Positions 1 through 64,000 of a DNA stretch of 64,000 bases are shown piece after piece. The stretch spans positions 868,001-932,000 of the forward strand of contig NZ_JAHOOZ010000001.1 of NCBI RefSeq assembly GCF_019075875.1. The letters are read 5' to 3'. Position 1 is the first letter of the stretch. The number at the start of each line of letters is the position of its first letter. A model generated the notes under the pieces. The model saw only the letters and a program-made list of their open reading frames with translations, was not told the origin of the DNA and searched no databases. Source of the stretch: Novosphingobium sp. G106 (GTDB taxonomy: Bacteria; Pseudomonadota; Alphaproteobacteria; Sphingomonadales; Sphingomonadaceae). A program made the translations under genes and the position numbers.

Positions 1-1203
1 ACGATCAGCTACAACGTCGCGCGCAGCTTCGGTCCGGCTCTGGGCGGCCTCATCGTGCTCGCCTTCGGTGCCAAGGCCGCGTTCGGCATCAATGCCGTGT
101 TCTACATCCCGCTCTGGCTCGCCTTCTTCGCCTGGACGCGAAAGCACGTGCCGTCGCGCCTGCCGCCCGAACGGATCGACCGGGCGATCATATCGGGCGC
201 ACGCTATGCGCTGCATTCGCCGCCGGTACGCACGGTGCTGCTGCGGGCGCTGACCTACGGCCTCTCCAGCGCGACCGCTTCGGCGCTGGCACCGCTGGTG
301 GCCAAGGACCTGCTGAACGGGAACGCCGGCGTCTATGGCATCCTGCTCGGCGCGACCGGGGTGGGGGCGGTCCTGGGCGCGCTCTTCGTCAGCCAGATCC
401 GCGACCGCCTGTCGACCGAGACCGCGATGCGCCTGCTTGCCGTGGGCAGCGGCCTGCCGCTGATGGTGGTCGGAACCAGCCATTCGCTGGTGCTGACCTG
501 CGCTGCGTTCTTCGTCATGGGCGCTTGCAACATCCTCAGCGTGTCGATGCTCAACGTCACGATCCAGCTCTCGGCGCCGCGCTGGGTGACGGCCCGGGCG
601 CTGTCGCTCTACTCGTCGGCGCTCACCGCCGGCATCGGCATCGGCGCCTGGGCCTGGGGCGTGGTCGCTGCCCATACCGATGTGGGCTTTGCCTTCGTCG
701 CCTCCGGGGTTGCGATGCTGGCGACCGTGGGGCTCGGTATGCTGTTCCCGCTCCATGCCGACAAGGAGGTCGATACCGACTCCGTCGACATCGGCTACGA
801 GCCCGAAGTCGGCCTAGGGCTGAGCCTGCGCTCGGGGCCGGTGGTGATCGAGGTCGAATACGATGTCGACCCCGAGCAAGCCCGCGAATTCTACGGCGTC
901 ATGGTTCGGCTGCAGCGAGCACGCAACCGCATCGGCGCCTTCGACTGGTCGATCTCACGCGACATTGCCAACCCCGCGCTCTGGGTCGAGCGCTATCATT
1001 GCCCGACCTGGGGCGACTACTTGCGCATGCGCGACCGGTATACACAAACCGAGTTCGAACTGCAGGAAATGGCCGACAGCTTCAACCGCACGGGCCACGG
1101 TCATCGTGTCCGCCGGCGGCTCGAGCGGCCGTTCGGATCGGTCCGCTGGAAGGCTGATTCGCCCGATCTCTATCGGGGGACGGTCGGATACATCGGCCCC
1201 TGA
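1..1203 (+). CDS. MFS exporter (MFS_3/EntS-like), 3' part, with fused C-terminal monooxygenase-like domain
   Basis: The reading frame is open from the first base, so this is the last 400 residues of a gene that starts upstream of the window. The visible first part is a series of hydrophobic membrane segments typical of the MFS_3 (DUF894, enterobactin-exporter-like) family, with the opening stretch 'SYNVARSFGPALGG' matching a loop and helix of that family. After the last membrane segment there is a soluble tail of about 110 residues (for example 'VVIEVEYDVDPEQAREF' and 'ALWVERYHCPTWGDY'). It resembles the antibiotic-biosynthesis-monooxygenase (ABM) type alpha-beta barrel often fused to this exporter family. 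It probably exports a small organic molecule across the inner membrane; the substrate is unknown. It ends at TGA 1201-1203. Confidence 0.85.
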   Translation, partial: TISYNVARSFGPALGGLIVLAFGAKAAFGINAVFYIPLWLAFFAWTRKHVPSRLPPERIDRAIISGARYALHSPPVRTVLLRALTYGLSSATASALAPLVAKDLLNGNAGVYGILLGATGVGAVLGALFVSQIRDRLSTETAMRLLAVGSGLPLMVVGTSHSLVLTCAAFFVMGACNILSVSMLNVTIQLSAPRWVTARALSLYSSALTAGIGIGAWAWGVVAAHTDVGFAFVASGVAMLATVGLGMLFPLHADKEVDTDSVDIGYEPEVGLGLSLRSGPVVIEVEYDVDPEQAREFYGVMVRLQRARNRIGAFDWSISRDIANPALWVERYHCPTWGDYLRMRDRYTQTEFELQEMADSFNRTGHGHRVRRRLERPFGSVRWKADSPDLYRGTVGYIGP

Positions 1204-1337
1204 TTGTATCCACCGTGGTAAGTGGAACACAGGTGCGTTCTAAAATGCTCGTACTGATGATCGCCCACTGGACAGCGTAAACGCGGTTGGGATAGCGGCG
1301 TGAATTGTACAAGCGTCCAAAAAGCCTGGGAGGGGTT

Positions 1338-3629
1338 ATGCGCACCGATACCATCCGCACCGCCACGTCTATTTTCGGCCTGATCGGCCTCGTCGCCGTT
1401 TCTGCGCCGGCCTTTGCTCAGGCCAGCGAGGCGGGCGCCATTGTCTCGGACGAGATCGTCGTCACCGCGCAGCGCCGCGAGGAGCGCTCGGTCGACGTGC
1501 CGATTACCATCACGGCAATCGGCTCTCAGCAACTCGCGACTGCAAATGTCCAGACCTTGACCGATATCAGCAAGGTGACCCCGGCACTACGCTTCGACAA
1601 TAACAGTGCTTTCGTGCAGCCGACCATCCGCGGCGTCGGCACACCGGTGACCACCTCGGGTGGCGGCAGCAACGTCGGTATCTATATCGACAACTTCTAT
1701 TCGCCCAATCCGCTTGCAGCCGACTTTCAATTCCTCAACGTCCAGAGCGTCCAGGTGCTGAAGGGTCCGCAGGGGACACTGTTTGGTCACAATACGACCG
1801 GCGGTGCGATTCTGGTGCAGACCGCCGACCCGAGCACGACCACCGCGATGCGGGCCAAGGTCTCGTACGCGCGCTTCAATGACGTCAATGCTCAGGCCTA
1901 CGGCACGTTTGGCCTAGCCGATAACGTCGCTCTCGACCTCGAAGGTCTCTATCACCGCGGTGACGGCTGGAAGACGAACATCATCGACGGGAAGAAAGTC
2001 GGCGATTTCGAAGACTGGACCGTGCGCTCGGGCCTCAAGGTCAACCTGACCGACGGCGTCTCGGCGATGGTCCGCTATACCCACAGCAACACCAACGATC
2101 CGAACCCCGCGCTGGTGGCAAGCTATCGCGATCCGATCTTCGGCGATGGCGCGTATAATACGCCCGACAACCAGAAAACCTACGATCCCGACAAGATCGG
2201 TACCTACTATCCGATCTTCATTCACACCAAGTCCGACGTGTTCCAGGGCACCATCAAGGCCGACCTCGGCTTTGCCGATCTTTCTTCGTTCACGCAGTAC
2301 CGCAAGGAAACCGTCGATTCGAGCATTTCGCTGAACTACGCTGGCGCTCCGTTCTTCGCGCTCGGCCTGCCGAACAAGAACTCGACCTGGAGCCAGGAAA
2401 TCCTGTTGAACTCCAAGGCGGGATCGAAGCTCCAGTGGACCACCGGATTCTTCGCTTTCGGTAACAAGGACACCTACATCACCTACATCGACGGCCTCGG
2501 GCCGACGCTGTTCTATCCCAACCGTGTCCGGCTGGGCGGTTCCGGCACGAACACGCAGACCTTTGCCGGCTTCGTCGATGCGACCTACGAGGTCGTGCCG
2601 AAGCTGTTCCTGACCGCCGGCCTGCGCTATTCGCACGATCGCGTGATCGACGCCTATTGGAACACGCGCTCGCTTGCCACGTCCTACGTCAAGGATGGCG
2701 TGACGATCGCGGCCCCGAACGGCGTCGTGCCCGTGCCGGACATCTCCAGCAATCACTGGACTCCGCGCGTCGTGTTGCGCTTCAAGCCCGATAACAATTC
2801 GAGCATCTATGCGTCGTTCACCCAAGGCTACAAGGCCCCCATCATCGATGTGGGCGGATCGTGCCAGAACGCTTCGGGCAATCTGCCCACGGCCACTAAT
2901 CCCACAGGTGCGGGTTTCACCTGCAATCCCGTGAAGCCGGAGAAGATCAACTCCTACGAGGTGGGCTACAAGTACAACAACAGCGTGTTCTCGGCGCAAC
3001 TGTCCGGGTTCTATTACGACTACACGAACCTTCAGGTTTCGGTCTTCCTGGTCGGCGGCCAGGCTAACATCATCAACGCTGCCAATGCGAAGATCTATGG
3101 CCTCGACGGCCAGTTCAGCGTTCGTTTCGACGATCATTTCTCGCTCAACGCGGCAGGCGCCTGGACGCACGCGCGCTATACTAGGTTCGACGGCGCGCCG
3201 GTGTTCACCCGCACTCTTCCAGCCGGTACGCCGATCATACCGAACGCAGGCAATCCCTTCACGATCGGCTTGCCGTTCGTCACGCTCAGGGATTCGCAGG
3301 TGCAGCGGGCGCCCGCTTTCACCGGCAATGTCGGCGCGACCTACACGGCCGACGTTGGCGGCGGCAAGGCGCAGTTGAGCGGTCTCCTCAACTACAGCTC
3401 GAAGGTCTATTTCGGTCCTTCGGGTAATCAGTTCTTCCAGAACGGTTATGCCACGCTGGCGTTGCGCGCTCAGTGGACCGATCCTAGCGAACACTACACG
3501 GTCGCGGTGTTCGGCGATAACGTCACCGACAAGCGTTACATCACTGCGGTTCAGTCCGGCGGTAACGGTGTCGGCGCCAATTGGTCGAGGCCAGCGACCT
3601 ACGGCATCGAGATTGGCGTGAAGTACTGA
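1338..3629 (+). CDS. TonB-dependent outer-membrane receptor
   Basis: A 763-residue outer-membrane receptor that would take up a ligand with TonB/ExbBD energy. I chose ATG 1338 because a purine-rich site (GGGAGGGG) lies just upstream and the product then begins with a clean signal peptide ending 'SAPAFA'. A TTG at 1305 in the same frame would add 11 residues before the signal and is unlikely. The plug domain begins near residue 35 ('DEIVVTAQRREE', 'VPITITAI') and includes 'VQVLKGPQGTLFG' and 'NTTGGAI'. The rest is beta-barrel sequence ending in 'IGVKY', with a terminal aromatic residue. The type is the sphingomonad CirA/FecA-like receptor often linked to aromatic or xenobiotic uptake. The ligand is unknown. 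A bidirectional terminator follows. Confidence 0.93.
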   Translation: MRTDTIRTATSIFGLIGLVAVSAPAFAQASEAGAIVSDEIVVTAQRREERSVDVPITITAIGSQQLATANVQTLTDISKVTPALRFDNNSAFVQPTIRGVGTPVTTSGGGSNVGIYIDNFYSPNPLAADFQFLNVQSVQVLKGPQGTLFGHNTTGGAILVQTADPSTTTAMRAKVSYARFNDVNAQAYGTFGLADNVALDLEGLYHRGDGWKTNIIDGKKVGDFEDWTVRSGLKVNLTDGVSAMVRYTHSNTNDPNPALVASYRDPIFGDGAYNTPDNQKTYDPDKIGTYYPIFIHTKSDVFQGTIKADLGFADLSSFTQYRKETVDSSISLNYAGAPFFALGLPNKNSTWSQEILLNSKAGSKLQWTTGFFAFGNKDTYITYIDGLGPTLFYPNRVRLGGSGTNTQTFAGFVDATYEVVPKLFLTAGLRYSHDRVIDAYWNTRSLATSYVKDGVTIAAPNGVVPVPDISSNHWTPRVVLRFKPDNNSSIYASFTQGYKAPIIDVGGSCQNASGNLPTATNPTGAGFTCNPVKPEKINSYEVGYKYNNSVFSAQLSGFYYDYTNLQVSVFLVGGQANIINAANAKIYGLDGQFSVRFDDHFSLNAAGAWTHARYTRFDGAPVFTRTLPAGTPIIPNAGNPFTIGLPFVTLRDSQVQRAPAFTGNVGATYTADVGGGKAQLSGLLNYSSKVYFGPSGNQFFQNGYATLALRAQWTDPSEHYTVAVFGDNVTDKRYITAVQSGGNGVGANWSRPATYGIEIGVKY

Positions 3630-3684
3630 TCGAACGCTGGGGCGACGCCACACGGCGTCGTCTTGGACGATCGAAGTCCTTTGT

Positions 3685-3720
3685 AAAATGCCGGGGCCGG
3701 GTGACCTGCTCCGGCATTTT
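3685..3720. terminator. Bidirectional rho-independent terminator
   Basis: A perfect 10-bp inverted repeat, AAAATGCCGG at 3685-3694 and CCGGCATTTT at 3711-3720, separated by 16 bases. The A/T ends give a T tract on either strand. It lies between the convergent TonB receptor and the CitE-like gene and can serve both. Confidence 0.85.
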
Positions 3721-3730
3721 CATTTTGCGC

Positions 3731-4606
3731 TCAGACTGCCGTCGCCGCGATCTGCTCGGCGACGGCCACGAGCCGCTGCGCCTGGTCGAGATGGAGCAGC
3801 TCGGCCATCTTGCCCTCGACCTGGATCGCGCCCTTGCCGGCGTTCTCGGGCAAGGCGAAAGCCGCGATGACCGTGCGGGCCCGTTGCAGTTCTTCCTCGC
3901 TCGGTGAGAACACCGCGTTGCAGGGATCGATCTGGGCCGGGTGGATCAGCGTCTTGCCGTCGAAGCCGAACAGCAGGCCCTGCTCGGCCTCGGCGCGGAA
4001 GACGTCGAGATCGCGGAATTCGTTGCAGACCCCGTCGAGCACGGCGACGCCATGCGCCCGCGCCGCGGCGACGGCCATCGACAGGAAGGGAAGGAATGGC
4101 GTCCGCTCAGGCGTCAGTTTGGCGCGCATTTCCTTGGCGAGGTCGTTGGTGCCCATGACGAACAGCGACAGCCGCGTCGACCTCGCCATGGCGGCGATGG
4201 CATCGAGCTGCGGCAGGCAGGCGCAGGTCTCGATCATCGCCCAGAGCTGCAGACGGTCCGGCGCCGCCGACAGCGCGTCCTGGCAGGCCTCGATGTCGGC
4301 GGGCGACGAGACCTTGGGCACCAGCACCGCATCGGCGCCCGATGTCGCGATCGCCGCGAGGTCCTCGGCGCCCCAGGGCGTGTCGAGCCCGTTGGCGCGG
4401 ATCACCAGCTCGCGACGGCCGAAGCCGCCCTCTGCCACCGCGGCCAGAGCCGCTGCCCGCGCCTCGACCTTGGCTTCGGGCGCGACCGCGTCTTCTAGGT
4501 CGAGGATGACGACGTCGGCGGGCAGCGTCCGCGCCTTGGCGATCGCCTTGGCATTCGACGCGGGAAGGTACAGCGCGCTGCGGCGCGGGCGTTCGATCTG
4601 GCTCAT
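3731..4606 (-). CDS. HpcH/HpaI aldolase / citrate lyase beta-subunit (CitE-like) family protein
   Basis: A 291-residue TIM-barrel protein of the CitE/malyl-CoA lyase family, which makes or breaks C-C bonds in acyl-CoA substrates such as citramalyl-, malyl- or beta-methylmalyl-CoA, or hydrolyses malyl-CoA, using Mg2+. Family marks are 'SALYLPASNAKA' at the N-terminus, the metal-binding 'DLEDAV' (residues 36-41), 'VMGTNDLAKEM' and 'FGFDGKTLIHPAQ'. No CitD or CitF partner is nearby, so it is a stand-alone lyase or thioesterase and not part of citrate lyase. It is the last gene of the minus-strand TetR-SDR-CitE operon, 31 bp after the SDR. Exact substrate not known. Confidence 0.88.
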   Translation of the reverse strand: MSQIERPRRSALYLPASNAKAIAKARTLPADVVILDLEDAVAPEAKVEARAAALAAVAEGGFGRRELVIRANGLDTPWGAEDLAAIATSGADAVLVPKVSSPADIEACQDALSAAPDRLQLWAMIETCACLPQLDAIAAMARSTRLSLFVMGTNDLAKEMRAKLTPERTPFLPFLSMAVAAARAHGVAVLDGVCNEFRDLDVFRAEAEQGLLFGFDGKTLIHPAQIDPCNAVFSPSEEELQRARTVIAAFALPENAGKGAIQVEGKMAELLHLDQAQRLVAVAEQIAATAV

Positions 4607-4637
4607 TGCGGCGCGATAGCGGCTCGAACGGGGCCTG

Positions 4638-5516
4638 TCAGTATCCCATGCTCGCGAGCAGGATTTCGCTCTCGTTCCAGAGCCTTTCGCCGGCCGCCTG
4701 GTCCTTGCCGTGCGGTTGCACGGGCTGTTCCTGCATGTCGTAGAACATGCGGCCGCCCGGTGCGCCGGTCTCCGCCGCGGTGGCCATCCAGACCAGCGTT
4801 TTTGCCACGTCGACAGGCGTCAGGCCCGGCGCATCCTTGAGATAGCCCTGCATGTTCTCGTCGCCGTGGCTGGCGAAATTGGTGTGGACCACGCCGGGCA
4901 CCAATGCCTGCGAGACGATGCCCTTGCCGCTGACGCGCCGATCGAGTTCGAGGCTGAAGAGCTGGTTGGCCAGCTTGACCTCGCAATAGACGCTCGAGGC
5001 CGGAAAATCGCCTTCGAGGTGCTGTAGGTCGCCCCAGTTGAGGCCGCCCGTCGGCTGGAGATAGGCGAGCGAGGAGACTGCGATCACGCGCACCGAACCC
5101 GGCGCGCTCTGCGCCGCGGCGGCTTCCAGCAGTGGCATCAGCTCGCGCGTCAGCAGGAAGGGGGCGAAGTGGTTCGCGGAGAAGGTTTCCTCCATCCCCT
5201 CGCTGGTGACATAGCGCTGGTCGCGCACGCCGCCGGCATTGTTGATCAGCACGTCGATCCGGCCGGTCTTCGCCTTGATCGCGTTGGCGAGCGCCTTGGT
5301 TTCCGCCATCAGCGACAGGTTGGCGCGCAGGAAATCGACCTTGCCGCCGTTCGCGCTGGCCGCGCGGATCTCGGCTTCGGCCGCGGCGCTGCGCCCGGCG
5401 TCGCGGCCTTGGCCGATCACGTGCCAGCCCAGAGCGGCGAAGGCCTTGGCGGTCTCCAGGCCGATGCCCGAACTGGCGCCCGTGACGACGGCAACGCGCT
5501 GGGAATTGTCGCTCAT
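4638..5516 (-). CDS. Short-chain dehydrogenase/reductase (retinol-dehydrogenase-like)
   Basis: A 292-residue classical-to-extended SDR, probably an NADP(H)-linked alcohol dehydrogenase or ketone reductase. The Rossmann motif TGASSGIG is at residues 12-19, NNAG at 92-95, the catalytic serine at 148/149 and the Y-x3-K pair at Y177/K181. The long insert before the tyrosine ('LNWGDLQ') is like the RDH/WW-domain-oxidoreductase subgroup. The start at 5516 has a GAGAGGA ribosome-binding site. It lies 19 bp after the TetR gene and 31 bp before the CitE-like gene, so the three are likely one transcript. Confidence 0.9.
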   Translation of the reverse strand: MSDNSQRVAVVTGASSGIGLETAKAFAALGWHVIGQGRDAGRSAAAEAEIRAASANGGKVDFLRANLSLMAETKALANAIKAKTGRIDVLINNAGGVRDQRYVTSEGMEETFSANHFAPFLLTRELMPLLEAAAAQSAPGSVRVIAVSSLAYLQPTGGLNWGDLQHLEGDFPASSVYCEVKLANQLFSLELDRRVSGKGIVSQALVPGVVHTNFASHGDENMQGYLKDAPGLTPVDVAKTLVWMATAAETGAPGGRMFYDMQEQPVQPHGKDQAAGERLWNESEILLASMGY

Positions 5517-5535
5517 ATGATCCTCTCTCGTTATT

Positions 5536-6189
5536 CTATGATTGGCGCGGACGGGCCCCGTCGAGGAACAGGCGCACGCCGAAGGCGACGCGTTTGGCGA
5601 GTTCGTCCGGGGGAAGGGGGCTGGCGGCCAGGATGTACCGGACGGGGCCGGTGACGACCATGCTCATGAAGGCGTTGGCGGCGCCGAACGGATCGTCGAG
5701 CGCGAGATTGCCCGCGGCGGTCTCGCGCTTGAATATCCGGGCCATGAACTTGATCGTCGGCATCGCGCCGATCTCGTAGGTGTCGGTGAAGATGTCGGGA
5801 AAGCGATAGCTTTCGGTCTGGATGATCCGCTGCAGCTTCAGTCCCTGCGGCGACGAGACGAGGTCGATGCGAAGCATCGCCAGGTTGGTCAGCGTCTGTG
5901 CCAAATCGCCGACGTCGCATTGGTGAATGCGCTCTTCGGAGATCGCATAGCGCAGGATCGCGCGGTGGACCGCGGCGCGGAACAGCGATGCCTTGTCGGC
6001 ATAGCGCGCATAGACGGTGCGCTTGGTCATGCCGACGTCGGCGGCGATCGCCTCGATCGTGGCCTGCTCGAAACCCTTGTCGAGAAAGTGGTCGAGCGCC
6101 CGGTCGAGCAGTTCCTCGTGCCGTGCCTCGGCCTGCTCGCGCGTGGGCCGGCCCGCACGGGGACGACTGATCGCGGTTACCTCATTCAT
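5536..6189 (-). CDS. TetR/AcrR family transcriptional regulator
   Basis: A 217-residue regulator with an N-terminal TetR helix-turn-helix at about residues 25-75 ('ATIEAIAADVGMTKRTVYARYADKA'). The C-terminal ligand/dimer domain resembles the AefR-like group ('PDIFTDTYEIG'). It heads the minus-strand operon with the SDR and CitE-like genes and is divergent from the ANL-type acyl-activating gene at 6407. An imperfect inverted repeat at 6220-6248 in the shared intergenic region is a likely operator, so it probably represses itself and the divergent genes until an organic ligand binds. Confidence 0.92.
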   Translation of the reverse strand: MNEVTAISRPRAGRPTREQAEARHEELLDRALDHFLDKGFEQATIEAIAADVGMTKRTVYARYADKASLFRAAVHRAILRYAISEERIHQCDVGDLAQTLTNLAMLRIDLVSSPQGLKLQRIIQTESYRFPDIFTDTYEIGAMPTIKFMARIFKRETAAGNLALDDPFGAANAFMSMVVTGPVRYILAASPLPPDELAKRVAFGVRLFLDGARPRQS

Positions 6190-6219
6190 CGTTCATGGCC
6201 CCCTGTTGGGCGATCGGGA

Positions 6220-6248
6220 TAGAATGATACGCATCAGTTGTCATTCTA
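6220..6248. promoter_or_regulatory. Probable TetR operator in divergent promoter region
   Basis: TAGAATGATA at 6220-6229 faces TGTCATTCTA at 6239-6248, with 9 of 10 bases matching and a 9-base spacer. It lies 30 bp upstream of the TetR start and 158 bp upstream of the divergent acyl-activating gene. The rest of 6190-6406 has no gene. Assignment is by position and symmetry only. Confidence 0.6.
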
Positions 6249-6406
6249 CGGGCGATCCGCGCTATGACAAGACAATAGGGTCGCTGTTTCGAGTGACAAG
6301 CTGGGTCCGACCCTTCGCCCACGGCGGAGAATGCGCTTGCCTGCCCGCGAAAGCCCGACATAATGACACGATAACGTATCCATTAATTTGATTCGGGAGA
6401 GCGACG

Positions 6407-7762
6407 ATGGGCCAGGCCGCCGACAAGCTGACGAGTTACATGCCTGAGGCCTCGGGCTTCGACATTCCCTATTCGGAAATCCGCGACCTCCAGGTCACCG
6501 CGATGAACGAGCGGCTGCAGGAGCAGGGCTTCAGGATCAAGCTCGTCGCCCTGCGCGCGAAGGATGCCGAGATCACCGAGATCAACAGTCTGGAGGACGT
6601 TGTTCCGCTGCTGCTGCCGCACACGGCCTACAAGTCCTATCCCGAGAGCTTCCTCACCGAGAAGAAGTGGGACCGGCTGACCAAGTGGCTCGGCACGGTT
6701 TCCCCTTATCCGACCGACGACGTCGACCTTTCGGAAGTGAAGGAAATCGACGACTGGGTCGATGCCTGCGCCAAGGCCGGGCATTTCGTCGCCTGCTCGA
6801 GCGGGACGACCGGCAAGTCGGCCATGCTGATCGCGTCGCAGAAGGACATCGACTTTACCAGCAAGGACGGCGTGGCCGCGGTGCAGTGGGGATCGGGCAT
6901 CCGCACGGGCGACATGCGCACGCCGGCCGGCGCGGCGGGCGCCGTGGCCTATACGCACAAGAATGCTGCCATGGGCATGGCCATGATGGGCGCCTTCACC
7001 GATCCCGAAGCCCCGCGGTTCCAATCGGGCCTGCCGCCTGTGACCGTCGGTTCGCTGACCAAGATGATCACGCTGCGCAAGGCGATTGCCGACGGCACGG
7101 CCAAGCCCGGGGAGATCCAGGACTACGAAGCCGAGAGCGAGGCCCGGCAGAAAGGGCTGGATCAGGCACAGGTCGGGGCGGTCGAAGACATCATCTCCAA
7201 GCGCGACAAGAAGCTCTACATCACCGGCATGTGGGGCGCGCTCTATCCCTTCGCCGAGGCGGTTCGCGCCAAGGGCTACAGCGCGAAGGACTTTCATCCT
7301 GAGAACGGCGTCTACCTCGGCGGCGGCCTCAAGCGCGCCCAGTTGCCGCCCGACTACCGCGAGTTCGTCTATGAGACCTTCAACCTGAATCCCGCCTTCA
7401 TCTATCAGATGTACGGGATGCAGGAACTGGGCACCTCGATGCCGCGCTGTCAGGGCGGGAACCGTTACCACATCCCGCCGTGGCTGGTGCCGCTGCCGCT
7501 CGACAAGAGTGGCGACGCGCTGCTGCCCGGCGTGGGCGAGGGCAAGCACGAAGGTCGCGCGGCTTTCTTCGATCTGTCGATGGATGGCCGCTGGGGCGGC
7601 GTGATCTCAGGCGACCATATCGAAATCGATTACAGCCCCTGTGCCTGCGGCAACCGATCGCCCTCGATCGCCGACAATGTCTATCGCTATGCGGACCTCG
7701 AAGGCGACGACAAGATCGGCTGTGCCGGCACCGTCGATGCTTACGTTCGCGGTCTTTCTTGA
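6407..7762 (+). CDS. ANL-superfamily acyl-activating enzyme, phenylacetate-CoA-ligase/LuxE-like (paralogue 1)
   Basis: A 451-residue protein with the core motifs of adenylate-forming (ANL) enzymes in a PaaK/LuxE-like arrangement. It has a phosphate-binding loop 'CSSGTTGKSAM' (about residues 129-139), 'YGMQELG' in place of the usual YG-x-TE motif, a late 'DGRWGGVISGD' and a paired-cysteine 'CACGNRSPS'. It ends about 20 residues after the position of the hinge. The usual C-terminal lid domain of roughly 100 residues with the catalytic lysine is therefore missing, much as in LuxE acyl-protein synthetases. It may activate an unknown carboxylic acid as an acyl-AMP. It is followed after 73 bp by a close paralogue in the same direction. 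Confidence 0.72.
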   Translation: MGQAADKLTSYMPEASGFDIPYSEIRDLQVTAMNERLQEQGFRIKLVALRAKDAEITEINSLEDVVPLLLPHTAYKSYPESFLTEKKWDRLTKWLGTVSPYPTDDVDLSEVKEIDDWVDACAKAGHFVACSSGTTGKSAMLIASQKDIDFTSKDGVAAVQWGSGIRTGDMRTPAGAAGAVAYTHKNAAMGMAMMGAFTDPEAPRFQSGLPPVTVGSLTKMITLRKAIADGTAKPGEIQDYEAESEARQKGLDQAQVGAVEDIISKRDKKLYITGMWGALYPFAEAVRAKGYSAKDFHPENGVYLGGGLKRAQLPPDYREFVYETFNLNPAFIYQMYGMQELGTSMPRCQGGNRYHIPPWLVPLPLDKSGDALLPGVGEGKHEGRAAFFDLSMDGRWGGVISGDHIEIDYSPCACGNRSPSIADNVYRYADLEGDDKIGCAGTVDAYVRGLS

Positions 7763-7780
7763 CCTGACTACGGGAGAGGG

Positions 7781-7812
7781 GGCGGCGCAGGCGGGAAAAC
7801 CGCCGCGCCGCC
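7781..7812 (+). other. Strong intercistronic hairpin
   Basis: GGCGGCG and GGCGG elements at 7781-7794 pair with CCGCC and CGCCGCC at 7800-7812 around a GAAAA loop. There is no T run after it, so I read it as an mRNA-stability or partial-attenuation structure between the two paralogous genes and not as a full terminator. Confidence 0.5.
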
Positions 7813-7835
7813 GCCTGATACGAGAGGAAGTGCCA

Positions 7836-9182
7836 ATGGGTGACGCGGTCGACCGGCTTCTGGCCTATCAGCAGGATGGCCGGTGCTACACGGTCCCCTA
7901 CGCGGAAGTGCGCGACCTGCAGGTCGCGGCGATGAACGAGAAGCTTCAGGAGCAGGTCGGCAAGATCAGGCTCGTGAAGTTCCGCGCCGAGGAGGCGGGG
8001 ATCGGCGAGATCCGCGAGCTTGTCGACGTCGTTCCGCTGCTGCTGCCGCACACCGCTTACAAGTCCTACCCCGAGAGCTTCCTCATCGAGGAGAAGTGGG
8101 ACAAGCTGACCAAGTGGCTGGGCACAGTCTCGGCCTATCCAGTCGGCAACACCGACCTCGACGGCATCGCCGATGTCGACGAGTGGATCGAACGGCTCGA
8201 AGCGTCCGGGCATCCGGTTTCCTGTTCGAGCGGGACCACGGGCAAGTCGGCCATGCTGATCGCCTCGGACGCCGACCTCGAATGGACCTCGCAGGATTCG
8301 GTCGTTGCCTGTGCCTGGGGTACAGGGATCGCGCCGGCGCAGGATCGCCACGTATTCTCCATGGCGCCCGTCGCTGCGGTGCCGCGCAATCTGCGCATCA
8401 TGGACGCCTTGCAGCAGGCTTTCGGTAAGCCGGATTCAACGCTGTTCCGCTATCCGGTGCCGCCGATCACCGTGGGTTCGATCACCCGGATGATCGCGCT
8501 CAGGAAGGCCATTGCCGATGGCACGGCCAAGCCCAACGAACTCGCCGAGTACGAGGAGGTCGGCGCCATGCGCGAGAAGGCGCTGGAGGATGCGATCGGC
8601 ATAACCGTCGATGCGCTGATCGCGGTGCGCCACGAGAAGCTGTTCCTCACCGGCCTCTGGGGCAACCTCTACAAGGTCGCCGCGGCGATGCGCGAGCGCG
8701 GCTTCACCGCCAAGGACTTCCACCCCGAGAACATGATGTACGTCGGCGGCGGGCTGAAGCGCGAGCAGCTTCCGCCCGACTACCGCGAATTCGTCCGCGA
8801 GACCTTCAACGTCCAGCCCGACCGCAATTTCCAGCTCTACGGCATGCAGGAACTGGGCTCGGTCAAGGTGCGCTGCTTCAAGGGCGGGCGATATCACCTG
8901 CCGCCCTGGATGGTCTGCCTGCCGCTGAACAAGGAGGCGGATGCGCTGCTCCCGACCGAAGGCGAGATCGAATGCCGGGCCGGCTTCTTCGACCTGTCGC
9001 TCGACGGGCGCTGGGGCGGAGTGATCACCGGCGATCGCATCGAGGTCGATTTCGGACCCTGCGCCTGCGGCGCGGCGACGCCTTCGATCAAGGACAACAT
9101 CGTCCGCTATGCCGACCTCGAAGGCGACGACAAGATCGGCTGCGCGGGCACGATCGACGCCTATGTGCGGGGCATGTCCTGA
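7836..9182 (+). CDS. ANL-superfamily acyl-activating enzyme, phenylacetate-CoA-ligase/LuxE-like (paralogue 2)
   Basis: A 448-residue tandem paralogue of the gene before it, with the same domain plan. It shares 'CSSGTTGKSAMLIAS', 'LLLPHTAYKSYPESFL', 'YGMQELGSVKVRC', 'DGRWGGVITGDRI', 'CACGAATPSIKDN' and the ending 'DLEGDDKIGCAGT'. It likewise stops before the usual C-terminal lid domain. ATG 7836 is chosen because GAGAGGAAG lies just upstream and the protein then aligns with paralogue 1 from residue 1. The frame is open further upstream but overlaps the first gene. Two such enzymes in a row suggest either two acid substrates or a two-subunit enzyme. The acyl acceptor is not known. Confidence 0.72.
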   Translation: MGDAVDRLLAYQQDGRCYTVPYAEVRDLQVAAMNEKLQEQVGKIRLVKFRAEEAGIGEIRELVDVVPLLLPHTAYKSYPESFLIEEKWDKLTKWLGTVSAYPVGNTDLDGIADVDEWIERLEASGHPVSCSSGTTGKSAMLIASDADLEWTSQDSVVACAWGTGIAPAQDRHVFSMAPVAAVPRNLRIMDALQQAFGKPDSTLFRYPVPPITVGSITRMIALRKAIADGTAKPNELAEYEEVGAMREKALEDAIGITVDALIAVRHEKLFLTGLWGNLYKVAAAMRERGFTAKDFHPENMMYVGGGLKREQLPPDYREFVRETFNVQPDRNFQLYGMQELGSVKVRCFKGGRYHLPPWMVCLPLNKEADALLPTEGEIECRAGFFDLSLDGRWGGVITGDRIEVDFGPCACGAATPSIKDNIVRYADLEGDDKIGCAGTIDAYVRGMS

Positions 9183-9247
9183 CCGCTTGCCGGCAGGTGA
9201 ATTGCGGCTAGAGTGCCGGCGAATTTCGTTTCGGGAGAGACAAGCCG

Positions 9248-9535
9248 ATGGCCGCCTACGTCGTATTCATTCGCGAGGGAGAGGTCGTCGACCAGGCCTC
9301 GATGGACGCCTATCTCGGCAGCGGGGCCAGCACGCCGCCGCCGGCGCATCTCAAGGCACTGGCCGTCTATGGCGACATGGAGACGATCGAGGGCGAGGGC
9401 GCCGACGGCATCGTCATCCTCGAATTCCCAGATGTCGCGGCCGCACGCGAATGGTACAACGGCCCGTACAACGAGCGCGCCAAGCTGCGCCAGAAGGCGG
9501 CACCCTATCGCGGGTTCATCGTCGCCGGCCTGTAG
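9248..9535 (+). CDS. DUF1330 family protein (dimeric alpha-beta barrel)
   Basis: A 95-residue protein of the DUF1330/ABM-like fold, seen from 'AAYVVFIREGEVVDQASMDAY' through 'VYGDMETIEGEG' to 'ILEFPDVAAAREWYNG'. Members are small homodimeric ferredoxin-like barrels, usually of unknown function, that often sit beside degradation genes. It starts 65 bp after the second acyl-activating gene, with a GGGAGAG ribosome-binding site, and could be the last gene of that operon. Confidence 0.8.
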   Translation: MAAYVVFIREGEVVDQASMDAYLGSGASTPPPAHLKALAVYGDMETIEGEGADGIVILEFPDVAAAREWYNGPYNERAKLRQKAAPYRGFIVAGL

Positions 9536-9605
9536 AAATTTGTAGAAACACGACATCTGCCAGATTGCCTGGACAGGCACCGGCAAGCAGGAGCACAGTT
9601 CGATC

Positions 9606-10172
9606 ATGACCAGACTCGCACTCGCCGCCGCGCTCCTCGCGCTTGCCATTCCCGCCGCCGCCCAGGCCGAACTCGCCGTCGGCGCGCAGGCGCCCGACTT
9701 TACCGCGCAGAGCGCGATGGCCGGCAAGGTGCAGAGCTTCAACTTGCGCGCCGCGCTACGCCGCGGGCCGGTCGTGCTCTACTTCTTCCCGAAGGCCTTC
9801 ACCCAGGGCTGCACGCTGGAGACCCGCGCTTTCGCCGAGGCGACCCCGCAGTTTGCCGCGGCCCACGCCACGGTGATCGGCATGTCCGCCGACGACCTGC
9901 CGACGTTGCAGCGCTTCTCGACCGAGGAATGCCGCAGCAAGTTCGCGGTCGCCGCAGCGACACCGGCGATCGTCCAGTCCTATGACGTAGCGATGAAGAT
10001 GGATCAGATCCCGGCCGAACGGCGCGCGCAGATGCCGGCGGGGATGACCGGACGAACATCTTATGTAATCGCGCAGAACGGGCGCATCACCATGGTCCAC
10101 TCGAACCTGGATTACCGCGACCATGTCCGCCTGACGCTCGAAGCGGTCCAGGCGCTCAGCCACAAGCACTGA
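9606..10172 (+). CDS. Secreted peroxiredoxin (AhpC/TSA, BCP/PrxQ-like)
   Basis: A 188-residue thioredoxin-fold peroxiredoxin with an N-terminal signal peptide ending 'PAAAQA' (about residue 21), so it probably acts in the periplasm. The peroxidatic cysteine is C69 in 'FTQGCTLE'. The only other cysteine, C109 in 'TEECRSKF', could be the resolving one. It would reduce H2O2 or organic peroxides with a thiol donor. It reads alone; a hairpin at 10189-10226 separates it from prfB. Confidence 0.86.
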   Translation: MTRLALAAALLALAIPAAAQAELAVGAQAPDFTAQSAMAGKVQSFNLRAALRRGPVVLYFFPKAFTQGCTLETRAFAEATPQFAAAHATVIGMSADDLPTLQRFSTEECRSKFAVAAATPAIVQSYDVAMKMDQIPAERRAQMPAGMTGRTSYVIAQNGRITMVHSNLDYRDHVRLTLEAVQALSHKH

Positions 10173-10188
10173 CTCGCCCAAGCTTTAC

Positions 10189-10226
10189 AAACTGCGATGC
10201 TCCGCTAAGCGGGCCGCTGCAGTTTT
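10189..10226 (+). terminator. Possible rho-independent terminator after peroxiredoxin gene
   Basis: AAACTGC (10189-10195) pairs with GCAGTTT (10219-10225). Inside it CCGC-taa-GCGG forms a second stem, and the outer stem ends in TTTT. The inner part is interrupted, so strength is uncertain. The prfB start lies only 13 bp beyond. Confidence 0.4.
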
Positions 10227-10238
10227 GGAGTTAGTGCA

Positions 10239-11366
10239 ATGCGTGCCGAAGGGCAGGCTCACATCGATCGCATCGAGGCCGCGCTGGCGCTCGTCCGCAA
10301 GTTTCTGGACTGGGACCGCGCACTGCGCCGGCTCGACGAGCTCAATGCGCGCGTCGAAGATCCCAAGCTCTGGGACAATCCCAAGGACGCCGAGGCGGTC
10401 ATGCGCGAGCGGCGCCGGCTCGAAGCGGCGGTCGGCACGGTCAAGCAGATCGCCCAGGAAATGGCCGACGCGATCGAATTCGTCGAGCTGGGCGAAGCCG
10501 AGGGCGACGACGATACGGTGAACGAGGGGCTGACCAGCCTTGCGGCCCTCGCCGAACGCGCCGATGCGGACAAGATCCAGGCGTTGCTCGCGGGCGAGGC
10601 CGACGCCAACGACGCCTATCTCGAGGTCCACGCCGGCGCTGGCGGTACCGAGAGCCAGGACTGGGCGCAGATGCTCCAGCGCATGTACACGCGCTGGGCC
10701 GAGCGCCACGGCTACAAGGTCGAACTGGTCGACTACCATTCCGGCGAGCAGGCCGGGATCAAGAGCGCGACGCTGCTGATCAAGGGCGAAAACGCCTACG
10801 GCTATGCCAAGACCGAGAGCGGCGTCCACCGCCTCGTCCGCATCAGCCCCTACGACAGCTCGGCGCGGCGCCACACCAGCTTTTCGTCGATCTGGGTCTA
10901 TCCGGTGATCGACGACGACATCGACATCGAGATCAAGGAAAGCGATCTCAAGATCGACACCTACCGCGCTTCGGGTGCGGGCGGCCAGCACGTCAACACG
11001 ACGGATTCGGCGGTGCGTATCACCCACATCCCGACCGGCATCATCGTCGCCAGCCAGAACGACCGCTCGCAGCACAAGAACCGCGCCACCGCGATGGGCA
11101 TGCTGAAAGCGCGCATGTACGAGGCCGAACTCGCCAAGCGCGAGGCCGAGACGATGGGCGAGTACCAGGCCAAGACCGAGATCGGCTGGGGCCACCAGAT
11201 CCGCTCCTACGTCCTCCAGCCGTACCAGCTGGTGAAGGACCTGCGCACCGGCGTCACCTCGACCGCGCCCGACGACGTGCTCGACGGCGCGCTCGATCCG
11301 TTCATGGCCGCGGCCCTGTCGCAGCGCGTGACGGGCGAGAAGGTCACCGTGGAGGACGTGGATTGA
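10239..11366 (+). CDS. prfB: Peptide chain release factor 2
   Basis: A 375-residue class I release factor that reads UGA and UAA stop codons on the ribosome. The peptidyl-transferase motif GGQ is at residues 248-250. The stop-codon recognition tripeptide is 'SPY' at 203-205, where E. coli RF2 has SPF. 'TESGVHRLVRISP' and 'RRHTSFSS' confirm RF2 over RF1. The frame is continuous from ATG 10239, with no in-frame TGA near codon 26, so the self-regulating +1 frameshift of enterobacterial prfB is absent. The next gene overlaps its stop by four bases. Confidence 0.96.
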   Translation: MRAEGQAHIDRIEAALALVRKFLDWDRALRRLDELNARVEDPKLWDNPKDAEAVMRERRRLEAAVGTVKQIAQEMADAIEFVELGEAEGDDDTVNEGLTSLAALAERADADKIQALLAGEADANDAYLEVHAGAGGTESQDWAQMLQRMYTRWAERHGYKVELVDYHSGEQAGIKSATLLIKGENAYGYAKTESGVHRLVRISPYDSSARRHTSFSSIWVYPVIDDDIDIEIKESDLKIDTYRASGAGGQHVNTTDSAVRITHIPTGIIVASQNDRSQHKNRATAMGMLKARMYEAELAKREAETMGEYQAKTEIGWGHQIRSYVLQPYQLVKDLRTGVTSTAPDDVLDGALDPFMAAALSQRVTGEKVTVEDVD

Positions 11367-12124
11367 GCCTGGCGGGGCCGGGATTGAGAACGCGCGCGGC
11401 GCTGTTGCTCGGCCTGGCCCTGCTGGCCGGATGCAACGCGCCCAAGAAGGACGACCAGTCCGACCGGCCGGCGACCTCGCGTGCCTTCCCGCGTGCCGAT
11501 CGCCCGGTGTCGAAGACGGGTTCCACTGCCTTCTCGACCGAAGTCCAGCGCGACAGCGTCAACGAAGCCAAGACGGTGATGGCGCTTGCCGACATCGACA
11601 AGGGCATGACCGTTGCCGACATCGGTGCGGGCGAGGGCTACTACACGGTCCGCCTGGCGCCGCGCGTCGGCAGCAAGGGGCGTGTGCTGGCGCAGGACAT
11701 CGATGCGGCGGCGCTCCGCCGCCTGGGTGACCGCGTCCAGCGCGAGCGGCTCGACAACGTCTCGATCAAGCACGGCGCGCCCGACGATCCCATGCTGCCG
11801 GCGGCGAGCTTCGACCGGATATTCCTCGTCCACATGTACCACGAGGTCGCCGAACCCTATGCCTTCCTCTGGCGGATGCGCCCCGCGCTGCGGCCCGGTG
11901 GGCGGGTCATCGTCGTCGATGTCGACCGCACGACCGACCAGCACGGCATCCCGCCGGCGCTGCTGTTCTGCGAATTCAACGCCGTGGGCTTTCGTTTGAC
12001 GCAATTTATTCGTAAGCCGGAAATGCAGGGCTATTATGCGCAATTCGAGGCTGCGGGCGAACGCCCCGCGCCCGAAGCGATTCGGCCCTGCCGGCAAAGC
12101 GACAAACCCCCGGTGACACGCTAG
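11363..12124 (+). CDS. Lipoprotein SAM-dependent methyltransferase
   Basis: A 253-residue protein with a lipoprotein signal (positive start, hydrophobic stretch, lipobox 'LLAGC' with the lipidated cysteine at 24) followed by a class I methyltransferase fold. The SAM-binding motif is 'VADIGAGEGYYT', with 'DIDAAAL', 'FDRIFLVHMYHE' and 'LRPGGRVIVVDVD' following. The predicted position is periplasmic and membrane-anchored, which is odd for a SAM enzyme but is seen in this family. The start is TTG 11363, overlapping the prfB stop as TTGA, so translation is probably coupled. Substrate unknown. Confidence 0.8.
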   Translation: MSLAGPGLRTRAALLLGLALLAGCNAPKKDDQSDRPATSRAFPRADRPVSKTGSTAFSTEVQRDSVNEAKTVMALADIDKGMTVADIGAGEGYYTVRLAPRVGSKGRVLAQDIDAAALRRLGDRVQRERLDNVSIKHGAPDDPMLPAASFDRIFLVHMYHEVAEPYAFLWRMRPALRPGGRVIVVDVDRTTDQHGIPPALLFCEFNAVGFRLTQFIRKPEMQGYYAQFEAAGERPAPEAIRPCRQSDKPPVTR

Positions 12125-12152
12125 CCGCACGCGATAAGGAAAGTTAATCGCA

Positions 12153-13559
12153 ATGAGTTTCAAGGGTCTGAAGCCGATACTCTATGGCGGACGCGAAGTC
12201 TGGCCACTGATCGAGGGCGGCAAGGGCGTGTCCGCGACCAACCACGCCAGCTCGGGCGCCTGGGCGGCTGCGGGCGGAATCGGCACGGTCAGCGCGGTCA
12301 ATGCCGACAGCTACGATGCCGAAGGCAAGATCATCCCGCAGATCTACAACGCGCTGACCCGCAAGGAACGGCACGAGGAGCTGATCAAGTACGCGATCGA
12401 CGGCGCGGTCGAGCAGGTGAAACGGGCCTACGAGATCGCCGGCGGCAAGGGCGCGATCAACATCAACGTGCTGTGGGAAATGGGCGGCGCGCAGCAGGTG
12501 CTCGAAGGCGTGCTCGAGAAGACCAGGGGCATGGTCGCCGGCGTGACCTGCGGCGCGGGCATGCCCTATCGCCTGTCGGAGATCGCCCAGCGCTTCAACG
12601 TCAACTACCTGCCGATTATCAGCTCCGCCCGCGCTTTCCGCGCGCTGTGGAAGCGTGCCTATCACAAGGTCTCCGAACTGATGGCGGCGGTGGTCTATGA
12701 AGACCCCTGGCTCGCCGGCGGCCATAACGGCCTGTCCAATGCCGAAGACCCGAACAAGCCCGAGGATCCCTATCCCCGCGTCAAGGCGCTGCGCGACACG
12801 ATGCGCGCTGAGGGCGTTTCGGACGACGTGCCGATCATCATGGCCGGCGGCGTCTGGTTCCTGCGCGAGTGGGACCACTGGATCGACAATCCCGAGCTCG
12901 GCTCGATCGCCTTCCAGTTCGGCACGCGTCCGCTGCTGACGCACGAGAGCCCGATTCCGCAGGGCTGGAAGGACGCGCTGCGCGACCTCGAACCCGGCGA
13001 CGTGCTGCTCCACCGCTTCTCGCCCACGGGCTTCTATTCGTCGGCGATCCGCAACCCCTTCCTGCGTAACCTCGAGGCGCGCAGCGAGCGGCAGGTGCCC
13101 TATTCCAAGGTCGAGGCGGGCGAGCACACGGTGCGGCTCGACGTCGGCGTCAAAGGCAAGAACTTCTGGGTCGCGCCCAAGGACCTCGAGCGCGCACGCA
13201 ACTGGGCGGCGCAAGGCTGCACCGAAGGGCTGCGCACCCCCGACGACACGATCATCTTCGTGGGTCCGGCCGAGCGCGACGAGATCCGCCAGGATCAGGC
13301 CGATTGCATGGGCTGCCTGTCGCACTGCGGCTTCTCGGCGTGGAAGGACCACGACGACTACACCACTGGACGCCTTGCCGATCCGCGGAGCTTCTGCATC
13401 CAGAAGACGCTGCAGGACATCGCCCACGGCGGCCCGGTCGACCAGAACTTGGCCTTCGCCGGCCACGCAGCCTACCGCTTCAAGCAGGACCCGTTCTATT
13501 CGAACAACTTCACACCGACCGTGAAGGAACTCGTAGACCGCATTCTGACGGGCGACTGA
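12153..13559 (+). CDS. Nitronate monooxygenase / NAD(P)H-dependent flavin oxidoreductase family protein
   Basis: A 468-residue FMN TIM-barrel protein of the 2-nitropropane-dioxygenase-like superfamily ('VAGVTCGAGMPYRL', 'VNYLPIISSARAFRALWKR', 'VPIIMAGGVWF', 'SIAFQFGTRPLL'). It is longer than typical nitronate monooxygenases (about 320-370). The extra C-terminal part carries a cysteine group 'DCMGCLSHCGF', suggestive of a metal or Fe-S site. This long form is common in alphaproteobacteria and its reaction is not established; related proteins oxidise nitronates or reduce enoyl substrates. It starts 28 bp after the methyltransferase gene with an AGGAAAG ribosome-binding site. Confidence 0.82.
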   Translation: MSFKGLKPILYGGREVWPLIEGGKGVSATNHASSGAWAAAGGIGTVSAVNADSYDAEGKIIPQIYNALTRKERHEELIKYAIDGAVEQVKRAYEIAGGKGAININVLWEMGGAQQVLEGVLEKTRGMVAGVTCGAGMPYRLSEIAQRFNVNYLPIISSARAFRALWKRAYHKVSELMAAVVYEDPWLAGGHNGLSNAEDPNKPEDPYPRVKALRDTMRAEGVSDDVPIIMAGGVWFLREWDHWIDNPELGSIAFQFGTRPLLTHESPIPQGWKDALRDLEPGDVLLHRFSPTGFYSSAIRNPFLRNLEARSERQVPYSKVEAGEHTVRLDVGVKGKNFWVAPKDLERARNWAAQGCTEGLRTPDDTIIFVGPAERDEIRQDQADCMGCLSHCGFSAWKDHDDYTTGRLADPRSFCIQKTLQDIAHGGPVDQNLAFAGHAAYRFKQDPFYSNNFTPTVKELVDRILTGD

Positions 13560-13565
13560 GGCGGT

Positions 13566-13585
13566 TGCAGGCTAGTTGGCCTGCA
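13566..13585 (+). terminator. Weak hairpin after the nitronate-monooxygenase-like gene
   Basis: TGCAGGC and GCCTGCA form a perfect 7-bp stem with a TAGTTG loop, 6 bp after the stop codon. No T tract follows, so termination here would be inefficient. Confidence 0.35.
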
Positions 13586-13615
13586 CCAGAGCATAATCTC
13601 TCTGATTACCGACAC

Positions 13616-13711
13616 TCGTCACCCCGGACCTGATCCGGGGTCCCGCATTTTTGCCTCTCCAACCGCGAGGCAGACAGGCAGCGGGATCCCGGGGCGAGCC
13701 CGGGATGACGA
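13616..13711. repeat. Dispersed palindromic intergenic repeat, type A, copy 1
   Basis: Two outward-facing arms, one beginning TCGTCACCCCGGACC (13616-13646) and one ending CCCGGGATGACGA (13681-13711), form a long imperfect inverted repeat. The same arms recur at 40742-40835 with a different middle. The repeat sits in the convergent gap before msrC and could fold into a cruciform or hairpin. Confidence 0.85.
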
Positions 13712-13740
13712 CAAGTGGTCCGGTTGAAGATGATCGCGCG

Positions 13741-14232
13741 CTAATCGGCCTTTACCAGAATCCGGCCGATTGCTGCGATCAGCGTTTCGAGACCTTGCAC
13801 GTCGTCCGCATCGAAGCGGGCGGGCGAGGGGCTGTCCAGGTCGAGCACGCCGATCAACTGCTCGCCGACGACGATGGGCACGACGATCTCGGACCGCGAG
13901 GCGGCGTCGCAGGCGATATGGCCCGGAAAGGCGTGGACATCGGGCACGCACTGGGTGAGCCGCGTCGCCGCGGCCGTTCCACAGACGCCGTTGCCAATGG
14001 GGATGCGGATGCAGGCCGGTTTGCCCTGGAACGGGCCGAGGACCAGTTCGCTGCCGTCATGGCGATAGAAGCCCGCCCAGTTGAGGTCCGGTAACGTTTG
14101 CCAGATGAGCGCCGCGATGTTGGCCATATTGGCCACCGGATCGTGCTCGCCTTCCACCAGGCCTTGAGCGGCGGACACCAGGTCGGCGTACATTTCGGGT
14201 TTGGACGTCGCGTCGATCTTCAGCTCAAACAT
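13741..14232 (-). CDS. msrC: Free methionine-(R)-sulfoxide reductase (GAF domain)
   Basis: A 163-residue single-GAF-domain enzyme that reduces free methionine-R-sulfoxide in the cytoplasm with thioredoxin as donor. The signature 'GPFQGKPACIRIPIGNGVCGTAA' region and 'FPGHIACDAASRSEI' are present. Cysteines C74, C84 and C108 have the spacing of the catalytic set C84/C94/C118 in E. coli fRMsr (YebR). It is convergent with the flavoprotein gene, with a repeat between them. Confidence 0.92.
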   Translation of the reverse strand: MFELKIDATSKPEMYADLVSAAQGLVEGEHDPVANMANIAALIWQTLPDLNWAGFYRHDGSELVLGPFQGKPACIRIPIGNGVCGTAAATRLTQCVPDVHAFPGHIACDAASRSEIVVPIVVGEQLIGVLDLDSPSPARFDADDVQGLETLIAAIGRILVKAD

Positions 14233-14270
14233 CGTCGCTACCTAGGTGCTGCAGGGTTCCGGTTCCAGCC

Positions 14271-15146
14271 CTAGCTGGCCGGCTCTTCCACCTTCTGCAG
14301 CGCATCGTGCAGGTAGAGATCGGTCGGCACCTGCTCCCAGTAACCGAAGTGTGCGATCGTTACGCGCTGCAAAGTCCGCGCCGCATTGCCCGTCGCCGAG
14401 CGGGCGTGCTGGACGGCCAGGTTGTCCCAGATCACCAGGTCACCCTCGCGCCAATGGTGTTCGTAGACGTTGTCCGGCGCGTAGAGATAACCGAACAGAT
14501 CCTCCAGCAGCGCGTCGCTTTCGCCCGGCGCCATTTTCGTGATGCAGGCCGACATGTCGAGATTGACGAAGAGGTAGGGCCGGCAAGTGCCTTCCTGCTT
14601 GCCGACCACCGGATGGACGGTCGCCATGTCACCGGGATCGAGATCGGCGAGTGTCGTGCGGCGGCCGAGCATATGGCCGCGCACGTGCAATGCGTTGAGC
14701 CCTTCGACTTTGGTCTTGAGCGCGCTAGGCAGCCTGTCCCAGGCCCGCAGCGCATTGGCGAAGCGTGTCGCCGCGGCCCCTTCCGCAACTTCGAGCGCAT
14801 GCAGCGAGCCGCCGAGGAACGGCGCGGGCACATAGGGAATGTCGTTGTGGAACAGCAGTTCGGCCTTGCCGAGGAAGCCGCCCTCGACGACGTTCGATAC
14901 CACGTAATTGTCGAGTTCCGTCCGCAGCGCCGGGCCGAACAGGTCGCAGGCCGCCTGTTGCTGTTCGCGGCTGAGCGCTTGCCCGCGGAACAGGATCAGG
15001 CCGTCGCGCCGGTAGATGCGCAGCAGGGCGGCGCGCTGGGCCTCACTGAGTGGGGCGGTGAGATCGAGATCGCATTCCCAACCGAAGGGCGCGCCTGCGA
15101 TCGGCTTGGCACCCGTCAGTTCGTCATCCTCTCGCTCGCTTGCCAT
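14271..15146 (-). CDS. TauD/TfdA family Fe(II)/2-oxoglutarate-dependent dioxygenase (copy 1)
   Basis: A 291-residue member of the TauD/TfdA family, which couples oxidative decarboxylation of 2-oxoglutarate to hydroxylation of a substrate, often an organosulfonate or aryloxy acid that then falls apart. The iron triad is H100 and D102 ('FHNDIPY') with distal H247 ('VQHAR'). The candidate 2-oxoglutarate-binding arginines are R257/R261. It differs clearly from the four dioxygenases at 24-28 kb and lacks their 'RTKLEGEEP' ending. It lies 24 bp downstream of the second MFS gene of the minus-strand pair, with a strong AAGGAGAAGG site, so MFS-MFS-dioxygenase is one operon. Confidence 0.88.
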   Translation of the reverse strand: MASEREDDELTGAKPIAGAPFGWECDLDLTAPLSEAQRAALLRIYRRDGLILFRGQALSREQQQAACDLFGPALRTELDNYVVSNVVEGGFLGKAELLFHNDIPYVPAPFLGGSLHALEVAEGAAATRFANALRAWDRLPSALKTKVEGLNALHVRGHMLGRRTTLADLDPGDMATVHPVVGKQEGTCRPYLFVNLDMSACITKMAPGESDALLEDLFGYLYAPDNVYEHHWREGDLVIWDNLAVQHARSATGNAARTLQRVTIAHFGYWEQVPTDLYLHDALQKVEEPAS

Positions 15147-15170
15147 GGAGCCTTCTCCTTTGGTTGCAGT

Positions 15171-16427
15171 CTACGCCGCGGCGGCGCGTGCTGCAAAGTC
15201 CGGCTTGGGCCGCAGCGCCGCGAACAGCAGCGCGGCGCCGAGGAAGCCGGGGACCGTCGCCCAGATCACCGGGTTGTATGACTTGCTCACGTCGTAGATG
15301 TGGTTGGCGACGAGCGGGCCGATGCCTTGCGCGAGCGTCGTCGTGATCGAGATCACGCCGTAGAACAGTCCGAAGCTGCGCGCGCCCAGGTGCGTGGAGG
15401 TCAGGTAGACGATGGCGTTCATCTTCATTCCGCCGGTCAGGCCGTAGGCGATCACCCCGGCCATCGAGGCCCAGAACACACCCGGCGCCAGCAGGAGCGA
15501 CAGCGGCAGGCCCAGCGAGACGAGCGAGGCGATGATCGCGAGGCGCTGGACGTCGAAGCGATCCATCAGCACGCCGCCGATGAGCCGCCCGATGATGGAG
15601 GCGATGCCCATCGACCCGGCGATGGAGACCGCCTCGACGCGGGTGAGGCCCGTGAAGGTCAGTACGGGGACCAGGTTGAGGATCAGTGCCACCCCGGTCA
15701 TCGCCGCGACCAGCGAGGCGCAGAACAGGATGTAGAGGTTCGCCGAGGCGAAGCCTTCGCGCGGGGTGAGGCCGGCGAGCGACGCCTGGCTGGGCGCGGC
15801 TTCGTCGAGCGCGTGGTCCTCGCTGTGCTGACCCGGCAGCCGGGGCACGAACAGCAGGACCAGCGGCGCGACGACCGCGCACCACATCACCGCCAGCGCC
15901 AGGAAACCGCTGCGCCAGCCGTGGTTCTCGACGAAGTATTCGGCGATGCCGGGCGCCAGCGCCATCGAGATGCCGGTGCCCGAAATGGTGATCGCGATCG
16001 CCATGCCGCGGCCGGCGTGGAAGATCGTCGAGATCGGCGCCATCCACACTGTGGAGGTAAAAGAGCCCGAGATGCCGAAGATCGCCCAGCAGGCCCACCA
16101 GTGCCAGAGCTGGTCGCCGATCAATGACATCGAGGCGATGGCGAGGAACGAGCAGATGACGGTGATGATCCCGCAGGTGCGCGAGCCCCACTTGTCGATC
16201 AGATAGCCGGCGGGCGTGGCCAGGAACAGGCCCATGACCGAGACCACGGCCGGGCCCGAGGAGATTTGCGCGCGAGTCCAGCCGAATTCCTCTTCGAGCG
16301 GCCCGAGCATCACGCCGAACACGGAAGAGAGCAGCGCGGCGAGCGACATGCCCATCGTGGTAGCGGCGACGAGCGGCCAGTACTTTCGCCATTCGCCCAG
16401 GGACGAGCCCGCTTGCATCGTTGCCAT
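15171..16427 (-). CDS. MFS transporter (oxalate/formate-antiporter-like), second of minus-strand pair
   Basis: A 418-residue 12-helix carrier of the monocarboxylate/oxalate-formate-antiporter type. It has the N-terminal 'GEWRKYWPLVAATT', 'LEEEFGWTRAQIS', the loop 'PAGYLIDKWGSR' and a central hydrophilic break near residue 200. It likely moves an organic anion across the inner membrane. Its ATG at 16427 overlaps the stop of the upstream paralogue as TGATG, so the two are translationally coupled. A longer frame running to 17756 is open but is only an out-of-frame extension across the upstream gene. The dioxygenase gene follows after 24 bp. Confidence 0.9.
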   Translation of the reverse strand: MATMQAGSSLGEWRKYWPLVAATTMGMSLAALLSSVFGVMLGPLEEEFGWTRAQISSGPAVVSVMGLFLATPAGYLIDKWGSRTCGIITVICSFLAIASMSLIGDQLWHWWACWAIFGISGSFTSTVWMAPISTIFHAGRGMAIAITISGTGISMALAPGIAEYFVENHGWRSGFLALAVMWCAVVAPLVLLFVPRLPGQHSEDHALDEAAPSQASLAGLTPREGFASANLYILFCASLVAAMTGVALILNLVPVLTFTGLTRVEAVSIAGSMGIASIIGRLIGGVLMDRFDVQRLAIIASLVSLGLPLSLLLAPGVFWASMAGVIAYGLTGGMKMNAIVYLTSTHLGARSFGLFYGVISITTTLAQGIGPLVANHIYDVSKSYNPVIWATVPGFLGAALLFAALRPKPDFAARAAAA

Positions 16428-17698
16428 CAGGCCTGTTGCTCCTGCTTGGTGAAATCGGGGTAGGGCCCGAGCGAAAGGTAGAACAGCGCGGCAATCGCCA
16501 GGAACGGCACGGCGGTCCACATTACCGGGGTATAGGATTTCGTGAGGTCGTAGACGTAGTTGGCGACCAGCGGCCCGAGGCCGACGCCCAGCGCGATCGC
16601 GGTGTTGATCGCGCCGTAGAGCGTGCCGAAAGCCCGCGCGCCGAAGTGGCGGCTGGCGAGATAGGCGACGGCCGGCACCTTGGCACCGCCCATCAGCCCG
16701 TAGATCGCGACCCCGGTCGCGGCGGCCGCGGGCGAGCCGGGCGCGAGCAGCAGCAGCGCGGGCAGGGCGATCGCCCCGGCCGAGGACAGCGCGGCGATCG
16801 TGCCGGCGCTCATCCGGTCCATCAGCCAGCCACCGGCGATCCGGCCGGTGATGGTCGCCACGCCGATCACCCCGGCTACCGCTGCGGCCGTCGCGGGCGT
16901 CAGCCCGGTAAAGCGCAGCACCGGCACGAGATTGAGGATCAGCGCGACCCCCGCCGACATCGAGAGGAAGGCCGCGAGCGCCAGCTTGTAGAACTTGGGC
17001 GAGGCGAAGCCCTCTCGCGCGGTGAGGCCGGGGAGGGGAGCGCTCGGTTCCTGCGTTGCCTGTGTCGCGGCTTTGGGCCTGCCGGCGCCGCGGAAGAACA
17101 GCAGAATCAAGGGCAGCGCCACCGCCGCCCAGATCGCGCCCAGGCCAATATAAGCGCCGCGCCAGCCGTATTCGGCGAGGAGGTGGTTGGCGACGATCGG
17201 CACCAGCGAGGTGCTGATCCCCGACCCGCTCAGGGTAATGGCGACGGCGAGCCCGCGGCCCGTCTGGAACAGGCTGGAGATCGGCGTGAGCCACACCGTG
17301 GGCATGGCCGCTGCCGAAAGGCCGACGACGATCCACAAGCACCACCACTGCCAGAGCTCGCCTGCCACTGCCGACATCATTGCCACGCCCGCGCACATCA
17401 GCGTCGCCGCGACGATCCCGACGAAGCGCGCGCCCAGCCGGTCGATCGCGAGGCCGGCCGCGGTCGCCAGGAAGAACGCCATGAACGAGACGAGCGAGGT
17501 GCCGAGCGAGATCTGCGTCCGGCTCCAGCCGAATTCCTGCTCGAGCGGCTCCATCATTACGCCGAGCGACGACACGCTGACGGCGGAAAGCGAAACGCCC
17601 GCCGCGGCAGCCAAGACGACAGTCCAGTGGGCGCGCCATTCGGCACTCGCCGTGGCGGGTATGGTTTCCGGCAATCGCGTCTCCCTTGTCGATCGCAT
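16427..17698 (-). CDS. MFS transporter (oxalate/formate-antiporter-like), first of minus-strand pair
   Basis: A carrier of about 423 residues, paralogous to the gene after it. It shares 'AEWRAHW', 'LEQEFGWSRTQIS', 'REGFAS', 'GVALILNLVPVL' and a matching end ('GPLVANYVYDLTKSY'). Start choice is open. ATG 17698 is given, but a TTG at 17674 with AAGGGAG six bases before it fits the short N-terminus of its paralogue better, and a TTG at 17707 is also in frame. It is the first gene of the MFS-MFS-TauD operon, divergent from the TonB receptor at 18088. Confidence 0.88.
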   Translation of the reverse strand: MRSTRETRLPETIPATASAEWRAHWTVVLAAAAGVSLSAVSVSSLGVMMEPLEQEFGWSRTQISLGTSLVSFMAFFLATAAGLAIDRLGARFVGIVAATLMCAGVAMMSAVAGELWQWWCLWIVVGLSAAAMPTVWLTPISSLFQTGRGLAVAITLSGSGISTSLVPIVANHLLAEYGWRGAYIGLGAIWAAVALPLILLFFRGAGRPKAATQATQEPSAPLPGLTAREGFASPKFYKLALAAFLSMSAGVALILNLVPVLRFTGLTPATAAAVAGVIGVATITGRIAGGWLMDRMSAGTIAALSSAGAIALPALLLLAPGSPAAAATGVAIYGLMGGAKVPAVAYLASRHFGARAFGTLYGAINTAIALGVGLGPLVANYVYDLTKSYTPVMWTAVPFLAIAALFYLSLGPYPDFTKQEQQA

Positions 17699-18087
17699 TG
17701 GTCCCAATTGCGCGGCGGCCTGTCAATCGCCGACCAAGCGCTTTTTTGTTTCGCACGGCAGTCCCGCGGGGTCAGACGGCAGTGGCCATCGTGCAACAGG
17801 CGGGCAGCGATTGCGCGAGCAGACAAGGCGGCGCACTTGACACTCTGGTTACATATGCGAAGAATTGCAGCCAGACAGGGCTGGAATTCGGGTTTTCAAT
17901 TTAAAATGCGTGTCGCGCATTGCGAGTTCGCCATGGTGGTCGCAAAACTTGACAGTCGTCAAATATGGCCCACACTGGTATCAATGAAGACATAATTGGA
18001 GCTTGGCGGAACACCGCCATTCCATCGGTAGAGAGGAAGCCCGTTGGCCGCGAAACAGCGGCGGCGGCCTGAAGGTGGGGGGGTTAC
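17699..18087. promoter_or_regulatory. Divergent intergenic region with short palindrome
   Basis: These 389 bp separate the minus-strand MFS operon from the plus-strand TonB receptor and hold no gene I can support. AT-rich stretches suitable for promoters lie around 17860-17920 and 17940-17995. A palindrome TTGAC-AGTC-GTCAA at 17949-17962 is a candidate regulator site, perhaps for the TetR protein encoded at 23341. A GGTGGGGGGG ribosome-binding site precedes the receptor ATG. Confidence 0.45.
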
Positions 18088-20620
18088 ATGAATAGCAATC
18101 TTAGGCGGAATATCGCGCTCGCAGCGACCGCGATGGGCGTAGTCCTGACGACGCCGGCTTTTGCGCAAGATACCGGCGGCAGCGATATCGTCGTCACGGC
18201 ACGCCGCGTCGAAGAGCGCCTGCAGGACGTGCCGATCTCGATCACGGTGTTCAACCAGCAGCAGCTGAGCAACCGGAACATCGTCAACAGCGCGGATCTT
18301 GCGACCTATACCCCTTCGCTGGCTGTCAACAGCCGATATGGCCCCGACAAGGCAGCATTCGCGATCCGCGGTTTCTCGCAGGATCTCAACACGGTGCCGA
18401 CGGTCGCGGTCTATTTCGCCGACGTCGTGGCTCCGCGCCTCCAGTCGAACATCCAGAGCGGCAACGGCGCCGGTGTGGGCAGCATGTTCGACCTCCAGAA
18501 CGTGCAGGTGCTGAAAGGCCCGCAGGGCACCCTGTTCGGCCGCAACACCACCGGCGGCGCCATCCTGCTGGTTCCGCAGAAACCGACCGACAAGCTCGAG
18601 GGTTATGTCGAAGGCACGGCCGGCAACCATGATCAATGGCGTGTCCAGGGTGTGATCAACATCCCCCCTGAGCGACACTATCCGTTTCCGCGCCGGCGTC
18701 GATCGCAACACGCGCGAAGGTTATCTGAACAATCGCTCGGGAGTCGGGCCGAAGGACTTCAATAACGTCAACTACTGGGCGGCGCGTGCCAGCCTCGACA
18801 TCGATGTCACGCCCGACATCGAGAATTATACGATCTTCACTTACTCCCGCTCGCGCACGAACGGCTGGGTGGGCAAGTTGGCCTATGTCAACAACGGCAC
18901 CGGCACCGGCAAGGCAGCCATCGCGGGTTCGGCCGCGATTCTGATCGCTGGCGGACGGAATCAGGCGATCGCCGAGGCCGGATACGGCCGCTACGATGTG
19001 GAGAGCAACACTCCTGATCCTTACGTGATCAGCCGTCAGTGGCAGGCGATCAACACCACGACCTGGAAGGCGAGCGACACCATCACGGTCAAGAATATCT
19101 TCAGCTACGGTGAATCGCGGGAAGCCTATTCCTCGAACCTCAGCGGCGATACCGGCGTGATTACCGGTCTCGGCACGTTCCCCTTTGTCATCACCTATCC
19201 GGGCAAGAACGGTGCCCAGGGCAACGAGCGGACGATCACCGAAGAACTGCAGCTTCAGGGCCGGACGAGCGATGGCGCCCTGACCTGGCAGGTCGGCGGC
19301 TATCTTGAGCACAGCAATCCGATTGGCCAGCAGGAACAGTTCACGCAGATATTCACGTCGCCGTGCATCGACGTTTACGCCTTCAAGTGCGCGCCGCTGG
19401 TTGCGTTCGGCAACTTGTTCGGCCAGATCGGCGATGCCAGGAACAACTATTACTACAAGAACTATGGCCTGTATGCGCAGGCGACCTACAAGTTTACCGA
19501 ACAGCTCAGCGTTACCGCCGGTATCCGCAACACCTGGGATTGGGAAAAGGAAACCGCGAACAACGTCAAGGTCACGACCTCGACTGCAGGGCCGACCGCC
19601 TACGGCACGGCAACCTCGCCTTACAGTTGTTCACGCGCCGGAGCTTCGCAGCTCAGTCCGCCGCCTGCAGGCTCGGCTGCGCTGTTGACCAACGGGGCGT
19701 GCACGCGGACCTTCATCCTACCGATGAAAGGCACGCCGACCTGGCTCATCGACCTCGATTACAAGCCGACGCCGGACATTCTCGTCTATGTCAAATATGC
19801 GCGCGGTTATCGTGCTGGCGGCATCAACGAGGCGAACGTCGGCGGAGAGGTCTGGAAGCCCGAGAAGATCGACGACTATGAAGTGGGCTTGAAGACGACG
19901 TTCGGTGGCGCCGTGCGCGGGAACCTGAACATCGCGGGCTTCTGGAACGAGTTCAAGAACCAGCAGTACACGGTTTCGATCCCGGCCTGCACGGCGGTGA
20001 CACCGGGTTGTACGAGCCCCGCGCCTACCGGGATCAATGGCGTCGTGAACCTCGACAAATCGCGGGTACGCGGTTTCGAGATCGAGGGTTCGATTTATCC
20101 GGTCGAGCCCCTGCGCATTGATTTCGGATATTCCTATCTCGATGCGAAAGTGCTCAAGTCGGGCGCTTCGTCCTGCGACGCAACCCGCTATCTCTGTGCC
20201 TCCGCCACTTTCCCGGTGCCGGGCACGCGCCTGCTGTTTGCGCCGAAGAACCGCTTCACGGTCAGCGGAACCTACACGCTTCCGTTCGACGAGGAGAAGA
20301 TCGGCAAGGTCTCGATCGGCGCGACTTTCGTCCACACCGACAAGCAGTTCAACTCGCACTCGAACGATGATTTCTTCGCAGGGCATGCGATCCCGTACAA
20401 TGCGAGCATCAGCCCGGCGACGAACTTGCTCAACCTGAACCTGAACTGGGAAAAGGTGGGCGGCAGCGCGCTCGACCTCGGCATTTTCGCCACCAATGTG
20501 ACCAACAAATACTATTACGTTGCCGCGACCAGCTCGATTTCGACGATCGGCAGCGAATACATCATGCTCGGCGAACCGCGCATGTACGGCTGGCGGGCGA
20601 AGATCCACTTCGGTCAGTAG
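18088..20620 (+). pseudogene. TonB-dependent receptor, interrupted by a +1 frameshift in a C6 run
   Basis: The 5' part reads from ATG 18088: a signal peptide ending 'TPAFA', then a plug domain with 'DIVVTARRVEERLQDVPISITVF', 'VQVLKGPQGTLFG' and 'NTTGGAI'. At the C6 run 18663-18668 the frame is lost. Removing one C restores a continuous receptor ('INIPLSDTIRFRAGVDRNT', then barrel strands to 'RAKIHFGQ' at 20620). The corrected length is about 843 residues. This is either a base-calling error, a slipped-strand ON/OFF switch or a real pseudogene. Its position, between an MFS-MFS-TauD operon and an MFS-MFS-TetR-TauD cluster, suggests it is the outer-membrane entry point for their substrate. A good terminator follows. 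Confidence 0.88.
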
Positions 20621-20645
20621 TCCAGCGCATTACCGCGGAACAACG

Positions 20646-20680
20646 AACGGCGGTCCCTTGCCAAAGGGGCCGCCGTTTCG
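20646..20680 (+). terminator. Rho-independent terminator after TonB receptor
   Basis: A 12-bp stem, AACGGCGGTCCC (20646-20657) with GGGGCCGCCGTT (20666-20677) including one G-T wobble, with an 8-base loop and a T-rich tail. It separates the receptor from the MFS pair. Confidence 0.85.
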
Positions 20681-20711
20681 TTTAAGCGTCCGATAAGTGC
20701 GGGAGTGATGG

Positions 20712-21965
20712 ATGGGACAGGCTGCGCCGCGATCGGCGATGGCGGAGTGGCGGCGATACGGTGTGCTGCCGATAGCGGCGGGCATCGGCTATTCGACCAT
20801 GGCCATCCAGACCTATGGCATCGGTCCCTTCGTCGCCTCGCTCGAGGCGCAGTTCGGCTGGTCGCGCGCGGAGGTGATGCTCGGCCTGACCATTTCTAAC
20901 ACGATCGGCGTCCTGCTCAACTTCGCCGTGGGCGTGCTCGCGGATCGCGTCGGGCCGCGCCGCGTCGCGCTGGGCGGGGTGATCGTCAAGACGAGTGCGA
21001 TCGCGCTGCTGGCGACGGCGACCGGCTCCGTGCTCAACTGGTCGCTGCTCTGGATGCTGGTGGCCTTCGGCGCCGTGCTGGCCCAGGCGAACGTCTGGGC
21101 CAGCGCGGTTGCCAGCCGCTTCGACAAGGGCAGGGGCCTCGCGCTGGCGGTGACGCTGTCGGGCTCGTCGTTCTGCGCGGCGATCCTGCCGGTGCTCGCG
21201 GCCAAGCTGATCGGCATCTATGGCTGGCGCATGGCTTTCGTCGGCGTCGCGGCGATCTGGCTCGTGGTGGCGCTGCCGGTCGTGTTCTTCTTCTTCAGCG
21301 GCCGGCAGGACGAGCACCGCCGATCTTTGGAACCCGAGGTTCGGGCCGAGGTCTTGGCGACCCTGCCCGGCGTGACCGTCCGCGAGGGCATGCGCATGAT
21401 CGCCTTCTGGCAGCTGATTATCGCCGCTTTCGCCTTCGCCTTCTACACGATGGCGATCGCGCCCAATCTCGTGCCGCTGATGACCGAGAAGGGCGAAACC
21501 GCGATGGCGGCGGCAGAGCTTGCAGCGATGATGGGCGTTGTCGGGATCGTCGCGCGGATCTCGGCGGGCTTCCTGCTCGACCATTTCTCGGCGAGAGTGC
21601 TCGGCACGATGGTCTTCATCCTGCCGGTGCTGGGCTGCGGCCTGATGCTGGTCGGCGCGCCCGGCTATCTCGTCCTGACGCTGGCGGTCATCAGCTTCGG
21701 CGTGACCATCGGCGCCGAGTACGACGTCGTCTTCTACCTCGTCTCGCGCCATTTCGGCCTCAGGAGCTTTGCGTCGCTGATGGGCGCGTTGCTGACCGCC
21801 GGGGCACTCGGCGGGGCCGTGGCGCCGGTCGTTGCGGGCTGGCTGCACGACCGCTTCGGCAGCTATGATCAGGTGCTTGTCGTGCTGATGGTGCTGATGG
21901 GCGGCGGCGCAGTCGCGATCGCGACGATGGGGCAGCCGAAGCAGGATTGGGGCGCAGCACACTGA
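20712..21965 (+). CDS. MFS transporter (oxalate/formate-antiporter-like), first of plus-strand pair
   Basis: A 417-residue 12-helix carrier related to the minus-strand pair but closer to its own downstream neighbour. Shared marks are 'AEWRRYG', 'YGIGPFVASLEAQFGWSRAEV', 'ADRVGPRRVAL', 'NLVPLM', 'GWLHDRFGSYD' and the ending 'ATMGQPKQDW'. It probably imports or exports an organic acid. It starts 32 bp after a terminator, so its promoter must be short or the gene depends on read-through. Its TGA overlaps the next ATG as TGATG. Confidence 0.9.
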   Translation: MGQAAPRSAMAEWRRYGVLPIAAGIGYSTMAIQTYGIGPFVASLEAQFGWSRAEVMLGLTISNTIGVLLNFAVGVLADRVGPRRVALGGVIVKTSAIALLATATGSVLNWSLLWMLVAFGAVLAQANVWASAVASRFDKGRGLALAVTLSGSSFCAAILPVLAAKLIGIYGWRMAFVGVAAIWLVVALPVVFFFFSGRQDEHRRSLEPEVRAEVLATLPGVTVREGMRMIAFWQLIIAAFAFAFYTMAIAPNLVPLMTEKGETAMAAAELAAMMGVVGIVARISAGFLLDHFSARVLGTMVFILPVLGCGLMLVGAPGYLVLTLAVISFGVTIGAEYDVVFYLVSRHFGLRSFASLMGALLTAGALGGAVAPVVAGWLHDRFGSYDQVLVVLMVLMGGGAVAIATMGQPKQDWGAAH

Positions 21966-23215
21966 TGCATTCAGGAGACAAGCAGGCGGGCCCGGAAGCA
22001 GCCAGAGCCGAATGGCGCGCCTATTGGCCGCTGACCTTGGCGGCGCTGATCGGCTATTCGACGATCGGCCTGCAAAGCTATGGCATCGGGCCCTTCGTGC
22101 CGCATCTCGAGAAGGCCTTCGGCTGGACGCGGACCGACGTGATGATCGGCCTGTCGCTGTCGAACGCGGTGGGCGTGTTCCTGAACATCCTGATCGGCAT
22201 GATCGTCGACCGTTTCGGGCCGCGCCGGGTGGCGCTGACCGGCCTGCTGGTCAAGACCGGCTCCTTCGCGCTCCTCGCTACGGCGACGGGGACGCTGCTC
22301 AACTGGTCGCTACTCTGGGTCGTGCTCGCGGTCGGCGTGGTGCTTGTGCAGTCGACGGTCTGGACCAGCGCGGTCGCCGCACGCTTCGACCATTCGCGCG
22401 GGCTGGCCATGGCCGTGGCCCTGTCGGGAACGCCGATCACGGCGGCGGTCGTCCCGGTCCTGGCGACCTGGCTGATCGGCGACTACGGCTGGCGCGTCGG
22501 CTTTGTCGGCGTCGCCGCGGCCTGGATCGTGGTGACACTCCCCGTGGTCTTCCTGTGGTTCAAGGACGGCCGCGATCCCGCGCAGCCGCTGCATGCGGCC
22601 GCGACCGGGCCGGTCTCCGGTCTGACCCTGCGCGAAGGGCTGCGTACGGCGGCCTTCTGGCGACTGCTCGTCGCCTTCGGCGCCTTCTCGCTCTACAACA
22701 TGGCGATGTCGGCCAATCTCGTGCCGCTGCTCGGCGAGACCGGGCTGAGCGAGATGCAGGCCGCGCGGATCGCCTCGGTCATGGGGCTCGTCGGCATCGT
22801 CGCGCGGCTGACCGTCGGCTTCCTGCTCGATCGCTTTTCCGGCCCGCTGATCGGCGGGCTGACCCAGTTCCTGCCCGTCATCGCCTGCGGCATCCTGCTG
22901 CTCCATGATCCCGGCGTGCTGCTGCTGACGGTTGCTGTCGCGCTGTTCGGCGTGGCCACCGGTGCCGAGATCGACGTCGCGCTTTATCTCGCTACGCGGC
23001 ATTTCGGCCTTCGGTCCTTCGCCGCGCTGTTCGGTGCGGTGATCACCTTCGGTGCGGTCAATGCCGCGATCGGGCCGATCGTGGCCGGTTGGCTCCACGA
23101 CCGTTCGGGCAACTACGACGGCCTGCTGATGACGGTCATGGTGGCGATGACCGTCGGCGCGCTGGCCATGGCCACGATGGGTCGCCCGAAGCACGACTGG
23201 CGCGCGGCAGGCTGA
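21965..23215 (+). CDS. MFS transporter (oxalate/formate-antiporter-like), second of plus-strand pair
   Basis: A 416-residue tandem paralogue of the preceding carrier ('AEWRAYWPL', 'YGIGPFVPHLEKAFGWTRTDV', 'VDRFGPRRVAL', 'ATMGRPKHDW'). I chose ATG 21965 because it forms the TGATG overlap with the upstream stop. The frame is open 6 codons further upstream, but that would lie inside the previous gene. As with the minus-strand pair, the coupling suggests equal synthesis of two related carriers, which might work as a pair or on two related substrates. Confidence 0.9.
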   Translation: MHSGDKQAGPEAARAEWRAYWPLTLAALIGYSTIGLQSYGIGPFVPHLEKAFGWTRTDVMIGLSLSNAVGVFLNILIGMIVDRFGPRRVALTGLLVKTGSFALLATATGTLLNWSLLWVVLAVGVVLVQSTVWTSAVAARFDHSRGLAMAVALSGTPITAAVVPVLATWLIGDYGWRVGFVGVAAAWIVVTLPVVFLWFKDGRDPAQPLHAAATGPVSGLTLREGLRTAAFWRLLVAFGAFSLYNMAMSANLVPLLGETGLSEMQAARIASVMGLVGIVARLTVGFLLDRFSGPLIGGLTQFLPVIACGILLLHDPGVLLLTVAVALFGVATGAEIDVALYLATRHFGLRSFAALFGAVITFGAVNAAIGPIVAGWLHDRSGNYDGLLMTVMVAMTVGALAMATMGRPKHDWRAAG

Positions 23216-23266
23216 AGCGGCGGATGTCCGTGTGGGCGATTATGCGCGCCTCCCTGAGCATACCCA

Positions 23267-23279
23267 CCGGATCATCCGG
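23267..23279. promoter_or_regulatory. Short palindrome upstream of TetR gene
   Basis: CCGGAT-C-ATCCGG, a perfect 6-bp-arm palindrome 61 bp before the TetR start. It could be an operator or a weak hairpin. Nothing else is seen in 23216-23340. Confidence 0.3.
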
Positions 23280-23340
23280 CGGTTTCCTTGACTTGAGCGC
23301 GCGTGGTCCTACGTGAAAGGGCCTCAGTCAGGGGATTTTG

Positions 23341-23943
23341 ATGGCAGTCGCGCCGCGCAGGGTTGGAGCAGAGAATTCGGCGACGCGCGCGCTGATCCTC
23401 GACGCGACAGAGCAGTTGATCCGTGAAGAAGGCTACGCCGCCGTCAGCACCCGCCGGGTTGCGGCCAAGGCCGGGCTCAAGCCGTCGCTCGTCCACTATT
23501 ACTTCACGACCACCGACGACCTGCTGCTGGCGATGTCGCGCCGCGGTGCCGAGGAAAGCGACCGGATGATCGAGGCGGCGCTGCGCGCGGACGATCCAGT
23601 TCGCGCGCTCTGGGCCTTCCTCGTCGACAAGAGTCGCATTGCCATCGCGCTCGAATTCATGGCCATGGCCAACCACCGCTCCGCCATCCGCGCGCATATG
23701 GCCGAACACTGCGAGGCCATGCGCCGGCGCGAAGAGGAGATATTTGCCCACATCCTCGGTGAAAGGCTGGCGGCGGCGGGAGAGATCGCGCCGGCAGGGC
23801 TCAGTCTCGTGCTTGCGGGAATCGGGCGGGCGCTGGTGATGGAAGGCGGGCTCGGCGTCACGGCGGGCCATGCCGAGGCGCGCGCCTTCGTCGAGCAATG
23901 GCTGGACAGACTGGCACCGCTGCCGGAGAAGGCCAAGGGATAG
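23341..23943 (+). CDS. TetR/AcrR family transcriptional regulator
   Basis: A 200-residue regulator with an N-terminal helix-turn-helix at about residues 20-62 ('AAVSTRRVAAKAGLKPSLVHYYFTTTDDLL'). ATG 23341 is preferred over the in-frame TTG three bases before it, because AGGGGA lies at a proper distance. The C-terminal domain is of the general TetR ligand-binding type. It is 19 bp upstream of the first dioxygenase of the plus-strand array and most likely regulates that array and perhaps the MFS pairs. Confidence 0.92.
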   Translation: MAVAPRRVGAENSATRALILDATEQLIREEGYAAVSTRRVAAKAGLKPSLVHYYFTTTDDLLLAMSRRGAEESDRMIEAALRADDPVRALWAFLVDKSRIAIALEFMAMANHRSAIRAHMAEHCEAMRRREEEIFAHILGERLAAAGEIAPAGLSLVLAGIGRALVMEGGLGVTAGHAEARAFVEQWLDRLAPLPEKAKG

Positions 23944-23962
23944 ACAACTGGGAGAGCGGCGC

Positions 23963-24778
23963 ATGAAGCTCGCCTGTCGGGAGATCAAGCCGGAGATCGG
24001 CGCCGAGGTTCTGGCCGACAAGCAGGCGCTGCTGACCGGCGAACATGCTGCCGATATCCGCGAGCTTCTGGAGCAGCGCGGCGTCCTCGTCTTTCCCAAG
24101 GTCGATTTCACCGAGCAGGAACTGATCGCGTTCACCCGCACCCTGGGCACTTTCGCGCCCGACCGCGGCCCGGACGAGGTCACGCCGATCTCGATCGATC
24201 CCAGCGGCGGCACGACTGCCGACTACACCCGCGCCTCATTCTACTGGCACTTCGATGGCTACATGAACGAAGTGCCGATCCTCGGCTCGATCCTCTGCGC
24301 GAAGGTCCTCTCGGCCACTGGCGGCCAGACCGAATTCTGCAATACCTATGCAGCCTATGAAGCGCTGCCCGAGGAGCGCAAGCGCCAGCTCGAAGGCCTG
24401 CAGGCCGTCCACGCACTCGCCGGGGCGCAGCGCGCGGTCGATCCCGAGCCGAGCTACGAGACTTTCCAGCAGTGGCTCAAGATCCGCCGCAACACCCTGC
24501 CGCTAGTCTGGAAGCATCGGTCGGGCCGCAAGAGCCTCGTTATCGGCAATACGGCGGTGGGTGTCGTCGACATGGACCCGATGGACGGCTTGGAGGTGCT
24601 CGTCTGGCTGCGCGACTGGGCCACCCAAAAACGGTTCCGCTACAGCCATGAATGGTCGCTCGGCGATGCGGTTCTGTGGGACAACACCGGGACCCTGCAC
24701 CGCGTCCGGCCCTATCCGGCCGACAGCGGCCGCCTGATGATCCGTACCAAGCTGGCGGGCGAGGAGCCTTTCGCCTGA
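23963..24778 (+). CDS. TauD/TfdA family Fe(II)/2-oxoglutarate-dependent dioxygenase (copy 2, array member 1)
   Basis: A 271-residue oxygenase. Iron ligands are H96 and D98 ('YWHFDGY') and H246 ('GTLHR'). The 2-oxoglutarate arginines are R257 and R261, spaced +11 and +15 from the distal histidine as in TauD. ATG 23963, with GGGAGAG before it, is chosen over an upstream frame extension that would overlap the TetR gene. It lacks about ten N-terminal residues ('MATA...') found in the other three array members. It is in one operon with the TetR gene. Confidence 0.9.
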   Translation: MKLACREIKPEIGAEVLADKQALLTGEHAADIRELLEQRGVLVFPKVDFTEQELIAFTRTLGTFAPDRGPDEVTPISIDPSGGTTADYTRASFYWHFDGYMNEVPILGSILCAKVLSATGGQTEFCNTYAAYEALPEERKRQLEGLQAVHALAGAQRAVDPEPSYETFQQWLKIRRNTLPLVWKHRSGRKSLVIGNTAVGVVDMDPMDGLEVLVWLRDWATQKRFRYSHEWSLGDAVLWDNTGTLHRVRPYPADSGRLMIRTKLAGEEPFA

Positions 24779-24902
24779 GGCCGATTCAGCGTAGTTTAAC
24801 GCCTGGGCGATCACAGTGATCGCTGCATCCGCCTTGACGCTGGCTTGCCTCTCGCGGCAATAGGCGAGGGTAGTTCATTTATTCAATCGCCGGGAGTTCG
24901 CC

Positions 24903-25757
24903 ATGGCCACCGCCGCCCAGATCCGCCTGTCCGCCGAGAACGTGAAGCCGAAGATCGGCAGCCGTATTCTCAATACCAAGGAAGAGCTGCTGAGCGGCGA
25001 GCTTGCCGCCGAGCTGCGCGACCTGCTCGAACAGCGCGGCGTTCTCGTCTTCCCGACGATCAACTTCACCGACGAGGAGCACGTCGCCTTCACCAAGACG
25101 CTCGGCACTTTCGCGCCCGAGATGACCGACAAGGACAAGGACGAGCATGTCGTCCACGCGATCACCCTCGACGAGAAGGTGAACCCGGGTTCGGCTATCT
25201 ACCTCAAGGGCTCGTTGTTCTGGCACATCGACGGCACGATGAACGACCTGCCGATCCGCGCCTCGTTGCTGGCCTGCAAGGTGCCGTCGCCCAAGGGCAC
25301 CGGCAACACCGGCTTCTCGAACACCTATGCCGCCTACGACGCGCTGACCGAGGAACAGAAAGCCGAGTTCGACCAGTACAAGGTCCGCCACGGTGCCTGG
25401 GCGACCCTGATGTACTGGAGCCCCGAGCCCGACCAGACCCTGCTGGAGCGTATGCAGGCGATCGGCGACGTCGAGATCCCGCTGGTCTGGAACCACGAGT
25501 CCGGCCGCAAGAGCCTGGTGATCGGCAACACCGCCCATACCATCTCGGGCAAGAACCACTTCGATTCCACCCGCATCCTCAACTGGCTGCGCACCCACGC
25601 CACGAAGGAGGAGTTTACCTTCAGCCACGAATGGACCGTCGGCGACCTGGTGATCTGGGACAACACCGGCACGATGCACCGCGCCGAGGCCTATGATCCC
25701 GCCTGCGGACGGATGATGGTCCGCACCAAGCTAGAAGGCGAAGAGCCGATCCAGTAA
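24903..25757 (+). CDS. TauD/TfdA family Fe(II)/2-oxoglutarate-dependent dioxygenase (copy 3, array member 2)
   Basis: A 284-residue paralogue. Iron ligands are H108 and D110 ('FWHIDGT') and H259 ('GTMHR'), with R270/R274 for 2-oxoglutarate. Shared array marks are 'LLEQRGVLVFP', 'SGRKSLVIGNTAH', 'SHEWTVGDLVIWDNTG' and 'RTKLEGEEP'. The segment between iron ligand and core (residues 128-185, for example 'PSPKGTGNTGFSN' and 'WATLMYWSPEPD') differs from the neighbours, so substrate range probably differs. A 124-bp gap with its own GGGAG site precedes it. Confidence 0.91.
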   Translation: MATAAQIRLSAENVKPKIGSRILNTKEELLSGELAAELRDLLEQRGVLVFPTINFTDEEHVAFTKTLGTFAPEMTDKDKDEHVVHAITLDEKVNPGSAIYLKGSLFWHIDGTMNDLPIRASLLACKVPSPKGTGNTGFSNTYAAYDALTEEQKAEFDQYKVRHGAWATLMYWSPEPDQTLLERMQAIGDVEIPLVWNHESGRKSLVIGNTAHTISGKNHFDSTRILNWLRTHATKEEFTFSHEWTVGDLVIWDNTGTMHRAEAYDPACGRMMVRTKLEGEEPIQ

Positions 25758-25785
25758 GCTTCGCGATTGCTCCTCCCGGTGTGAT

Positions 25786-25801
25786 GCTGTACATCTGTTC
25801 A
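25786..25801 (+). promoter_or_regulatory. Conserved 16-base upstream element, copy 1
   Basis: GCTGTACATCTGTTCA lies 24 bp before the start of array member 3. An identical 16 bases occur before array member 4 at 27059-27074. It is either a promoter or regulator site or a relic of duplication together with the gene. Confidence 0.55.
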
Positions 25802-25825
25802 GTATAACCGCCGGGAGAGAGAGCA

Positions 25826-26659
25826 ATGGCTACGGCCGCCAAGGCGCGCTTCGCTTCGGAAGAGATCAAGCCCAGGATTGGCAGCCGTATCCTGGCGGAC
25901 AAGGAAGCGCTGCTGAGCGGCGACTATGCCGCCGAAATCCGCGAACTGCTCGAGCAGCGCGGTGTGCTCGTCTTCCCCGAGATCCATTTCGACGATGCCG
26001 AGCAGATCGCCTTCACCTCGACGCTCGGCAAGTTCGCCCGCGAGATGCGCGGCGAGGACATCTACAAGATCACGCTCGACAAGAGCGTGACCGCCACCGC
26101 CGACTATCTCAAGGCGACGATCTTCTGGCATTTCGACGGCTTCTCGTCGCCCATGCCGATCCGGGCCTCGCTGCTGTCGAGCAAGGTGCTCTCCGAAGTG
26201 GGCGGCAACACCGAGTTTGCCAATACCTATGCCGCCTACGACGCGCTGCCCGAGGACGACAAGGCGATGCTCGAAGGCATGCAGGCGGTCCATTGCCTGG
26301 CCTCGACCCAGCTCGATATCGATCCGCAGCCGAGTTACGCCGAATGGCAGCGCTGGCTGGAGATGGGGCGCAAGGCGCTGCCGTTGGTGTGGAAGCACCA
26401 GTCGGGCCGCAAGTCGCTCGTGCTCGGCAATTCGGCGCACCACGTCGTCGGCATGGACCCGCTCGACAGCAAGGGCCTGCTGATCCGTCTGCGCGACTGG
26501 GCGACGCAGGAGCAATTCGTCTACAGCCACGAATGGACCGTCGGTGACCTCGTGATGTGGGATAACACCGGCAGCCTGCACCGCGCGATCCCCTATGAGG
26601 TGAACTCCAAGCGCATGCTCCACCGCACCAAGCTGGAGGGCGAGGAGCCCATCCTTTGA
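25826..26659 (+). CDS. TauD/TfdA family Fe(II)/2-oxoglutarate-dependent dioxygenase (copy 4, array member 3)
   Basis: A 277-residue paralogue. Iron ligands are H102 and D104 ('FWHFDGF') and H252 ('GSLHR'), with R263/R267 for 2-oxoglutarate. It is closest in pattern to array member 1 in the middle ('LEGMQAVH', 'DPQPSY', 'WLRDWATQ'-like stretch) and to member 2 at the N-terminus ('MATAAKARFASEEIKPRIGSR'). This is a mosaic look that recombination between copies could give. GGGAGAGAGAG precedes the ATG. Its stop overlaps the next gene as TTGA. Confidence 0.91.
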   Translation: MATAAKARFASEEIKPRIGSRILADKEALLSGDYAAEIRELLEQRGVLVFPEIHFDDAEQIAFTSTLGKFAREMRGEDIYKITLDKSVTATADYLKATIFWHFDGFSSPMPIRASLLSSKVLSEVGGNTEFANTYAAYDALPEDDKAMLEGMQAVHCLASTQLDIDPQPSYAEWQRWLEMGRKALPLVWKHQSGRKSLVLGNSAHHVVGMDPLDSKGLLIRLRDWATQEQFVYSHEWTVGDLVMWDNTGSLHRAIPYEVNSKRMLHRTKLEGEEPIL

Positions 26660-27021
26660 CCGGTCGTGCCGCAGATAACCTCAAGACGCGCCTGCGTAGC
26701 GATCTGCGCGCGGCGATGCTGGCTCGCGATACGAAGCAGGCCGCGGTGCTGCGCGTCCTTCTCGCAGCGATCGACAATGCCGAGGCCGTGGCGATCGAGG
26801 AACGGCCGCAAAGCCTGCAGCGATTGGACTTCGCCGAGGGCGCGGCCGAAGTCTCGCGCCGGGTGCTGGGCGAAGATGAGGTTGCGGCGATCCTGACCGA
26901 GGAGATTTCCGCGCGCCGGCTTGCGGCCGATCAGATGGCTGCGCTGGGTCGTGCCGATCGCGCAGGCGAACTGAACGCCGAAGCGGATGTTGTTGCGCGG
27001 TACCTGCAAGATCAATCGTGA
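26656..27021 (+). CDS. GatB/YqeY domain-like protein
   Basis: A 121-residue protein whose start ('LKTRLRSDLRAAMLARDTKQAAVLRVLLAAIDNAEA') matches the YqeY/GatB-tail family of small helical proteins. YqeY members are usually near 150 residues, so this one is short, and the second half is weakly conserved. It starts at TTG 26656, overlapping the dioxygenase stop by four bases, so it depends on that mRNA. The role is unknown; the tail domain of GatB binds tRNA. It is odd to find it inside a dioxygenase array. Confidence 0.66.
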   Translation: MTGRAADNLKTRLRSDLRAAMLARDTKQAAVLRVLLAAIDNAEAVAIEERPQSLQRLDFAEGAAEVSRRVLGEDEVAAILTEEISARRLAADQMAALGRADRAGELNAEADVVARYLQDQS

Positions 27022-27058
27022 TAGCGAATTTGGGTCGGTTGACGCCACTCCCGCCGCT

Positions 27059-27074
27059 GCTGTACATCTGTTCA
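27059..27074 (+). promoter_or_regulatory. Conserved 16-base upstream element, copy 2
   Basis: GCTGTACATCTGTTCA, identical to 25786-25801, 35 bp before the start of array member 4. The 88-bp gap 27022-27109 holds nothing else clear. Confidence 0.55.
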
Positions 27075-27109
27075 AATAACTGACCGCCAGCGTCTGGGAG
27101 AACTGTTCG

Positions 27110-27961
27110 ATGGCAACTGCCGTTTCGTCTCGTTGGGAAGTCGTCGATGTTGCGCCGAAGATCGGCTCGGCTATCCATACCGACAAGGCCACCTTGCTGA
27201 GCGGCGAGCGCGCCAAGGACATCCGGGAGATCATGGAACGCCGCGGCGTGATCGTCTTCCCCGAGATCAACCTGACCGACGACGAGCAGATCGCCTTCAC
27301 CCACACGCTCGGCACTTTCGCGCACGAGGATGGCGAGGGCGCCAAGGACGGCAAGGATTCGGTCTATCCGATCACGATGGATTCGAGCATCAACCCGATC
27401 GCCGATTACCTCAAGGGCGCCTTCTTCTGGCACCTCGACGGCACGATGTCGGAAAAGCCGATCCTGGCCTCGATCATGAGCGCCCGCGCGTTGGCCCCGG
27501 TCGGTGGCGAGACCGACTTCTGCAACACCTATGCCGCCTGGGACGAACTGCCCGCCGACGAAAAGGCGCAGGTCGAGGATCTCAAGGTCACCCACGCCAT
27601 GTGGCGCTCGCAGCTCTACTGGAAGCCCGAGCCGACCATCGCCGAGCTCGAAGCCTGGATGGCGCGCGGCGCGAACACGCTGCCGCTGGTCTGGAAGCAC
27701 CGCTCGGGCCGTCAGTCGCTGGTGCTCGGCGCCACCGCGCTCGAGGTCGAGGGCATGGGCACGGTCGAGAGCGAGAAGCTGCTGGTCAAGCTGCGCACCT
27801 GGGCAACCCAGCCGCAATTCTCCTATCGCCATACCTGGAAGCTCGGCGATATGGTGCTCTGGGATAACACCGGAACCATGCACCGCGCCCTGCCCTATGA
27901 CCACAAGTCTGGCCGCCTGATGATGCGCACCAAGCTGGAGGGTGAGGAAGCCTTCGCCTGA
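27110..27961 (+). CDS. TauD/TfdA family Fe(II)/2-oxoglutarate-dependent dioxygenase (copy 5, array member 4)
   Basis: A 283-residue paralogue. Iron ligands are H108 and D110 ('FWHLDGT') and H258 ('GTMHR'), with R269/R273 for 2-oxoglutarate. Like member 2 it has the 'YWKPEP' type middle and the long acidic loop after 'LGTF' (here 'AHEDGEGAKDGKDS'). The core 'WKLGDMVLWDNTG' and 'RTKLEGEE' ending are kept. It is the last oxygenase of the array and is followed by a terminator and then an SDR gene. Confidence 0.91.
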   Translation: MATAVSSRWEVVDVAPKIGSAIHTDKATLLSGERAKDIREIMERRGVIVFPEINLTDDEQIAFTHTLGTFAHEDGEGAKDGKDSVYPITMDSSINPIADYLKGAFFWHLDGTMSEKPILASIMSARALAPVGGETDFCNTYAAWDELPADEKAQVEDLKVTHAMWRSQLYWKPEPTIAELEAWMARGANTLPLVWKHRSGRQSLVLGATALEVEGMGTVESEKLLVKLRTWATQPQFSYRHTWKLGDMVLWDNTGTMHRALPYDHKSGRLMMRTKLEGEEAFA

Positions 27962-27989
27962 GGGGAGTCGCCCGCGCGGATTTCGAAAG

Positions 27990-28019
27990 GGCCGTTCTCG
28001 ATCGCGAGGGCGGCCTTTT
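27990..28019 (+). terminator. Rho-independent terminator after dioxygenase array
   Basis: An 11-bp stem, GGCCGTTCTCG (27990-28000) with CGAGGGCGGCC (28005-28015) including two G-T wobbles, with a 4-base loop and a TTTT tail. Confidence 0.82.
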
Positions 28020-28085
28020 CCCTTCTTGACCACCGAACGGCCGCATCGCTAACAAGCTGACGAATCCAATCGAAGGGAAGAGGGA

Positions 28086-28952
28086 ATGTCTCAGGCACCA
28101 GTCGCCATCGTCACCGGCGCCAGCCGTGGGGCGGGCAAGGGCATCGCGGTTGCGCTCGGCTCGCACGGCGCGACCGTCTACGTCACCGGCCGCTCGCAGA
28201 AGGAAGGCGACGCCTCGATGCCGGGGACGATCTACTCGACCGCCGAGGAAGTCACCCAGGCCGGCGGCAAGGGCATTGCCGTCCGCTGCGACAGCGCCAA
28301 CGACGATGACGTGAAAGCGCTGTTCGAGCAGGTGATCGCCGAGCAGGGCCGCGTCGACATCCTGATCAACAATGCCGCCGCGATCTACGACGAGCTGTCG
28401 ATGCCCGGCAACTTCTGGGAAAAGCCGCTCAAGATCGGCGACATGATCAACGTCGGCGTGCGCAGCGGTTTCGCCGCGTCCTGGTTCGCCGCGCCGCACA
28501 TGGTCAAGCAGAACCGCGGATTGATCCTGTTCACCTCATCCCCCGGCGCCATGCATTACTGCTTCGGCCCGGCCTATGGCGCGCACAAGGCCGGCATGGA
28601 CAAGATGGCCTTCGACATGGGCGTGGACTTCGCCGATGTCGGCGCGAACGTCGCTGCCGTGTCGATCTGGATGGGGGCGCTGACGTCGGAACGCCTGCTC
28701 GAGATGATGGCGGCCGAGCCCGAGAAGTTCAAACACCTCGAAGGCCAGCTCGAATCCACCGGCCTGACCGGCCATCTCGCCTGGGCGCTCTACAACGATC
28801 CCAAGCTGATGGACTACAACGGCAAGACCATGGTCGGCGCCGACCTGGCCAAGAGCTACGGCATTACCGATCTGAACGGCCAGTTCGCACCCTCTTTCAG
28901 CGAAGGCACCGGCATTCGGCCAGTGGAATACGGCGCCTACAAGGTGAAGTGA
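28086..28952 (+). CDS. Short-chain dehydrogenase/reductase (DHRS1-like)
   Basis: A 288-residue SDR. The coenzyme motif is TGASRGAG (10-17), then NNAAA in place of NNAG (95-99), a catalytic serine at 151/152 and Y164/K168. The longer form with 'EYGAYKVK' end and 'SIWMGALTSERLL' resembles DHRS1-type carbonyl reductases. A terminator separates it from the dioxygenase array, so it has its own promoter in 28020-28085. It could reduce or oxidise a carbonyl made by the oxygenases, but that is only a neighbourhood argument. Confidence 0.88.
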   Translation: MSQAPVAIVTGASRGAGKGIAVALGSHGATVYVTGRSQKEGDASMPGTIYSTAEEVTQAGGKGIAVRCDSANDDDVKALFEQVIAEQGRVDILINNAAAIYDELSMPGNFWEKPLKIGDMINVGVRSGFAASWFAAPHMVKQNRGLILFTSSPGAMHYCFGPAYGAHKAGMDKMAFDMGVDFADVGANVAAVSIWMGALTSERLLEMMAAEPEKFKHLEGQLESTGLTGHLAWALYNDPKLMDYNGKTMVGADLAKSYGITDLNGQFAPSFSEGTGIRPVEYGAYKVK

Positions 28953-28962
28953 GCCGGCAGGA

Positions 28963-31008
28963 TCAGGCCGCGACCGGCGCCACCTCGATCGGGATGCCCG
29001 TGTAGAGCACCATCCCGGTCAGCCGGTCGACGTTCTCGATGCTCGTCAGCAGGTTGACGTTGGCCACCTCGTGCCCGTGCGGGATCGAGGCGACGCCGCG
29101 GCGGATCGTGTCGCTGACGTTGGCGGTCAGGAATATCTCGCCGCGCGTCGTGCTGACGCGGACCTTGTCGCCGTCGGCAATGCCGTTGGCCTCGGCGTCG
29201 GCGGGGTGGAGGATGATGTCGGCCGGGCTGCCGAGGAAGGTCAGCGAGGCATTCAGCTTGCGGCGCTGGCGGCGCGAGATGAAGCAGAGCGGTCGAGGCT
29301 TGCCGAGCTGGGCCTCGTCCTCGGCGCGCAGCTCCTGCCAGAAGCCGACGAGCGCTTCCGGGGCGAGCTTCCAGCCGCCCATGCGCTCGATATGCGCGTC
29401 GACCCATTTGCCAGGGAATTCCATCGGCAGCACGACCGCGCCGGTGGCAGCGACTTCCTCGAAGCTGGCGCGCGCGCCGGGCATCAGCGCGGCGAGCATC
29501 GCCTCGTCGGCGCCCTGCTGCAGGTCGCTTTCGGGCACGTAGTCGGGCACCGGCAGGCCGCAGCGCTTCATGATCTGTGAAATCACCCACCAGGCCGAGC
29601 GCCGCTCGCCCTGCGGCTCGACCAGCGCAGGCGTATGGATCATCGAGAGGCTGCCCGAAAGCGTGTCCCAGAAGCCGATGTCGGCGCGTTCGACCTGATC
29701 CTTGGTCGGCAGGACATGCGTCGAGAGAGCGGTCGTGTCGTTGGCGATGATCTCGAAAGTGACATGCAGGTCGAGCCCGGCGAGCCGCGGCGCCAGCACG
29801 TTGGTGTCGGGGAAGGAGCGGGCGAGCGCGCCGCCGAAATTCATCATCGCGCGGATGTTGCCCGCCTCGATCTCGCCGGGGAGCGCGGCGCAGGGCCAGT
29901 CGCCGATGATGCCGGAGACCTCGGGCATGGTCGGCGCGCCGGGAGTGAAGGGATTGTCCATCACCGGCAGTTCGAAGCTGTCGAACTGGGTGATGAAGCC
30001 CGGGTGGAACCAGGTGCCGCCCCTGCGGTTCATTCGCCCGGTCAGGATGTTGAGCACCCAGCCGAGCCAGACGGTGATGTTGGCGCTCTTCGACATGGTG
30101 ACGCCGGTACCGGTCTCGACCGTGACGTGCCCCTTGCGGCGGATCGCGGCGAGGAGGTCGGTCAGGTCCTGCTGCGGCACGCCGGCGATCTCGGCGGCGG
30201 TGGCGAGATCGAAGCCAGCGAGCGCGGCGCGCAGATCGTCGAGTCCCTGGACGGGCTGGGCGAGGTCCATAGGCCCGTTATCGATGATCTCGCGCACCAG
30301 CCAGGCGAGGATCGCGTAATCCTTGCCCGGATAGGGCTGGACGTGCCGGGTCGAGAACTTGGCCGTCTCGGTAAGCAGCGGATCGATCGTCCAGACCTCG
30401 CCGCGCCTGGCCATGGCCCGGATCGGGCCGGCGGGGTTGTACATGCCCGTGTTGTGCCCGTGGCTGACCATCGGGTTGACCCCGACATAGACGAGCATGT
30501 CGCAGTTCTCGTCGTCGGTCTTGGGATTGAGCCCGGGAAAGCCCCCGACCTGCATCGCCACCAGCAGCTTGGCCGTGCCGTCGATCGTCAGCGGCGAGAA
30601 CTTGGGCGGGGCGCCGAGCGCTTTGTAGAAGGTATCGACCAGCCGGTAGCCCGAGGCATCCATGCCCAGGCCGCTGCCGAAATAGACGCCGATCGCGTTC
30701 GGTCCGTGCGCGTCGATCACCCCGCGCAGCTTCGCGGCGATGTCGTCGAGCGCCTCGTCCCACGACACCGGCACGAGTTCGCCGTTCTTGCGCATCATCG
30801 GCCGGGTGATCGCGTCGGGATGGTGGTGGATGCCGCCGATCGCGCGGCCCTTGGGACAGGAATAGCCCTTGCTCAGCGGATGCTCGCGGTCGGCGCGGAT
30901 CTTGACGATCTGCTCGCTGCCGGTCTCGTCCCGGGCCACGTCGACCACCATGCCGCACTGGTTGGTGCAGATGCGGCAGTAGGTCTTCTTGCTGAGCGTC
31001 TCTATCAT
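28963..31008 (-). CDS. Molybdopterin-dependent oxidoreductase (DMSO-reductase superfamily), with N-terminal [4Fe-4S] site
   Basis: A 681-residue enzyme with the full domain order of the superfamily: a cysteine motif C11-x2-C14-x3-C18 and C51 for a [4Fe-4S] cluster, the molybdopterin core with 'GSGLGMDASGY', 'YVGVNPMVSHGHN' and 'TGRMNRRGGTWFHPG', and a C-terminal molydopterin-dinucleotide domain with 'LHPADAEANGIADGDKV' and 'RGVASIPHGH'. No Tat signal is present, so it is cytoplasmic. No partner Fe-S or membrane subunit is adjacent, and the metal-ligand residue is not obvious. The reaction is unknown; members include formate dehydrogenases, hydroxylases and hydratases. It is divergent from a TetR gene with a perfect operator-like palindrome between them. 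Confidence 0.87.
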   Translation of the reverse strand: MIETLSKKTYCRICTNQCGMVVDVARDETGSEQIVKIRADREHPLSKGYSCPKGRAIGGIHHHPDAITRPMMRKNGELVPVSWDEALDDIAAKLRGVIDAHGPNAIGVYFGSGLGMDASGYRLVDTFYKALGAPPKFSPLTIDGTAKLLVAMQVGGFPGLNPKTDDENCDMLVYVGVNPMVSHGHNTGMYNPAGPIRAMARRGEVWTIDPLLTETAKFSTRHVQPYPGKDYAILAWLVREIIDNGPMDLAQPVQGLDDLRAALAGFDLATAAEIAGVPQQDLTDLLAAIRRKGHVTVETGTGVTMSKSANITVWLGWVLNILTGRMNRRGGTWFHPGFITQFDSFELPVMDNPFTPGAPTMPEVSGIIGDWPCAALPGEIEAGNIRAMMNFGGALARSFPDTNVLAPRLAGLDLHVTFEIIANDTTALSTHVLPTKDQVERADIGFWDTLSGSLSMIHTPALVEPQGERRSAWWVISQIMKRCGLPVPDYVPESDLQQGADEAMLAALMPGARASFEEVAATGAVVLPMEFPGKWVDAHIERMGGWKLAPEALVGFWQELRAEDEAQLGKPRPLCFISRRQRRKLNASLTFLGSPADIILHPADAEANGIADGDKVRVSTTRGEIFLTANVSDTIRRGVASIPHGHEVANVNLLTSIENVDRLTGMVLYTGIPIEVAPVAA

Positions 31009-31032
31009 GACCCGGATCTCTCAATTCCCAAT

Positions 31033-31052
31033 AAGTGGGCAATCGCCCACTT
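31033..31052. promoter_or_regulatory. Perfect palindrome, probable TetR operator
   Basis: AAGTGGGC (31033-31040) and GCCCACTT (31045-31052) around a 4-base centre. It lies in the 86-bp gap between the Mo-oxidoreductase start (31008) and the TetR start (31095), and so can control both. Confidence 0.8.
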
Positions 31053-31094
31053 GGTCTATCTTGTCAACGCGATGCACTCTGATAGGCCAAGGTG

Positions 31095-31670
31095 ATGGAG
31101 CTTGAAGCGGACCCCAAAGCCGATGCCAGACCTGGGCCGAAACGCCGCAACCTGGAGCAGACCCGCGGTCGGATTCTGGAGGCGGCGGCCGACACCTTCA
31201 CGCGGTCGGGCTATGCCAAGGCAGGGCTTCGCGAGATCGGTGAGCGGGCAGGCGTGGCGCCCTCGCTGGTCAGCCGCTATTTCGGCACCAAGGCCGCGCT
31301 GTTCGAAGAGGCGCTGATCCACGTGCTGCGCGCCAACAGCGTGTTCACCTGGCAGAAGCAGGGCTTCGGCGAAGCGATGGCGCGGCTTATTCCCCGGCGT
31401 GCCAACATCAACATCACCGTCATGCTGGTGACCGCGCTGGCCGATCCCGAGGCCAAGGAAATCGCCCGCCGCGTCTCGCGCGAGCACATGATCCAGCCGC
31501 TGGTCGACTGGCTGGGCCCACCGCACGCACTGGAGCGGGCGATGGATATGTTCGCGCTGCTGACCGGCTTCGCGGTCCAGATGGATGGCCTCTATCCCGC
31601 ACCGATCCCCGACCATTCGCTGCGCTGGCTGGCGCGCACGCTGCAGGCGATCGTGGACGGGAAAGATTAG
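31095..31670 (+). CDS. TetR/AcrR family transcriptional regulator
   Basis: A 191-residue regulator with a helix-turn-helix at about residues 22-68 ('GRILEAAADTFTRSGYAKAGLREIGERAGVAPSLVSRYF'). ATG 31095 is preferred over the GTG just before it. It is divergent from the molybdopterin oxidoreductase, which it probably represses by way of the palindrome at 31033-31052. The remaining gap after it (31671-31821) shows no clear signal. Confidence 0.92.
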   Translation: MELEADPKADARPGPKRRNLEQTRGRILEAAADTFTRSGYAKAGLREIGERAGVAPSLVSRYFGTKAALFEEALIHVLRANSVFTWQKQGFGEAMARLIPRRANINITVMLVTALADPEAKEIARRVSREHMIQPLVDWLGPPHALERAMDMFALLTGFAVQMDGLYPAPIPDHSLRWLARTLQAIVDGKD

Positions 31671-31821
31671 GCGGGGGGGGCGCGACACGAAATCGCGGCC
31701 AAAAAATACGGATCGTTCCGTGTACGCGCCGAAGCGTTTCGGATCGAATTAATGCCGGTTCGATCGCACCGTCCTAAACGGCGTAACTGGATAATAGTTA
31801 TGTCAGCAGGGTGAACTGATC

Positions 31822-32211
31822 ATGACCATCGCCATTGGACAAACTTCCGCAGCGCAGACCAACGGCTCGACCGAGCGGAAGGCGAATTTCGGATCTCTCG
31901 TCTCCGCGATCAATCGCGGCGACGTCGAGGACGCGCAGGATGCTTTCGCGGGCCTGATCGACCTGGCGCCCAAAGCGCCCGGACCCCTCCGTAAAGGTGC
32001 ACTCGACGCCATGGAGAAAGCGCTCAAGGACGCCGATCTGGCTGCAGCGACGAAAGCGCTGAAGGCGCTGCAGCAATTGCGACAGGCTCAATCGGGGGGA
32101 TGTCCCGGCCGTGGCCGAAGCGCCGGGAACGGGTCTGGCTTCGGGTCCGATGATCAGTATCCTGCTATAGCCTGTCTTCGGTGGGGCTGGGCGCCAGGTT
32201 CAAGCCTGTAG
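31822..32211 (+). CDS. Hypothetical protein, Ala/Leu/Lys-rich helical
   Basis: A 129-residue reading frame that I do not recognise. Residues 1-90 look like a real small helical protein ('FGSLVSAINRGDVEDAQDAFAGL', 'MEKALKDADLAAATKALKALQQLRQAQ'), with repeating alanine-leucine-lysine segments. The last 40 residues ('GGCPGRGRSAGNGSG...') look unlike it, so the true end may be earlier or a frameshift may exist near 32095. It stands alone before bamD. Confidence 0.5.
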   Translation: MTIAIGQTSAAQTNGSTERKANFGSLVSAINRGDVEDAQDAFAGLIDLAPKAPGPLRKGALDAMEKALKDADLAAATKALKALQQLRQAQSGGCPGRGRSAGNGSGFGSDDQYPAIACLRWGWAPGSSL

Positions 32212-32266
32212 ACACCGCCTCCAACTTCACTTGGCGTTCAGGACGGTGCTGGCTATAGACCCCGCC

Positions 32267-33064
32267 ATGCTCGAACGATCGCCGCTGAAGCTCACCGTCC
32301 TCGCTGTCGCCACCGGCGCTCTTCTCCTTACCGCCGGCTGCGGCGGGAAGGGCGGCAAGAACCGCGATACCGCCTATGTCGCGCGCGACGTGGACACGCT
32401 CTATTCCGCGGCGAAGGCCAGGCTCGACAAGGGCGACACGCGCCAGGCGGCGGCGCTGTTCGACGAGGTCGAGCGCCAGCATCCCTATTCGCCCTGGGCG
32501 CGCCGCGCGCAGCTGATGAGCGCGTTCAGCTATTACGTCGCACGCGATTACACCAAGTCGATCCAGTCGGCGCAGCGCTTCCTGTCGATCCACCCGGGCA
32601 ACAAGGACGCGCCCTACGCCTACTACCTGATCGCGCTCTGCTATTACGAGCAGATCAGCGATGTGACGCGCGACCAGAAGATCACGCTCCAGGCCAAGCA
32701 GGCGCTGACCGACGTAATCCGCCGCTATCCCAACACGCGCTATTCGTCCGATGCCCGGCTGAAGCTCGATCTCGTCAACGATCACCTCGCGGGCAAGGAG
32801 ATGACGATCGGCCGGCTCTACGAGCGGACCGGGAAGTGGGTCGCGGCGACGCTGCGCTTCCGCAACGTGGTCGACAATTACCAGACGACCAGCCACGCGC
32901 CCGAGGCGCTCTTTCGCCTGGTCGAGAGCTACCTGTCGCTCGGCGTGCCCAGCGAAGCGCAGAAGGCTGCCGCCGTGCTCGAGGCCAACTATCCCGACAG
33001 CGAGTGGTACAAGATGGCCTACGCGCTGATGAACAAGCACGCGCCGGGCAATAACGTCAGCTAA
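32267..33064 (+). CDS. bamD: Outer-membrane assembly lipoprotein BamD
   Basis: A 265-residue lipoprotein of the BAM complex, which inserts beta-barrel proteins, such as the TonB receptors here, into the outer membrane. ATG 32267 gives a proper lipoprotein signal with lipobox 'LTAGC' (C25). The frame runs 12 codons further upstream without a signal peptide. Tetratricopeptide-like helices follow ('LYSAAKARLDKGDTRQAAALFDEVERQHPYS', 'AYYLIALCYYEQISDVTRDQ'), typical of BamD/ComL. The bamD-recN-ligA order is common in alphaproteobacteria. Confidence 0.95.
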   Translation: MLERSPLKLTVLAVATGALLLTAGCGGKGGKNRDTAYVARDVDTLYSAAKARLDKGDTRQAAALFDEVERQHPYSPWARRAQLMSAFSYYVARDYTKSIQSAQRFLSIHPGNKDAPYAYYLIALCYYEQISDVTRDQKITLQAKQALTDVIRRYPNTRYSSDARLKLDLVNDHLAGKEMTIGRLYERTGKWVAATLRFRNVVDNYQTTSHAPEALFRLVESYLSLGVPSEAQKAAAVLEANYPDSEWYKMAYALMNKHAPGNNVS

Positions 33065-33138
33065 GACCGGGTTTTAGGCTGGTTTTTCTACCCCGCCGGT
33101 TGACAAGGGGGGCCGGCTGGGCGCTGACTGCAACCGAC

Positions 33139-33594
33139 ATGCTGTCGCAGAAGACTCGCTATACTATCCGGGCGTTCCAACACCTCGCCGATAACTGGCA
33201 GCAGGGGCCCGTGCGTCTCGATGCCATCGCCACGGCCCAGAACATCCCGCGCAAGTTCCTCACCGTCATTCTGTCGGAGATGGTCCGCGAAGGCCTGGTG
33301 ATCTCGCACCGTGGCCGCGAGGGCGGCTACGAGCTCGGCCTGTCCCCTATCGACATCCGCTATGGTGACATCATCCGGCTCACCCGCGGCAGCCTGGCGC
33401 TGGTTCCTTGTGCTGCGCGCAACGCGCACGAGCACTGCTCCAATTGCCTGCCTGAGGCCGAATGCCGGCTGCGCGGACTGATGCTGACCCTGCGCGACGA
33501 GATGGCGGCGATGCTCGACCGCGTCTCGCTCGCCGATCCGATCACGCTCGAACCGTCGTTCGAGGGTGTGGAACCGCTGCCCGAAGCCGGGTGA
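33139..33594 (+). CDS. Rrf2 family transcriptional regulator
   Basis: A 151-residue winged-helix regulator ('MLSQKTRYTIRAFQHLA', 'IPRKFLTVILSEMVREGLVISHRGREGGYEL'). Four cysteines at 91, 100, 103 and 109 lie in the loop where IscR and NsrR bind an Fe-S cluster, so it is probably an Fe-S sensor, though the spacing is not that of IscR. The frame extends 13 codons upstream to 33100, but ATG 33139 fits the family start. It sits between bamD and recN on the same strand; no isc or suf genes are near. Confidence 0.88.
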   Translation: MLSQKTRYTIRAFQHLADNWQQGPVRLDAIATAQNIPRKFLTVILSEMVREGLVISHRGREGGYELGLSPIDIRYGDIIRLTRGSLALVPCAARNAHEHCSNCLPEAECRLRGLMLTLRDEMAAMLDRVSLADPITLEPSFEGVEPLPEAG

Positions 33595-33630
33595 CGCGAC
33601 GGGCGGCTTAGGTTAGAACGCCACGCGAAC

Positions 33631-35291
33631 ATGCTGACCCGGCTTTCCATTCGCAACATCGTGCTGATCGAAGCACTCGACCTGGATTTCGCGCGCGGCC
33701 TCGGCGTGCTCACGGGCGAGACCGGCGCGGGCAAGTCGATCCTGCTCGACGCGCTGGGGCTGGTGCTCGGCAACCGTGCCGACAGCGGCCTGGTGCGGGC
33801 GGGCGAGGAGCGTGCGAGCGCGACCGCGAGCTTCGAATTCGCCGCGCTGCCAAGGGGGATCGCCGCGCTGCTGGGCGATGCCGAAGTGGAGATCGAGCCC
33901 GGCGAGCCGCTGATCGTCAAGCGCCAGCTCAAGTCCGATGGCGGCAGCAAGGCCTTCATCAACGACCAGCCGGTCGGGGTTGCCTTGCTGCGCGAGCTGG
34001 CGGGCTTCCTCGTCGAGCTGCACGGCCAGCACGACGACCGCGGCCTGGTCAATCCGCGCGGACACCGGCTGCTGCTCGACCGCTATGCGCGCGCCGATGC
34101 TGCGGGCGTCGAGGCGGCCTGGCGGACCTGGCGCGCGGCCGAGGATGCCCTTGCCGATGCGCGCGCGCGGGTGGCGCAGGCCTCGGCCGACCAGGACCTG
34201 CTGCTCGCCCATCTCGCCGAGCTGACCGCCGTGGCGCCCGAGGCAGGCGAGGAAGAGGAACTCGCCGAGGCGCGCGCGACGATGCAGAAGGGCGAGCGGC
34301 TGTCGGGCGATCTCGCCGACTTGCAGCATCTCTGGGCCGGCTCGGATTCGGCGCTGGCAAACCTGCGCACCGCGGCCCGCAAGCTCGACCGCATCGCCGC
34401 CGAGCATCCGCTGCTGGCCGAAGCGCTCGAAGCGCTCGACCGCGCAGTAATCGAAGCCAGCGAGGCTGAGGACCGGATCGCGCGTGCGGTCGATGTGCTG
34501 GCGCACGATCCGCAGGCGCTCGACCGCATCGAGACGCGGCTGTTCGAACTGCGCGCGGCGGCGCGCAAGCATGGTTGCCAGGTCGACGACCTGCCCGAGC
34601 GCATGGCGGCGATGCGTACCGCGCTCGACGCGATCGAGGGCGGCGAGGCTGAGATCGCCGGGCTGGAGAAGGCCGCGCAGCTTGCCGCGCTCGACTACGG
34701 TGCCAAGGCCGAATCCCTGTCGGTGTCGCGCGTCGAGGCGGCGCAGCGGCTCGACAAGGCCGTGGCGGCCGAGCTCGCGCCGCTAAAGCTCGATGCCGCG
34801 CGCTTCCGCACGGCAGTCCTGCGCCTGCCCGAGGAGCGCTGGGGACCCTCGGGCATGGACGCGGTCGAATTCCTCATCGCGACCAATCCGGGCGCCGATT
34901 TCGCGCCGCTCGGCAAGATCGCCTCGGGCGGCGAGCTCTCGCGCTTCATCCTCGCGCTCAAGGTCGCGCTGGCCGAAGAGGGCGGCGCGGCGACGGTGAT
35001 CTTCGACGAGATCGACCGCGGCGTCGGCGGTGCCGTCGCCAGCGCGATCGGCGATCGCCTGTCGCGGCTGGCCTCGGGCGGCCAGTTGCTCGCGGTCACG
35101 CACAGCCCGCAGGTCGCGGCGCGGGGCGGCCAGCACTACGTCATCGCCAAGTCGAGCGAGGGCACGGTCACGCGTACCTCGGTGAGCCTGTTGGATAGTG
35201 CGGGCCGCCAGGAAGAGATCGCGCGCATGCTCTCGGGCGCCGAGATCACGCCAGAGGCGCGGGCCCAGGCCGACCGGCTGCTGGAGCGGGT

Positions 35292-35295
<4 letters not shown>
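33631..35295 (+). CDS. recN: DNA repair protein RecN
   Basis: A 554-residue SMC-like ATPase of double-strand-break repair. Walker A is GETGAGKS (29-36). A long coiled-coil middle (about 150-370) follows, then the signature 'GEASGGELSRF'-type region at 'ASGGELSRFILALK' and Walker B 'TVIFDEIDRGVGG'. The last bases overlap the next gene by four (ATGA). Confidence 0.95.
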
Positions 35296-38194
<2,899 letters not shown>

Positions 38195-38203
38195 GGGCGA
38201 GAC

Positions 38204-38644
38204 CTACTCGCCGGGCTGCACCACCTGCATCTCGATCTCCGCCAGGGGCCTGCCCGTGGTGCGATCGACCACGATCGGCTCGATAACCGCACCCGTTTCG
38301 GCATCGGTCATGAAACTGGTCGGGCCCTCGCCGCAGTGCTTGCGGCCCCATTCGCCCATGGCCGAGAGGATCGGCAGGAAATCGCGGCCCTTGTCGGTCA
38401 GCACATATTCGTCGCGCGGCGGGCGCTGGCTGTAGCGGCGCTTTTCCAGCAAGCCGTCCTCGGTCAGCGCGGCCAGCCGCCGCGTCAGAATGTTCGGCGC
38501 TATGCCCAGGCTCGTGCGGAACTGGTCGAAGCGCGTGGCTCCAAAGCTCGCGTCGCGCAGGATCATCATGCTCCAGGCATCGCCGACGTGCAGAAGTGCG
38601 CGGGCGACGGGGCAGGGGCCGGCGGAATATTTTTCGGTGTCCAT
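38204..38644 (-). CDS. HxlR family transcriptional regulator
   Basis: A 146-residue winged-helix regulator ('GPCPVARALLHVGDAWSMMILRDASFGATRFDQF', 'IAPNILTRRLAALTEDGLLEKR'). The single N-terminal cysteine C11 in 'CPVARAL' is at the place used for redox or electrophile sensing in YodB/QorR-like members. It is divergent from an SDR gene, and its start codon touches a long inverted repeat (38644-38679), so it most likely controls both. It is convergent with ligA, 9 bp apart. Confidence 0.92.
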   Translation of the reverse strand: MDTEKYSAGPCPVARALLHVGDAWSMMILRDASFGATRFDQFRTSLGIAPNILTRRLAALTEDGLLEKRRYSQRPPRDEYVLTDKGRDFLPILSAMGEWGRKHCGEGPTSFMTDAETGAVIEPIVVDRTTGRPLAEIEMQVVQPGE

Positions 38645-38679
38645 TGCATCTTGATAGCGACATAACTATCAAAATGCAA
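38644..38679. promoter_or_regulatory. Probable HxlR operator (36-bp inverted repeat)
   Basis: TTGCATCTTGATAG (38644-38657) faces CTATCAAAATGCAA (38666-38679), 13 of 14 bases matching, around an 8-base centre. It abuts the hxlR start codon and lies 35 bp before the divergent SDR gene. Confidence 0.8.
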
Positions 38680-38714
38680 GTCACTCGCCGATGCGAGTCG
38701 ATTGGAGACACATC

Positions 38715-39512
38715 ATGAGCAAAACCACAGGCACCGCCCTCATTACCGGAGCATCGACAGGGATCGGTGCGGTCTATGCGGACCGGCTGGCGCACCGCGG
38801 CCTGAATCTCGTTCTCGTCGCCCGCGACGTTGCCCGCATGCAGACCCTCGCCGAGCGCTTGCGCCACGAGACGGGCGTCGCGATTGAGATCATTCCGGCC
38901 GATCTCACTTCCGACGCAGACGTCGCCAAGGTCGAGCAGCGGCTGGCCGCGGGAGACATCACGCTGCTGGTCAACAATGCCGGCATGTCGCTCGATGGCT
39001 CGGTGCTCGAGAACGGCCCGGTCGAACTCGCCCGGATCATTGCGCTCAACGTCACCGCGCCGACGCGGCTCGCCGCTGCTTCGGCCAAAGCTTTCGTAGC
39101 CAAGGGTGAGGGCGCGATCGTCAACATCGCTTCGGTCCTCGCGCTCGCGCCCGAGATGTTCGACGGCGTCTATAGCGGCACCAAGGCCTTCCTGCTCAAC
39201 CTCAGCCAGGCGCTCTCGGCGCAGCTGTCGGACAAGGGCGTCTATACCCAGGCGGTGCTTCCGGGGGCCACGCGGACCGAGATATGGGAACGCTCGGGCA
39301 AGGACGTCGATGCCTTCCCCGAAGGCTTCGTCATGGACGTCGACGATCTCGTCGACGCCGCGCTCGTAGGCTTCGACCGGCGCGAGGCGGTGACCATCCC
39401 GCCGCTGGCCGACGAAAGCCAGTTCACGGCGATGCAGCAGGCCCGGCTGGCGATGGGGCCCAATCTGTCGAAGAGCGCGGTTGCCGATCGCTATGCGAAG
39501 GTCGCCGCCTAG
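38715..39512 (+). CDS. Short-chain dehydrogenase/reductase
   Basis: A 265-residue SDR with TGASTGIG (11-18), NNAG (87-90), catalytic S140, Y153 and K157. ATG 38715 has a GGAGA site and begins 'MSKTTGTALITGA'. The pairing with a divergent HxlR regulator is a common layout for enzymes that remove reactive aldehydes or quinones. It is not itself a quinone reductase by sequence. Confidence 0.9.
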   Translation: MSKTTGTALITGASTGIGAVYADRLAHRGLNLVLVARDVARMQTLAERLRHETGVAIEIIPADLTSDADVAKVEQRLAAGDITLLVNNAGMSLDGSVLENGPVELARIIALNVTAPTRLAAASAKAFVAKGEGAIVNIASVLALAPEMFDGVYSGTKAFLLNLSQALSAQLSDKGVYTQAVLPGATRTEIWERSGKDVDAFPEGFVMDVDDLVDAALVGFDRREAVTIPPLADESQFTAMQQARLAMGPNLSKSAVADRYAKVAA

Positions 39513-39565
39513 GCTCGCAATGACCGAAGTTTTGGCATAGTCTCCCGGCGTCTTTTGGGGGGACT

Positions 39566-40717
39566 ATGCCGATGCTGGGGAATTTCTTCCGCAATCTCGA
39601 ACGCGACCTGACCGCGCCGATCGAAGTGCGCGGCTTCGGGTCGGGCTGGTTCGCCGGCTTCTTCGCGCTGCTGTTCGCCATCTGCGGTTTCGGCATGGTC
39701 ATCGCGTTGCGCTATCCGGGCTGGTTCTCGATGCCCGAACTGCAGATGCTCAAGGATTGGCCCGAGTTCCGCGTCGCGATCCACATCATGCTGCTGGTTT
39801 CCTATGCGCTGGCGCTGCTTTCGCTGCTGCTGCGGCCGCGCAAGGCGCTCGGCGCGACGGCGCTGGTCATCGGGCTGACCGCGGCGCTGCTCGGCGGTTC
39901 GAACGTCCAGCCTGACGAGGCGAAGAGCTGGGGCATCTTCTTCGGGCTCGACTTCTTCGTCGTGAACCTGCTCGTCACCGGCTTCATGTTCGCCCCGATC
40001 GAGCGGTTCTTCCCGCACCGGCCGGCGCAGCGGCTGTTCCGCATCGAGTGGCGCGAGGACCTGTTCTACTACCTTATCAGCTCGATGATGGTGCAGGCGT
40101 TCACCTTCCTCGCGCTCGCCCCGCAGGCCTATGTCAACGCGCATACCAGCGGCTGGGGCGACTTCCGGCTGTGGGTCGCCTCGCTGCCGGCAGTGGTCCA
40201 GTTCGTCGCGGTGATCGTGCTCTCGGACCTGTTCCAGTACTGGTACCACCGCGCGTTCCACAAGGTGCCGTTCCTCTGGGGCTTCCACGCGGTGCACCAT
40301 TCGGCGCCGGCGATGGACTGGCTGGCCGGGGCGCGGATGCATTTCGTCGAGATCGTGCTGCTACGCGGCGTGACCTCGCTGCCGCTGTTCACGCTCGGCT
40401 TCAGCCCGGCGGTGATGCAGGCCTATATCGGCTTCGTCTATGTCTATTCCTCGCTGCTCCACGCCAACCTGGGCGGCGATTTCAACCGGTTGGGGCAGTG
40501 GGTGGCGACGCCGCGGTTCCACCACTGGCACCACGGGCTCGAGCAGGAGGCGGTCGATGTGAACTTCGCGATCCACCTGCCGCTGCTCGACAAGCTGTTT
40601 GGCACCTTCCACCTGCCCGAGGGCCGCTGGCCCAAGGACTACGGCGTGCCCGAGGCTGTGCCCAAGGGCTATTGGGCGCAGATGAAGTATCCGTTTGTGC
40701 GCAAGCAGCCCGACTAG
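39566..40717 (+). CDS. Sterol desaturase / fatty acid hydroxylase superfamily membrane protein
   Basis: A 383-residue integral membrane di-iron enzyme. The histidine boxes are 'HRAFH' (about 229-233), 'HAVHH' (about 241-245) and 'FHHWHH' (about 313-318), the usual set for this superfamily. Five or six membrane segments lie mainly in the first 220 residues. It would hydroxylate or desaturate a lipid, carotenoid or sterol-like substrate using O2. It reads alone; no partner reductase is next to it. Confidence 0.9.
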   Translation: MPMLGNFFRNLERDLTAPIEVRGFGSGWFAGFFALLFAICGFGMVIALRYPGWFSMPELQMLKDWPEFRVAIHIMLLVSYALALLSLLLRPRKALGATALVIGLTAALLGGSNVQPDEAKSWGIFFGLDFFVVNLLVTGFMFAPIERFFPHRPAQRLFRIEWREDLFYYLISSMMVQAFTFLALAPQAYVNAHTSGWGDFRLWVASLPAVVQFVAVIVLSDLFQYWYHRAFHKVPFLWGFHAVHHSAPAMDWLAGARMHFVEIVLLRGVTSLPLFTLGFSPAVMQAYIGFVYVYSSLLHANLGGDFNRLGQWVATPRFHHWHHGLEQEAVDVNFAIHLPLLDKLFGTFHLPEGRWPKDYGVPEAVPKGYWAQMKYPFVRKQPD

Positions 40718-40741
40718 AGATCAATTTTGACTGAACCAACT

Positions 40742-40835
40742 TCGTCACCCCGGACTTGATCCGGGGTCCCGCTCATAGCGTTCGGGCGTAAGGTCGAAAC
40801 AGCAGCGGGATCCCGGATCAAGCCCGGGATGACGA
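40742..40835. repeat. Dispersed palindromic intergenic repeat, type A, copy 2
   Basis: The arm TCGTCACCCCGGACT (40742 on) and the opposite arm ending CCCGGGATGACGA (40805-40835) match copy 1 at 13616-13711, with an unrelated middle. It lies between two convergent genes. Confidence 0.85.
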
Positions 40836-40862
40836 TATCAGTGTAGGGTCGTCATGCTCGAA

Positions 40863-40890
40863 ATCCTCCCCGAGCGAGCTCGGGGAGGAT
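40863..40890 (-). terminator. Hairpin after minus-strand TonB receptor
   Basis: Perfect 13-bp arms, ATCCTCCCCGAGC (40863-40875) and GCTCGGGGAGGAT (40878-40890), with a 2-base centre. It lies 6 bp after the receptor stop on the minus strand. The T tail is short (TTTC), so it may be a dispersed palindrome acting as a terminator. Confidence 0.6.
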
Positions 40891-40896
40891 CGCCGC

Positions 40897-43116
40897 TCAG
40901 TACTTGAACACCAGGTCCGCGCCCCAGCGCATCGGCGGCGCCTGGTAGAGGTTGATGAACAGCGGCGCGACGTAGGTCGCGGTCAGCGAGTACTTCTCGT
41001 TGGTCAGGTTCTTGCCCCAGAGCGAGACCGTGACCGCGCCATCCTCGCGCGGCGACCAGGTGACGCTGGCGTCGAGCAGATGATAGGCCGCAGCGAAGTA
41101 GTTGCCCGCGTCGTTGGCAGGCGTCTTGTCGCTGTAGTTGAACGACACGCGGCTGGTCAGCACGCCGGCCGAGCCCAGCGACAGATCGTGCGTCGCCGCC
41201 AAGGTATAGGTCCACTTCGGCGCGCGGATCAGCTGCTTGCCGCTGAGGTTGGTGCCCACGCCGGGCAGGATGTAGTCCTTGTACTTGGCGTCGAGGTAGC
41301 CGACGTTGGCCGTCAGCGCGAGGTTGCGGACCGGCAGGAAGGTCGTCTCCAACTCGGCGCCGTTGACCGTGGCCTTGGCGACGTTGGCGATGAAGTTGAC
41401 CAGGCCCTGATTCACCGTACGCTGCAGGCCGTCGTAATTGTTGTGGAACGCCGCCACGTTGACGCGGGCCCTGCCGTCGAGGAACTCGGTCTTGATGCCG
41501 CCTTCCAGCGCCCTGACCACTTCCTGCTCATAGGGGCCGGAGGATTCGAAAGCGGCGTTCGGCGTGGCGGGATTGAAGCGCGCGCCCGTGGTGCGGATGT
41601 TGAAGCCGCCGCTGCGGAAGCCCTTGGTCCAGCTGGCATAGACCATGACGCCGGGCGTCGCCTTCCAGTTCACGCCGACCTTGGGCGTGAAGTTCGACCA
41701 GGTCTTGCTGCCTTCGGGGAACAGCGGGCAGATGATGCCCGTCTGCGTGGTCGTCGTGAGCGTGCATTCCGGAGTACGGCCGGTCGAAGCGCTCTTCTTT
41801 TCCCAGGTATAGCGGCCGCCGGCGGTCAGGAAGACATTGGGCACGATCTGATAGTCGCCCTGGGCGAAGACCGACCAGGTGTGATGGTTGAGCACGCCGC
41901 GCGAGCGCTGGTTCGAATTGCCGAAGAAGATCACATGGTAGAACTGCTCCATGCGCTGCTCGAAGTAGTAGGCGCCGATCGTGTAATCCAGTTTGTCGCC
42001 GAAGGCCTTGCCGGCATAGCGCAGCTCCTCGCTGAACTGGTGCTGGCCCATCTGGTTGATTGCGCGGGCGGTCTCGGTCTGCGACCCGTCGGTGTCGCCG
42101 GTCGAGAAATAGTCGACCTTGCGGTAACCGGTGATCGAAGTCAGCGTGCCGGGGCCGACCTCGAAATTGGCGTCGAGCACCACCTGCTTCCATTCGATGT
42201 CGGTCTTGCCGTCGAAGTTCATCGACAGGTTCTCGGCGCCCTGCGGCTCGCGCACGCCGCTCTTGTAGAGCGTCTGCGTCGGATCCTCGATGAAGCGGCT
42301 GGCGACGCCGTCACCGTTGGTCTTGCCGTATTCGCCGATCAGCGTGATGTCGACTGCGGTGCTCGGCCGGAAGCGGATCATCGGGCGCACCGCGAAGGTT
42401 TCGTCCGCGCCGTGGCGGCGCTTGGTCGTGAGGTTGTGCCAGTCGCCGTCGTAGTCGCTGTACTGGGTGAATATCTTGGCGGAGACCGTGTCCGATAGCG
42501 GACCCTGGACGCCGAAGGCACCGACGATGCGATTGCCGCTGCCTGCGCCGACTTTCACCAGGCCGCTAAAGTCGCCATCGGGCCGGCGCGAGCGCATGAC
42601 GACGGCGCCCCCGGTGACGTTGCGGCCGAACAGCGTGCCTTGCGGCCCGCGCAGCACTTCGACCGATTCCAGGTCGAGCGTTTCCTGTAGCCCGCCCAGG
42701 TTCGCGCCAATGTAGATGCCGTCGACGAAAGTGCCGACGGTCGGCTCGACCGAGGCGATCGTCGAATTGAAGCCCATGCCGCGGATCGTGTAGTTCGAGA
42801 CGCCCGGGAAGGCGCCGCCGTCATCGAGCCTGACGTTGGGAATGGTCATGCCGACGTCGGTGAGGTCCTGCGCGAACATCGCTTCGATCTGCGCGCCGCT
42901 GACCGCGGTCAGCGCGATCGGCACGTCCTGCGCGCGTTCGGCCGCGCTCTTCTTGCGCGCGCGGACGACGATGTCCTCGATCAGCGATTGGGCCGAACCC
43001 TGCCGGGCCTCGGCCTGGTCGGAATCCTTGGCGGCATTGTCCTGCGCTTGCGCCGGAACGGCGAAGATCAGCGCCGAGGCGCCGGCAAGATAAACGAACC
43101 GGTTATGAAGTTTCAT
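40897..43116 (-). CDS. TonB-dependent outer-membrane receptor
   Basis: A 739-residue receptor with a signal peptide ending 'PAQAQ' (about residue 25). The plug domain has 'IEDIVVRARKKSAAERAQDVPIAL', 'VEVLRGPQGTLFG' and 'NVTGGAVVM', and the barrel ends 'ADLVFKY' with a terminal aromatic residue. GGGGGGAG precedes the ATG. It is intact, unlike the receptor at 18088. No transporter or enzyme gene is directly beside it. The 152-bp gap 43117-43268 should hold its promoter. Confidence 0.93.
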   Translation of the reverse strand: MKLHNRFVYLAGASALIFAVPAQAQDNAAKDSDQAEARQGSAQSLIEDIVVRARKKSAAERAQDVPIALTAVSGAQIEAMFAQDLTDVGMTIPNVRLDDGGAFPGVSNYTIRGMGFNSTIASVEPTVGTFVDGIYIGANLGGLQETLDLESVEVLRGPQGTLFGRNVTGGAVVMRSRRPDGDFSGLVKVGAGSGNRIVGAFGVQGPLSDTVSAKIFTQYSDYDGDWHNLTTKRRHGADETFAVRPMIRFRPSTAVDITLIGEYGKTNGDGVASRFIEDPTQTLYKSGVREPQGAENLSMNFDGKTDIEWKQVVLDANFEVGPGTLTSITGYRKVDYFSTGDTDGSQTETARAINQMGQHQFSEELRYAGKAFGDKLDYTIGAYYFEQRMEQFYHVIFFGNSNQRSRGVLNHHTWSVFAQGDYQIVPNVFLTAGGRYTWEKKSASTGRTPECTLTTTTQTGIICPLFPEGSKTWSNFTPKVGVNWKATPGVMVYASWTKGFRSGGFNIRTTGARFNPATPNAAFESSGPYEQEVVRALEGGIKTEFLDGRARVNVAAFHNNYDGLQRTVNQGLVNFIANVAKATVNGAELETTFLPVRNLALTANVGYLDAKYKDYILPGVGTNLSGKQLIRAPKWTYTLAATHDLSLGSAGVLTSRVSFNYSDKTPANDAGNYFAAAYHLLDASVTWSPREDGAVTVSLWGKNLTNEKYSLTATYVAPLFINLYQAPPMRWGADLVFKY

Positions 43117-43268
43117 ATGCTCCCCCCTTCAAAATTGCTTTTGTAGAGCGAGCAACTACCGGCTGGACCTGCCTCGGCAATGCGGCTTCGGGACTTTGGC
43201 CGTTACAGGCAAGACCGATTGCCCTGCCGATTCATCTTGCCGATGTTTACGGTATTGCGTGGATCAGA

Positions 43269-44231
43269 TCACCAGTGCTTTGCCCAATCGGGCAACTGAC
43301 CGGGGCGGCTCGACCGTGCCCGCACGCCTGTACGCTTGCGCAGCCAGAGGATCGACCAGTCGCCGTTGACCAGCCTTGCGGCCAGCCGCAAGCCGGCGCG
43401 GCGGCAGGCTGCGCGCACCATTTGCTCCTGCGTTTCGAGCAGGCCGGCGAGCAGAAGCTGCCCGCCGGGGACCAGTGCATCGGCGAAGTGGGGCGCGAGT
43501 TCGATCAGCGGACCGGCGAGGATATTGGCGATCAGCAGGTCATAGGGCCCGCGTACCTGCAGCACAGGGTGAGCCATCCCGTCGGCCACGGCCATGACCA
43601 GTTCGCCGGAGCCGGCGCCCATCGGTACCGCGTTCAGCCCCGCATTCTCCTCGACCACGCCGACGCAGACATCGTCGATGTCGCTCGCCGTCGCCAGCGC
43701 CTGCGGCCAGAGATCGAGCGCGGCGAAAGCGAGCAAGCCGGTGCCCGTGCCGATGTCGGCCAGATTGCGCACGACGACGCCCTGGCGCTTCATATGTGTC
43801 AGCATGGCAAGGCAGCCGGCGGTCGTTGCGTGCTGGCCGGTGCCGAAGGCGCGGCTGGCGGGAATGACGAAGTCGCGCACCCCCGCCACGGCGAGCGGCG
43901 CATGCTCGGGCGTATGGACATGAAAGCGCCCCGCGCGGATCGGTTCGAGCCCCTGCTGGCTTTGCGTCACCCAGTCGGTTTCGGGCAGTTCCTCGATCGT
44001 CAGCGCCGGCGCGCCATCGGCGAACAGTGCGGCGACGGCTGCCTTGTCGACCCTGTCGGGCTTGCGTGGCAGCCAGACTTCGAGCCGCCAGTCCTCGGGC
44101 TTATCCTCGGCAATCTCGCTGCCTGATAGCACCATTTCGGGATCCCAGGCGATGACATCCTCGTGCGCGACGAGCGCGGCCTCGACGACGGGGCGGGCGG
44201 CGAAGGCGGTGATTTTCCAGGAACGGCTCAT
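43269..44231 (-). CDS. prmA: Ribosomal protein L11 methyltransferase
   Basis: A 320-residue SAM-dependent methyltransferase that trimethylates ribosomal protein L11. Family marks are 'PASRAFGTGQHATTAGCL', 'LADIGTGTGLLAFAAL', 'ASDIDDVCVGVVEENA' and 'YDLLIANILAGPLIELAPHFA'. I chose ATG 44231 ('MSRSWKI') over an upstream in-frame start, which would add 21 residues without homology. It is convergent with no gene and sits alone. Confidence 0.92.
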   Translation of the reverse strand: MSRSWKITAFAARPVVEAALVAHEDVIAWDPEMVLSGSEIAEDKPEDWRLEVWLPRKPDRVDKAAVAALFADGAPALTIEELPETDWVTQSQQGLEPIRAGRFHVHTPEHAPLAVAGVRDFVIPASRAFGTGQHATTAGCLAMLTHMKRQGVVVRNLADIGTGTGLLAFAALDLWPQALATASDIDDVCVGVVEENAGLNAVPMGAGSGELVMAVADGMAHPVLQVRGPYDLLIANILAGPLIELAPHFADALVPGGQLLLAGLLETQEQMVRAACRRAGLRLAARLVNGDWSILWLRKRTGVRARSSRPGQLPDWAKHW

Positions 44232-44364
44232 CGCGCCTCCATAGGCAGCGCCGGGGCCAAGGCCAAGACAAGCTGGCCGACTGGCTTGCACCACCCGACG
44301 ATTTGGCTAAGGGGAGCGGGAACGGCAGCGCGTAACGGCTGTCAAACAACGGGGATTCGAGAAA

Positions 44365-44766
44365 ATGGCTCAAGCCAGCCCTTCGGGTAGGAACCGTCCG
44401 CTTTCGCCGCATCTGCAGATCTGGCGTTGGGGACCGGCAATGGCGGTGTCGATCCTGCACCGCGTTTCGGGCAACGGCCTGGCGGTCGTCGGACTCGGCG
44501 TGCTGCTCTGGTGGCTCGGCGCTCTGGTGGGCGGTCCAGACTCCTACGCCGCGTTCCAGGGCCACGCTTCGTCGTGGTACGGCATGGTCGTGCTGGTCGG
44601 CATTTCCTGGGCCTTCTTCAACCACATGGCCTCGGGCATTCGCCACTTCTTCCTCGACGTGGGCGCGAATTTCGAGCTGAACAGCAACGCGCTGTGGTCG
44701 GTCCTCACGCCGATTATCGGCATCGTTCTCACCGCCGCCTTCTGGGCGGCCCTGCTGCTGCGCTGA
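44365..44766 (+). CDS. sdhC: Succinate dehydrogenase cytochrome b556 subunit
   Basis: A 133-residue membrane anchor of complex II with three membrane helices. 'RPLSPHLQIW' and 'SILHRVSG' begin the family pattern, and 'HMASGIRH' carries the heme-b ligand H87. First gene of sdhCDA; the next gene starts 14 bp later. Confidence 0.94.
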   Translation: MAQASPSGRNRPLSPHLQIWRWGPAMAVSILHRVSGNGLAVVGLGVLLWWLGALVGGPDSYAAFQGHASSWYGMVVLVGISWAFFNHMASGIRHFFLDVGANFELNSNALWSVLTPIIGIVLTAAFWAALLLR

Positions 44767-44780
44767 GAGGAACCAGGCAA

Positions 44781-45164
44781 ATGGGTAACGGAACCTCGAT
44801 CGGCCGCGTGCGCGGCCTCGGCTCGGCAAAATCGGGCTCGCACCACTGGCTGGTGCAGCGCTTCACCGCGATCGGCAATCTCGTGCTGGTGCTGTGGTTC
44901 GTCGTCTCACTGCTGATGATGCACCACTTCGACTACCAGACCGTGCGCGAATGGCTGGTCAGGCCGCTACCGGCGACGGCGATGGCGCTGCTGATCATCT
45001 CCACCTTCTGGCACGCCCGGCTCGGCATGCAGGTCGCGATGGAGGACTACGTCCACGATGACGGCAACAAATTCGCGCTGATTGCGCTGTTGAACCTCCT
45101 CGCCTTTGGCGGCGCCGCCTTCGGCCTGTTCTGTGTCATTCGTCTGGCGCTGGGAGGCGCTTAA
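44781..45164 (+). CDS. sdhD: Succinate dehydrogenase hydrophobic membrane anchor subunit
   Basis: A 127-residue anchor subunit with three membrane helices. '[15 protein letters not shown]' gives the second heme ligand H78 and the quinone-site 'DY' at 89-90. ATG 44781 with a GAGAGGAA site is chosen; a longer frame from 44427 is only overlap with sdhC. sdhA follows after 2 bp. Confidence 0.94.
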
Positions 45165-45166
45165 TC

Positions 45167-46990
45167 ATGGCTTCCAACGCCTCGGGTCAGCCCGCTTACA
45201 AGATCATCGACCACACCTATGACACCGTCGTCGTCGGCGCTGGCGGCTCGGGCCTGCGCGCCACGATGGGCAGCGCCGAGGCCGGTCTCAAGACCGCCTG
45301 CATCACCAAGGTGTTCCCGACGCGCAGCCACACCGTCGCGGCGCAGGGCGGCATCGCCGCCTCGCTGCAGAACAACAGCCCCGACCACTGGACCTGGCAC
45401 ATGTTCGACACGGTCAAGGGCTCCGACTGGCTCGGCGACCAGGACGCGATCGAATACATGGTCCGCGAGGCACCTGCGGCCGTCTACGAGCTCGAGCACG
45501 CGGGCGTGCCTTTCAGCCGCAACGAGAACGGCACGATCTACCAGCGCCCGTTCGGCGGCCACATGCAGAACATGGGCGAAGGTCCGCCGGTCCAGCGCAC
45601 CTGCGCCGCGGCCGACCGTACCGGCCACGCCATGCTCCACGCGCTCTATCAGCAGAGCCTGAAGTACGACGCAGACTTCTTCATCGAATACTTCGCGATC
45701 GACCTGATCATGAAGGACGGCGTCTGCGTCGGCGTGATCGCGCTGTGCATGGATGACGGCACGATCCACCGCTTCAAGGCGAAGGCCGTGGTCCTGGCGA
45801 CCGGCGGCTACGGCCGCTGCTACTTCACCGCGACTTCGGCGCACACCTGCACCGGCGACGGTGGTGGCATGGTGCTGCGCGCGGGCCTGCCGCTGCAGGA
45901 CATGGAATTTGTCCAGTTCCACCCGACCGGCATCTACGGCGCCGGCGTGCTCATCACCGAGGGCGCGCGCGGCGAGGGCGGCTACCTGACCAACTCCGAA
46001 GGCGAGCGCTTCATGGAGCGCTATGCGCCGAGCGCGAAGGATCTCGCCTCGCGCGACGTCGTCAGCCGTTCGATGGCGATGGAAATTCGGGAGGGCCGCG
46101 GCGTCGGCCCGAACAAGGACTACATCTACCTGCACCTCGATCACATCGATCCCAAGGTGCTGGGCGAGCGCCTGCCGGGCATCACCGAGAGCGGCAAGAT
46201 TTTTGCGGGGGTCGACCTCACAAGGCAGCCGCTTCCCGTGGTTCCTACCGTCCACTACAACATGGGCGGCATTCCGACGAACTACCACGGCGAAGTCATG
46301 ACCATCGGCGCCGACGGCAACCCGGAAACGGTCGTCCCCGGCCTGTTCGCCGTGGGCGAGGCTGCCTGCGTCTCGGTGCACGGCGCCAACCGCCTCGGCT
46401 CGAACTCGCTGATCGACCTCGTCGTCTTCGGCCGCGCCACCGGCCACCGCCTGCGCGACACGATCAAGCCGGGCACCGCGCATGACGAGCTGCCCAAGGA
46501 TTCGGCCGATCTCGCGCTGACCCGTCTCGACCACTTCCGCAACGCCAAGGGCGGCTCGCCCACGGCGCAGGTGCGGCTCGAGATGCAGCGCAACATGACC
46601 GCGCATGCCGCCGTGTTCCGCACCGACGAACTGATGGTCGAAGGCAAGAAGCAGCTCGCCAAGACCTACGAGCGGATGCAGGACCTGCACGTGTCCGACA
46701 AGGGCCTGATCTGGAACTCGGACCTCGTTGAGACGATGGAACTCGACAACCTGATCAGCCAGGCCTCGGTCACGCTCCACGGCGCCCAGAACCGCAAGGA
46801 AAGCCGCGGCGCCCATGCGCACGAGGACTTCCCTGAGCGCGACGACGCCAACTGGATGAAGCACACCGTCGCCTGGTTCGACGGCTGGGGCGGCAAGGGC
46901 GGCGGCGTCAAGCTCGACTACCGCCCGGTCCACGAATACACGCTGACCGACGACGTTTCGTACATCAAGCCGAAGAAGCGGGTGTACTGA
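45167..46990 (+). CDS. sdhA: Succinate dehydrogenase flavoprotein subunit
   Basis: A 607-residue FAD subunit that oxidises succinate to fumarate. It has the dinucleotide-binding '[12 protein letters not shown]', H55 in '[10 protein letters not shown]' for covalent FAD, 'GHMQNMGEG', 'HPTGIYG', 'TEGARGEGG' and '[19 protein letters not shown]'. It is the last gene of the operon: a strong terminator comes 27 bp after its stop and no sdhB follows, so the iron-sulfur subunit must be encoded elsewhere. Confidence 0.96.
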
Positions 46991-47016
46991 AGCGGGGCTT
47001 TAGGACGGAAAACGGG

Positions 47017-47045
47017 AAGGCCGGGGCGATGCTCCGGCCTTTTTG
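47017..47045 (+). terminator. Rho-independent terminator after sdhA
   Basis: An 11-bp stem, AAGGCCGGGGC (47017-47027) with GCTCCGGCCTT (47031-47041) including one G-T wobble, with a GAT loop and a T5 tail. Confidence 0.9.
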
Positions 47046-47129
47046 TATTTCTGCTGGCGCCGGCTAAGCCGGACGTTCGCGCTCCCATTTGCCTTCGAAA
47101 CCGGGCCTCTGTTTATCGTTTGGTTCTGC

Positions 47130-48041
47130 TCAGGCCAGAATATTCACTGCCCGCGCGGCGACGAGCGCTATCGTCAAAAGAGAAATCCCGGACTGCGCCA
47201 TCATCAGGAGCTTGGCGCGTCTGGATAGCGGCAGAGTGTCAGTTGGCGAGAAGGCGGTAGCATTGGTGAATGCCAGAAAGAGATAGTCGATGAATCCGGG
47301 GGACCAGTCCTCGCCCGGATCTCCGACCGTTGCCTGCGCAAACAGAAAATCCGGTTTGCAGCGACGGGTCAGTCCTCTTGCTGCGGGGCCGCCGCGATCG
47401 AGCGTCCAGTACCAGAGCGCGAATGCTGCAATGTTGATCACCCAGATTTTCAGCGCGTCGAGCAGCAACTCTTCGCCATTGGCTCCTACGTGTCCGACCA
47501 ATAGCGCGTGGACCACCTTCATCAGCGAAAGCGAATTGATCACTGTGATCACGCCGGTCAGGATCACGGCCAGCCCGCGGACGGCGCGCCGGCGTTTCGC
47601 GATCAAATGCCAGTGATGCTCTGCGCAGGCTTTAACGGCGAGGTCCTGCGCCCAGGCGGTGGCGACTGAAAGCGGCACGAGAAGCGCGACCTCGATTGCC
47701 GGAGCAAGCCAGATGGGGCCGACCGTTACCGGGCTGCCAAGCATTAGCTGAAGCGCTACGATGACTACGACCATGGACCGCGCCATCCAGAAGTCGAGAG
47801 CATGAGTGTGGATTGCCCGCAACGGATGGTGCACGCCTGCCTCCGTCAATTCGCCCCTCCGCCGCCATTCGAGCCAAAAACTATCGGCAGATCGTTGAGA
47901 AGGATGGGGCCTGAGCAATCTCCCAACGATGGAGCCGATGTTAACGTTCAGCAATATGCGTGACCGCAAGCGGCCGAGGCAACTGCCGCCGACATCTTGG
48001 ACTTTCGGCGCGGGCTCCAACGTTGTCCGAGCTGCCGTCAT
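47130..48041 (-). CDS. Multi-pass membrane protein, DUF1345/ion-channel-like
   Basis: A protein of up to 303 residues with about five membrane segments. The ending 'DYLFLAFTNATAFSPTDTLPLSRRAKLLMMAQ...ARAVNIL' (with a gap) is a pattern seen in DUF1345-like and channel-like membrane proteins of many soil bacteria. The function is not known. The start is uncertain; the first 45 residues ('MTAARTTLEPAPK') lack clear family sequence, so a later start is possible. The base composition of 47060-48180 is a little less GC-rich than its surroundings. Nothing is seen in 48042-48178. Confidence 0.7.
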   Translation of the reverse strand: MTAARTTLEPAPKVQDVGGSCLGRLRSRILLNVNIGSIVGRLLRPHPSQRSADSFWLEWRRRGELTEAGVHHPLRAIHTHALDFWMARSMVVVIVALQLMLGSPVTVGPIWLAPAIEVALLVPLSVATAWAQDLAVKACAEHHWHLIAKRRRAVRGLAVILTGVITVINSLSLMKVVHALLVGHVGANGEELLLDALKIWVINIAAFALWYWTLDRGGPAARGLTRRCKPDFLFAQATVGDPGEDWSPGFIDYLFLAFTNATAFSPTDTLPLSRRAKLLMMAQSGISLLTIALVAARAVNILA

Positions 48042-48178
48042 ACTTCAAGCAGGCTCTGGTCGAACCACACATCTTCGTGGCCCTCAGCGACAAGGAAGCG
48101 CCAGCCACACGGAAGAGCGAGGTGTGGGATCGCCGCCGAACATTCCGGACGATCACTCAAACAGCGCTCGATCTCGCC

Positions 48179-48535
48179 TTATCGCCCAACCCCCAAGTCC
48201 GCGATCAGCCCCAGGATCTGTTCATGGCGGAACGGCTTCTTGATCGACCGTTCGTGCGCGTAGAGGTCGCTGCCCTGGTCGGAATAGCCGGACGCATAGA
48301 TCACCCGGATCGCGGGAATGACCTGCCGCGCGCGCCGGCCCAGGCCCCAGCCGTCGGTCTCTCCGGGCATCCGGATGTCGGTCAACAGCAGGTCGAAGGC
48401 CTTGTCCTTCTCTATGAGGCGCAGGGCTTCGTCGGCCGTGGCGATCGGGGTCACGGCGTAGCCGGATTCGCTCAGTTCCTCGAACATCAGTTCGCGCAGC
48501 AGCATTTCGTCTTCGACAAGCAGGATCCGGATCAT
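48179..48535 (-). CDS. Single-domain response regulator (CheY-like)
   Basis: A 118-residue receiver domain with no output domain. The acidic pair is E8/D9, the phosphoacceptor is D53 ('LLLTDIRMPGE') and the conserved lysine is in 'SIKKPFRHEQ'. Its ATG at 48535 overlaps the stop of the histidine kinase gene as ATGA, so the two are made together and form a two-component pair. Without an output domain it must act by protein contact or in a phosphorelay. Confidence 0.92.
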   Translation of the reverse strand: MIRILLVEDEMLLRELMFEELSESGYAVTPIATADEALRLIEKDKAFDLLLTDIRMPGETDGWGLGRRARQVIPAIRVIYASGYSDQGSDLYAHERSIKKPFRHEQILGLIADLGVGR

Positions 48536-49662
48536 TGTTTCTCGCCCTCTGCGCAAGGAAACGACAAGGTCACGATCGTGCCCTTGCCCGGTTCGGACAC
48601 GATGTTCATCGTGCCGCCCGCCTGGGTGACGAAACCGTAGACCTGACTGAGGCCGAGGCCCGTCCCTTCGCCCAGCGGCTTGGTGGTGAAGAACGGTTCG
48701 GTCGCCTTGTTCAGCGTTTCGGCATCCATGCCGGCGCCCGTGTCGGCCACCCAGATAGAGACTTGGCCGTCGCGGCGGCGGGTGCCGATCTCGAGCTGTC
48801 CGCCGCGGGGCATCGCGTCGCGCGCGTTGATCGCCAGGTTCAGCAGGGCGCTCTGCAGCTGGTTGTAGTCGACGCTGACGGGCAGCGGGCGCGCGTCGAG
48901 CTCGGAGACCAGGCTGATGTTGCCGCCGCTGGTATGCTCGATCATCGAGCAGACGTCGCTGACCACCTCGTTGATGTCCTGCGTGCTGACGTTGAGCTTC
49001 TGCTTGCGCGCGAAAGTCAGCAGCTGATCGGTGAGCAGCGCCGCCCGATCGGTTGCCGAGAGAGCGTTCTTCAGGCTGCGCTCGATCGCTTCGTTCCCGC
49101 CGGCATGGCGCAAGGCGCGGTCGAGGTTGCCCATCACCACGGTGAGCAGATTGTTGAAGTCGTGCGCAATGCCGCCGGTCAGCTGGCCGATCGCTTCCAT
49201 CTTCTGCGAATGGCGCAGCATTTCCTCGGTCTTCGCGCGCTCGTCGGCTTCGCGTCTCAGCTCGGCATTGGCCACTTGCAACTGGCGCGGTGAGGGGATC
49301 GCGGCGAACTTGGGCAGCAGTGGCCAGAGCGCGACCGCCGTCACCAGCGAGGCCACCGCGGTGATGATCTTGATCAGCGCCTCGATCCCGTAGGCGGGAA
49401 CCCAGAGCACCAGGATCGACATGATATGGGTCGTGCCGCAGGCGAGGATGAACACGGCGAACAGCACCACGACCCAGCCGAATTCGATGTCGCGCCGCCG
49501 TGCCAGCAAGGTCGCCAGCACCAGCGGGATCGAGAAATAGGCTGCCGCGATCACGGCGTCGGAGACGACATGGGTCCAGATCAGCGAAGGTTGCCAGAGC
49601 AGGCAATATCCGTGAGGCGGTAGACCGCGCGTCAGGAACAACTCTTGGAGCCACTCCACCAT
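48532..49662 (-). CDS. Sensor histidine kinase with ethylene-receptor-like (ETR1-type) transmembrane domain
   Basis: A 376-residue kinase. Residues 20-115 form three membrane helices with the ethylene-receptor pattern '[13 protein letters not shown]' and 'CGTTH'. D35, Y42, P46, C75 and H79 are each offset by exactly ten from D25, Y32, P36, C65 and H69 of plant ETR1, where the cysteine and histidine bind Cu(I). A short coiled coil (128-150) leads to the HisKA H-box with H167 ('[11 protein letters not shown]') and an HATPase domain ('[11 protein letters not shown]', 'DTGAGMD', '[13 protein letters not shown]'). No PAS or GAF domain is present. It probably senses ethylene or another small ligand through copper and signals to the adjacent receiver protein. 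Confidence 0.88.
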
Positions 49663-49877
49663 ATCTCACCCCCAACCGGCCAAATCATCTGCCGCGACCG
49701 CCCGTTCCGGATAACACCACTAGGCTCGGTTCAAAAGCCAACCGACGCAAAACTGCCATTTCTGCCGTGGAGACTGATCCAAAACGGACGATTGCCTTTC
49801 GCGACTTTTGGGCGGATCATTCGCTTGGCGGCCGGACCGAACAGCGTATTGGGACAACGGTCGCGGGGAGAGCAGGC

Positions 49878-50819
49878 ATGGCGGAACTCGATATCCGGCC
49901 GCTGGGAGAAGACTATCCGTTCGGTGCGCGGATCAGCGGTGTCACCTCGGCCAACGTCACCGATGAAGCCATCCGCCAGCAGTTACGCGACGCCTTCGAG
50001 GACCGCGGCGTCATCGTGTTCGAGGACATGGAGCCGACTGAGGAAATGCAGATCGCGCTGAGCGGCGTCTTCGGGCCGAGCCAGGACTACGCGATCAAGG
50101 ACTTCGCCATCGAAAACAAGCGGCATCCGGGCCTGATCAGTCTCGGCACCAAGCGGCCCAACATCGTCGAGATCGATGGCCGCCAGATCGCCGGCTATGT
50201 CGGCTGGCATTTCGATGCCTGCTATGTGCCAAAGCTCAACCGCGCCGGGCTGTTGCGCATGGAAGTCAACGCGCCGCGCGATGGCATGACCGGCTTTGCG
50301 GATGGCGTCGAGCTCTACAAGGCGCTGCCGCCCGAATGGCAGGCCAGGGCCGAGCCGATCTCGGTCATCTACTACCAGCACAACATGTTCCACCACCAGC
50401 GCTTCGGCCTGCCCAAGAGCTGGAAGCTGATCCAGCTCGAGGAGACCTCGCAGGGCCTTCTCGAGGCGTCGATCCCGATCCCGCGCTCGGTCCATCCGGC
50501 GGTCTGGACCCGGGCGAACGGTGACAAGGTGCTCCACGTCTCGCCCTGGCAGGCCGACGGCGTGGCAGGGCAGGAAGGGCCCGCGGGCGATGCGCTGCTG
50601 ACCGAACTGATCAACCAGATGTACGCGGTGATCCGGCCCTACTGGCACGACTGGAAAAGCACCGACATGGTGATCTGGGACAACTGGCGCTTCCTGCATT
50701 CGGCCGGCGGCCACGATCCGCGCTACGACCGCAACCCGCTGCGCACGACGATCCAGGGCGACTACGGCCTGGGATCGCTGCTCGAAGAGTGGAACAAGCC
50801 GGCCGACGCCCTGGCTTGA
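49878..50819 (+). CDS. TauD/TfdA family Fe(II)/2-oxoglutarate-dependent dioxygenase (copy 6)
   Basis: A 313-residue oxygenase, closer to the TfdA/phenoxyacid group than the array at 24-28 kb. Iron ligands are H111 and D113 ('GWHFDACY') and H274 ('FLHSAGG'), with 2-oxoglutarate arginines R285 and R289 at the TauD spacing. ATG 49878 with a GGGGAGAG site is chosen; the frame stays open 126 codons upstream with no homology. It stands alone between the kinase pair and a membrane gene. The 215-bp gap 49663-49877 holds its promoter and nothing else that I can see. Confidence 0.9.
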   Translation: MAELDIRPLGEDYPFGARISGVTSANVTDEAIRQQLRDAFEDRGVIVFEDMEPTEEMQIALSGVFGPSQDYAIKDFAIENKRHPGLISLGTKRPNIVEIDGRQIAGYVGWHFDACYVPKLNRAGLLRMEVNAPRDGMTGFADGVELYKALPPEWQARAEPISVIYYQHNMFHHQRFGLPKSWKLIQLEETSQGLLEASIPIPRSVHPAVWTRANGDKVLHVSPWQADGVAGQEGPAGDALLTELINQMYAVIRPYWHDWKSTDMVIWDNWRFLHSAGGHDPRYDRNPLRTTIQGDYGLGSLLEEWNKPADALA

Positions 50820-50859
50820 GCGCGCTTGGCGTCCGGTCGGCTGCCGCTATGATCTCTCG

Positions 50860-51621
50860 TCAGGCAAAGGCGTCGCGCAGTTCCGAAGTGACGCCGCGAC
50901 CTCCGCCGAGGCGACGATAGAGCGCCACGAAGTAGGCGGACAGGATCAATGTCATCAGAGTGCCGGCGACAACGGAAAGTGCCAGCCAGCTCGGCGGTTT
51001 CGACTGGAGGTTCTTGAGCATCGCAGCCGGATCGGTGCCGATGCCGACGAATGCAGCGAAGATCGGGATGAGCATGGCAAGACCCAACGCCAGCAGTGTC
51101 AGGAAGACCCGAAGGCGCTTGCCCTTGGTGAGCCTCCGGCTCTCCTGCAAGGCTTCCCACGGGCCGAGATTCTGGTCGAGCATGGCTGGAATGGCCGCCG
51201 CGAAGACGGTCAGAACGAAGAGGCCGGGGATGAGGAAGAACATCAATCCCACGATCAGGGCCAGATACCAGATCAGGTAGAGCAAGAGGTATCTGCCGAT
51301 GTTTCTGGCCGAGATCGCTGCCATGTCGGCCACCGAAAGAGAGTCCGCTTCCGCTTGCAGCAGCGATCCGGTGATGCCGGTGACGCTCCATCCCGTAATG
51401 AAGGCATTTACCAGCAGGCTGAGCCAGTAGACCGGCGAGAGCGCCATCGATCCCGGCTGCAAGGAACCCGCTGCTATCTGAGAGAGAAGATAGCCATTGG
51501 TGAACTGGGCCGAGGCGACAGAGAACAGAGCCGCGACGAGGGCATAGGCCAGATGAAGTGGCAGCCTCAACCGAAGCAAACCGATCATGTCGCGAAGAAC
51601 ACCGCGCGCGCTGAATTCCAT
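50860..51621 (-). CDS. Membrane protein, GPDPase-membrane-domain / DUF975-like
   Basis: A 253-residue protein with about six membrane segments. 'GLMFFLIPGLFVLTVFAAAIPAMLDQ' region followed by 'GPWEALQESRRLTKGKRLRVF' is the typical helix-loop of the glycerophosphodiester-phosphodiesterase membrane domain and YciC-like proteins. No catalytic domain is present. ATG 51621 is chosen; the open frame upstream to 52341 runs antisense to the next gene. The 198 bp up to 51819 form a divergent promoter region. Confidence 0.75.
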   Translation of the reverse strand: MEFSARGVLRDMIGLLRLRLPLHLAYALVAALFSVASAQFTNGYLLSQIAAGSLQPGSMALSPVYWLSLLVNAFITGWSVTGITGSLLQAEADSLSVADMAAISARNIGRYLLLYLIWYLALIVGLMFFLIPGLFVLTVFAAAIPAMLDQNLGPWEALQESRRLTKGKRLRVFLTLLALGLAMLIPIFAAFVGIGTDPAAMLKNLQSKPPSWLALSVVAGTLMTLILSAYFVALYRRLGGGRGVTSELRDAFA

Positions 51622-51819
51622 GTTGTCCCCCCGTCGATCCATCGCCCCCCGCGATGGCAGCTGTTCTTGCTTAGCGACGCGCGCCGGGATTGCCATGAGG
51701 AAACGATCCGCTGCGGTATGGATCGGAACGGAATATGACAGGTGCGTACTATTGACGGATGGTGCTCGGCCGCCTGAGGTAAACGCAAAGCATAACATCG
51801 GCGGAGGATCGGTACGGCC

Positions 51820-53904
51820 ATGCATCCCAAGTACCCCAATGTCTTCTCGCCGCTCCGTCTGGGGCCGGTGGAAGTGCCGAGGCGTTACTTCTTCGCGCCG
51901 CACGGCTCGGCGCTCAGCGCCGGGAGCAAGCCGCTCGACGATCTGGTCGCCTATAGCGCCGAGCGGGTACGCGGTGGGGGCTGCGGGCTCGTCGTCGTTG
52001 CACTGGCGATCCACGAGCGGGGTCGCACGCGCCAGCCGTCGCCGCATCCGCCCGAGAACATTGCCGCCTTCCGCATCATGGCCGATGCGATCCATGCGGC
52101 GGGCGGCAAGATCTTCGGCGAGACACTTTACCACTGGACTGGGCCGGGCCCCTGGCAGGCGCTGAGCCCGCCGGGCCCCGCCTTCGGGCCGTCGGTGCGG
52201 CAGTTCGCCTACGGCGGACGCGGGGTTTCGACGCGGGCGATGAGCCTTGGCGAAATCCGTGAGATGCTCGCCGCGATCCGCCAGACTGCCAGGCACATGG
52301 CCGAGGCCGGCTTCGACGGGATCATGCTCCACGCCAGCCACGCCGCGCTGATCGAGCAGTTCCTCTCGCCCTACTTCAATGCCCGGACCGACGAATACGG
52401 CGGCTCCTTGGAAAACCGCATGCGCTTCGTCGTCGAGGCGCTACAGGCGGCGCGCGACGGTGGTGGCAAGGATTTCGCCGTAGGCATGCGCTTCAACTGC
52501 GACGAGCAGATCGAGGGCGGTTACGGCACCGACACCGCCTTTGCCGTGGTCAAGGCGCTCTGCGAACGAGGCCTGCTCGACTACATCGACCTCGACGTCG
52601 GGCTCGAACCGCAGCAGTTCCACCACGGCATGCCGACGGGGTTCGAGCGCAAGCAGTACTACCGTCGCTTCGTCGAGCAGGTTCGCGGCGCGGCGGGCAA
52701 GGTGCCTGTGCTCAGCGTGCTCGGCAACATCACCGACATGGGCGATGCCGAAGCGGCGATCGTGAGCGGCGTCTGCGACATGGTCGGCTCGGCCCGCCAA
52801 CTGATCGCCGAGCCGCGCTTCGTCCAGAACGCGCGCGACGGGCTCGAGCATCTGAGCCGCACCTGCATTGCCTGCAATTGGTGCACGGCTGCGGGCGGCG
52901 ACGGCGCGCAGGGGTGCTCGATCAACCCCGCGAGCTACCGCGACCGGCTCTGGGGGGAGGACAGCTTCGTGCCGGCAACGCACACCCGCAGGGTCGTGGT
53001 GGTCGGTGGCGGGCCTGGCGGGATGGAAGCGGCGCGCGTCGCCGCGCGCAGGGACCACCGGGTCACGCTGATCGAGAGCCGCGAGCGGCTGGGCGGGGCA
53101 CTGGCGCTCTGGGCCGGCCTGCCCGGCCGCGAGCACTATGCCGCCGCGGTCGACTGGTGGGAGCGCGAGCTGGCGCGGCTCGGCGTGGAAGTCCGGCTCG
53201 GCGTCGAGGCGAGCGCCGACATGGTCCTCGCCGAAGCGCCCGACGCGGTGATCGTTGCCACCGGCGCGCGTTACAGCCCGGGCGGGCGCAGCATCACGCT
53301 CGATGCCGACATTCCAGGGCATGATCTGTCGTTGGTCTACCGCCCCGAGGACGTGCTGATCGGCGGTGCCCGGCCTGCGGGCAAGGTCGTGATTCTCGAC
53401 GCCGAGGGCTATCACACGGGTACCGGCATCGCGGAGATCCTGGCCAGTGGCGGAGCCGATGTGCAGTTCGTCACCGCCACCTATTCGCCGGTCTCGGGGC
53501 GCAATACCGACAACTGGGAAGAGCGCTACATCGTCCAGCGGATGAAGCGCGCCGGCGTGCGCTTGCGCCCTAGCACCTGGCTGCGCCGGATCGAGCAGGG
53601 CGCGGTGCTGCTCTACGACGTCCACACCGAAGAAGAATTCCGCGAGCCTGCCGACGCGGTGATCCTCTCCACCGCGCGCGAGCCGGTCGACGGGATCGCC
53701 CGTGCGCTCGAAGGCAAAGTGTCACAACTCTACACGATCGGCGATGCCCTGGCCGCGCGAATGCTTGCCGCGGCGCCCTACGAAGGTCAGAAGTTTGCCC
53801 GCCTCATCGGCGAGCCCGACGCACCCACCACTTTCACCGAAGCCTGGTTCGCGCCCGACGATCCGGCGACCATGATGCTCCCGGCCGACATTCCGCGGCG
53901 CTGA
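51820..53904 (+). CDS. NADH:flavin oxidoreductase, 2,4-dienoyl-CoA-reductase-like (OYE + Fe-S + FAD domains)
   Basis: A 694-residue three-domain enzyme. Residues 1-350 are an Old-Yellow-Enzyme FMN barrel ('FSPLRLGPVEVPRR', 'GFDGIMLHASHAALIEQFLSPYFNARTDEYGGS' region). Next are four cysteines in 'RTCIACNWC' and 'GCSINP' for a [4Fe-4S] cluster. Residues 380-694 are FAD/NAD(P) domains ('VVVVGGGPGGMEAARVAA', 'ATGARY', 'YTIGDA'). This plan matches 2,4-dienoyl-CoA reductase FadH and related trimethylamine-dehydrogenase-like enzymes. Substrate is probably an enoyl or dienoyl compound from ring or lipid degradation. Confidence 0.9.
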   Translation: MHPKYPNVFSPLRLGPVEVPRRYFFAPHGSALSAGSKPLDDLVAYSAERVRGGGCGLVVVALAIHERGRTRQPSPHPPENIAAFRIMADAIHAAGGKIFGETLYHWTGPGPWQALSPPGPAFGPSVRQFAYGGRGVSTRAMSLGEIREMLAAIRQTARHMAEAGFDGIMLHASHAALIEQFLSPYFNARTDEYGGSLENRMRFVVEALQAARDGGGKDFAVGMRFNCDEQIEGGYGTDTAFAVVKALCERGLLDYIDLDVGLEPQQFHHGMPTGFERKQYYRRFVEQVRGAAGKVPVLSVLGNITDMGDAEAAIVSGVCDMVGSARQLIAEPRFVQNARDGLEHLSRTCIACNWCTAAGGDGAQGCSINPASYRDRLWGEDSFVPATHTRRVVVVGGGPGGMEAARVAARRDHRVTLIESRERLGGALALWAGLPGREHYAAAVDWWERELARLGVEVRLGVEASADMVLAEAPDAVIVATGARYSPGGRSITLDADIPGHDLSLVYRPEDVLIGGARPAGKVVILDAEGYHTGTGIAEILASGGADVQFVTATYSPVSGRNTDNWEERYIVQRMKRAGVRLRPSTWLRRIEQGAVLLYDVHTEEEFREPADAVILSTAREPVDGIARALEGKVSQLYTIGDALAARMLAAAPYEGQKFARLIGEPDAPTTFTEAWFAPDDPATMMLPADIPRR

Positions 53905-53991
53905 TCCGTTCAGGCCGGAGCAAGCCGCGATCGCCGATGCCGATGAACCGTTTTACACGTACGACGAATCGTTTTCATCAAGGGGGATTTC

Positions 53992-55419
53992 ATGACCGAA
54001 CCTGTCCGCAAAGAACGCTCGCCGGGGATCAAGCTGCTGTTCGCCAGCCTCATCGGGCTGGCACTCGTGATCCCGCTGATGATGGTCTACGCACTGGTCT
54101 GGGACCGGCAGAGCCAGTCCGAGACCGCCCAGACTGCGATCAACGCCGGCTGGGGTGGGCCGCAGGTTCTGGCAGGCCCGGTGATCGTCGTGCCTTTCCG
54201 CACGACCGAGACGCAGAACGAGACCGGTTCCGACGGTAAGACCACGACGCGCACGGTCGAGGTCGAGAAACAGCTCTACATCTCGCCCACCGCGAACAGG
54301 GTGACCACGAGCGTCAAGCCCGAAGAGCGGCGCAAGTCGATCTACCGCTCGGTGCTCTATGAAGCCCAGGTCACCGGCAAGGCCAGCTTCGCGCTGCCGG
54401 CGGACCTGCCGCGCTTCGGCGTCACGGCCGAGACGCTGATGTGGGACCGTGCCGAACTGCGCATGGGCGCTTCCGACGCGCGCGGGCTAACGACGGGCGG
54501 CACGCTGACCGCCAACGGCCAGCCGCTGGCCGTCCAGCCCGGCAAAGGACCGGCGGCGACGGGCGGGCAGGGCTTCTTTGCCTTCGTGCCGTGGAAGGGC
54601 GAGGGCACCCTGGCGGTCGACTACGCCTTTGGCCTGCGCGGCAGCCGCTCGCTGAGCCTGGTGCCCCGCGGCGGCCAGACCAAGTGGGACGTTTCCTCCG
54701 CATGGCCAAGCCCGAGCTTCGGCGGCGCCTTCCTGCCCGAGAAGCCGAGCATTTCCGACAAGGGATTCAAGGCTAGCTATACAGTCGACAAGCTCGCGCT
54801 CGGCCAGGCGCCGGTTTCCACCGATGATCAGGGAGCGCCTGCGATTGATGACGGTAGCGGCCAATCGCGTGTCTTCAGCGTCGTTTCCGGCCCCGGTGCC
54901 GAAGCTAATTCGGGCCAGGCGCTCGCCGTCACCGTCGGCTTGATCGAGCCGGTGAATCTCTATTCCAAGGTCGACCGCGCGGTGAAGTACGGCTTCCTGT
55001 TCATCGGCTTCACCTTCCTGGCCTTCCTGCTTTTCGACATCGTCGCCGGCGCGCGGGTGGCGGCGGCGGAGTACCTGCTGACCGGCGCGGGGCTCGTGCT
55101 GTTCTTCGTCATGCTGCTGGCTTTCGCTGAAGTGATCGGCTTCACGGGCGCCTACCTGCTGGCTTCGGCGGCGATCATCGGGCTGCTGACCGCCTACAGC
55201 GCGGCGGTTCTCAAGAGCTGGAAGCGCGCGCGCTTCATCGGGGCGCTGCTCGTCGGGCTCTATGCGCTGCTATTCGTGCTGCTGAACCTCGAGGCCTGGT
55301 CGCTGCTGATCGGCTCGGTGCTGCTCTTCGCGGCGCTCGCCGGGGTGATGTACGCGACGCGCAAGGTCGACTGGAACAATGTCGGCCGGCGTGAGGTGGA
55401 GGTGCAGCCGGCGCCATAA
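53992..55419 (+). CDS. creD: Inner-membrane protein CreD
   Basis: A 475-residue protein with one N-terminal membrane anchor ('GIKLLFASLIGLALVIPLMMVYALVWDR'), a large periplasmic domain of about 300 residues, and five or six C-terminal membrane helices starting at 'YGFLFIGFTFLAFLLFDI'. This is the layout and sequence type of CreD (formerly CET), linked to envelope stress and, in some bacteria, beta-lactam response. CreBC partners are not next to it. The GGGGGA site precedes ATG 53992. Confidence 0.9.
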   Translation: MTEPVRKERSPGIKLLFASLIGLALVIPLMMVYALVWDRQSQSETAQTAINAGWGGPQVLAGPVIVVPFRTTETQNETGSDGKTTTRTVEVEKQLYISPTANRVTTSVKPEERRKSIYRSVLYEAQVTGKASFALPADLPRFGVTAETLMWDRAELRMGASDARGLTTGGTLTANGQPLAVQPGKGPAATGGQGFFAFVPWKGEGTLAVDYAFGLRGSRSLSLVPRGGQTKWDVSSAWPSPSFGGAFLPEKPSISDKGFKASYTVDKLALGQAPVSTDDQGAPAIDDGSGQSRVFSVVSGPGAEANSGQALAVTVGLIEPVNLYSKVDRAVKYGFLFIGFTFLAFLLFDIVAGARVAAAEYLLTGAGLVLFFVMLLAFAEVIGFTGAYLLASAAIIGLLTAYSAAVLKSWKRARFIGALLVGLYALLFVLLNLEAWSLLIGSVLLFAALAGVMYATRKVDWNNVGRREVEVQPAP

Positions 55420-55425
55420 ACCAGC

Positions 55426-55529
55426 CGTCACTCCTGCCTAGGCAGGGGTCTAGATAAGGGCTCGCCCTAACGCTGCCTTCGCGTTGTCGAGGTGAGCTTA
55501 TCTAGGTCCCCGCCTTCGCGGGGGCGACG
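55426..55529. repeat. Dispersed palindromic repeat, type B
   Basis: Diverged inverted arms: one contains CACTCCTGCCTAGGCAGG and TCTAGATAAG (55426-55458), the other CTTATCTAGG and CCCCGCCTTCGCGGGG (55497-55529). The second arm runs into the 3' end of the EthD gene and supplies its last codons and stop. Confidence 0.75.
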
Positions 55530-56179
55530 ACGTGGGATTTCGGCCACAAGTGGCTCACCGTCGTGATCAGCGTCACGCAGCCATCGGGATCGCAGAACGG
55601 CGGGATCCGAGCGACCCCGGTCGAGGCCACGGCTTCCTCCAGGCTGGCGAACCAGCATTCGCCGATCCCGTCGAACGGAAACAGCGGTAGCGGATCGTGG
55701 ATCGGGTGATTGCGGACATAGCGGGTCGCGCTCGGCGGGATCGGACGGTGCTCGTCCCAGCTCGCGGTGAACTCGGCGCGCGAGGTGCCGGGCCGGCGCT
55801 TGAAGAAGCGCCAGACCGCGGCTTCGCCGAGCGGGCCGTCGTGGAGCACGTCTTCTTCGCAGTAGTAGGTAAAGTTCTGCGTCGGCATGTCGAAGACGCG
55901 CAGTTCGTCGGCTTCGATCCGGGCCCGATCCTCGTCCGACATGCCGGAGGCCATCAGGCCTTCGAGGGTCGGCCCCGCCGCCACCGCGACTCCGTCGTGC
56001 GCCTGGCTCAGCCCTGGTTGGTCTAATTCGGCCCGGTTGCAGTAGCGCAGCCAGTCGATCTTGGCTTCGAGCGCGGGGAACTGGCTGGCGAATACCGCAT
56101 GGCCCTTCCAGGCGCGCGGCCATTCCTCGCGCGTCACCTTGGCGGCGCGGCGAGCGAGATAGACCAGCTTGTAAGTCAC
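55502..56179 (-). CDS. EthD domain-containing protein with repeat-encoded C-terminal tail
   Basis: A 225-residue protein with two ferredoxin-like EthD/ABM-type halves ('YKLVYLARRAAKVTREEWPRAWKGHA' region and 'AAVWRFFKRRPGTSRAEFTASWDEH' region). EthD proteins are small dimers found beside degradation genes, with mostly unknown roles. The final residues 'VVAPAKAGT' are coded by the type B repeat and are not part of the family. It lies upstream of creD in convergent direction; a type C repeat lies between it and the hydroxy-acid dehydrogenase. Confidence 0.82.
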   Translation of the reverse strand: MTYKLVYLARRAAKVTREEWPRAWKGHAVFASQFPALEAKIDWLRYCNRAELDQPGLSQAHDGVAVAAGPTLEGLMASGMSDEDRARIEADELRVFDMPTQNFTYYCEEDVLHDGPLGEAAVWRFFKRRPGTSRAEFTASWDEHRPIPPSATRYVRNHPIHDPLPLFPFDGIGECWFASLEEAVASTGVARIPPFCDPDGCVTLITTVSHLWPKSHVVAPAKAGT

Positions 56180-56198
56180 TGACCTCTCTCCCGTTCGT

Positions 56199-56271
56199 CC
56201 TGAGCTTGTCGAAGGATCGCTCTGTTCTTGCCGCGACCGACTAGGAAGTACAGCCCTTCGACAAGCTCAGG
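56199..56271. repeat. Dispersed palindromic repeat, type C
   Basis: Perfect 17-bp arms, CCTGAGCTTGTCGAAGG (56199-56215) and CCTTCGACAAGCTCAGG (56255-56271), around 39 bases. This arm is a well-known intergenic repeat of alphaproteobacteria, sphingomonads included. Confidence 0.88.
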
Positions 56272-56288
56272 GTGATCGGAATTACGGG

Positions 56289-57436
56289 TTAGCGCCAGCG
56301 CAGCCGGTCGCGGTTCAGCTGATCGACGCTGGTCACGCCCATCAGCTTCATGCCGCGCTCGATCTCATCCTTGAGCAGGCCGATCGCGCGTTCGACGCCC
56401 GCCTGGCCGGCCGCGGCCAGCGCATAAAGGTAGAGCCGCCCGCCCGAGGCGCAATCGGCGCCCGCCGCCAGCGCCTTCAGCACATGCGTGCCCCGGCGCA
56501 CGCCGCCGTCGCAGATCACTTCGATGTCACCGCCGACCGCGTCGACGATCTCGCGCACCTGGTCGAAGGGGCGCGGCTGCCGTCGAGTTGACGGCCACCG
56601 TGGTTCGAGATCATGATCGCATCGGCGCCCATCTCCACCGCGCGCTTGGCGTCGGCAACGCTCATCACGCCCTTGAGCGCGAACTTGCCGCCCCAGTCCT
56701 CGCGCAACTGCTCGGCCATCTTCCAGTCCATCGAGGGGTCGAGCATCGTATTGAAGTAACCGGCGATCGACACTGCCTCGCCCGTGCCTTCCTGCACATG
56801 GGTATCGAGATTGGGCAGCGCGAACTTCTCGCGAAACACGTAGTCGAGCGCCCAGCGCGGCTTGATCGCATAGGACAACGCCGAGGAGGGCGTGAACTTC
56901 GGCGGCGAGGTGAAGCCGCTACGCGCGCAGCGCTCGCGCTTGCCCGAGACGATGGTATCGACTGTCAGCGCCACCGCGTCGAACTTCGCGGCCTGGCAGC
57001 GCTCGATCATCGAGCGGTTCAGCCCGCGGTCCTTGTGGTAGTAGAACTGGAACATCTTCGGGGTCGAGACCAGCGCGCCGATCTCCTCGATGCTGACAGT
57101 GGCGAGGCTGGAGATGCCGAACCACAGGCCGAACTTCTCGGCGGCTTTCGCCACGGCGCGCTCGCCCTGCCAGTGGAACACGCGCTGCAGCGCCGTGGGC
57201 GACAGGATAAGCGGCAAGGCGCTCTTGCGGCCGAGGATCGTCACCGAGGTATCGATGTCCGCGACCCCCGCCAGCACGTCGGGGACTAGGTCGCAATCGG
57301 CATAGGCCGCGGTGTTGCGCGTCTTGGTCAGTTCGTCGTCGGCGGCTCCGTCGATATAGTCGAATACCGGCCAGGGCAGGCGCTGTTTCGCGAGCAGACG
57401 AAAATCGTCGATGTTGTGGCAGTCGGTCAGGCGCAT
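56289..57436 (-). pseudogene. FMN-dependent alpha-hydroxy-acid dehydrogenase (LldD-like), interrupted by a -1 frameshift
   Basis: The start reads from ATG 57436 as an FMN TIM-barrel enzyme of the L-lactate dehydrogenase / glycolate oxidase family ('FDYIDGAADDELTKTRN', 'PLILSPTALQRVFHWQGE', 'ALTVDTIVSGKRERC', 'ALKGVMSVADAKRAVEMGADAIMIS'). The catalytic histidine lies in 'NHGGRQLDG'. At the G4 run 56578-56581 (C4 on the coding strand) one base appears to be missing. With it restored the frame continues as 'EIVDAVGGDIEVICDGGVRRGTHVLKALAAGADC' to 56289. The corrected protein is about 382 residues, the normal length. Both halves are well conserved, so a sequencing error is likely. Confidence 0.88.
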
Positions 57437-57489
57437 GCGCGGGGGCTAGCGCAAAGCCCCGCCGGCAACAATCCTCGCCAAATAGGCAG

Positions 57490-58179
57490 TCAGTCGGCGC
57501 TTTGGACTACCGGCCGCGAAACGTAGCGGACCGCGCGCGCCTCGCCGCGGGATTCGCGCTGGGCGGAACGCGGCGCGGGTTCGGCATCGTCGGCTTTCGC
57601 TTTCGGCGGTTCCTTGCCCTCGTTCAGCGCCGCCATCCGGGCGTTGAATACTTCGAGCGTGGCCGAACGGGCGGGGTAGCGGCAGCCCTTGCCCTGGCCG
57701 ATGCCCTTGAGGAACGAGCGCCGGGCCACGCCTGCGAGAATGGCGGCTTGCACCGCGCGGTCGTGCGCATTGGCGCCCGATACTTCGCGGATCACGCCGC
57801 GGAACGGAATGAACGAGCCGACCACCGACTGCGCGACGCGGCCAGCCGACATCTTCCGGCTTTCGCTCTGCGGTACGTCGATGTCCTCGCCCAGCACGCC
57901 GTTGAGCTCGACCACGGCCGCGCCGATTTGCGAGCAGGTGCTCACGCCCCGGAGCGAATAGGGCCGTTCCTGCGCGGCGACGAGCAGCGGCGGAATCTCT
58001 TCCTTCTTGAGATTGAGATCGGTTGCGGGTGTGGCCGCAACGTCGGTCGCGTTGGGTTCCCGTTCGTTCATCGGTTTCGTCGGCTCGTCGGCTTTGTCGG
58101 CCTTGCCGGGTTCAGCCGCGAGCGCCGGCGACGCCAGCATGGCGAATGCGGAAAGAGCCGAAAGTGTCACCTTGCGCAT
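57490..58179 (-). CDS. Exported protein of unknown function
   Basis: A 229-residue protein with a signal peptide ending 'SPALA' (about residue 21), a charged linker rich in K, E and P (22-60), a core with two cysteines ('GVSTCSQIGAAVVELNGVLGED', 'GKGCRYPARSATLEVF') and a low-complexity charged tail. I do not recognise the family. It lies before the zinc peptidase gene on the same strand, 43 bp apart. Confidence 0.8.
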   Translation of the reverse strand: MRKVTLSALSAFAMLASPALAAEPGKADKADEPTKPMNEREPNATDVAATPATDLNLKKEEIPPLLVAAQERPYSLRGVSTCSQIGAAVVELNGVLGEDIDVPQSESRKMSAGRVAQSVVGSFIPFRGVIREVSGANAHDRAVQAAILAGVARRSFLKGIGQGKGCRYPARSATLEVFNARMAALNEGKEPPKAKADDAEPAPRSAQRESRGEARAVRYVSRPVVQSAD

Positions 58180-58222
58180 GTTAACCCTCCAACGGAACGC
58201 TCGGCCGTCGCTGCGGCTCGAA

Positions 58223-59101
58223 TTATCGCTTCAGATCGGCAAACGTGTCGCACGCGTCCTCGTTCCCCGACTGCAACCCTTTGCGCAGCCATTCCGTGCG
58301 CTGGGCGCTTGAACCATGGGTGAATGCGTCTTCCATCGGACGCTGGCCGGCGTTCTTCATCAGGGTGTCGTCGCCGATCTGGTGCGCGGCGTTGAGCCCG
58401 CTTTCCATATCGCCGGGCTCCATCCGGTCCTTGTTCTTCGCCGCCCAGACGCCCGCATAGCAATCGGCCTGCAGCTCGAGCCGGACCGAAAGCTGGTTGG
58501 CTTTGCTGGGGTTCTGCTGCTGCAGGCTATGGATCTGGTCCGACAGGCCGAGCAGGTTCTGGATGTGGTGGCCATATTCGTGCGCGATCACATAGTCGCG
58601 GGCGAACTGGCCGTTGGCGCCGAGGTCCTGCTCCATCTGCCGGTAGAAGTCGGTGTCGAGATAGATGCCCTGGTCGGTCGGACAGTAGAACGGCCCCATC
58701 GCGCTCTGCGCCGCGCCGCAGCCCGAACGGCCGGCCTGCGAGTAAAACACCAGCTTGGGCCGGCGGAACTGAATGTTGGCCTGCGCGAACAGCGGCTCCC
58801 AGGTCTTGTTGAGCGAGGACAGCGCGTTGCAGCTTTCCTTGCTGAGTTCGTTGACCGTGCAGATCTCCTGCGCGGTGCTGCCACCCTGGCGCTGCGCGGG
58901 TCCGGCTTGCTGTTGTTGTTGCTGCGCCTCCTGGAGGCCGCCGAGCATCTGCGTGGGATCGACGCCAAACACGAGCGCGGCGATCAGCGCTATGACGATC
59001 GTACCGCAGCCGATCCGGCCGCCGCTCAGGCCGATCGGCAGCATCCCGCCGCGCTGATCCTCGACATCGACGGAATTGGGATCGAAATCGTCGAGCCGCA
59101 T
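58223..59101 (-). CDS. Neutral zinc metallopeptidase (YpfJ family)
   Basis: A 292-residue protein of the PF04228 zinc-peptidase family. One membrane helix near residues 27-45 anchors it, followed by a Q/P-rich linker, a cysteine-containing domain ('GRSGCGAAQSAMGPFYCP') and the zinc motif HEYGHH, with the third ligand probably in 'ELQADCYAGVWA'. I chose ATG 59101 because GGGGAGG lies six bases before it and 'MRLDDFDPNS' is the usual family start; ATG 59107 is too close to that site. It is divergent from the 3-hydroxybutyrate dehydrogenase gene. Confidence 0.92.
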   Translation of the reverse strand: MRLDDFDPNSVDVEDQRGGMLPIGLSGGRIGCGTIVIALIAALVFGVDPTQMLGGLQEAQQQQQQAGPAQRQGGSTAQEICTVNELSKESCNALSSLNKTWEPLFAQANIQFRRPKLVFYSQAGRSGCGAAQSAMGPFYCPTDQGIYLDTDFYRQMEQDLGANGQFARDYVIAHEYGHHIQNLLGLSDQIHSLQQQNPSKANQLSVRLELQADCYAGVWAAKNKDRMEPGDMESGLNAAHQIGDDTLMKNAGQRPMEDAFTHGSSAQRTEWLRKGLQSGNEDACDTFADLKR

Positions 59102-59184
59102 CGGCATCCTCCCCGTGCCGCACTTGCGCAGGCCATGCCGCAAGTGCGAAATACAATCGCGTCCAAAGTTTAGCTTACAACCCA

Positions 59185-59952
59185 ATGGAGTCGAGCATGT
59201 TCCTTGAAGGCAAGCGTGCCCTGGTGACCGGGTCGACTTCGGGGATCGGCCTCGCCGTCGCCCGCGCGCTCCATGCCGAAGGCGCCGAAGTCGTGCTCTC
59301 GGGCTTCGGCGAGCCCGAAACGATCGCCGCGCTCTGCAAGGAGTTGTCGGCGCGCCACGTGCCCGGGGATCTGTCGCAGCGCGAAGGCTGCGAGGCGCTG
59401 ATGGCCGGGGCAGGGCCGGTCGACGTGCTGGTCAACAACGCCGGCATGCAGCACGTCGCGCCGATCGAGGACTTCCCGGTCGACAAGTGGGACATGATCA
59501 TCGCGCTCAACCTGACCGCGGCCTTCCACACCAGCCGCCTTGCCGTGCCGCATATGAAGCTGGCGGGCTGGGGGCGGATCGTCAACGTCGCCAGCGCCCA
59601 TTCGGTCACCGCCTCGCCGTTCAAGTCGGCCTATGTCTCGGCCAAGCACGGGCTCGCCGGACTGACCAAAACGCTGGCGCTCGAACTGGCGACGGACGGC
59701 GTCACCGCCAACTGCATCAGCCCCGGCTATGTCTGGACGCCGCTGGTCGAAAACCAGATTCCCGATACGATGAAGGCCCGTGGTATGACCCGCGAGGAAG
59801 TCATCAACGACGTCCTCCTCGTCCGCCAGCCGACCAAGCGGTTCGTTCAGCCCGAGGACGTCGGCGCCATGGCCGTGTTCCTGTGCAGTGCGGCGGGCGA
59901 CAATATCACCGGGGCCAACATGAACATGGATGGCGGCTGGACCGCAGAATAA
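59185..59952 (+). CDS. bdhA: 3-hydroxybutyrate dehydrogenase
   Basis: A 255-residue SDR that interconverts (R)-3-hydroxybutyrate and acetoacetate with NAD+, usually in polyhydroxybutyrate turnover. It has TGSTSGIG (15-22), NNAG (84-87), S137, Y150 and K154. The late part 'INDVLLVRQPTKRFVQPEDVG' and ending 'NMNMDGGWTAE' are strongly typical of bacterial 3-hydroxybutyrate dehydrogenases. It reads alone. Confidence 0.92.
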   Translation: MESSMFLEGKRALVTGSTSGIGLAVARALHAEGAEVVLSGFGEPETIAALCKELSARHVPGDLSQREGCEALMAGAGPVDVLVNNAGMQHVAPIEDFPVDKWDMIIALNLTAAFHTSRLAVPHMKLAGWGRIVNVASAHSVTASPFKSAYVSAKHGLAGLTKTLALELATDGVTANCISPGYVWTPLVENQIPDTMKARGMTREEVINDVLLVRQPTKRFVQPEDVGAMAVFLCSAAGDNITGANMNMDGGWTAE

Positions 59953-60011
59953 TGCGTTGATTCCGCCGCCATTAACTTTGCTGACAGGATCGCATGTTGT
60001 AGTGCGGCACG

Positions 60012-61519
60012 ATGAGAAGGGGCAGACTTGCGATAATCGGCGGCCTAGTCGCGGCGGGATTGCTCCTGCCTGCGGCGGGCTTTGCCGCGCCCCGGCGTGA
60101 CACCGTCACTGAATCCGAGCTGATGGAGCATATCCGCGTCCTGGCGAGCGACGATTTCGAAGGACGCGAGCCCGGTACCGACGGCGAAGCCAAGACCTTG
60201 CGCTATCTCGCGCGCGAATGGGTCGACATTGGTCTCGTCTCGGGCACCAATACGCCGGGCCACGAATGGTTCGCGCCGGTCACGCTGATCGCGCGCGAGC
60301 CGTCCTCGTCCGCTGCGACATTCGCACGCAAGGGTCGCCGGCAATATGTTCCGCGCGATGCCGTGCTGATGCTGACTTCAGGCCGCCGGAGCCTGGTCAA
60401 GGACGCGCCCGTGCTGTTCGTCGGCAAGGGCCAGTTCGGTCCGGGGCAGGCGACCTTGCCTGCGCGCAGCGAGTTGGCCGGGCGCGTGGCGCTGCTGCTC
60501 GACGCCGGGATCGACACCAGCGAGCGGCAGAACGCGCTGCTCGACGCCGGCGCCTCGGCGGTGCTTACTGTACTCGATGGCGACCGTTCGCTCGAAAGCG
60601 TAGCCGCCCGCCGCCGCCGCTCGGGCTATGCCCTGGCCGACGACGCCGTTGGCGGCGATCTCGAGGGCTTCATCACCCGCGAAGGTGCCATGGCGCTGTT
60701 CCAGGGCGGGGGCAGAGCTTAGCCGCGCTCGAGCAGGCCGCGGCCAAGCCCGACTTCGCGCCGCAAGTCCTCGAACTTACGGCCACGCTCGAAGCGGCGA
60801 CCAACGAGACGACGATCCGCACGCACAACCTGATCGGCAAGCTGCCCGGCCGCCGGCCAGACCAGGGCGCGGTGCTGTTTCTGGCGCATTGGGACGGCTT
60901 CGGCCGCTGCGCCGAGCCGCCGGCCGAGGACCTGATCTGCAACGGCGCGATCGACAATGCCAGCGGCGTTGCCGTCCTGACCGAGATCGCGCGCCGGCTG
61001 TCGCGCGAGCGGCAGATGGACCGCGACATCTATTTCCTGGCGACCACGGCCGAGGAGCTCGGCCTGCTGGGCGCCCATGCCTTTGCCGAGAACCCGCCGC
61101 TCCCGCTCGGCCAGATCGTCGCTGCCTTCAACATCGACAGCGTCGCCATCGCACCCGCGGGCACGCCGCTCGGCATCGTCGGCAAGGGGCTGACCCCGCT
61201 CGATACGCAGATCGCAGCCGTCGCGCGCCAGCAGAAGCGCAAGATCGTCGATGGCGACGCAGCCAATGCCTATCTGCGCCGCCAGGACGGCTGGGCGCTG
61301 CAGCAGCACGACATTCCCGCGGTCATGGTCACCAGCGCCTATGGTGACCTGTCGAAGCTCGAACACTTCTTCGAGGGCAATTACCACCGGCCGCATGACG
61401 ATCTGAACCAGAAGATCGAACTGGGCGGTGCGGCCGAGGACGTGGCCTTCCACGTCGCGCTGGGCCGTTGGTTCGCCGATTCGCGTCGTGTGCCCAAGCG
61501 GACCAATCCCGGGCGCTGA
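60012..61519 (+). pseudogene. M28 family metallopeptidase, interrupted by a -1 frameshift
   Basis: The 5' part from ATG 60012 has a signal peptide ('GLLLPAAGFA'), 'LASDDFEGREPGTDGEAKT' and the PA-domain insert typical of secreted M28 aminopeptidases. It stops at TAG 60720-60722 just after a G5 run (60708-60712). Adding one G restores 'ALFQGGGQSLAALEQAA' and continues to 61519. The second part has the metal-binding residues 'AHWDGFG', 'NGAIDNASG', 'TTAEELGLLG', 'FNIDSV' and 'YHRPHDDL'. The corrected length is about 502 residues. All active-site residues are intact, so the frameshift may be a sequencing error. Confidence 0.88.
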
Positions 61520-61625
61520 GGCCGGGATCACTGTGTGACACAATTGTAATAGACAGGCCACCGCGCCTTCACGTGCATCCTTCTATTGCGGCTTTCGGGG
61601 AATCCCACCCACGGAAGGATGCCAG

Positions 61626-61931
61626 ATGAAAAAGATACTCCTCTCGCTGACCCTCTTCGCGCTCGCCGCGGCGCCTATGGCCGCTCAGGCGGCGCAGTGC
61701 CGTGACGCCAAGGGCCGTTTCACCTCCTGTGGCCATGCCGCCGCCGCGCCGGCGAAGCCCGCCGCGGCCAAGCCGGCCGCCGCCAAGCCCGCGGCCGCAG
61801 CGCATCCCGTCGCCCATGCCACGCCAGCGGCGCATCCCGCGACCGTGACCACGGCCAAGGCCGCGCCCAAGCGCTGCAAGATCGGCGGCCGCTTCGCCAG
61901 CTGCTCGGCGCCGGGCGCCAAGCCCGTCTGA
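61626..61931 (+). CDS. Small exported Ala/Pro/Lys-rich protein with paired CxxxxGRFxSC motifs
   Basis: A 101-residue protein with a signal peptide ending 'AAQA' (about residue 22). 'CRDAKGRFTSC' follows at once, then a flexible stretch with 'AAAKP' repeats and histidine-alanine-proline segments, and near the end 'CKIGGRFASC'. Two similar cysteine-bounded motifs on either side of a disordered linker would each fit one disulfide in the periplasm. Such proteins occur widely in alphaproteobacteria with no known function. GGAAGGATG precedes the start region, and a good terminator follows. Confidence 0.82.
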   Translation: MKKILLSLTLFALAAAPMAAQAAQCRDAKGRFTSCGHAAAAPAKPAAAKPAAAKPAAAAHPVAHATPAAHPATVTTAKAAPKRCKIGGRFASCSAPGAKPV

Positions 61932-61961
61932 TCTGACACGAAATCGATCCCTTTAAATCGT

Positions 61962-61996
61962 CCGGCGCGGAGGCTTCATGCTTCCGCGCCGGTTTT
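61962..61996 (+). terminator. Rho-independent terminator after small exported protein gene
   Basis: A 13-bp stem, CCGGCGCGGAGGC (61962-61974) with GCTTCCGCGCCGG (61980-61992) including one G-T wobble, with a 5-base loop and a TTTT tail. Confidence 0.88.
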
Positions 61997-62044
61997 GCTG
62001 CCGGCCACCGGGAAACAAGGTCTAGCGGTAACGGACCTGCTTGA

Positions 62045-63547
<1,503 letters not shown>

Positions 63548-63553
63548 ACGGCA

Positions 63554-64000
63554 ATGACGCCCGCCGCCCGCGTCCAGGCGGCGATCGAAGTGCTCGATCT
63601 CGTCATCGAAGCGGCACAGAGCAACGGCGCGCCGGCAGATCGCATCATCTCGGACTGGTTCCGCCCGCGGCGCTTCGCCGGCAGCGGTGACCGCCGCGCG
63701 GTGCGCGAGCTTGCCTATTCGGCGATCCGCGTCTGCGGGGACGTTCCCATCAACGGCCGCGCGGCGATGCTGCGGCTGGCGCAGGGTGATCCGACTCTGG
63801 CGGCTTTGTTCGACGGTTCGCGCCACGCGCCGGCATCGATCGCGGCCGATGAGCCGGTCGCCGCGACAGGGATCGCTCCCGCCTGGCTCGAGGCCGCCCT
63901 GGCAGCCAGCGGCATTGCGGGCGACGAGGCGACCGCGCTGCTCGGCCGCGCACCGCTCGATATTCGGGTCAACACGCTGAAAGCCGATCGCGACGCGATC
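63554..64000 (+). CDS. rsmB: RsmB/NOP family 16S rRNA m5C methyltransferase, 5' part
   Basis: The frame is open from ATG 63554 to the window end (149 codons). 'DRIISDWFRPRRFAGSGDRRAVRELAYSAIR' region is the N-terminal NusB-like RNA-binding domain, and 'PLDIRVNTLKADRD' is the linker typical of RsmB/Fmu just before the catalytic domain, which lies beyond the window. It starts 6 bp after the guaB stop, so the two are probably cotranscribed. The gene symbol is likely but the paralogue cannot be fixed from this part alone. Confidence 0.82.
   Translation, partial: MTPAARVQAAIEVLDLVIEAAQSNGAPADRIISDWFRPRRFAGSGDRRAVRELAYSAIRVCGDVPINGRAAMLRLAQGDPTLAALFDGSRHAPASIAADEPVAATGIAPAWLEAALAASGIAGDEATALLGRAPLDIRVNTLKADRDAI

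Follow-up and report, generated by a model that had tools for sequence, protein, structure and literature searches.

TauD/TfdA-type oxygenases, paired MFS transporters and a TetR regulator in Novosphingobium sp. G106: a possible local version of a catabolic regulon dispersed over the genome

Here we examine a block of transporter, receptor and oxygenase genes in Novosphingobium sp. G106. It lies within a stretch of 64,000 nucleotides analysed as a whole (the window; contig NZ_JAHOOZ010000001.1, positions 868,001 to 932,000) and comprises the following features:

14271 to 15146, minus strand: T1, a TauD/TfdA-type oxygenase (PF02668, 168.5 bits)
15171 to 16427, minus strand: MFSb transporter (PF07690)
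16427 to 17698, minus strand: MFSa transporter (PF07690), with a TGATG overlap with MFSb
18088 to 18765, plus strand: N-terminal piece of a TonB receptor with the Plug domain (PF07715, 58.8 bits), its frame lost near the end
18869 to 20620, plus strand: beta-barrel piece of the TonB receptor, in a different frame (PF00593, 135.1 bits)
20712 to 21965, plus strand: MFSc transporter (PF07690)
21965 to 23215, plus strand: MFSd transporter (PF07690), with a TGATG overlap with MFSc
23338 to 23943, plus strand: TetR-family regulator (PF00440), the candidate repressor at the palindrome from its co-occurrence with it
23963 to 24778, plus strand: T2, a TauD-type oxygenase (PF02668, 184 bits)
24903 to 25757, plus strand: T3, a TauD-type oxygenase (PF02668, 173.1 bits)
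25787 to 25801, plus strand: candidate palindromic operator CTGTACATCTGTTCA, 5' of T4
25826 to 26659, plus strand: T4, a TauD-type oxygenase (PF02668, 174.8 bits)
26656 to 27021, plus strand: YqeY-like gene (PF09424, 43.3 bits, cut-off 27)
27039 to 27044, plus strand: TTGACG, a putative -35 box, 22 bp upstream of the operator's TGTACA
27060 to 27074, plus strand: candidate palindromic operator CTGTACATCTGTTCA, 5' of T5
27110 to 27961, plus strand: T5, a TauD-type oxygenase (PF02668, 178.3 bits)
28086 to 28952, plus strand: SDR dehydrogenase downstream of T5 (PF00106)

The gene content proposed by an earlier sequence-only reading was borne out, in that the two MFS pairs, the TetR regulator, the five TauD genes and the receptor domains all exceed their Pfam cut-offs. 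The PF02668 scores of T1 to T5 (168.5 to 184 bits) compare with a gathering cut-off of 27, and all five oxygenases carry HxD...WDN...H, the first element being HND, HFD, HID, HFD and HLD, respectively. The TGATG stop/start overlap, an ordinary form of translational coupling, joins the MFS genes in both pairs, as had been described. Two further elements of that reading hold in part. Four plus-strand TauD genes are present, but a YqeY gene intervenes between the third and fourth (T4 and T5), and the start of T2 is placed at approximately 23963, the mechanical open reading frame having begun at 23870. Similarly, the TonB receptor has both Plug and barrel domains, but these are carried in two frames of this assembly and not by a single open frame; its counterpart is one open reading frame of 849-853 aa in three related loci (L021, L109 and L174). 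The YqeY-like gene has no clear part in the system. The SDR gene stays with the TauD genes in loci L021, L101 and L102.

Members of the TauD family are numerous in this genome, with 37 PF02668 matches alongside 110 MFS and 115 TonB-barrel matches. The nearest solved structure to T1 is PDB 6d1o, of the phenoxypropionate dioxygenases (E 8e-24), while for T3 and T5 it is the 2,4-D dioxygenase 5bke (E 3.4e-29, and E 7.5e-33 over 283 aa, respectively). T1, T3 and T5 share fold family and catalytic residues with the TfdA/RdpA aryloxyalkanoate dioxygenases, yet these relatives are distant even at the best of these E-values. No MFS transporter of the TfdK kind was identified from the matches of the MFS proteins to families and solved structures. 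Assignment as taurine dioxygenase (NF007104) was rejected for the three oxygenases scored, T1, T2 and T3 reaching 81.4, 91.7 and 88.3 bits against an equivalog cut-off of 313. Analogy gives no firm answer as to the substrate. The nearest solved oxygenases are aryloxyalkanoate enzymes; the Rieske, BVMO-like, luciferase-like and acyl-CoA genes that neighbour such genes elsewhere suggest acids of an alicyclic, terpenoid or steroid-like kind, and sulfatases near loci L109 and L013 hint at sulfate esters. A likeness to pentalenolactone enzymes was also seen, a BVMO beside a T4-like gene in this genome (L019) scoring 622 bits with the model of the BVMO PtlE and T1 to T3 scoring 67-80 bits with that of the 2-oxoglutarate oxygenase PtlD; none of these scores reaches its curated cut-off (1100 and 550, respectively), and the block in the window contains no BVMO.

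The sequence-only reading had interpreted the block as a single outer-membrane-to-cytoplasm route for related organic acids, made by duplication of an MFS-MFS-TauD module. Consistent with this are the TGATG overlap common to both MFS pairs and the recurrence of both halves together in loci L021 and L101 (without T1 where it was sought) and, split over two contigs, in genome G053. Against it, a tree of 51 MFS proteins, from 73 collected and with an identity cut-off of 36%, places MFSa with MFSb and MFSc with MFSd in separate clades, each with support of 100/100, whereas a duplicated module would make MFSa the sister of MFSc or MFSd and MFSb that of the other. Pairwise identities are 47% within the first pair, 57% within the second and 31-36% between pairs. 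Since the members of each pair are sisters, each MFS pair was duplicated independently. Furthermore, T1 is 27-31% identical to T3, T4 and T5 (T2 and T3 share 49%), and together the tree and these identities rule out duplication of the module. Considering also the conservation described below, we regard the duplicated route as quite improbable.

To place the block among its relatives, 119 genomes of the group were surveyed, and 40 loci were fetched from the 38 that bear TauD genes. Blocks with both MFS pairs recur in few relatives. Loci L021 and L101 have the order MFSb-MFSa / receptor / MFSc-MFSd-TetR-T2-T3-T5-SDR, and the two contigs of G053 (L161 and L162) carry receptor-MFSc-MFSd-TetR and MFSa-MFSb-T1. 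In genome G082 no T1 match was found beside MFSb. In locus L102 just one MFS gene precedes T1, beside TetR-T3-T5, which also argues against a duplicated MFS-MFS-TauD module. The TetR gene is present in 22 of the 40 fetched loci, and 19 of these 22 are without a related MFS gene, a count affected by the contig ends that cut some of the 40 loci. The MFS-MFS-TauD order was accordingly rejected as a generally conserved unit across the 40 loci, and the idea that uptake and oxygenase genes form one set describes some relatives, where they are kept together, but not a general rule. What recurs is a TetR gene adjoining TauD genes of the T3/T4/T5 type, plus a palindrome, CTGTACAnnTGTNCA. Judged by gene content and order, the relatives conserve the TetR gene, the shared palindrome and a dispersed oxygenase family, to which the paired MFS genes are a local addition.

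The palindrome marks catabolic genes well beyond the block. Five distinct sites were found in the G106 genome, each upstream of a catabolic gene (T4, T5, a TauD gene beside rplA, a Rieske gene with its promoter at 2473836 of contig 1, and an SDR triplet with its promoter at 4953941 of contig 1), with none for a reversed-pattern control; one palindrome thus stands upstream of several catabolic genes. Among the 42 sites in the 119 genomes, 36 precede TauD genes; of the others, 2 mark the 5' end of a Rieske oxygenase gene and 4 show no such linkage. Of 17 promoters of T3/T4/T5-type genes, 14 have TTGAC 21-24 bp upstream of the site, and the other 18 sites have no TTGAC at that spacing; in core promoters, CTGTACAnnTGTNCA would cover the -10 box. 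The family of the site-bearing Rieske gene, which lies apart from TauD genes in G106, shares a fetched locus with them elsewhere (L019, L025, L027, L028, L116, L126 and L137). In L025, L027 and L028, SDR genes lie upstream of TetR; at 36-38%, they are no close relatives of the G106 SDR triplet.

The palindrome also occurs where the TetR gene does: 28 of the 119 genomes have both, 4 the site only, 4 the TetR orthologue only and 83 neither, with the site counted as an exact pattern, with orthologues defined by a 50% cut-off chosen after the list was seen and with p-values that overstate because the genomes are related. With a weight matrix, the site was found in 21 of 30 TetR-linked loci and in none of 36 loci outside the sphingomonads. 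The remaining nine TetR-linked loci are without a site at the weight-matrix cut-off, as would be expected if the palindrome served another, unlinked regulator and TetR merely travelled with the TauD genes. The palindrome moreover resembles an IclR-family motif group, TGRAACAN1-2TGTTYCA, as quoted in PMC13273656. Nevertheless, within the 38 TauD-bearing genomes, 28 of the 32 that have TetR also have the site, against 0 of the 6 that lack it, a comparison that covers the distribution of TetR only, and in L126 and L161 it directly follows the TetR gene, both of which favour the TetR protein and make an unlinked regulator unlikely. Within the window, T3 has a weak upstream site, and no good site was found before the receptor, MFSc, TetR or T2, nor in the gap between MFSa and the receptor. 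With no operator found ahead of the transporter genes, there is no support for the two halves being controlled together.

What the transporters do bears on a further alternative, in which the MFS proteins export a product or toxic substrate, the receptor is an unrelated neighbour and there is no uptake route. Transport direction cannot be read from sequence, and the receptor, broken in this assembly, is 51-52% identical to its counterparts in L021 and L101, where the neighbouring genes reach 75-90%. On contig 1, TauD genes are also not enriched near receptors (2 of 32 TauD clusters versus 3.2 expected). However, the receptor lies directly 5' of an MFS gene also in L101, L109, L161, L174 and L175, and the only PDB match of MFSb (E 4.1e-11) and MFSc (E 1.3e-18) is the L-lactate transporter 6g9x, which leave export with a low probability in our estimate. 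Membership of the L-lactate MFS transporter family itself (NF049980) was rejected, the four MFS proteins scoring 104-131 bits against an equivalog cut-off of 320. TauD clusters do lie close to MFS genes on contig 1, with 8 of 32 within 3 kb versus 2.48 expected (p = 0.0015), although 2 of the 8 are those of the block itself; widening the distance to 8 kb gave p = 0.25.

Two sphingomonad systems offer partial parallels, as far as the available text of their reports extends. In Sphingobium sp. SYK-6, the DdvT-DdvK-DdvR locus combines catabolic genes with a TonB receptor, an inner-membrane transporter of the MFS and a locally encoded repressor, DdvR, which represses both ddvT and ligXa (PMC6874591). 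That regulator is of the MarR type, whereas in the present block, likened by gene content, the regulator is a TetR protein, the MFS genes come in pairs and the oxygenases are of the TauD type, and its site is repeated elsewhere in the genome with none found before the receptor. EdcR, a TetR protein that represses estradiol degradation in Caenibius tardaugens, is likewise encoded beside oxygenase operons and has a palindrome overlapping the -10 box (PMC8700777). Its palindrome, TnnCnnTACnAnTnGTAnnGnnA, occurs within one cluster, whereas the site described here is dispersed over the genome. Compared by eye with the published consensus, the sites described here differ in spacing by one base, and membership of the EdcR regulon was rejected on this mismatch.

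Overall, we consider it probable that a catabolic regulon for a hydrophobic organic acid, controlled by TetR and dispersed over the genome, takes in this block a local form with an unusually full set of genes. Gene families, gene order, and the position of the palindrome and its co-occurrence with TetR are derived from the sequence, while repression, ligand, import direction and substrate class are what we infer. In this model, the TetR protein (23338-23943) would bind CTGTACAnnTGTTCA, which overlies the -10 box, thereby repressing the promoters, and would release the DNA on binding the substrate or an early product. Under its control would stand the putatively Fe(II)/2-oxoglutarate-dependent TauD/TfdA-type paralogues T4, T5 and the one beside rplA, and elsewhere in the genome the Rieske oxygenase and SDR triplet. 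Together, their enzymes may carry out the oxygenation and dehydrogenation of an organic acid that is hydrophobic and perhaps cyclic. This strain and some relatives also have a TonB receptor and MFS transporters of the monocarboxylate type next to the regulator gene, and these would carry the acid over both membranes.

A literature search found nothing joining TauD, Novosphingobium, TonB-dependent receptor and MFS transporter, and neither the locus nor the palindrome is described in the titles and abstract openings of the matches listed, a search that did not cover most subscription journals. Among the 37 TauD-family genes of this genome, no model names a substrate for those studied here. If operator and regulator are shared, several of these TauD genes would fall into one pathway with a Rieske oxygenase and dehydrogenases, and the substrate class could then be tested by a single promoter reporter. 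More tentatively, these genes might represent an undescribed sphingomonad regulon, in which one TetR protein and one palindrome coordinate dispersed TauD, Rieske and SDR genes, and in which the TetR gene could serve as a docking point for receptors and MFS transporters acquired strain by strain, feeding different acids to one set of oxygenases.

Pfam matches bore out the gene families that the sequence-only reading had named in this part of the 7.23 Mb genome (window: bases 868001-932000 of contig 1). On the minus strand the order is MFSa-MFSb-T1, a transporter pair and a TauD/TfdA-type oxygenase gene, and on the plus strand it is receptor-MFSc-MFSd-TetR-T2-T3-T4-(YqeY)-T5-SDR, in which two reading frames share the TonB receptor gene (a split ORF in the window), TetR is a candidate repressor gene and T2-T5 are further oxygenase genes. 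Identity to T3 is 56% for T4, 51% for T5 and 49% for T2; T1 shares 27-31% identity with T3, T4 and T5. Among the matches listed, the closest named relative of the block is that of Novosphingobium sp. JCM 18896 ALB-2 (L021), which suggests that the window comes from a Novosphingobium. Other features of the window are:

Between T4 and T5, plus strand: YqeY (PF09424, 43.3 bits)
28963-31008, minus strand: molybdopterin oxidoreductase gene adjoining the SDR gene; in L021 and L101 one also stands next to the block, and in L022 one lies ~4.6 kb from T5
49500-50819, plus strand: sixth gene of the window with a TauD domain (PF02668, residues 132-415, 131.7 bits), ~22 kb away from the block

A perfect 15-base repeat, the candidate TetR operator, precedes T4 and T5, and a weak site precedes T3; in the window, no good site was found upstream of the receptor, MFSc, TetR or T2, nor within the MFSa-receptor gap, which counts against the regulon reading. 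Of 100 shuffled versions of the window, 6 reached two matches to the repeat when 3 mismatches were allowed. Searching this genome with CTGNACANNTGTNCA returned five distinct sites (7 rows; control 0):

Before T4
Before T5
Before a TauD gene adjoining rplA (L001)
28 bp before the likely start of a Rieske oxygenase gene (L012)
90 bp before an SDR triplet (L013)

Across 119 genomes, CTGTACANNTGTNCA gave 49 rows in 32 genomes, representing 42 distinct sites, compared with 18 rows in total for the reversed-pattern control (count from table). Of the 42 sites, 29 have a TauD match no more than 200 bp away, 7 more precede TauD genes (L001, L141-L145, L152), 2 sit at the 5' end of L012-family Rieske genes (in L149 match and site overlap; in L151 the distance is 15 bp) and 4 are away from every query gene (L146, L147, L148, L150). 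The same Rieske family and TauD genes share a fetched locus in L019, L025, L027, L028, L116, L126 and L137. In L001 (7474-8325), L152-L155 and L157-L160, a solitary TauD gene that has the palindrome stands no more than ~4 kb from rplA, and this rplA-linked gene is a conserved orphan member of the putative regulon. At L075:7561 and L078:7547 the palindrome precedes a gene ~2.4 kb before a TauD gene; that of L078 encodes an old-yellow-enzyme type flavoprotein (PF00724; BaiCD model 140.7 bits, cut-off 825).

TetR orthologues at ≥50% identity, a cut-off chosen after the list was seen, occur in 32 of the 119 genomes (one orthologue is divided between two contigs). Both site and TetR are present in 28 genomes, only the site in 4, only TetR in 4 and neither in 83 (Fisher 8e-19), and among the 38 genomes of the group bearing T-type genes at E 1e-70 the site occurs in 28/32 with TetR versus 0/6 without (8e-5); these p-values overstate the co-occurrence because the genomes are related. 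Of 17 promoters of T3/T4/T5-type genes, 14 carry TTGAC 21-24 bp upstream of the site; at the other 18 sites (16 at TauD genes of a different group, one at a Rieske gene and one at an SDR gene) TTGAC is absent from this range. The candidate site in these 14 promoters would cover the putative -10 box, a usual position for a repressor. A weight matrix built from the sites and scanned over 2.88 Mb found a site in 21/30 TetR-linked loci, 6/24 other sphingomonad loci, 0/36 loci outside sphingomonads and 0/2 other loci of this genome; the 9/30 TetR-linked loci lacking one count against the pairing. TauD genes follow 45 of the 62 matrix sites, a ratio biased because the presence of a site or TauD gene was the reason for retrieving many of these loci.

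Scanning named genomes yielded at least 80 loci; separately, 40 loci were fetched from the 38 TauD-bearing genomes among the 119. The proposed MFS-MFS-TauD order recurs in relatives in part: both halves stand together in the near-complete blocks of L021 and L101, and MFSa-MFSb-T1 (L162) is found in G053 on a separate contig from receptor-MFSc-MFSd-TetR (L161), but a related MFS gene is present in only 3 of the 22 fetched loci with TetR at ≥50%. In 21 of these 22, no more than 300 bp separate TetR from a T gene. Partial arrangements include two MFS/receptor/one MFS/TetR/T2/T4/T5 with a sulfatase between (G068; L109, L179), T5-T3-TetR adjoining one MFS and T1 (L102) and receptor-MFSc-TetR (L174); no T1 match adjoins MFSb in G082. 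Identity of the receptor to its counterparts in L021/L101 is 51-52%, versus 75-90% for the neighbouring genes. bamD occurs in 11 of the 40 fetched loci.

This genome holds 37 TauD, 110 MFS and 115 TonB-barrel matches. Proximity was assessed on contig 1 using 35 TauD genes in 32 clusters (two TauD genes of contig 2 dropped) and 88 MFS starts (other contigs and second fragments left out). Eight of the 32 clusters, two of them the clusters under study themselves, have an MFS gene at most 3 kb away, versus 2.48 expected (p = 0.0015); the count was again 8 at 5 kb (p = 0.04) and at 8 kb (p = 0.25). Receptors within 3 kb of the 32 clusters showed no excess (2 versus 3.2 expected).

Duplication of an entire MFS-MFS-TauD module, as originally suggested, is contradicted by the transporter phylogeny and by the low identity of T1 to T3-T5. 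MFS identities are 47% for a/b, 57% for c/d and 31-36% between pairs. Of 73 MFS proteins, 51 entered a tree built with a 36% identity cut-off and 22 were dropped; there, a+b form one clade and c+d another, each at 100/100; the two pairs therefore represent independent tandem duplications. In the same tree, the c/d clade joins TauD-adjacent MFS genes of Steroidobacter, Solimonas and Hydrocarboniphaga, not a/b. Tandem arrays of this subfamily are also seen elsewhere in this genome and in other genomes (L002, L007, L163-L171). Those of L163, L164 and L165, from three other genomes, adjoin prfB without a TauD block; prfB also neighbours the block in the window (10239-11366).

The nearest solved relatives of T3, T5 and T1 are 2,4-D and phenoxypropionate dioxygenases, and that of MFSb and MFSc is a lactate transporter. 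The MCPA degrader Sphingomonas sp. ERG5 depends on a Rieske enzyme, and its only TauD homologue bears little resemblance to verified TfdA (PMC3877037). In Caenibius tardaugens on cholate a gene annotated as taurine dioxygenase is raised (PMC12882949). Sulfatases (PF00884) lie inside the block at L109:5424-7820 and, in this genome, just before the palindrome-SDR triplet (L013:1438-3816), a possible hint of sulfate-ester substrates. A BVMO encoded next to a T4-like gene of this genome reaches 622 bits against the PtlE model, below the cut-off of 1100.

The putative uptake side of the block would work like DdvT-DdvK of SYK-6 (PMC6874591), and its putative regulation like EdcR (PMC8700777), although the EdcR palindrome differs. 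We found no description of the operator in the literature searched. Overall, we judge the predicted regulatory unit to be real and conserved, and of a familiar kind. Genes found repeatedly nearby in other bacteria encode, among others, Rieske oxygenases, BVMO-like flavoproteins, a luciferase-like monooxygenase, acyl-CoA enzymes and SDRs, and from these neighbours and the solved relatives we infer a common theme, in which a hydrophobic and perhaps cyclic carboxylic acid would be oxygenated step by step.
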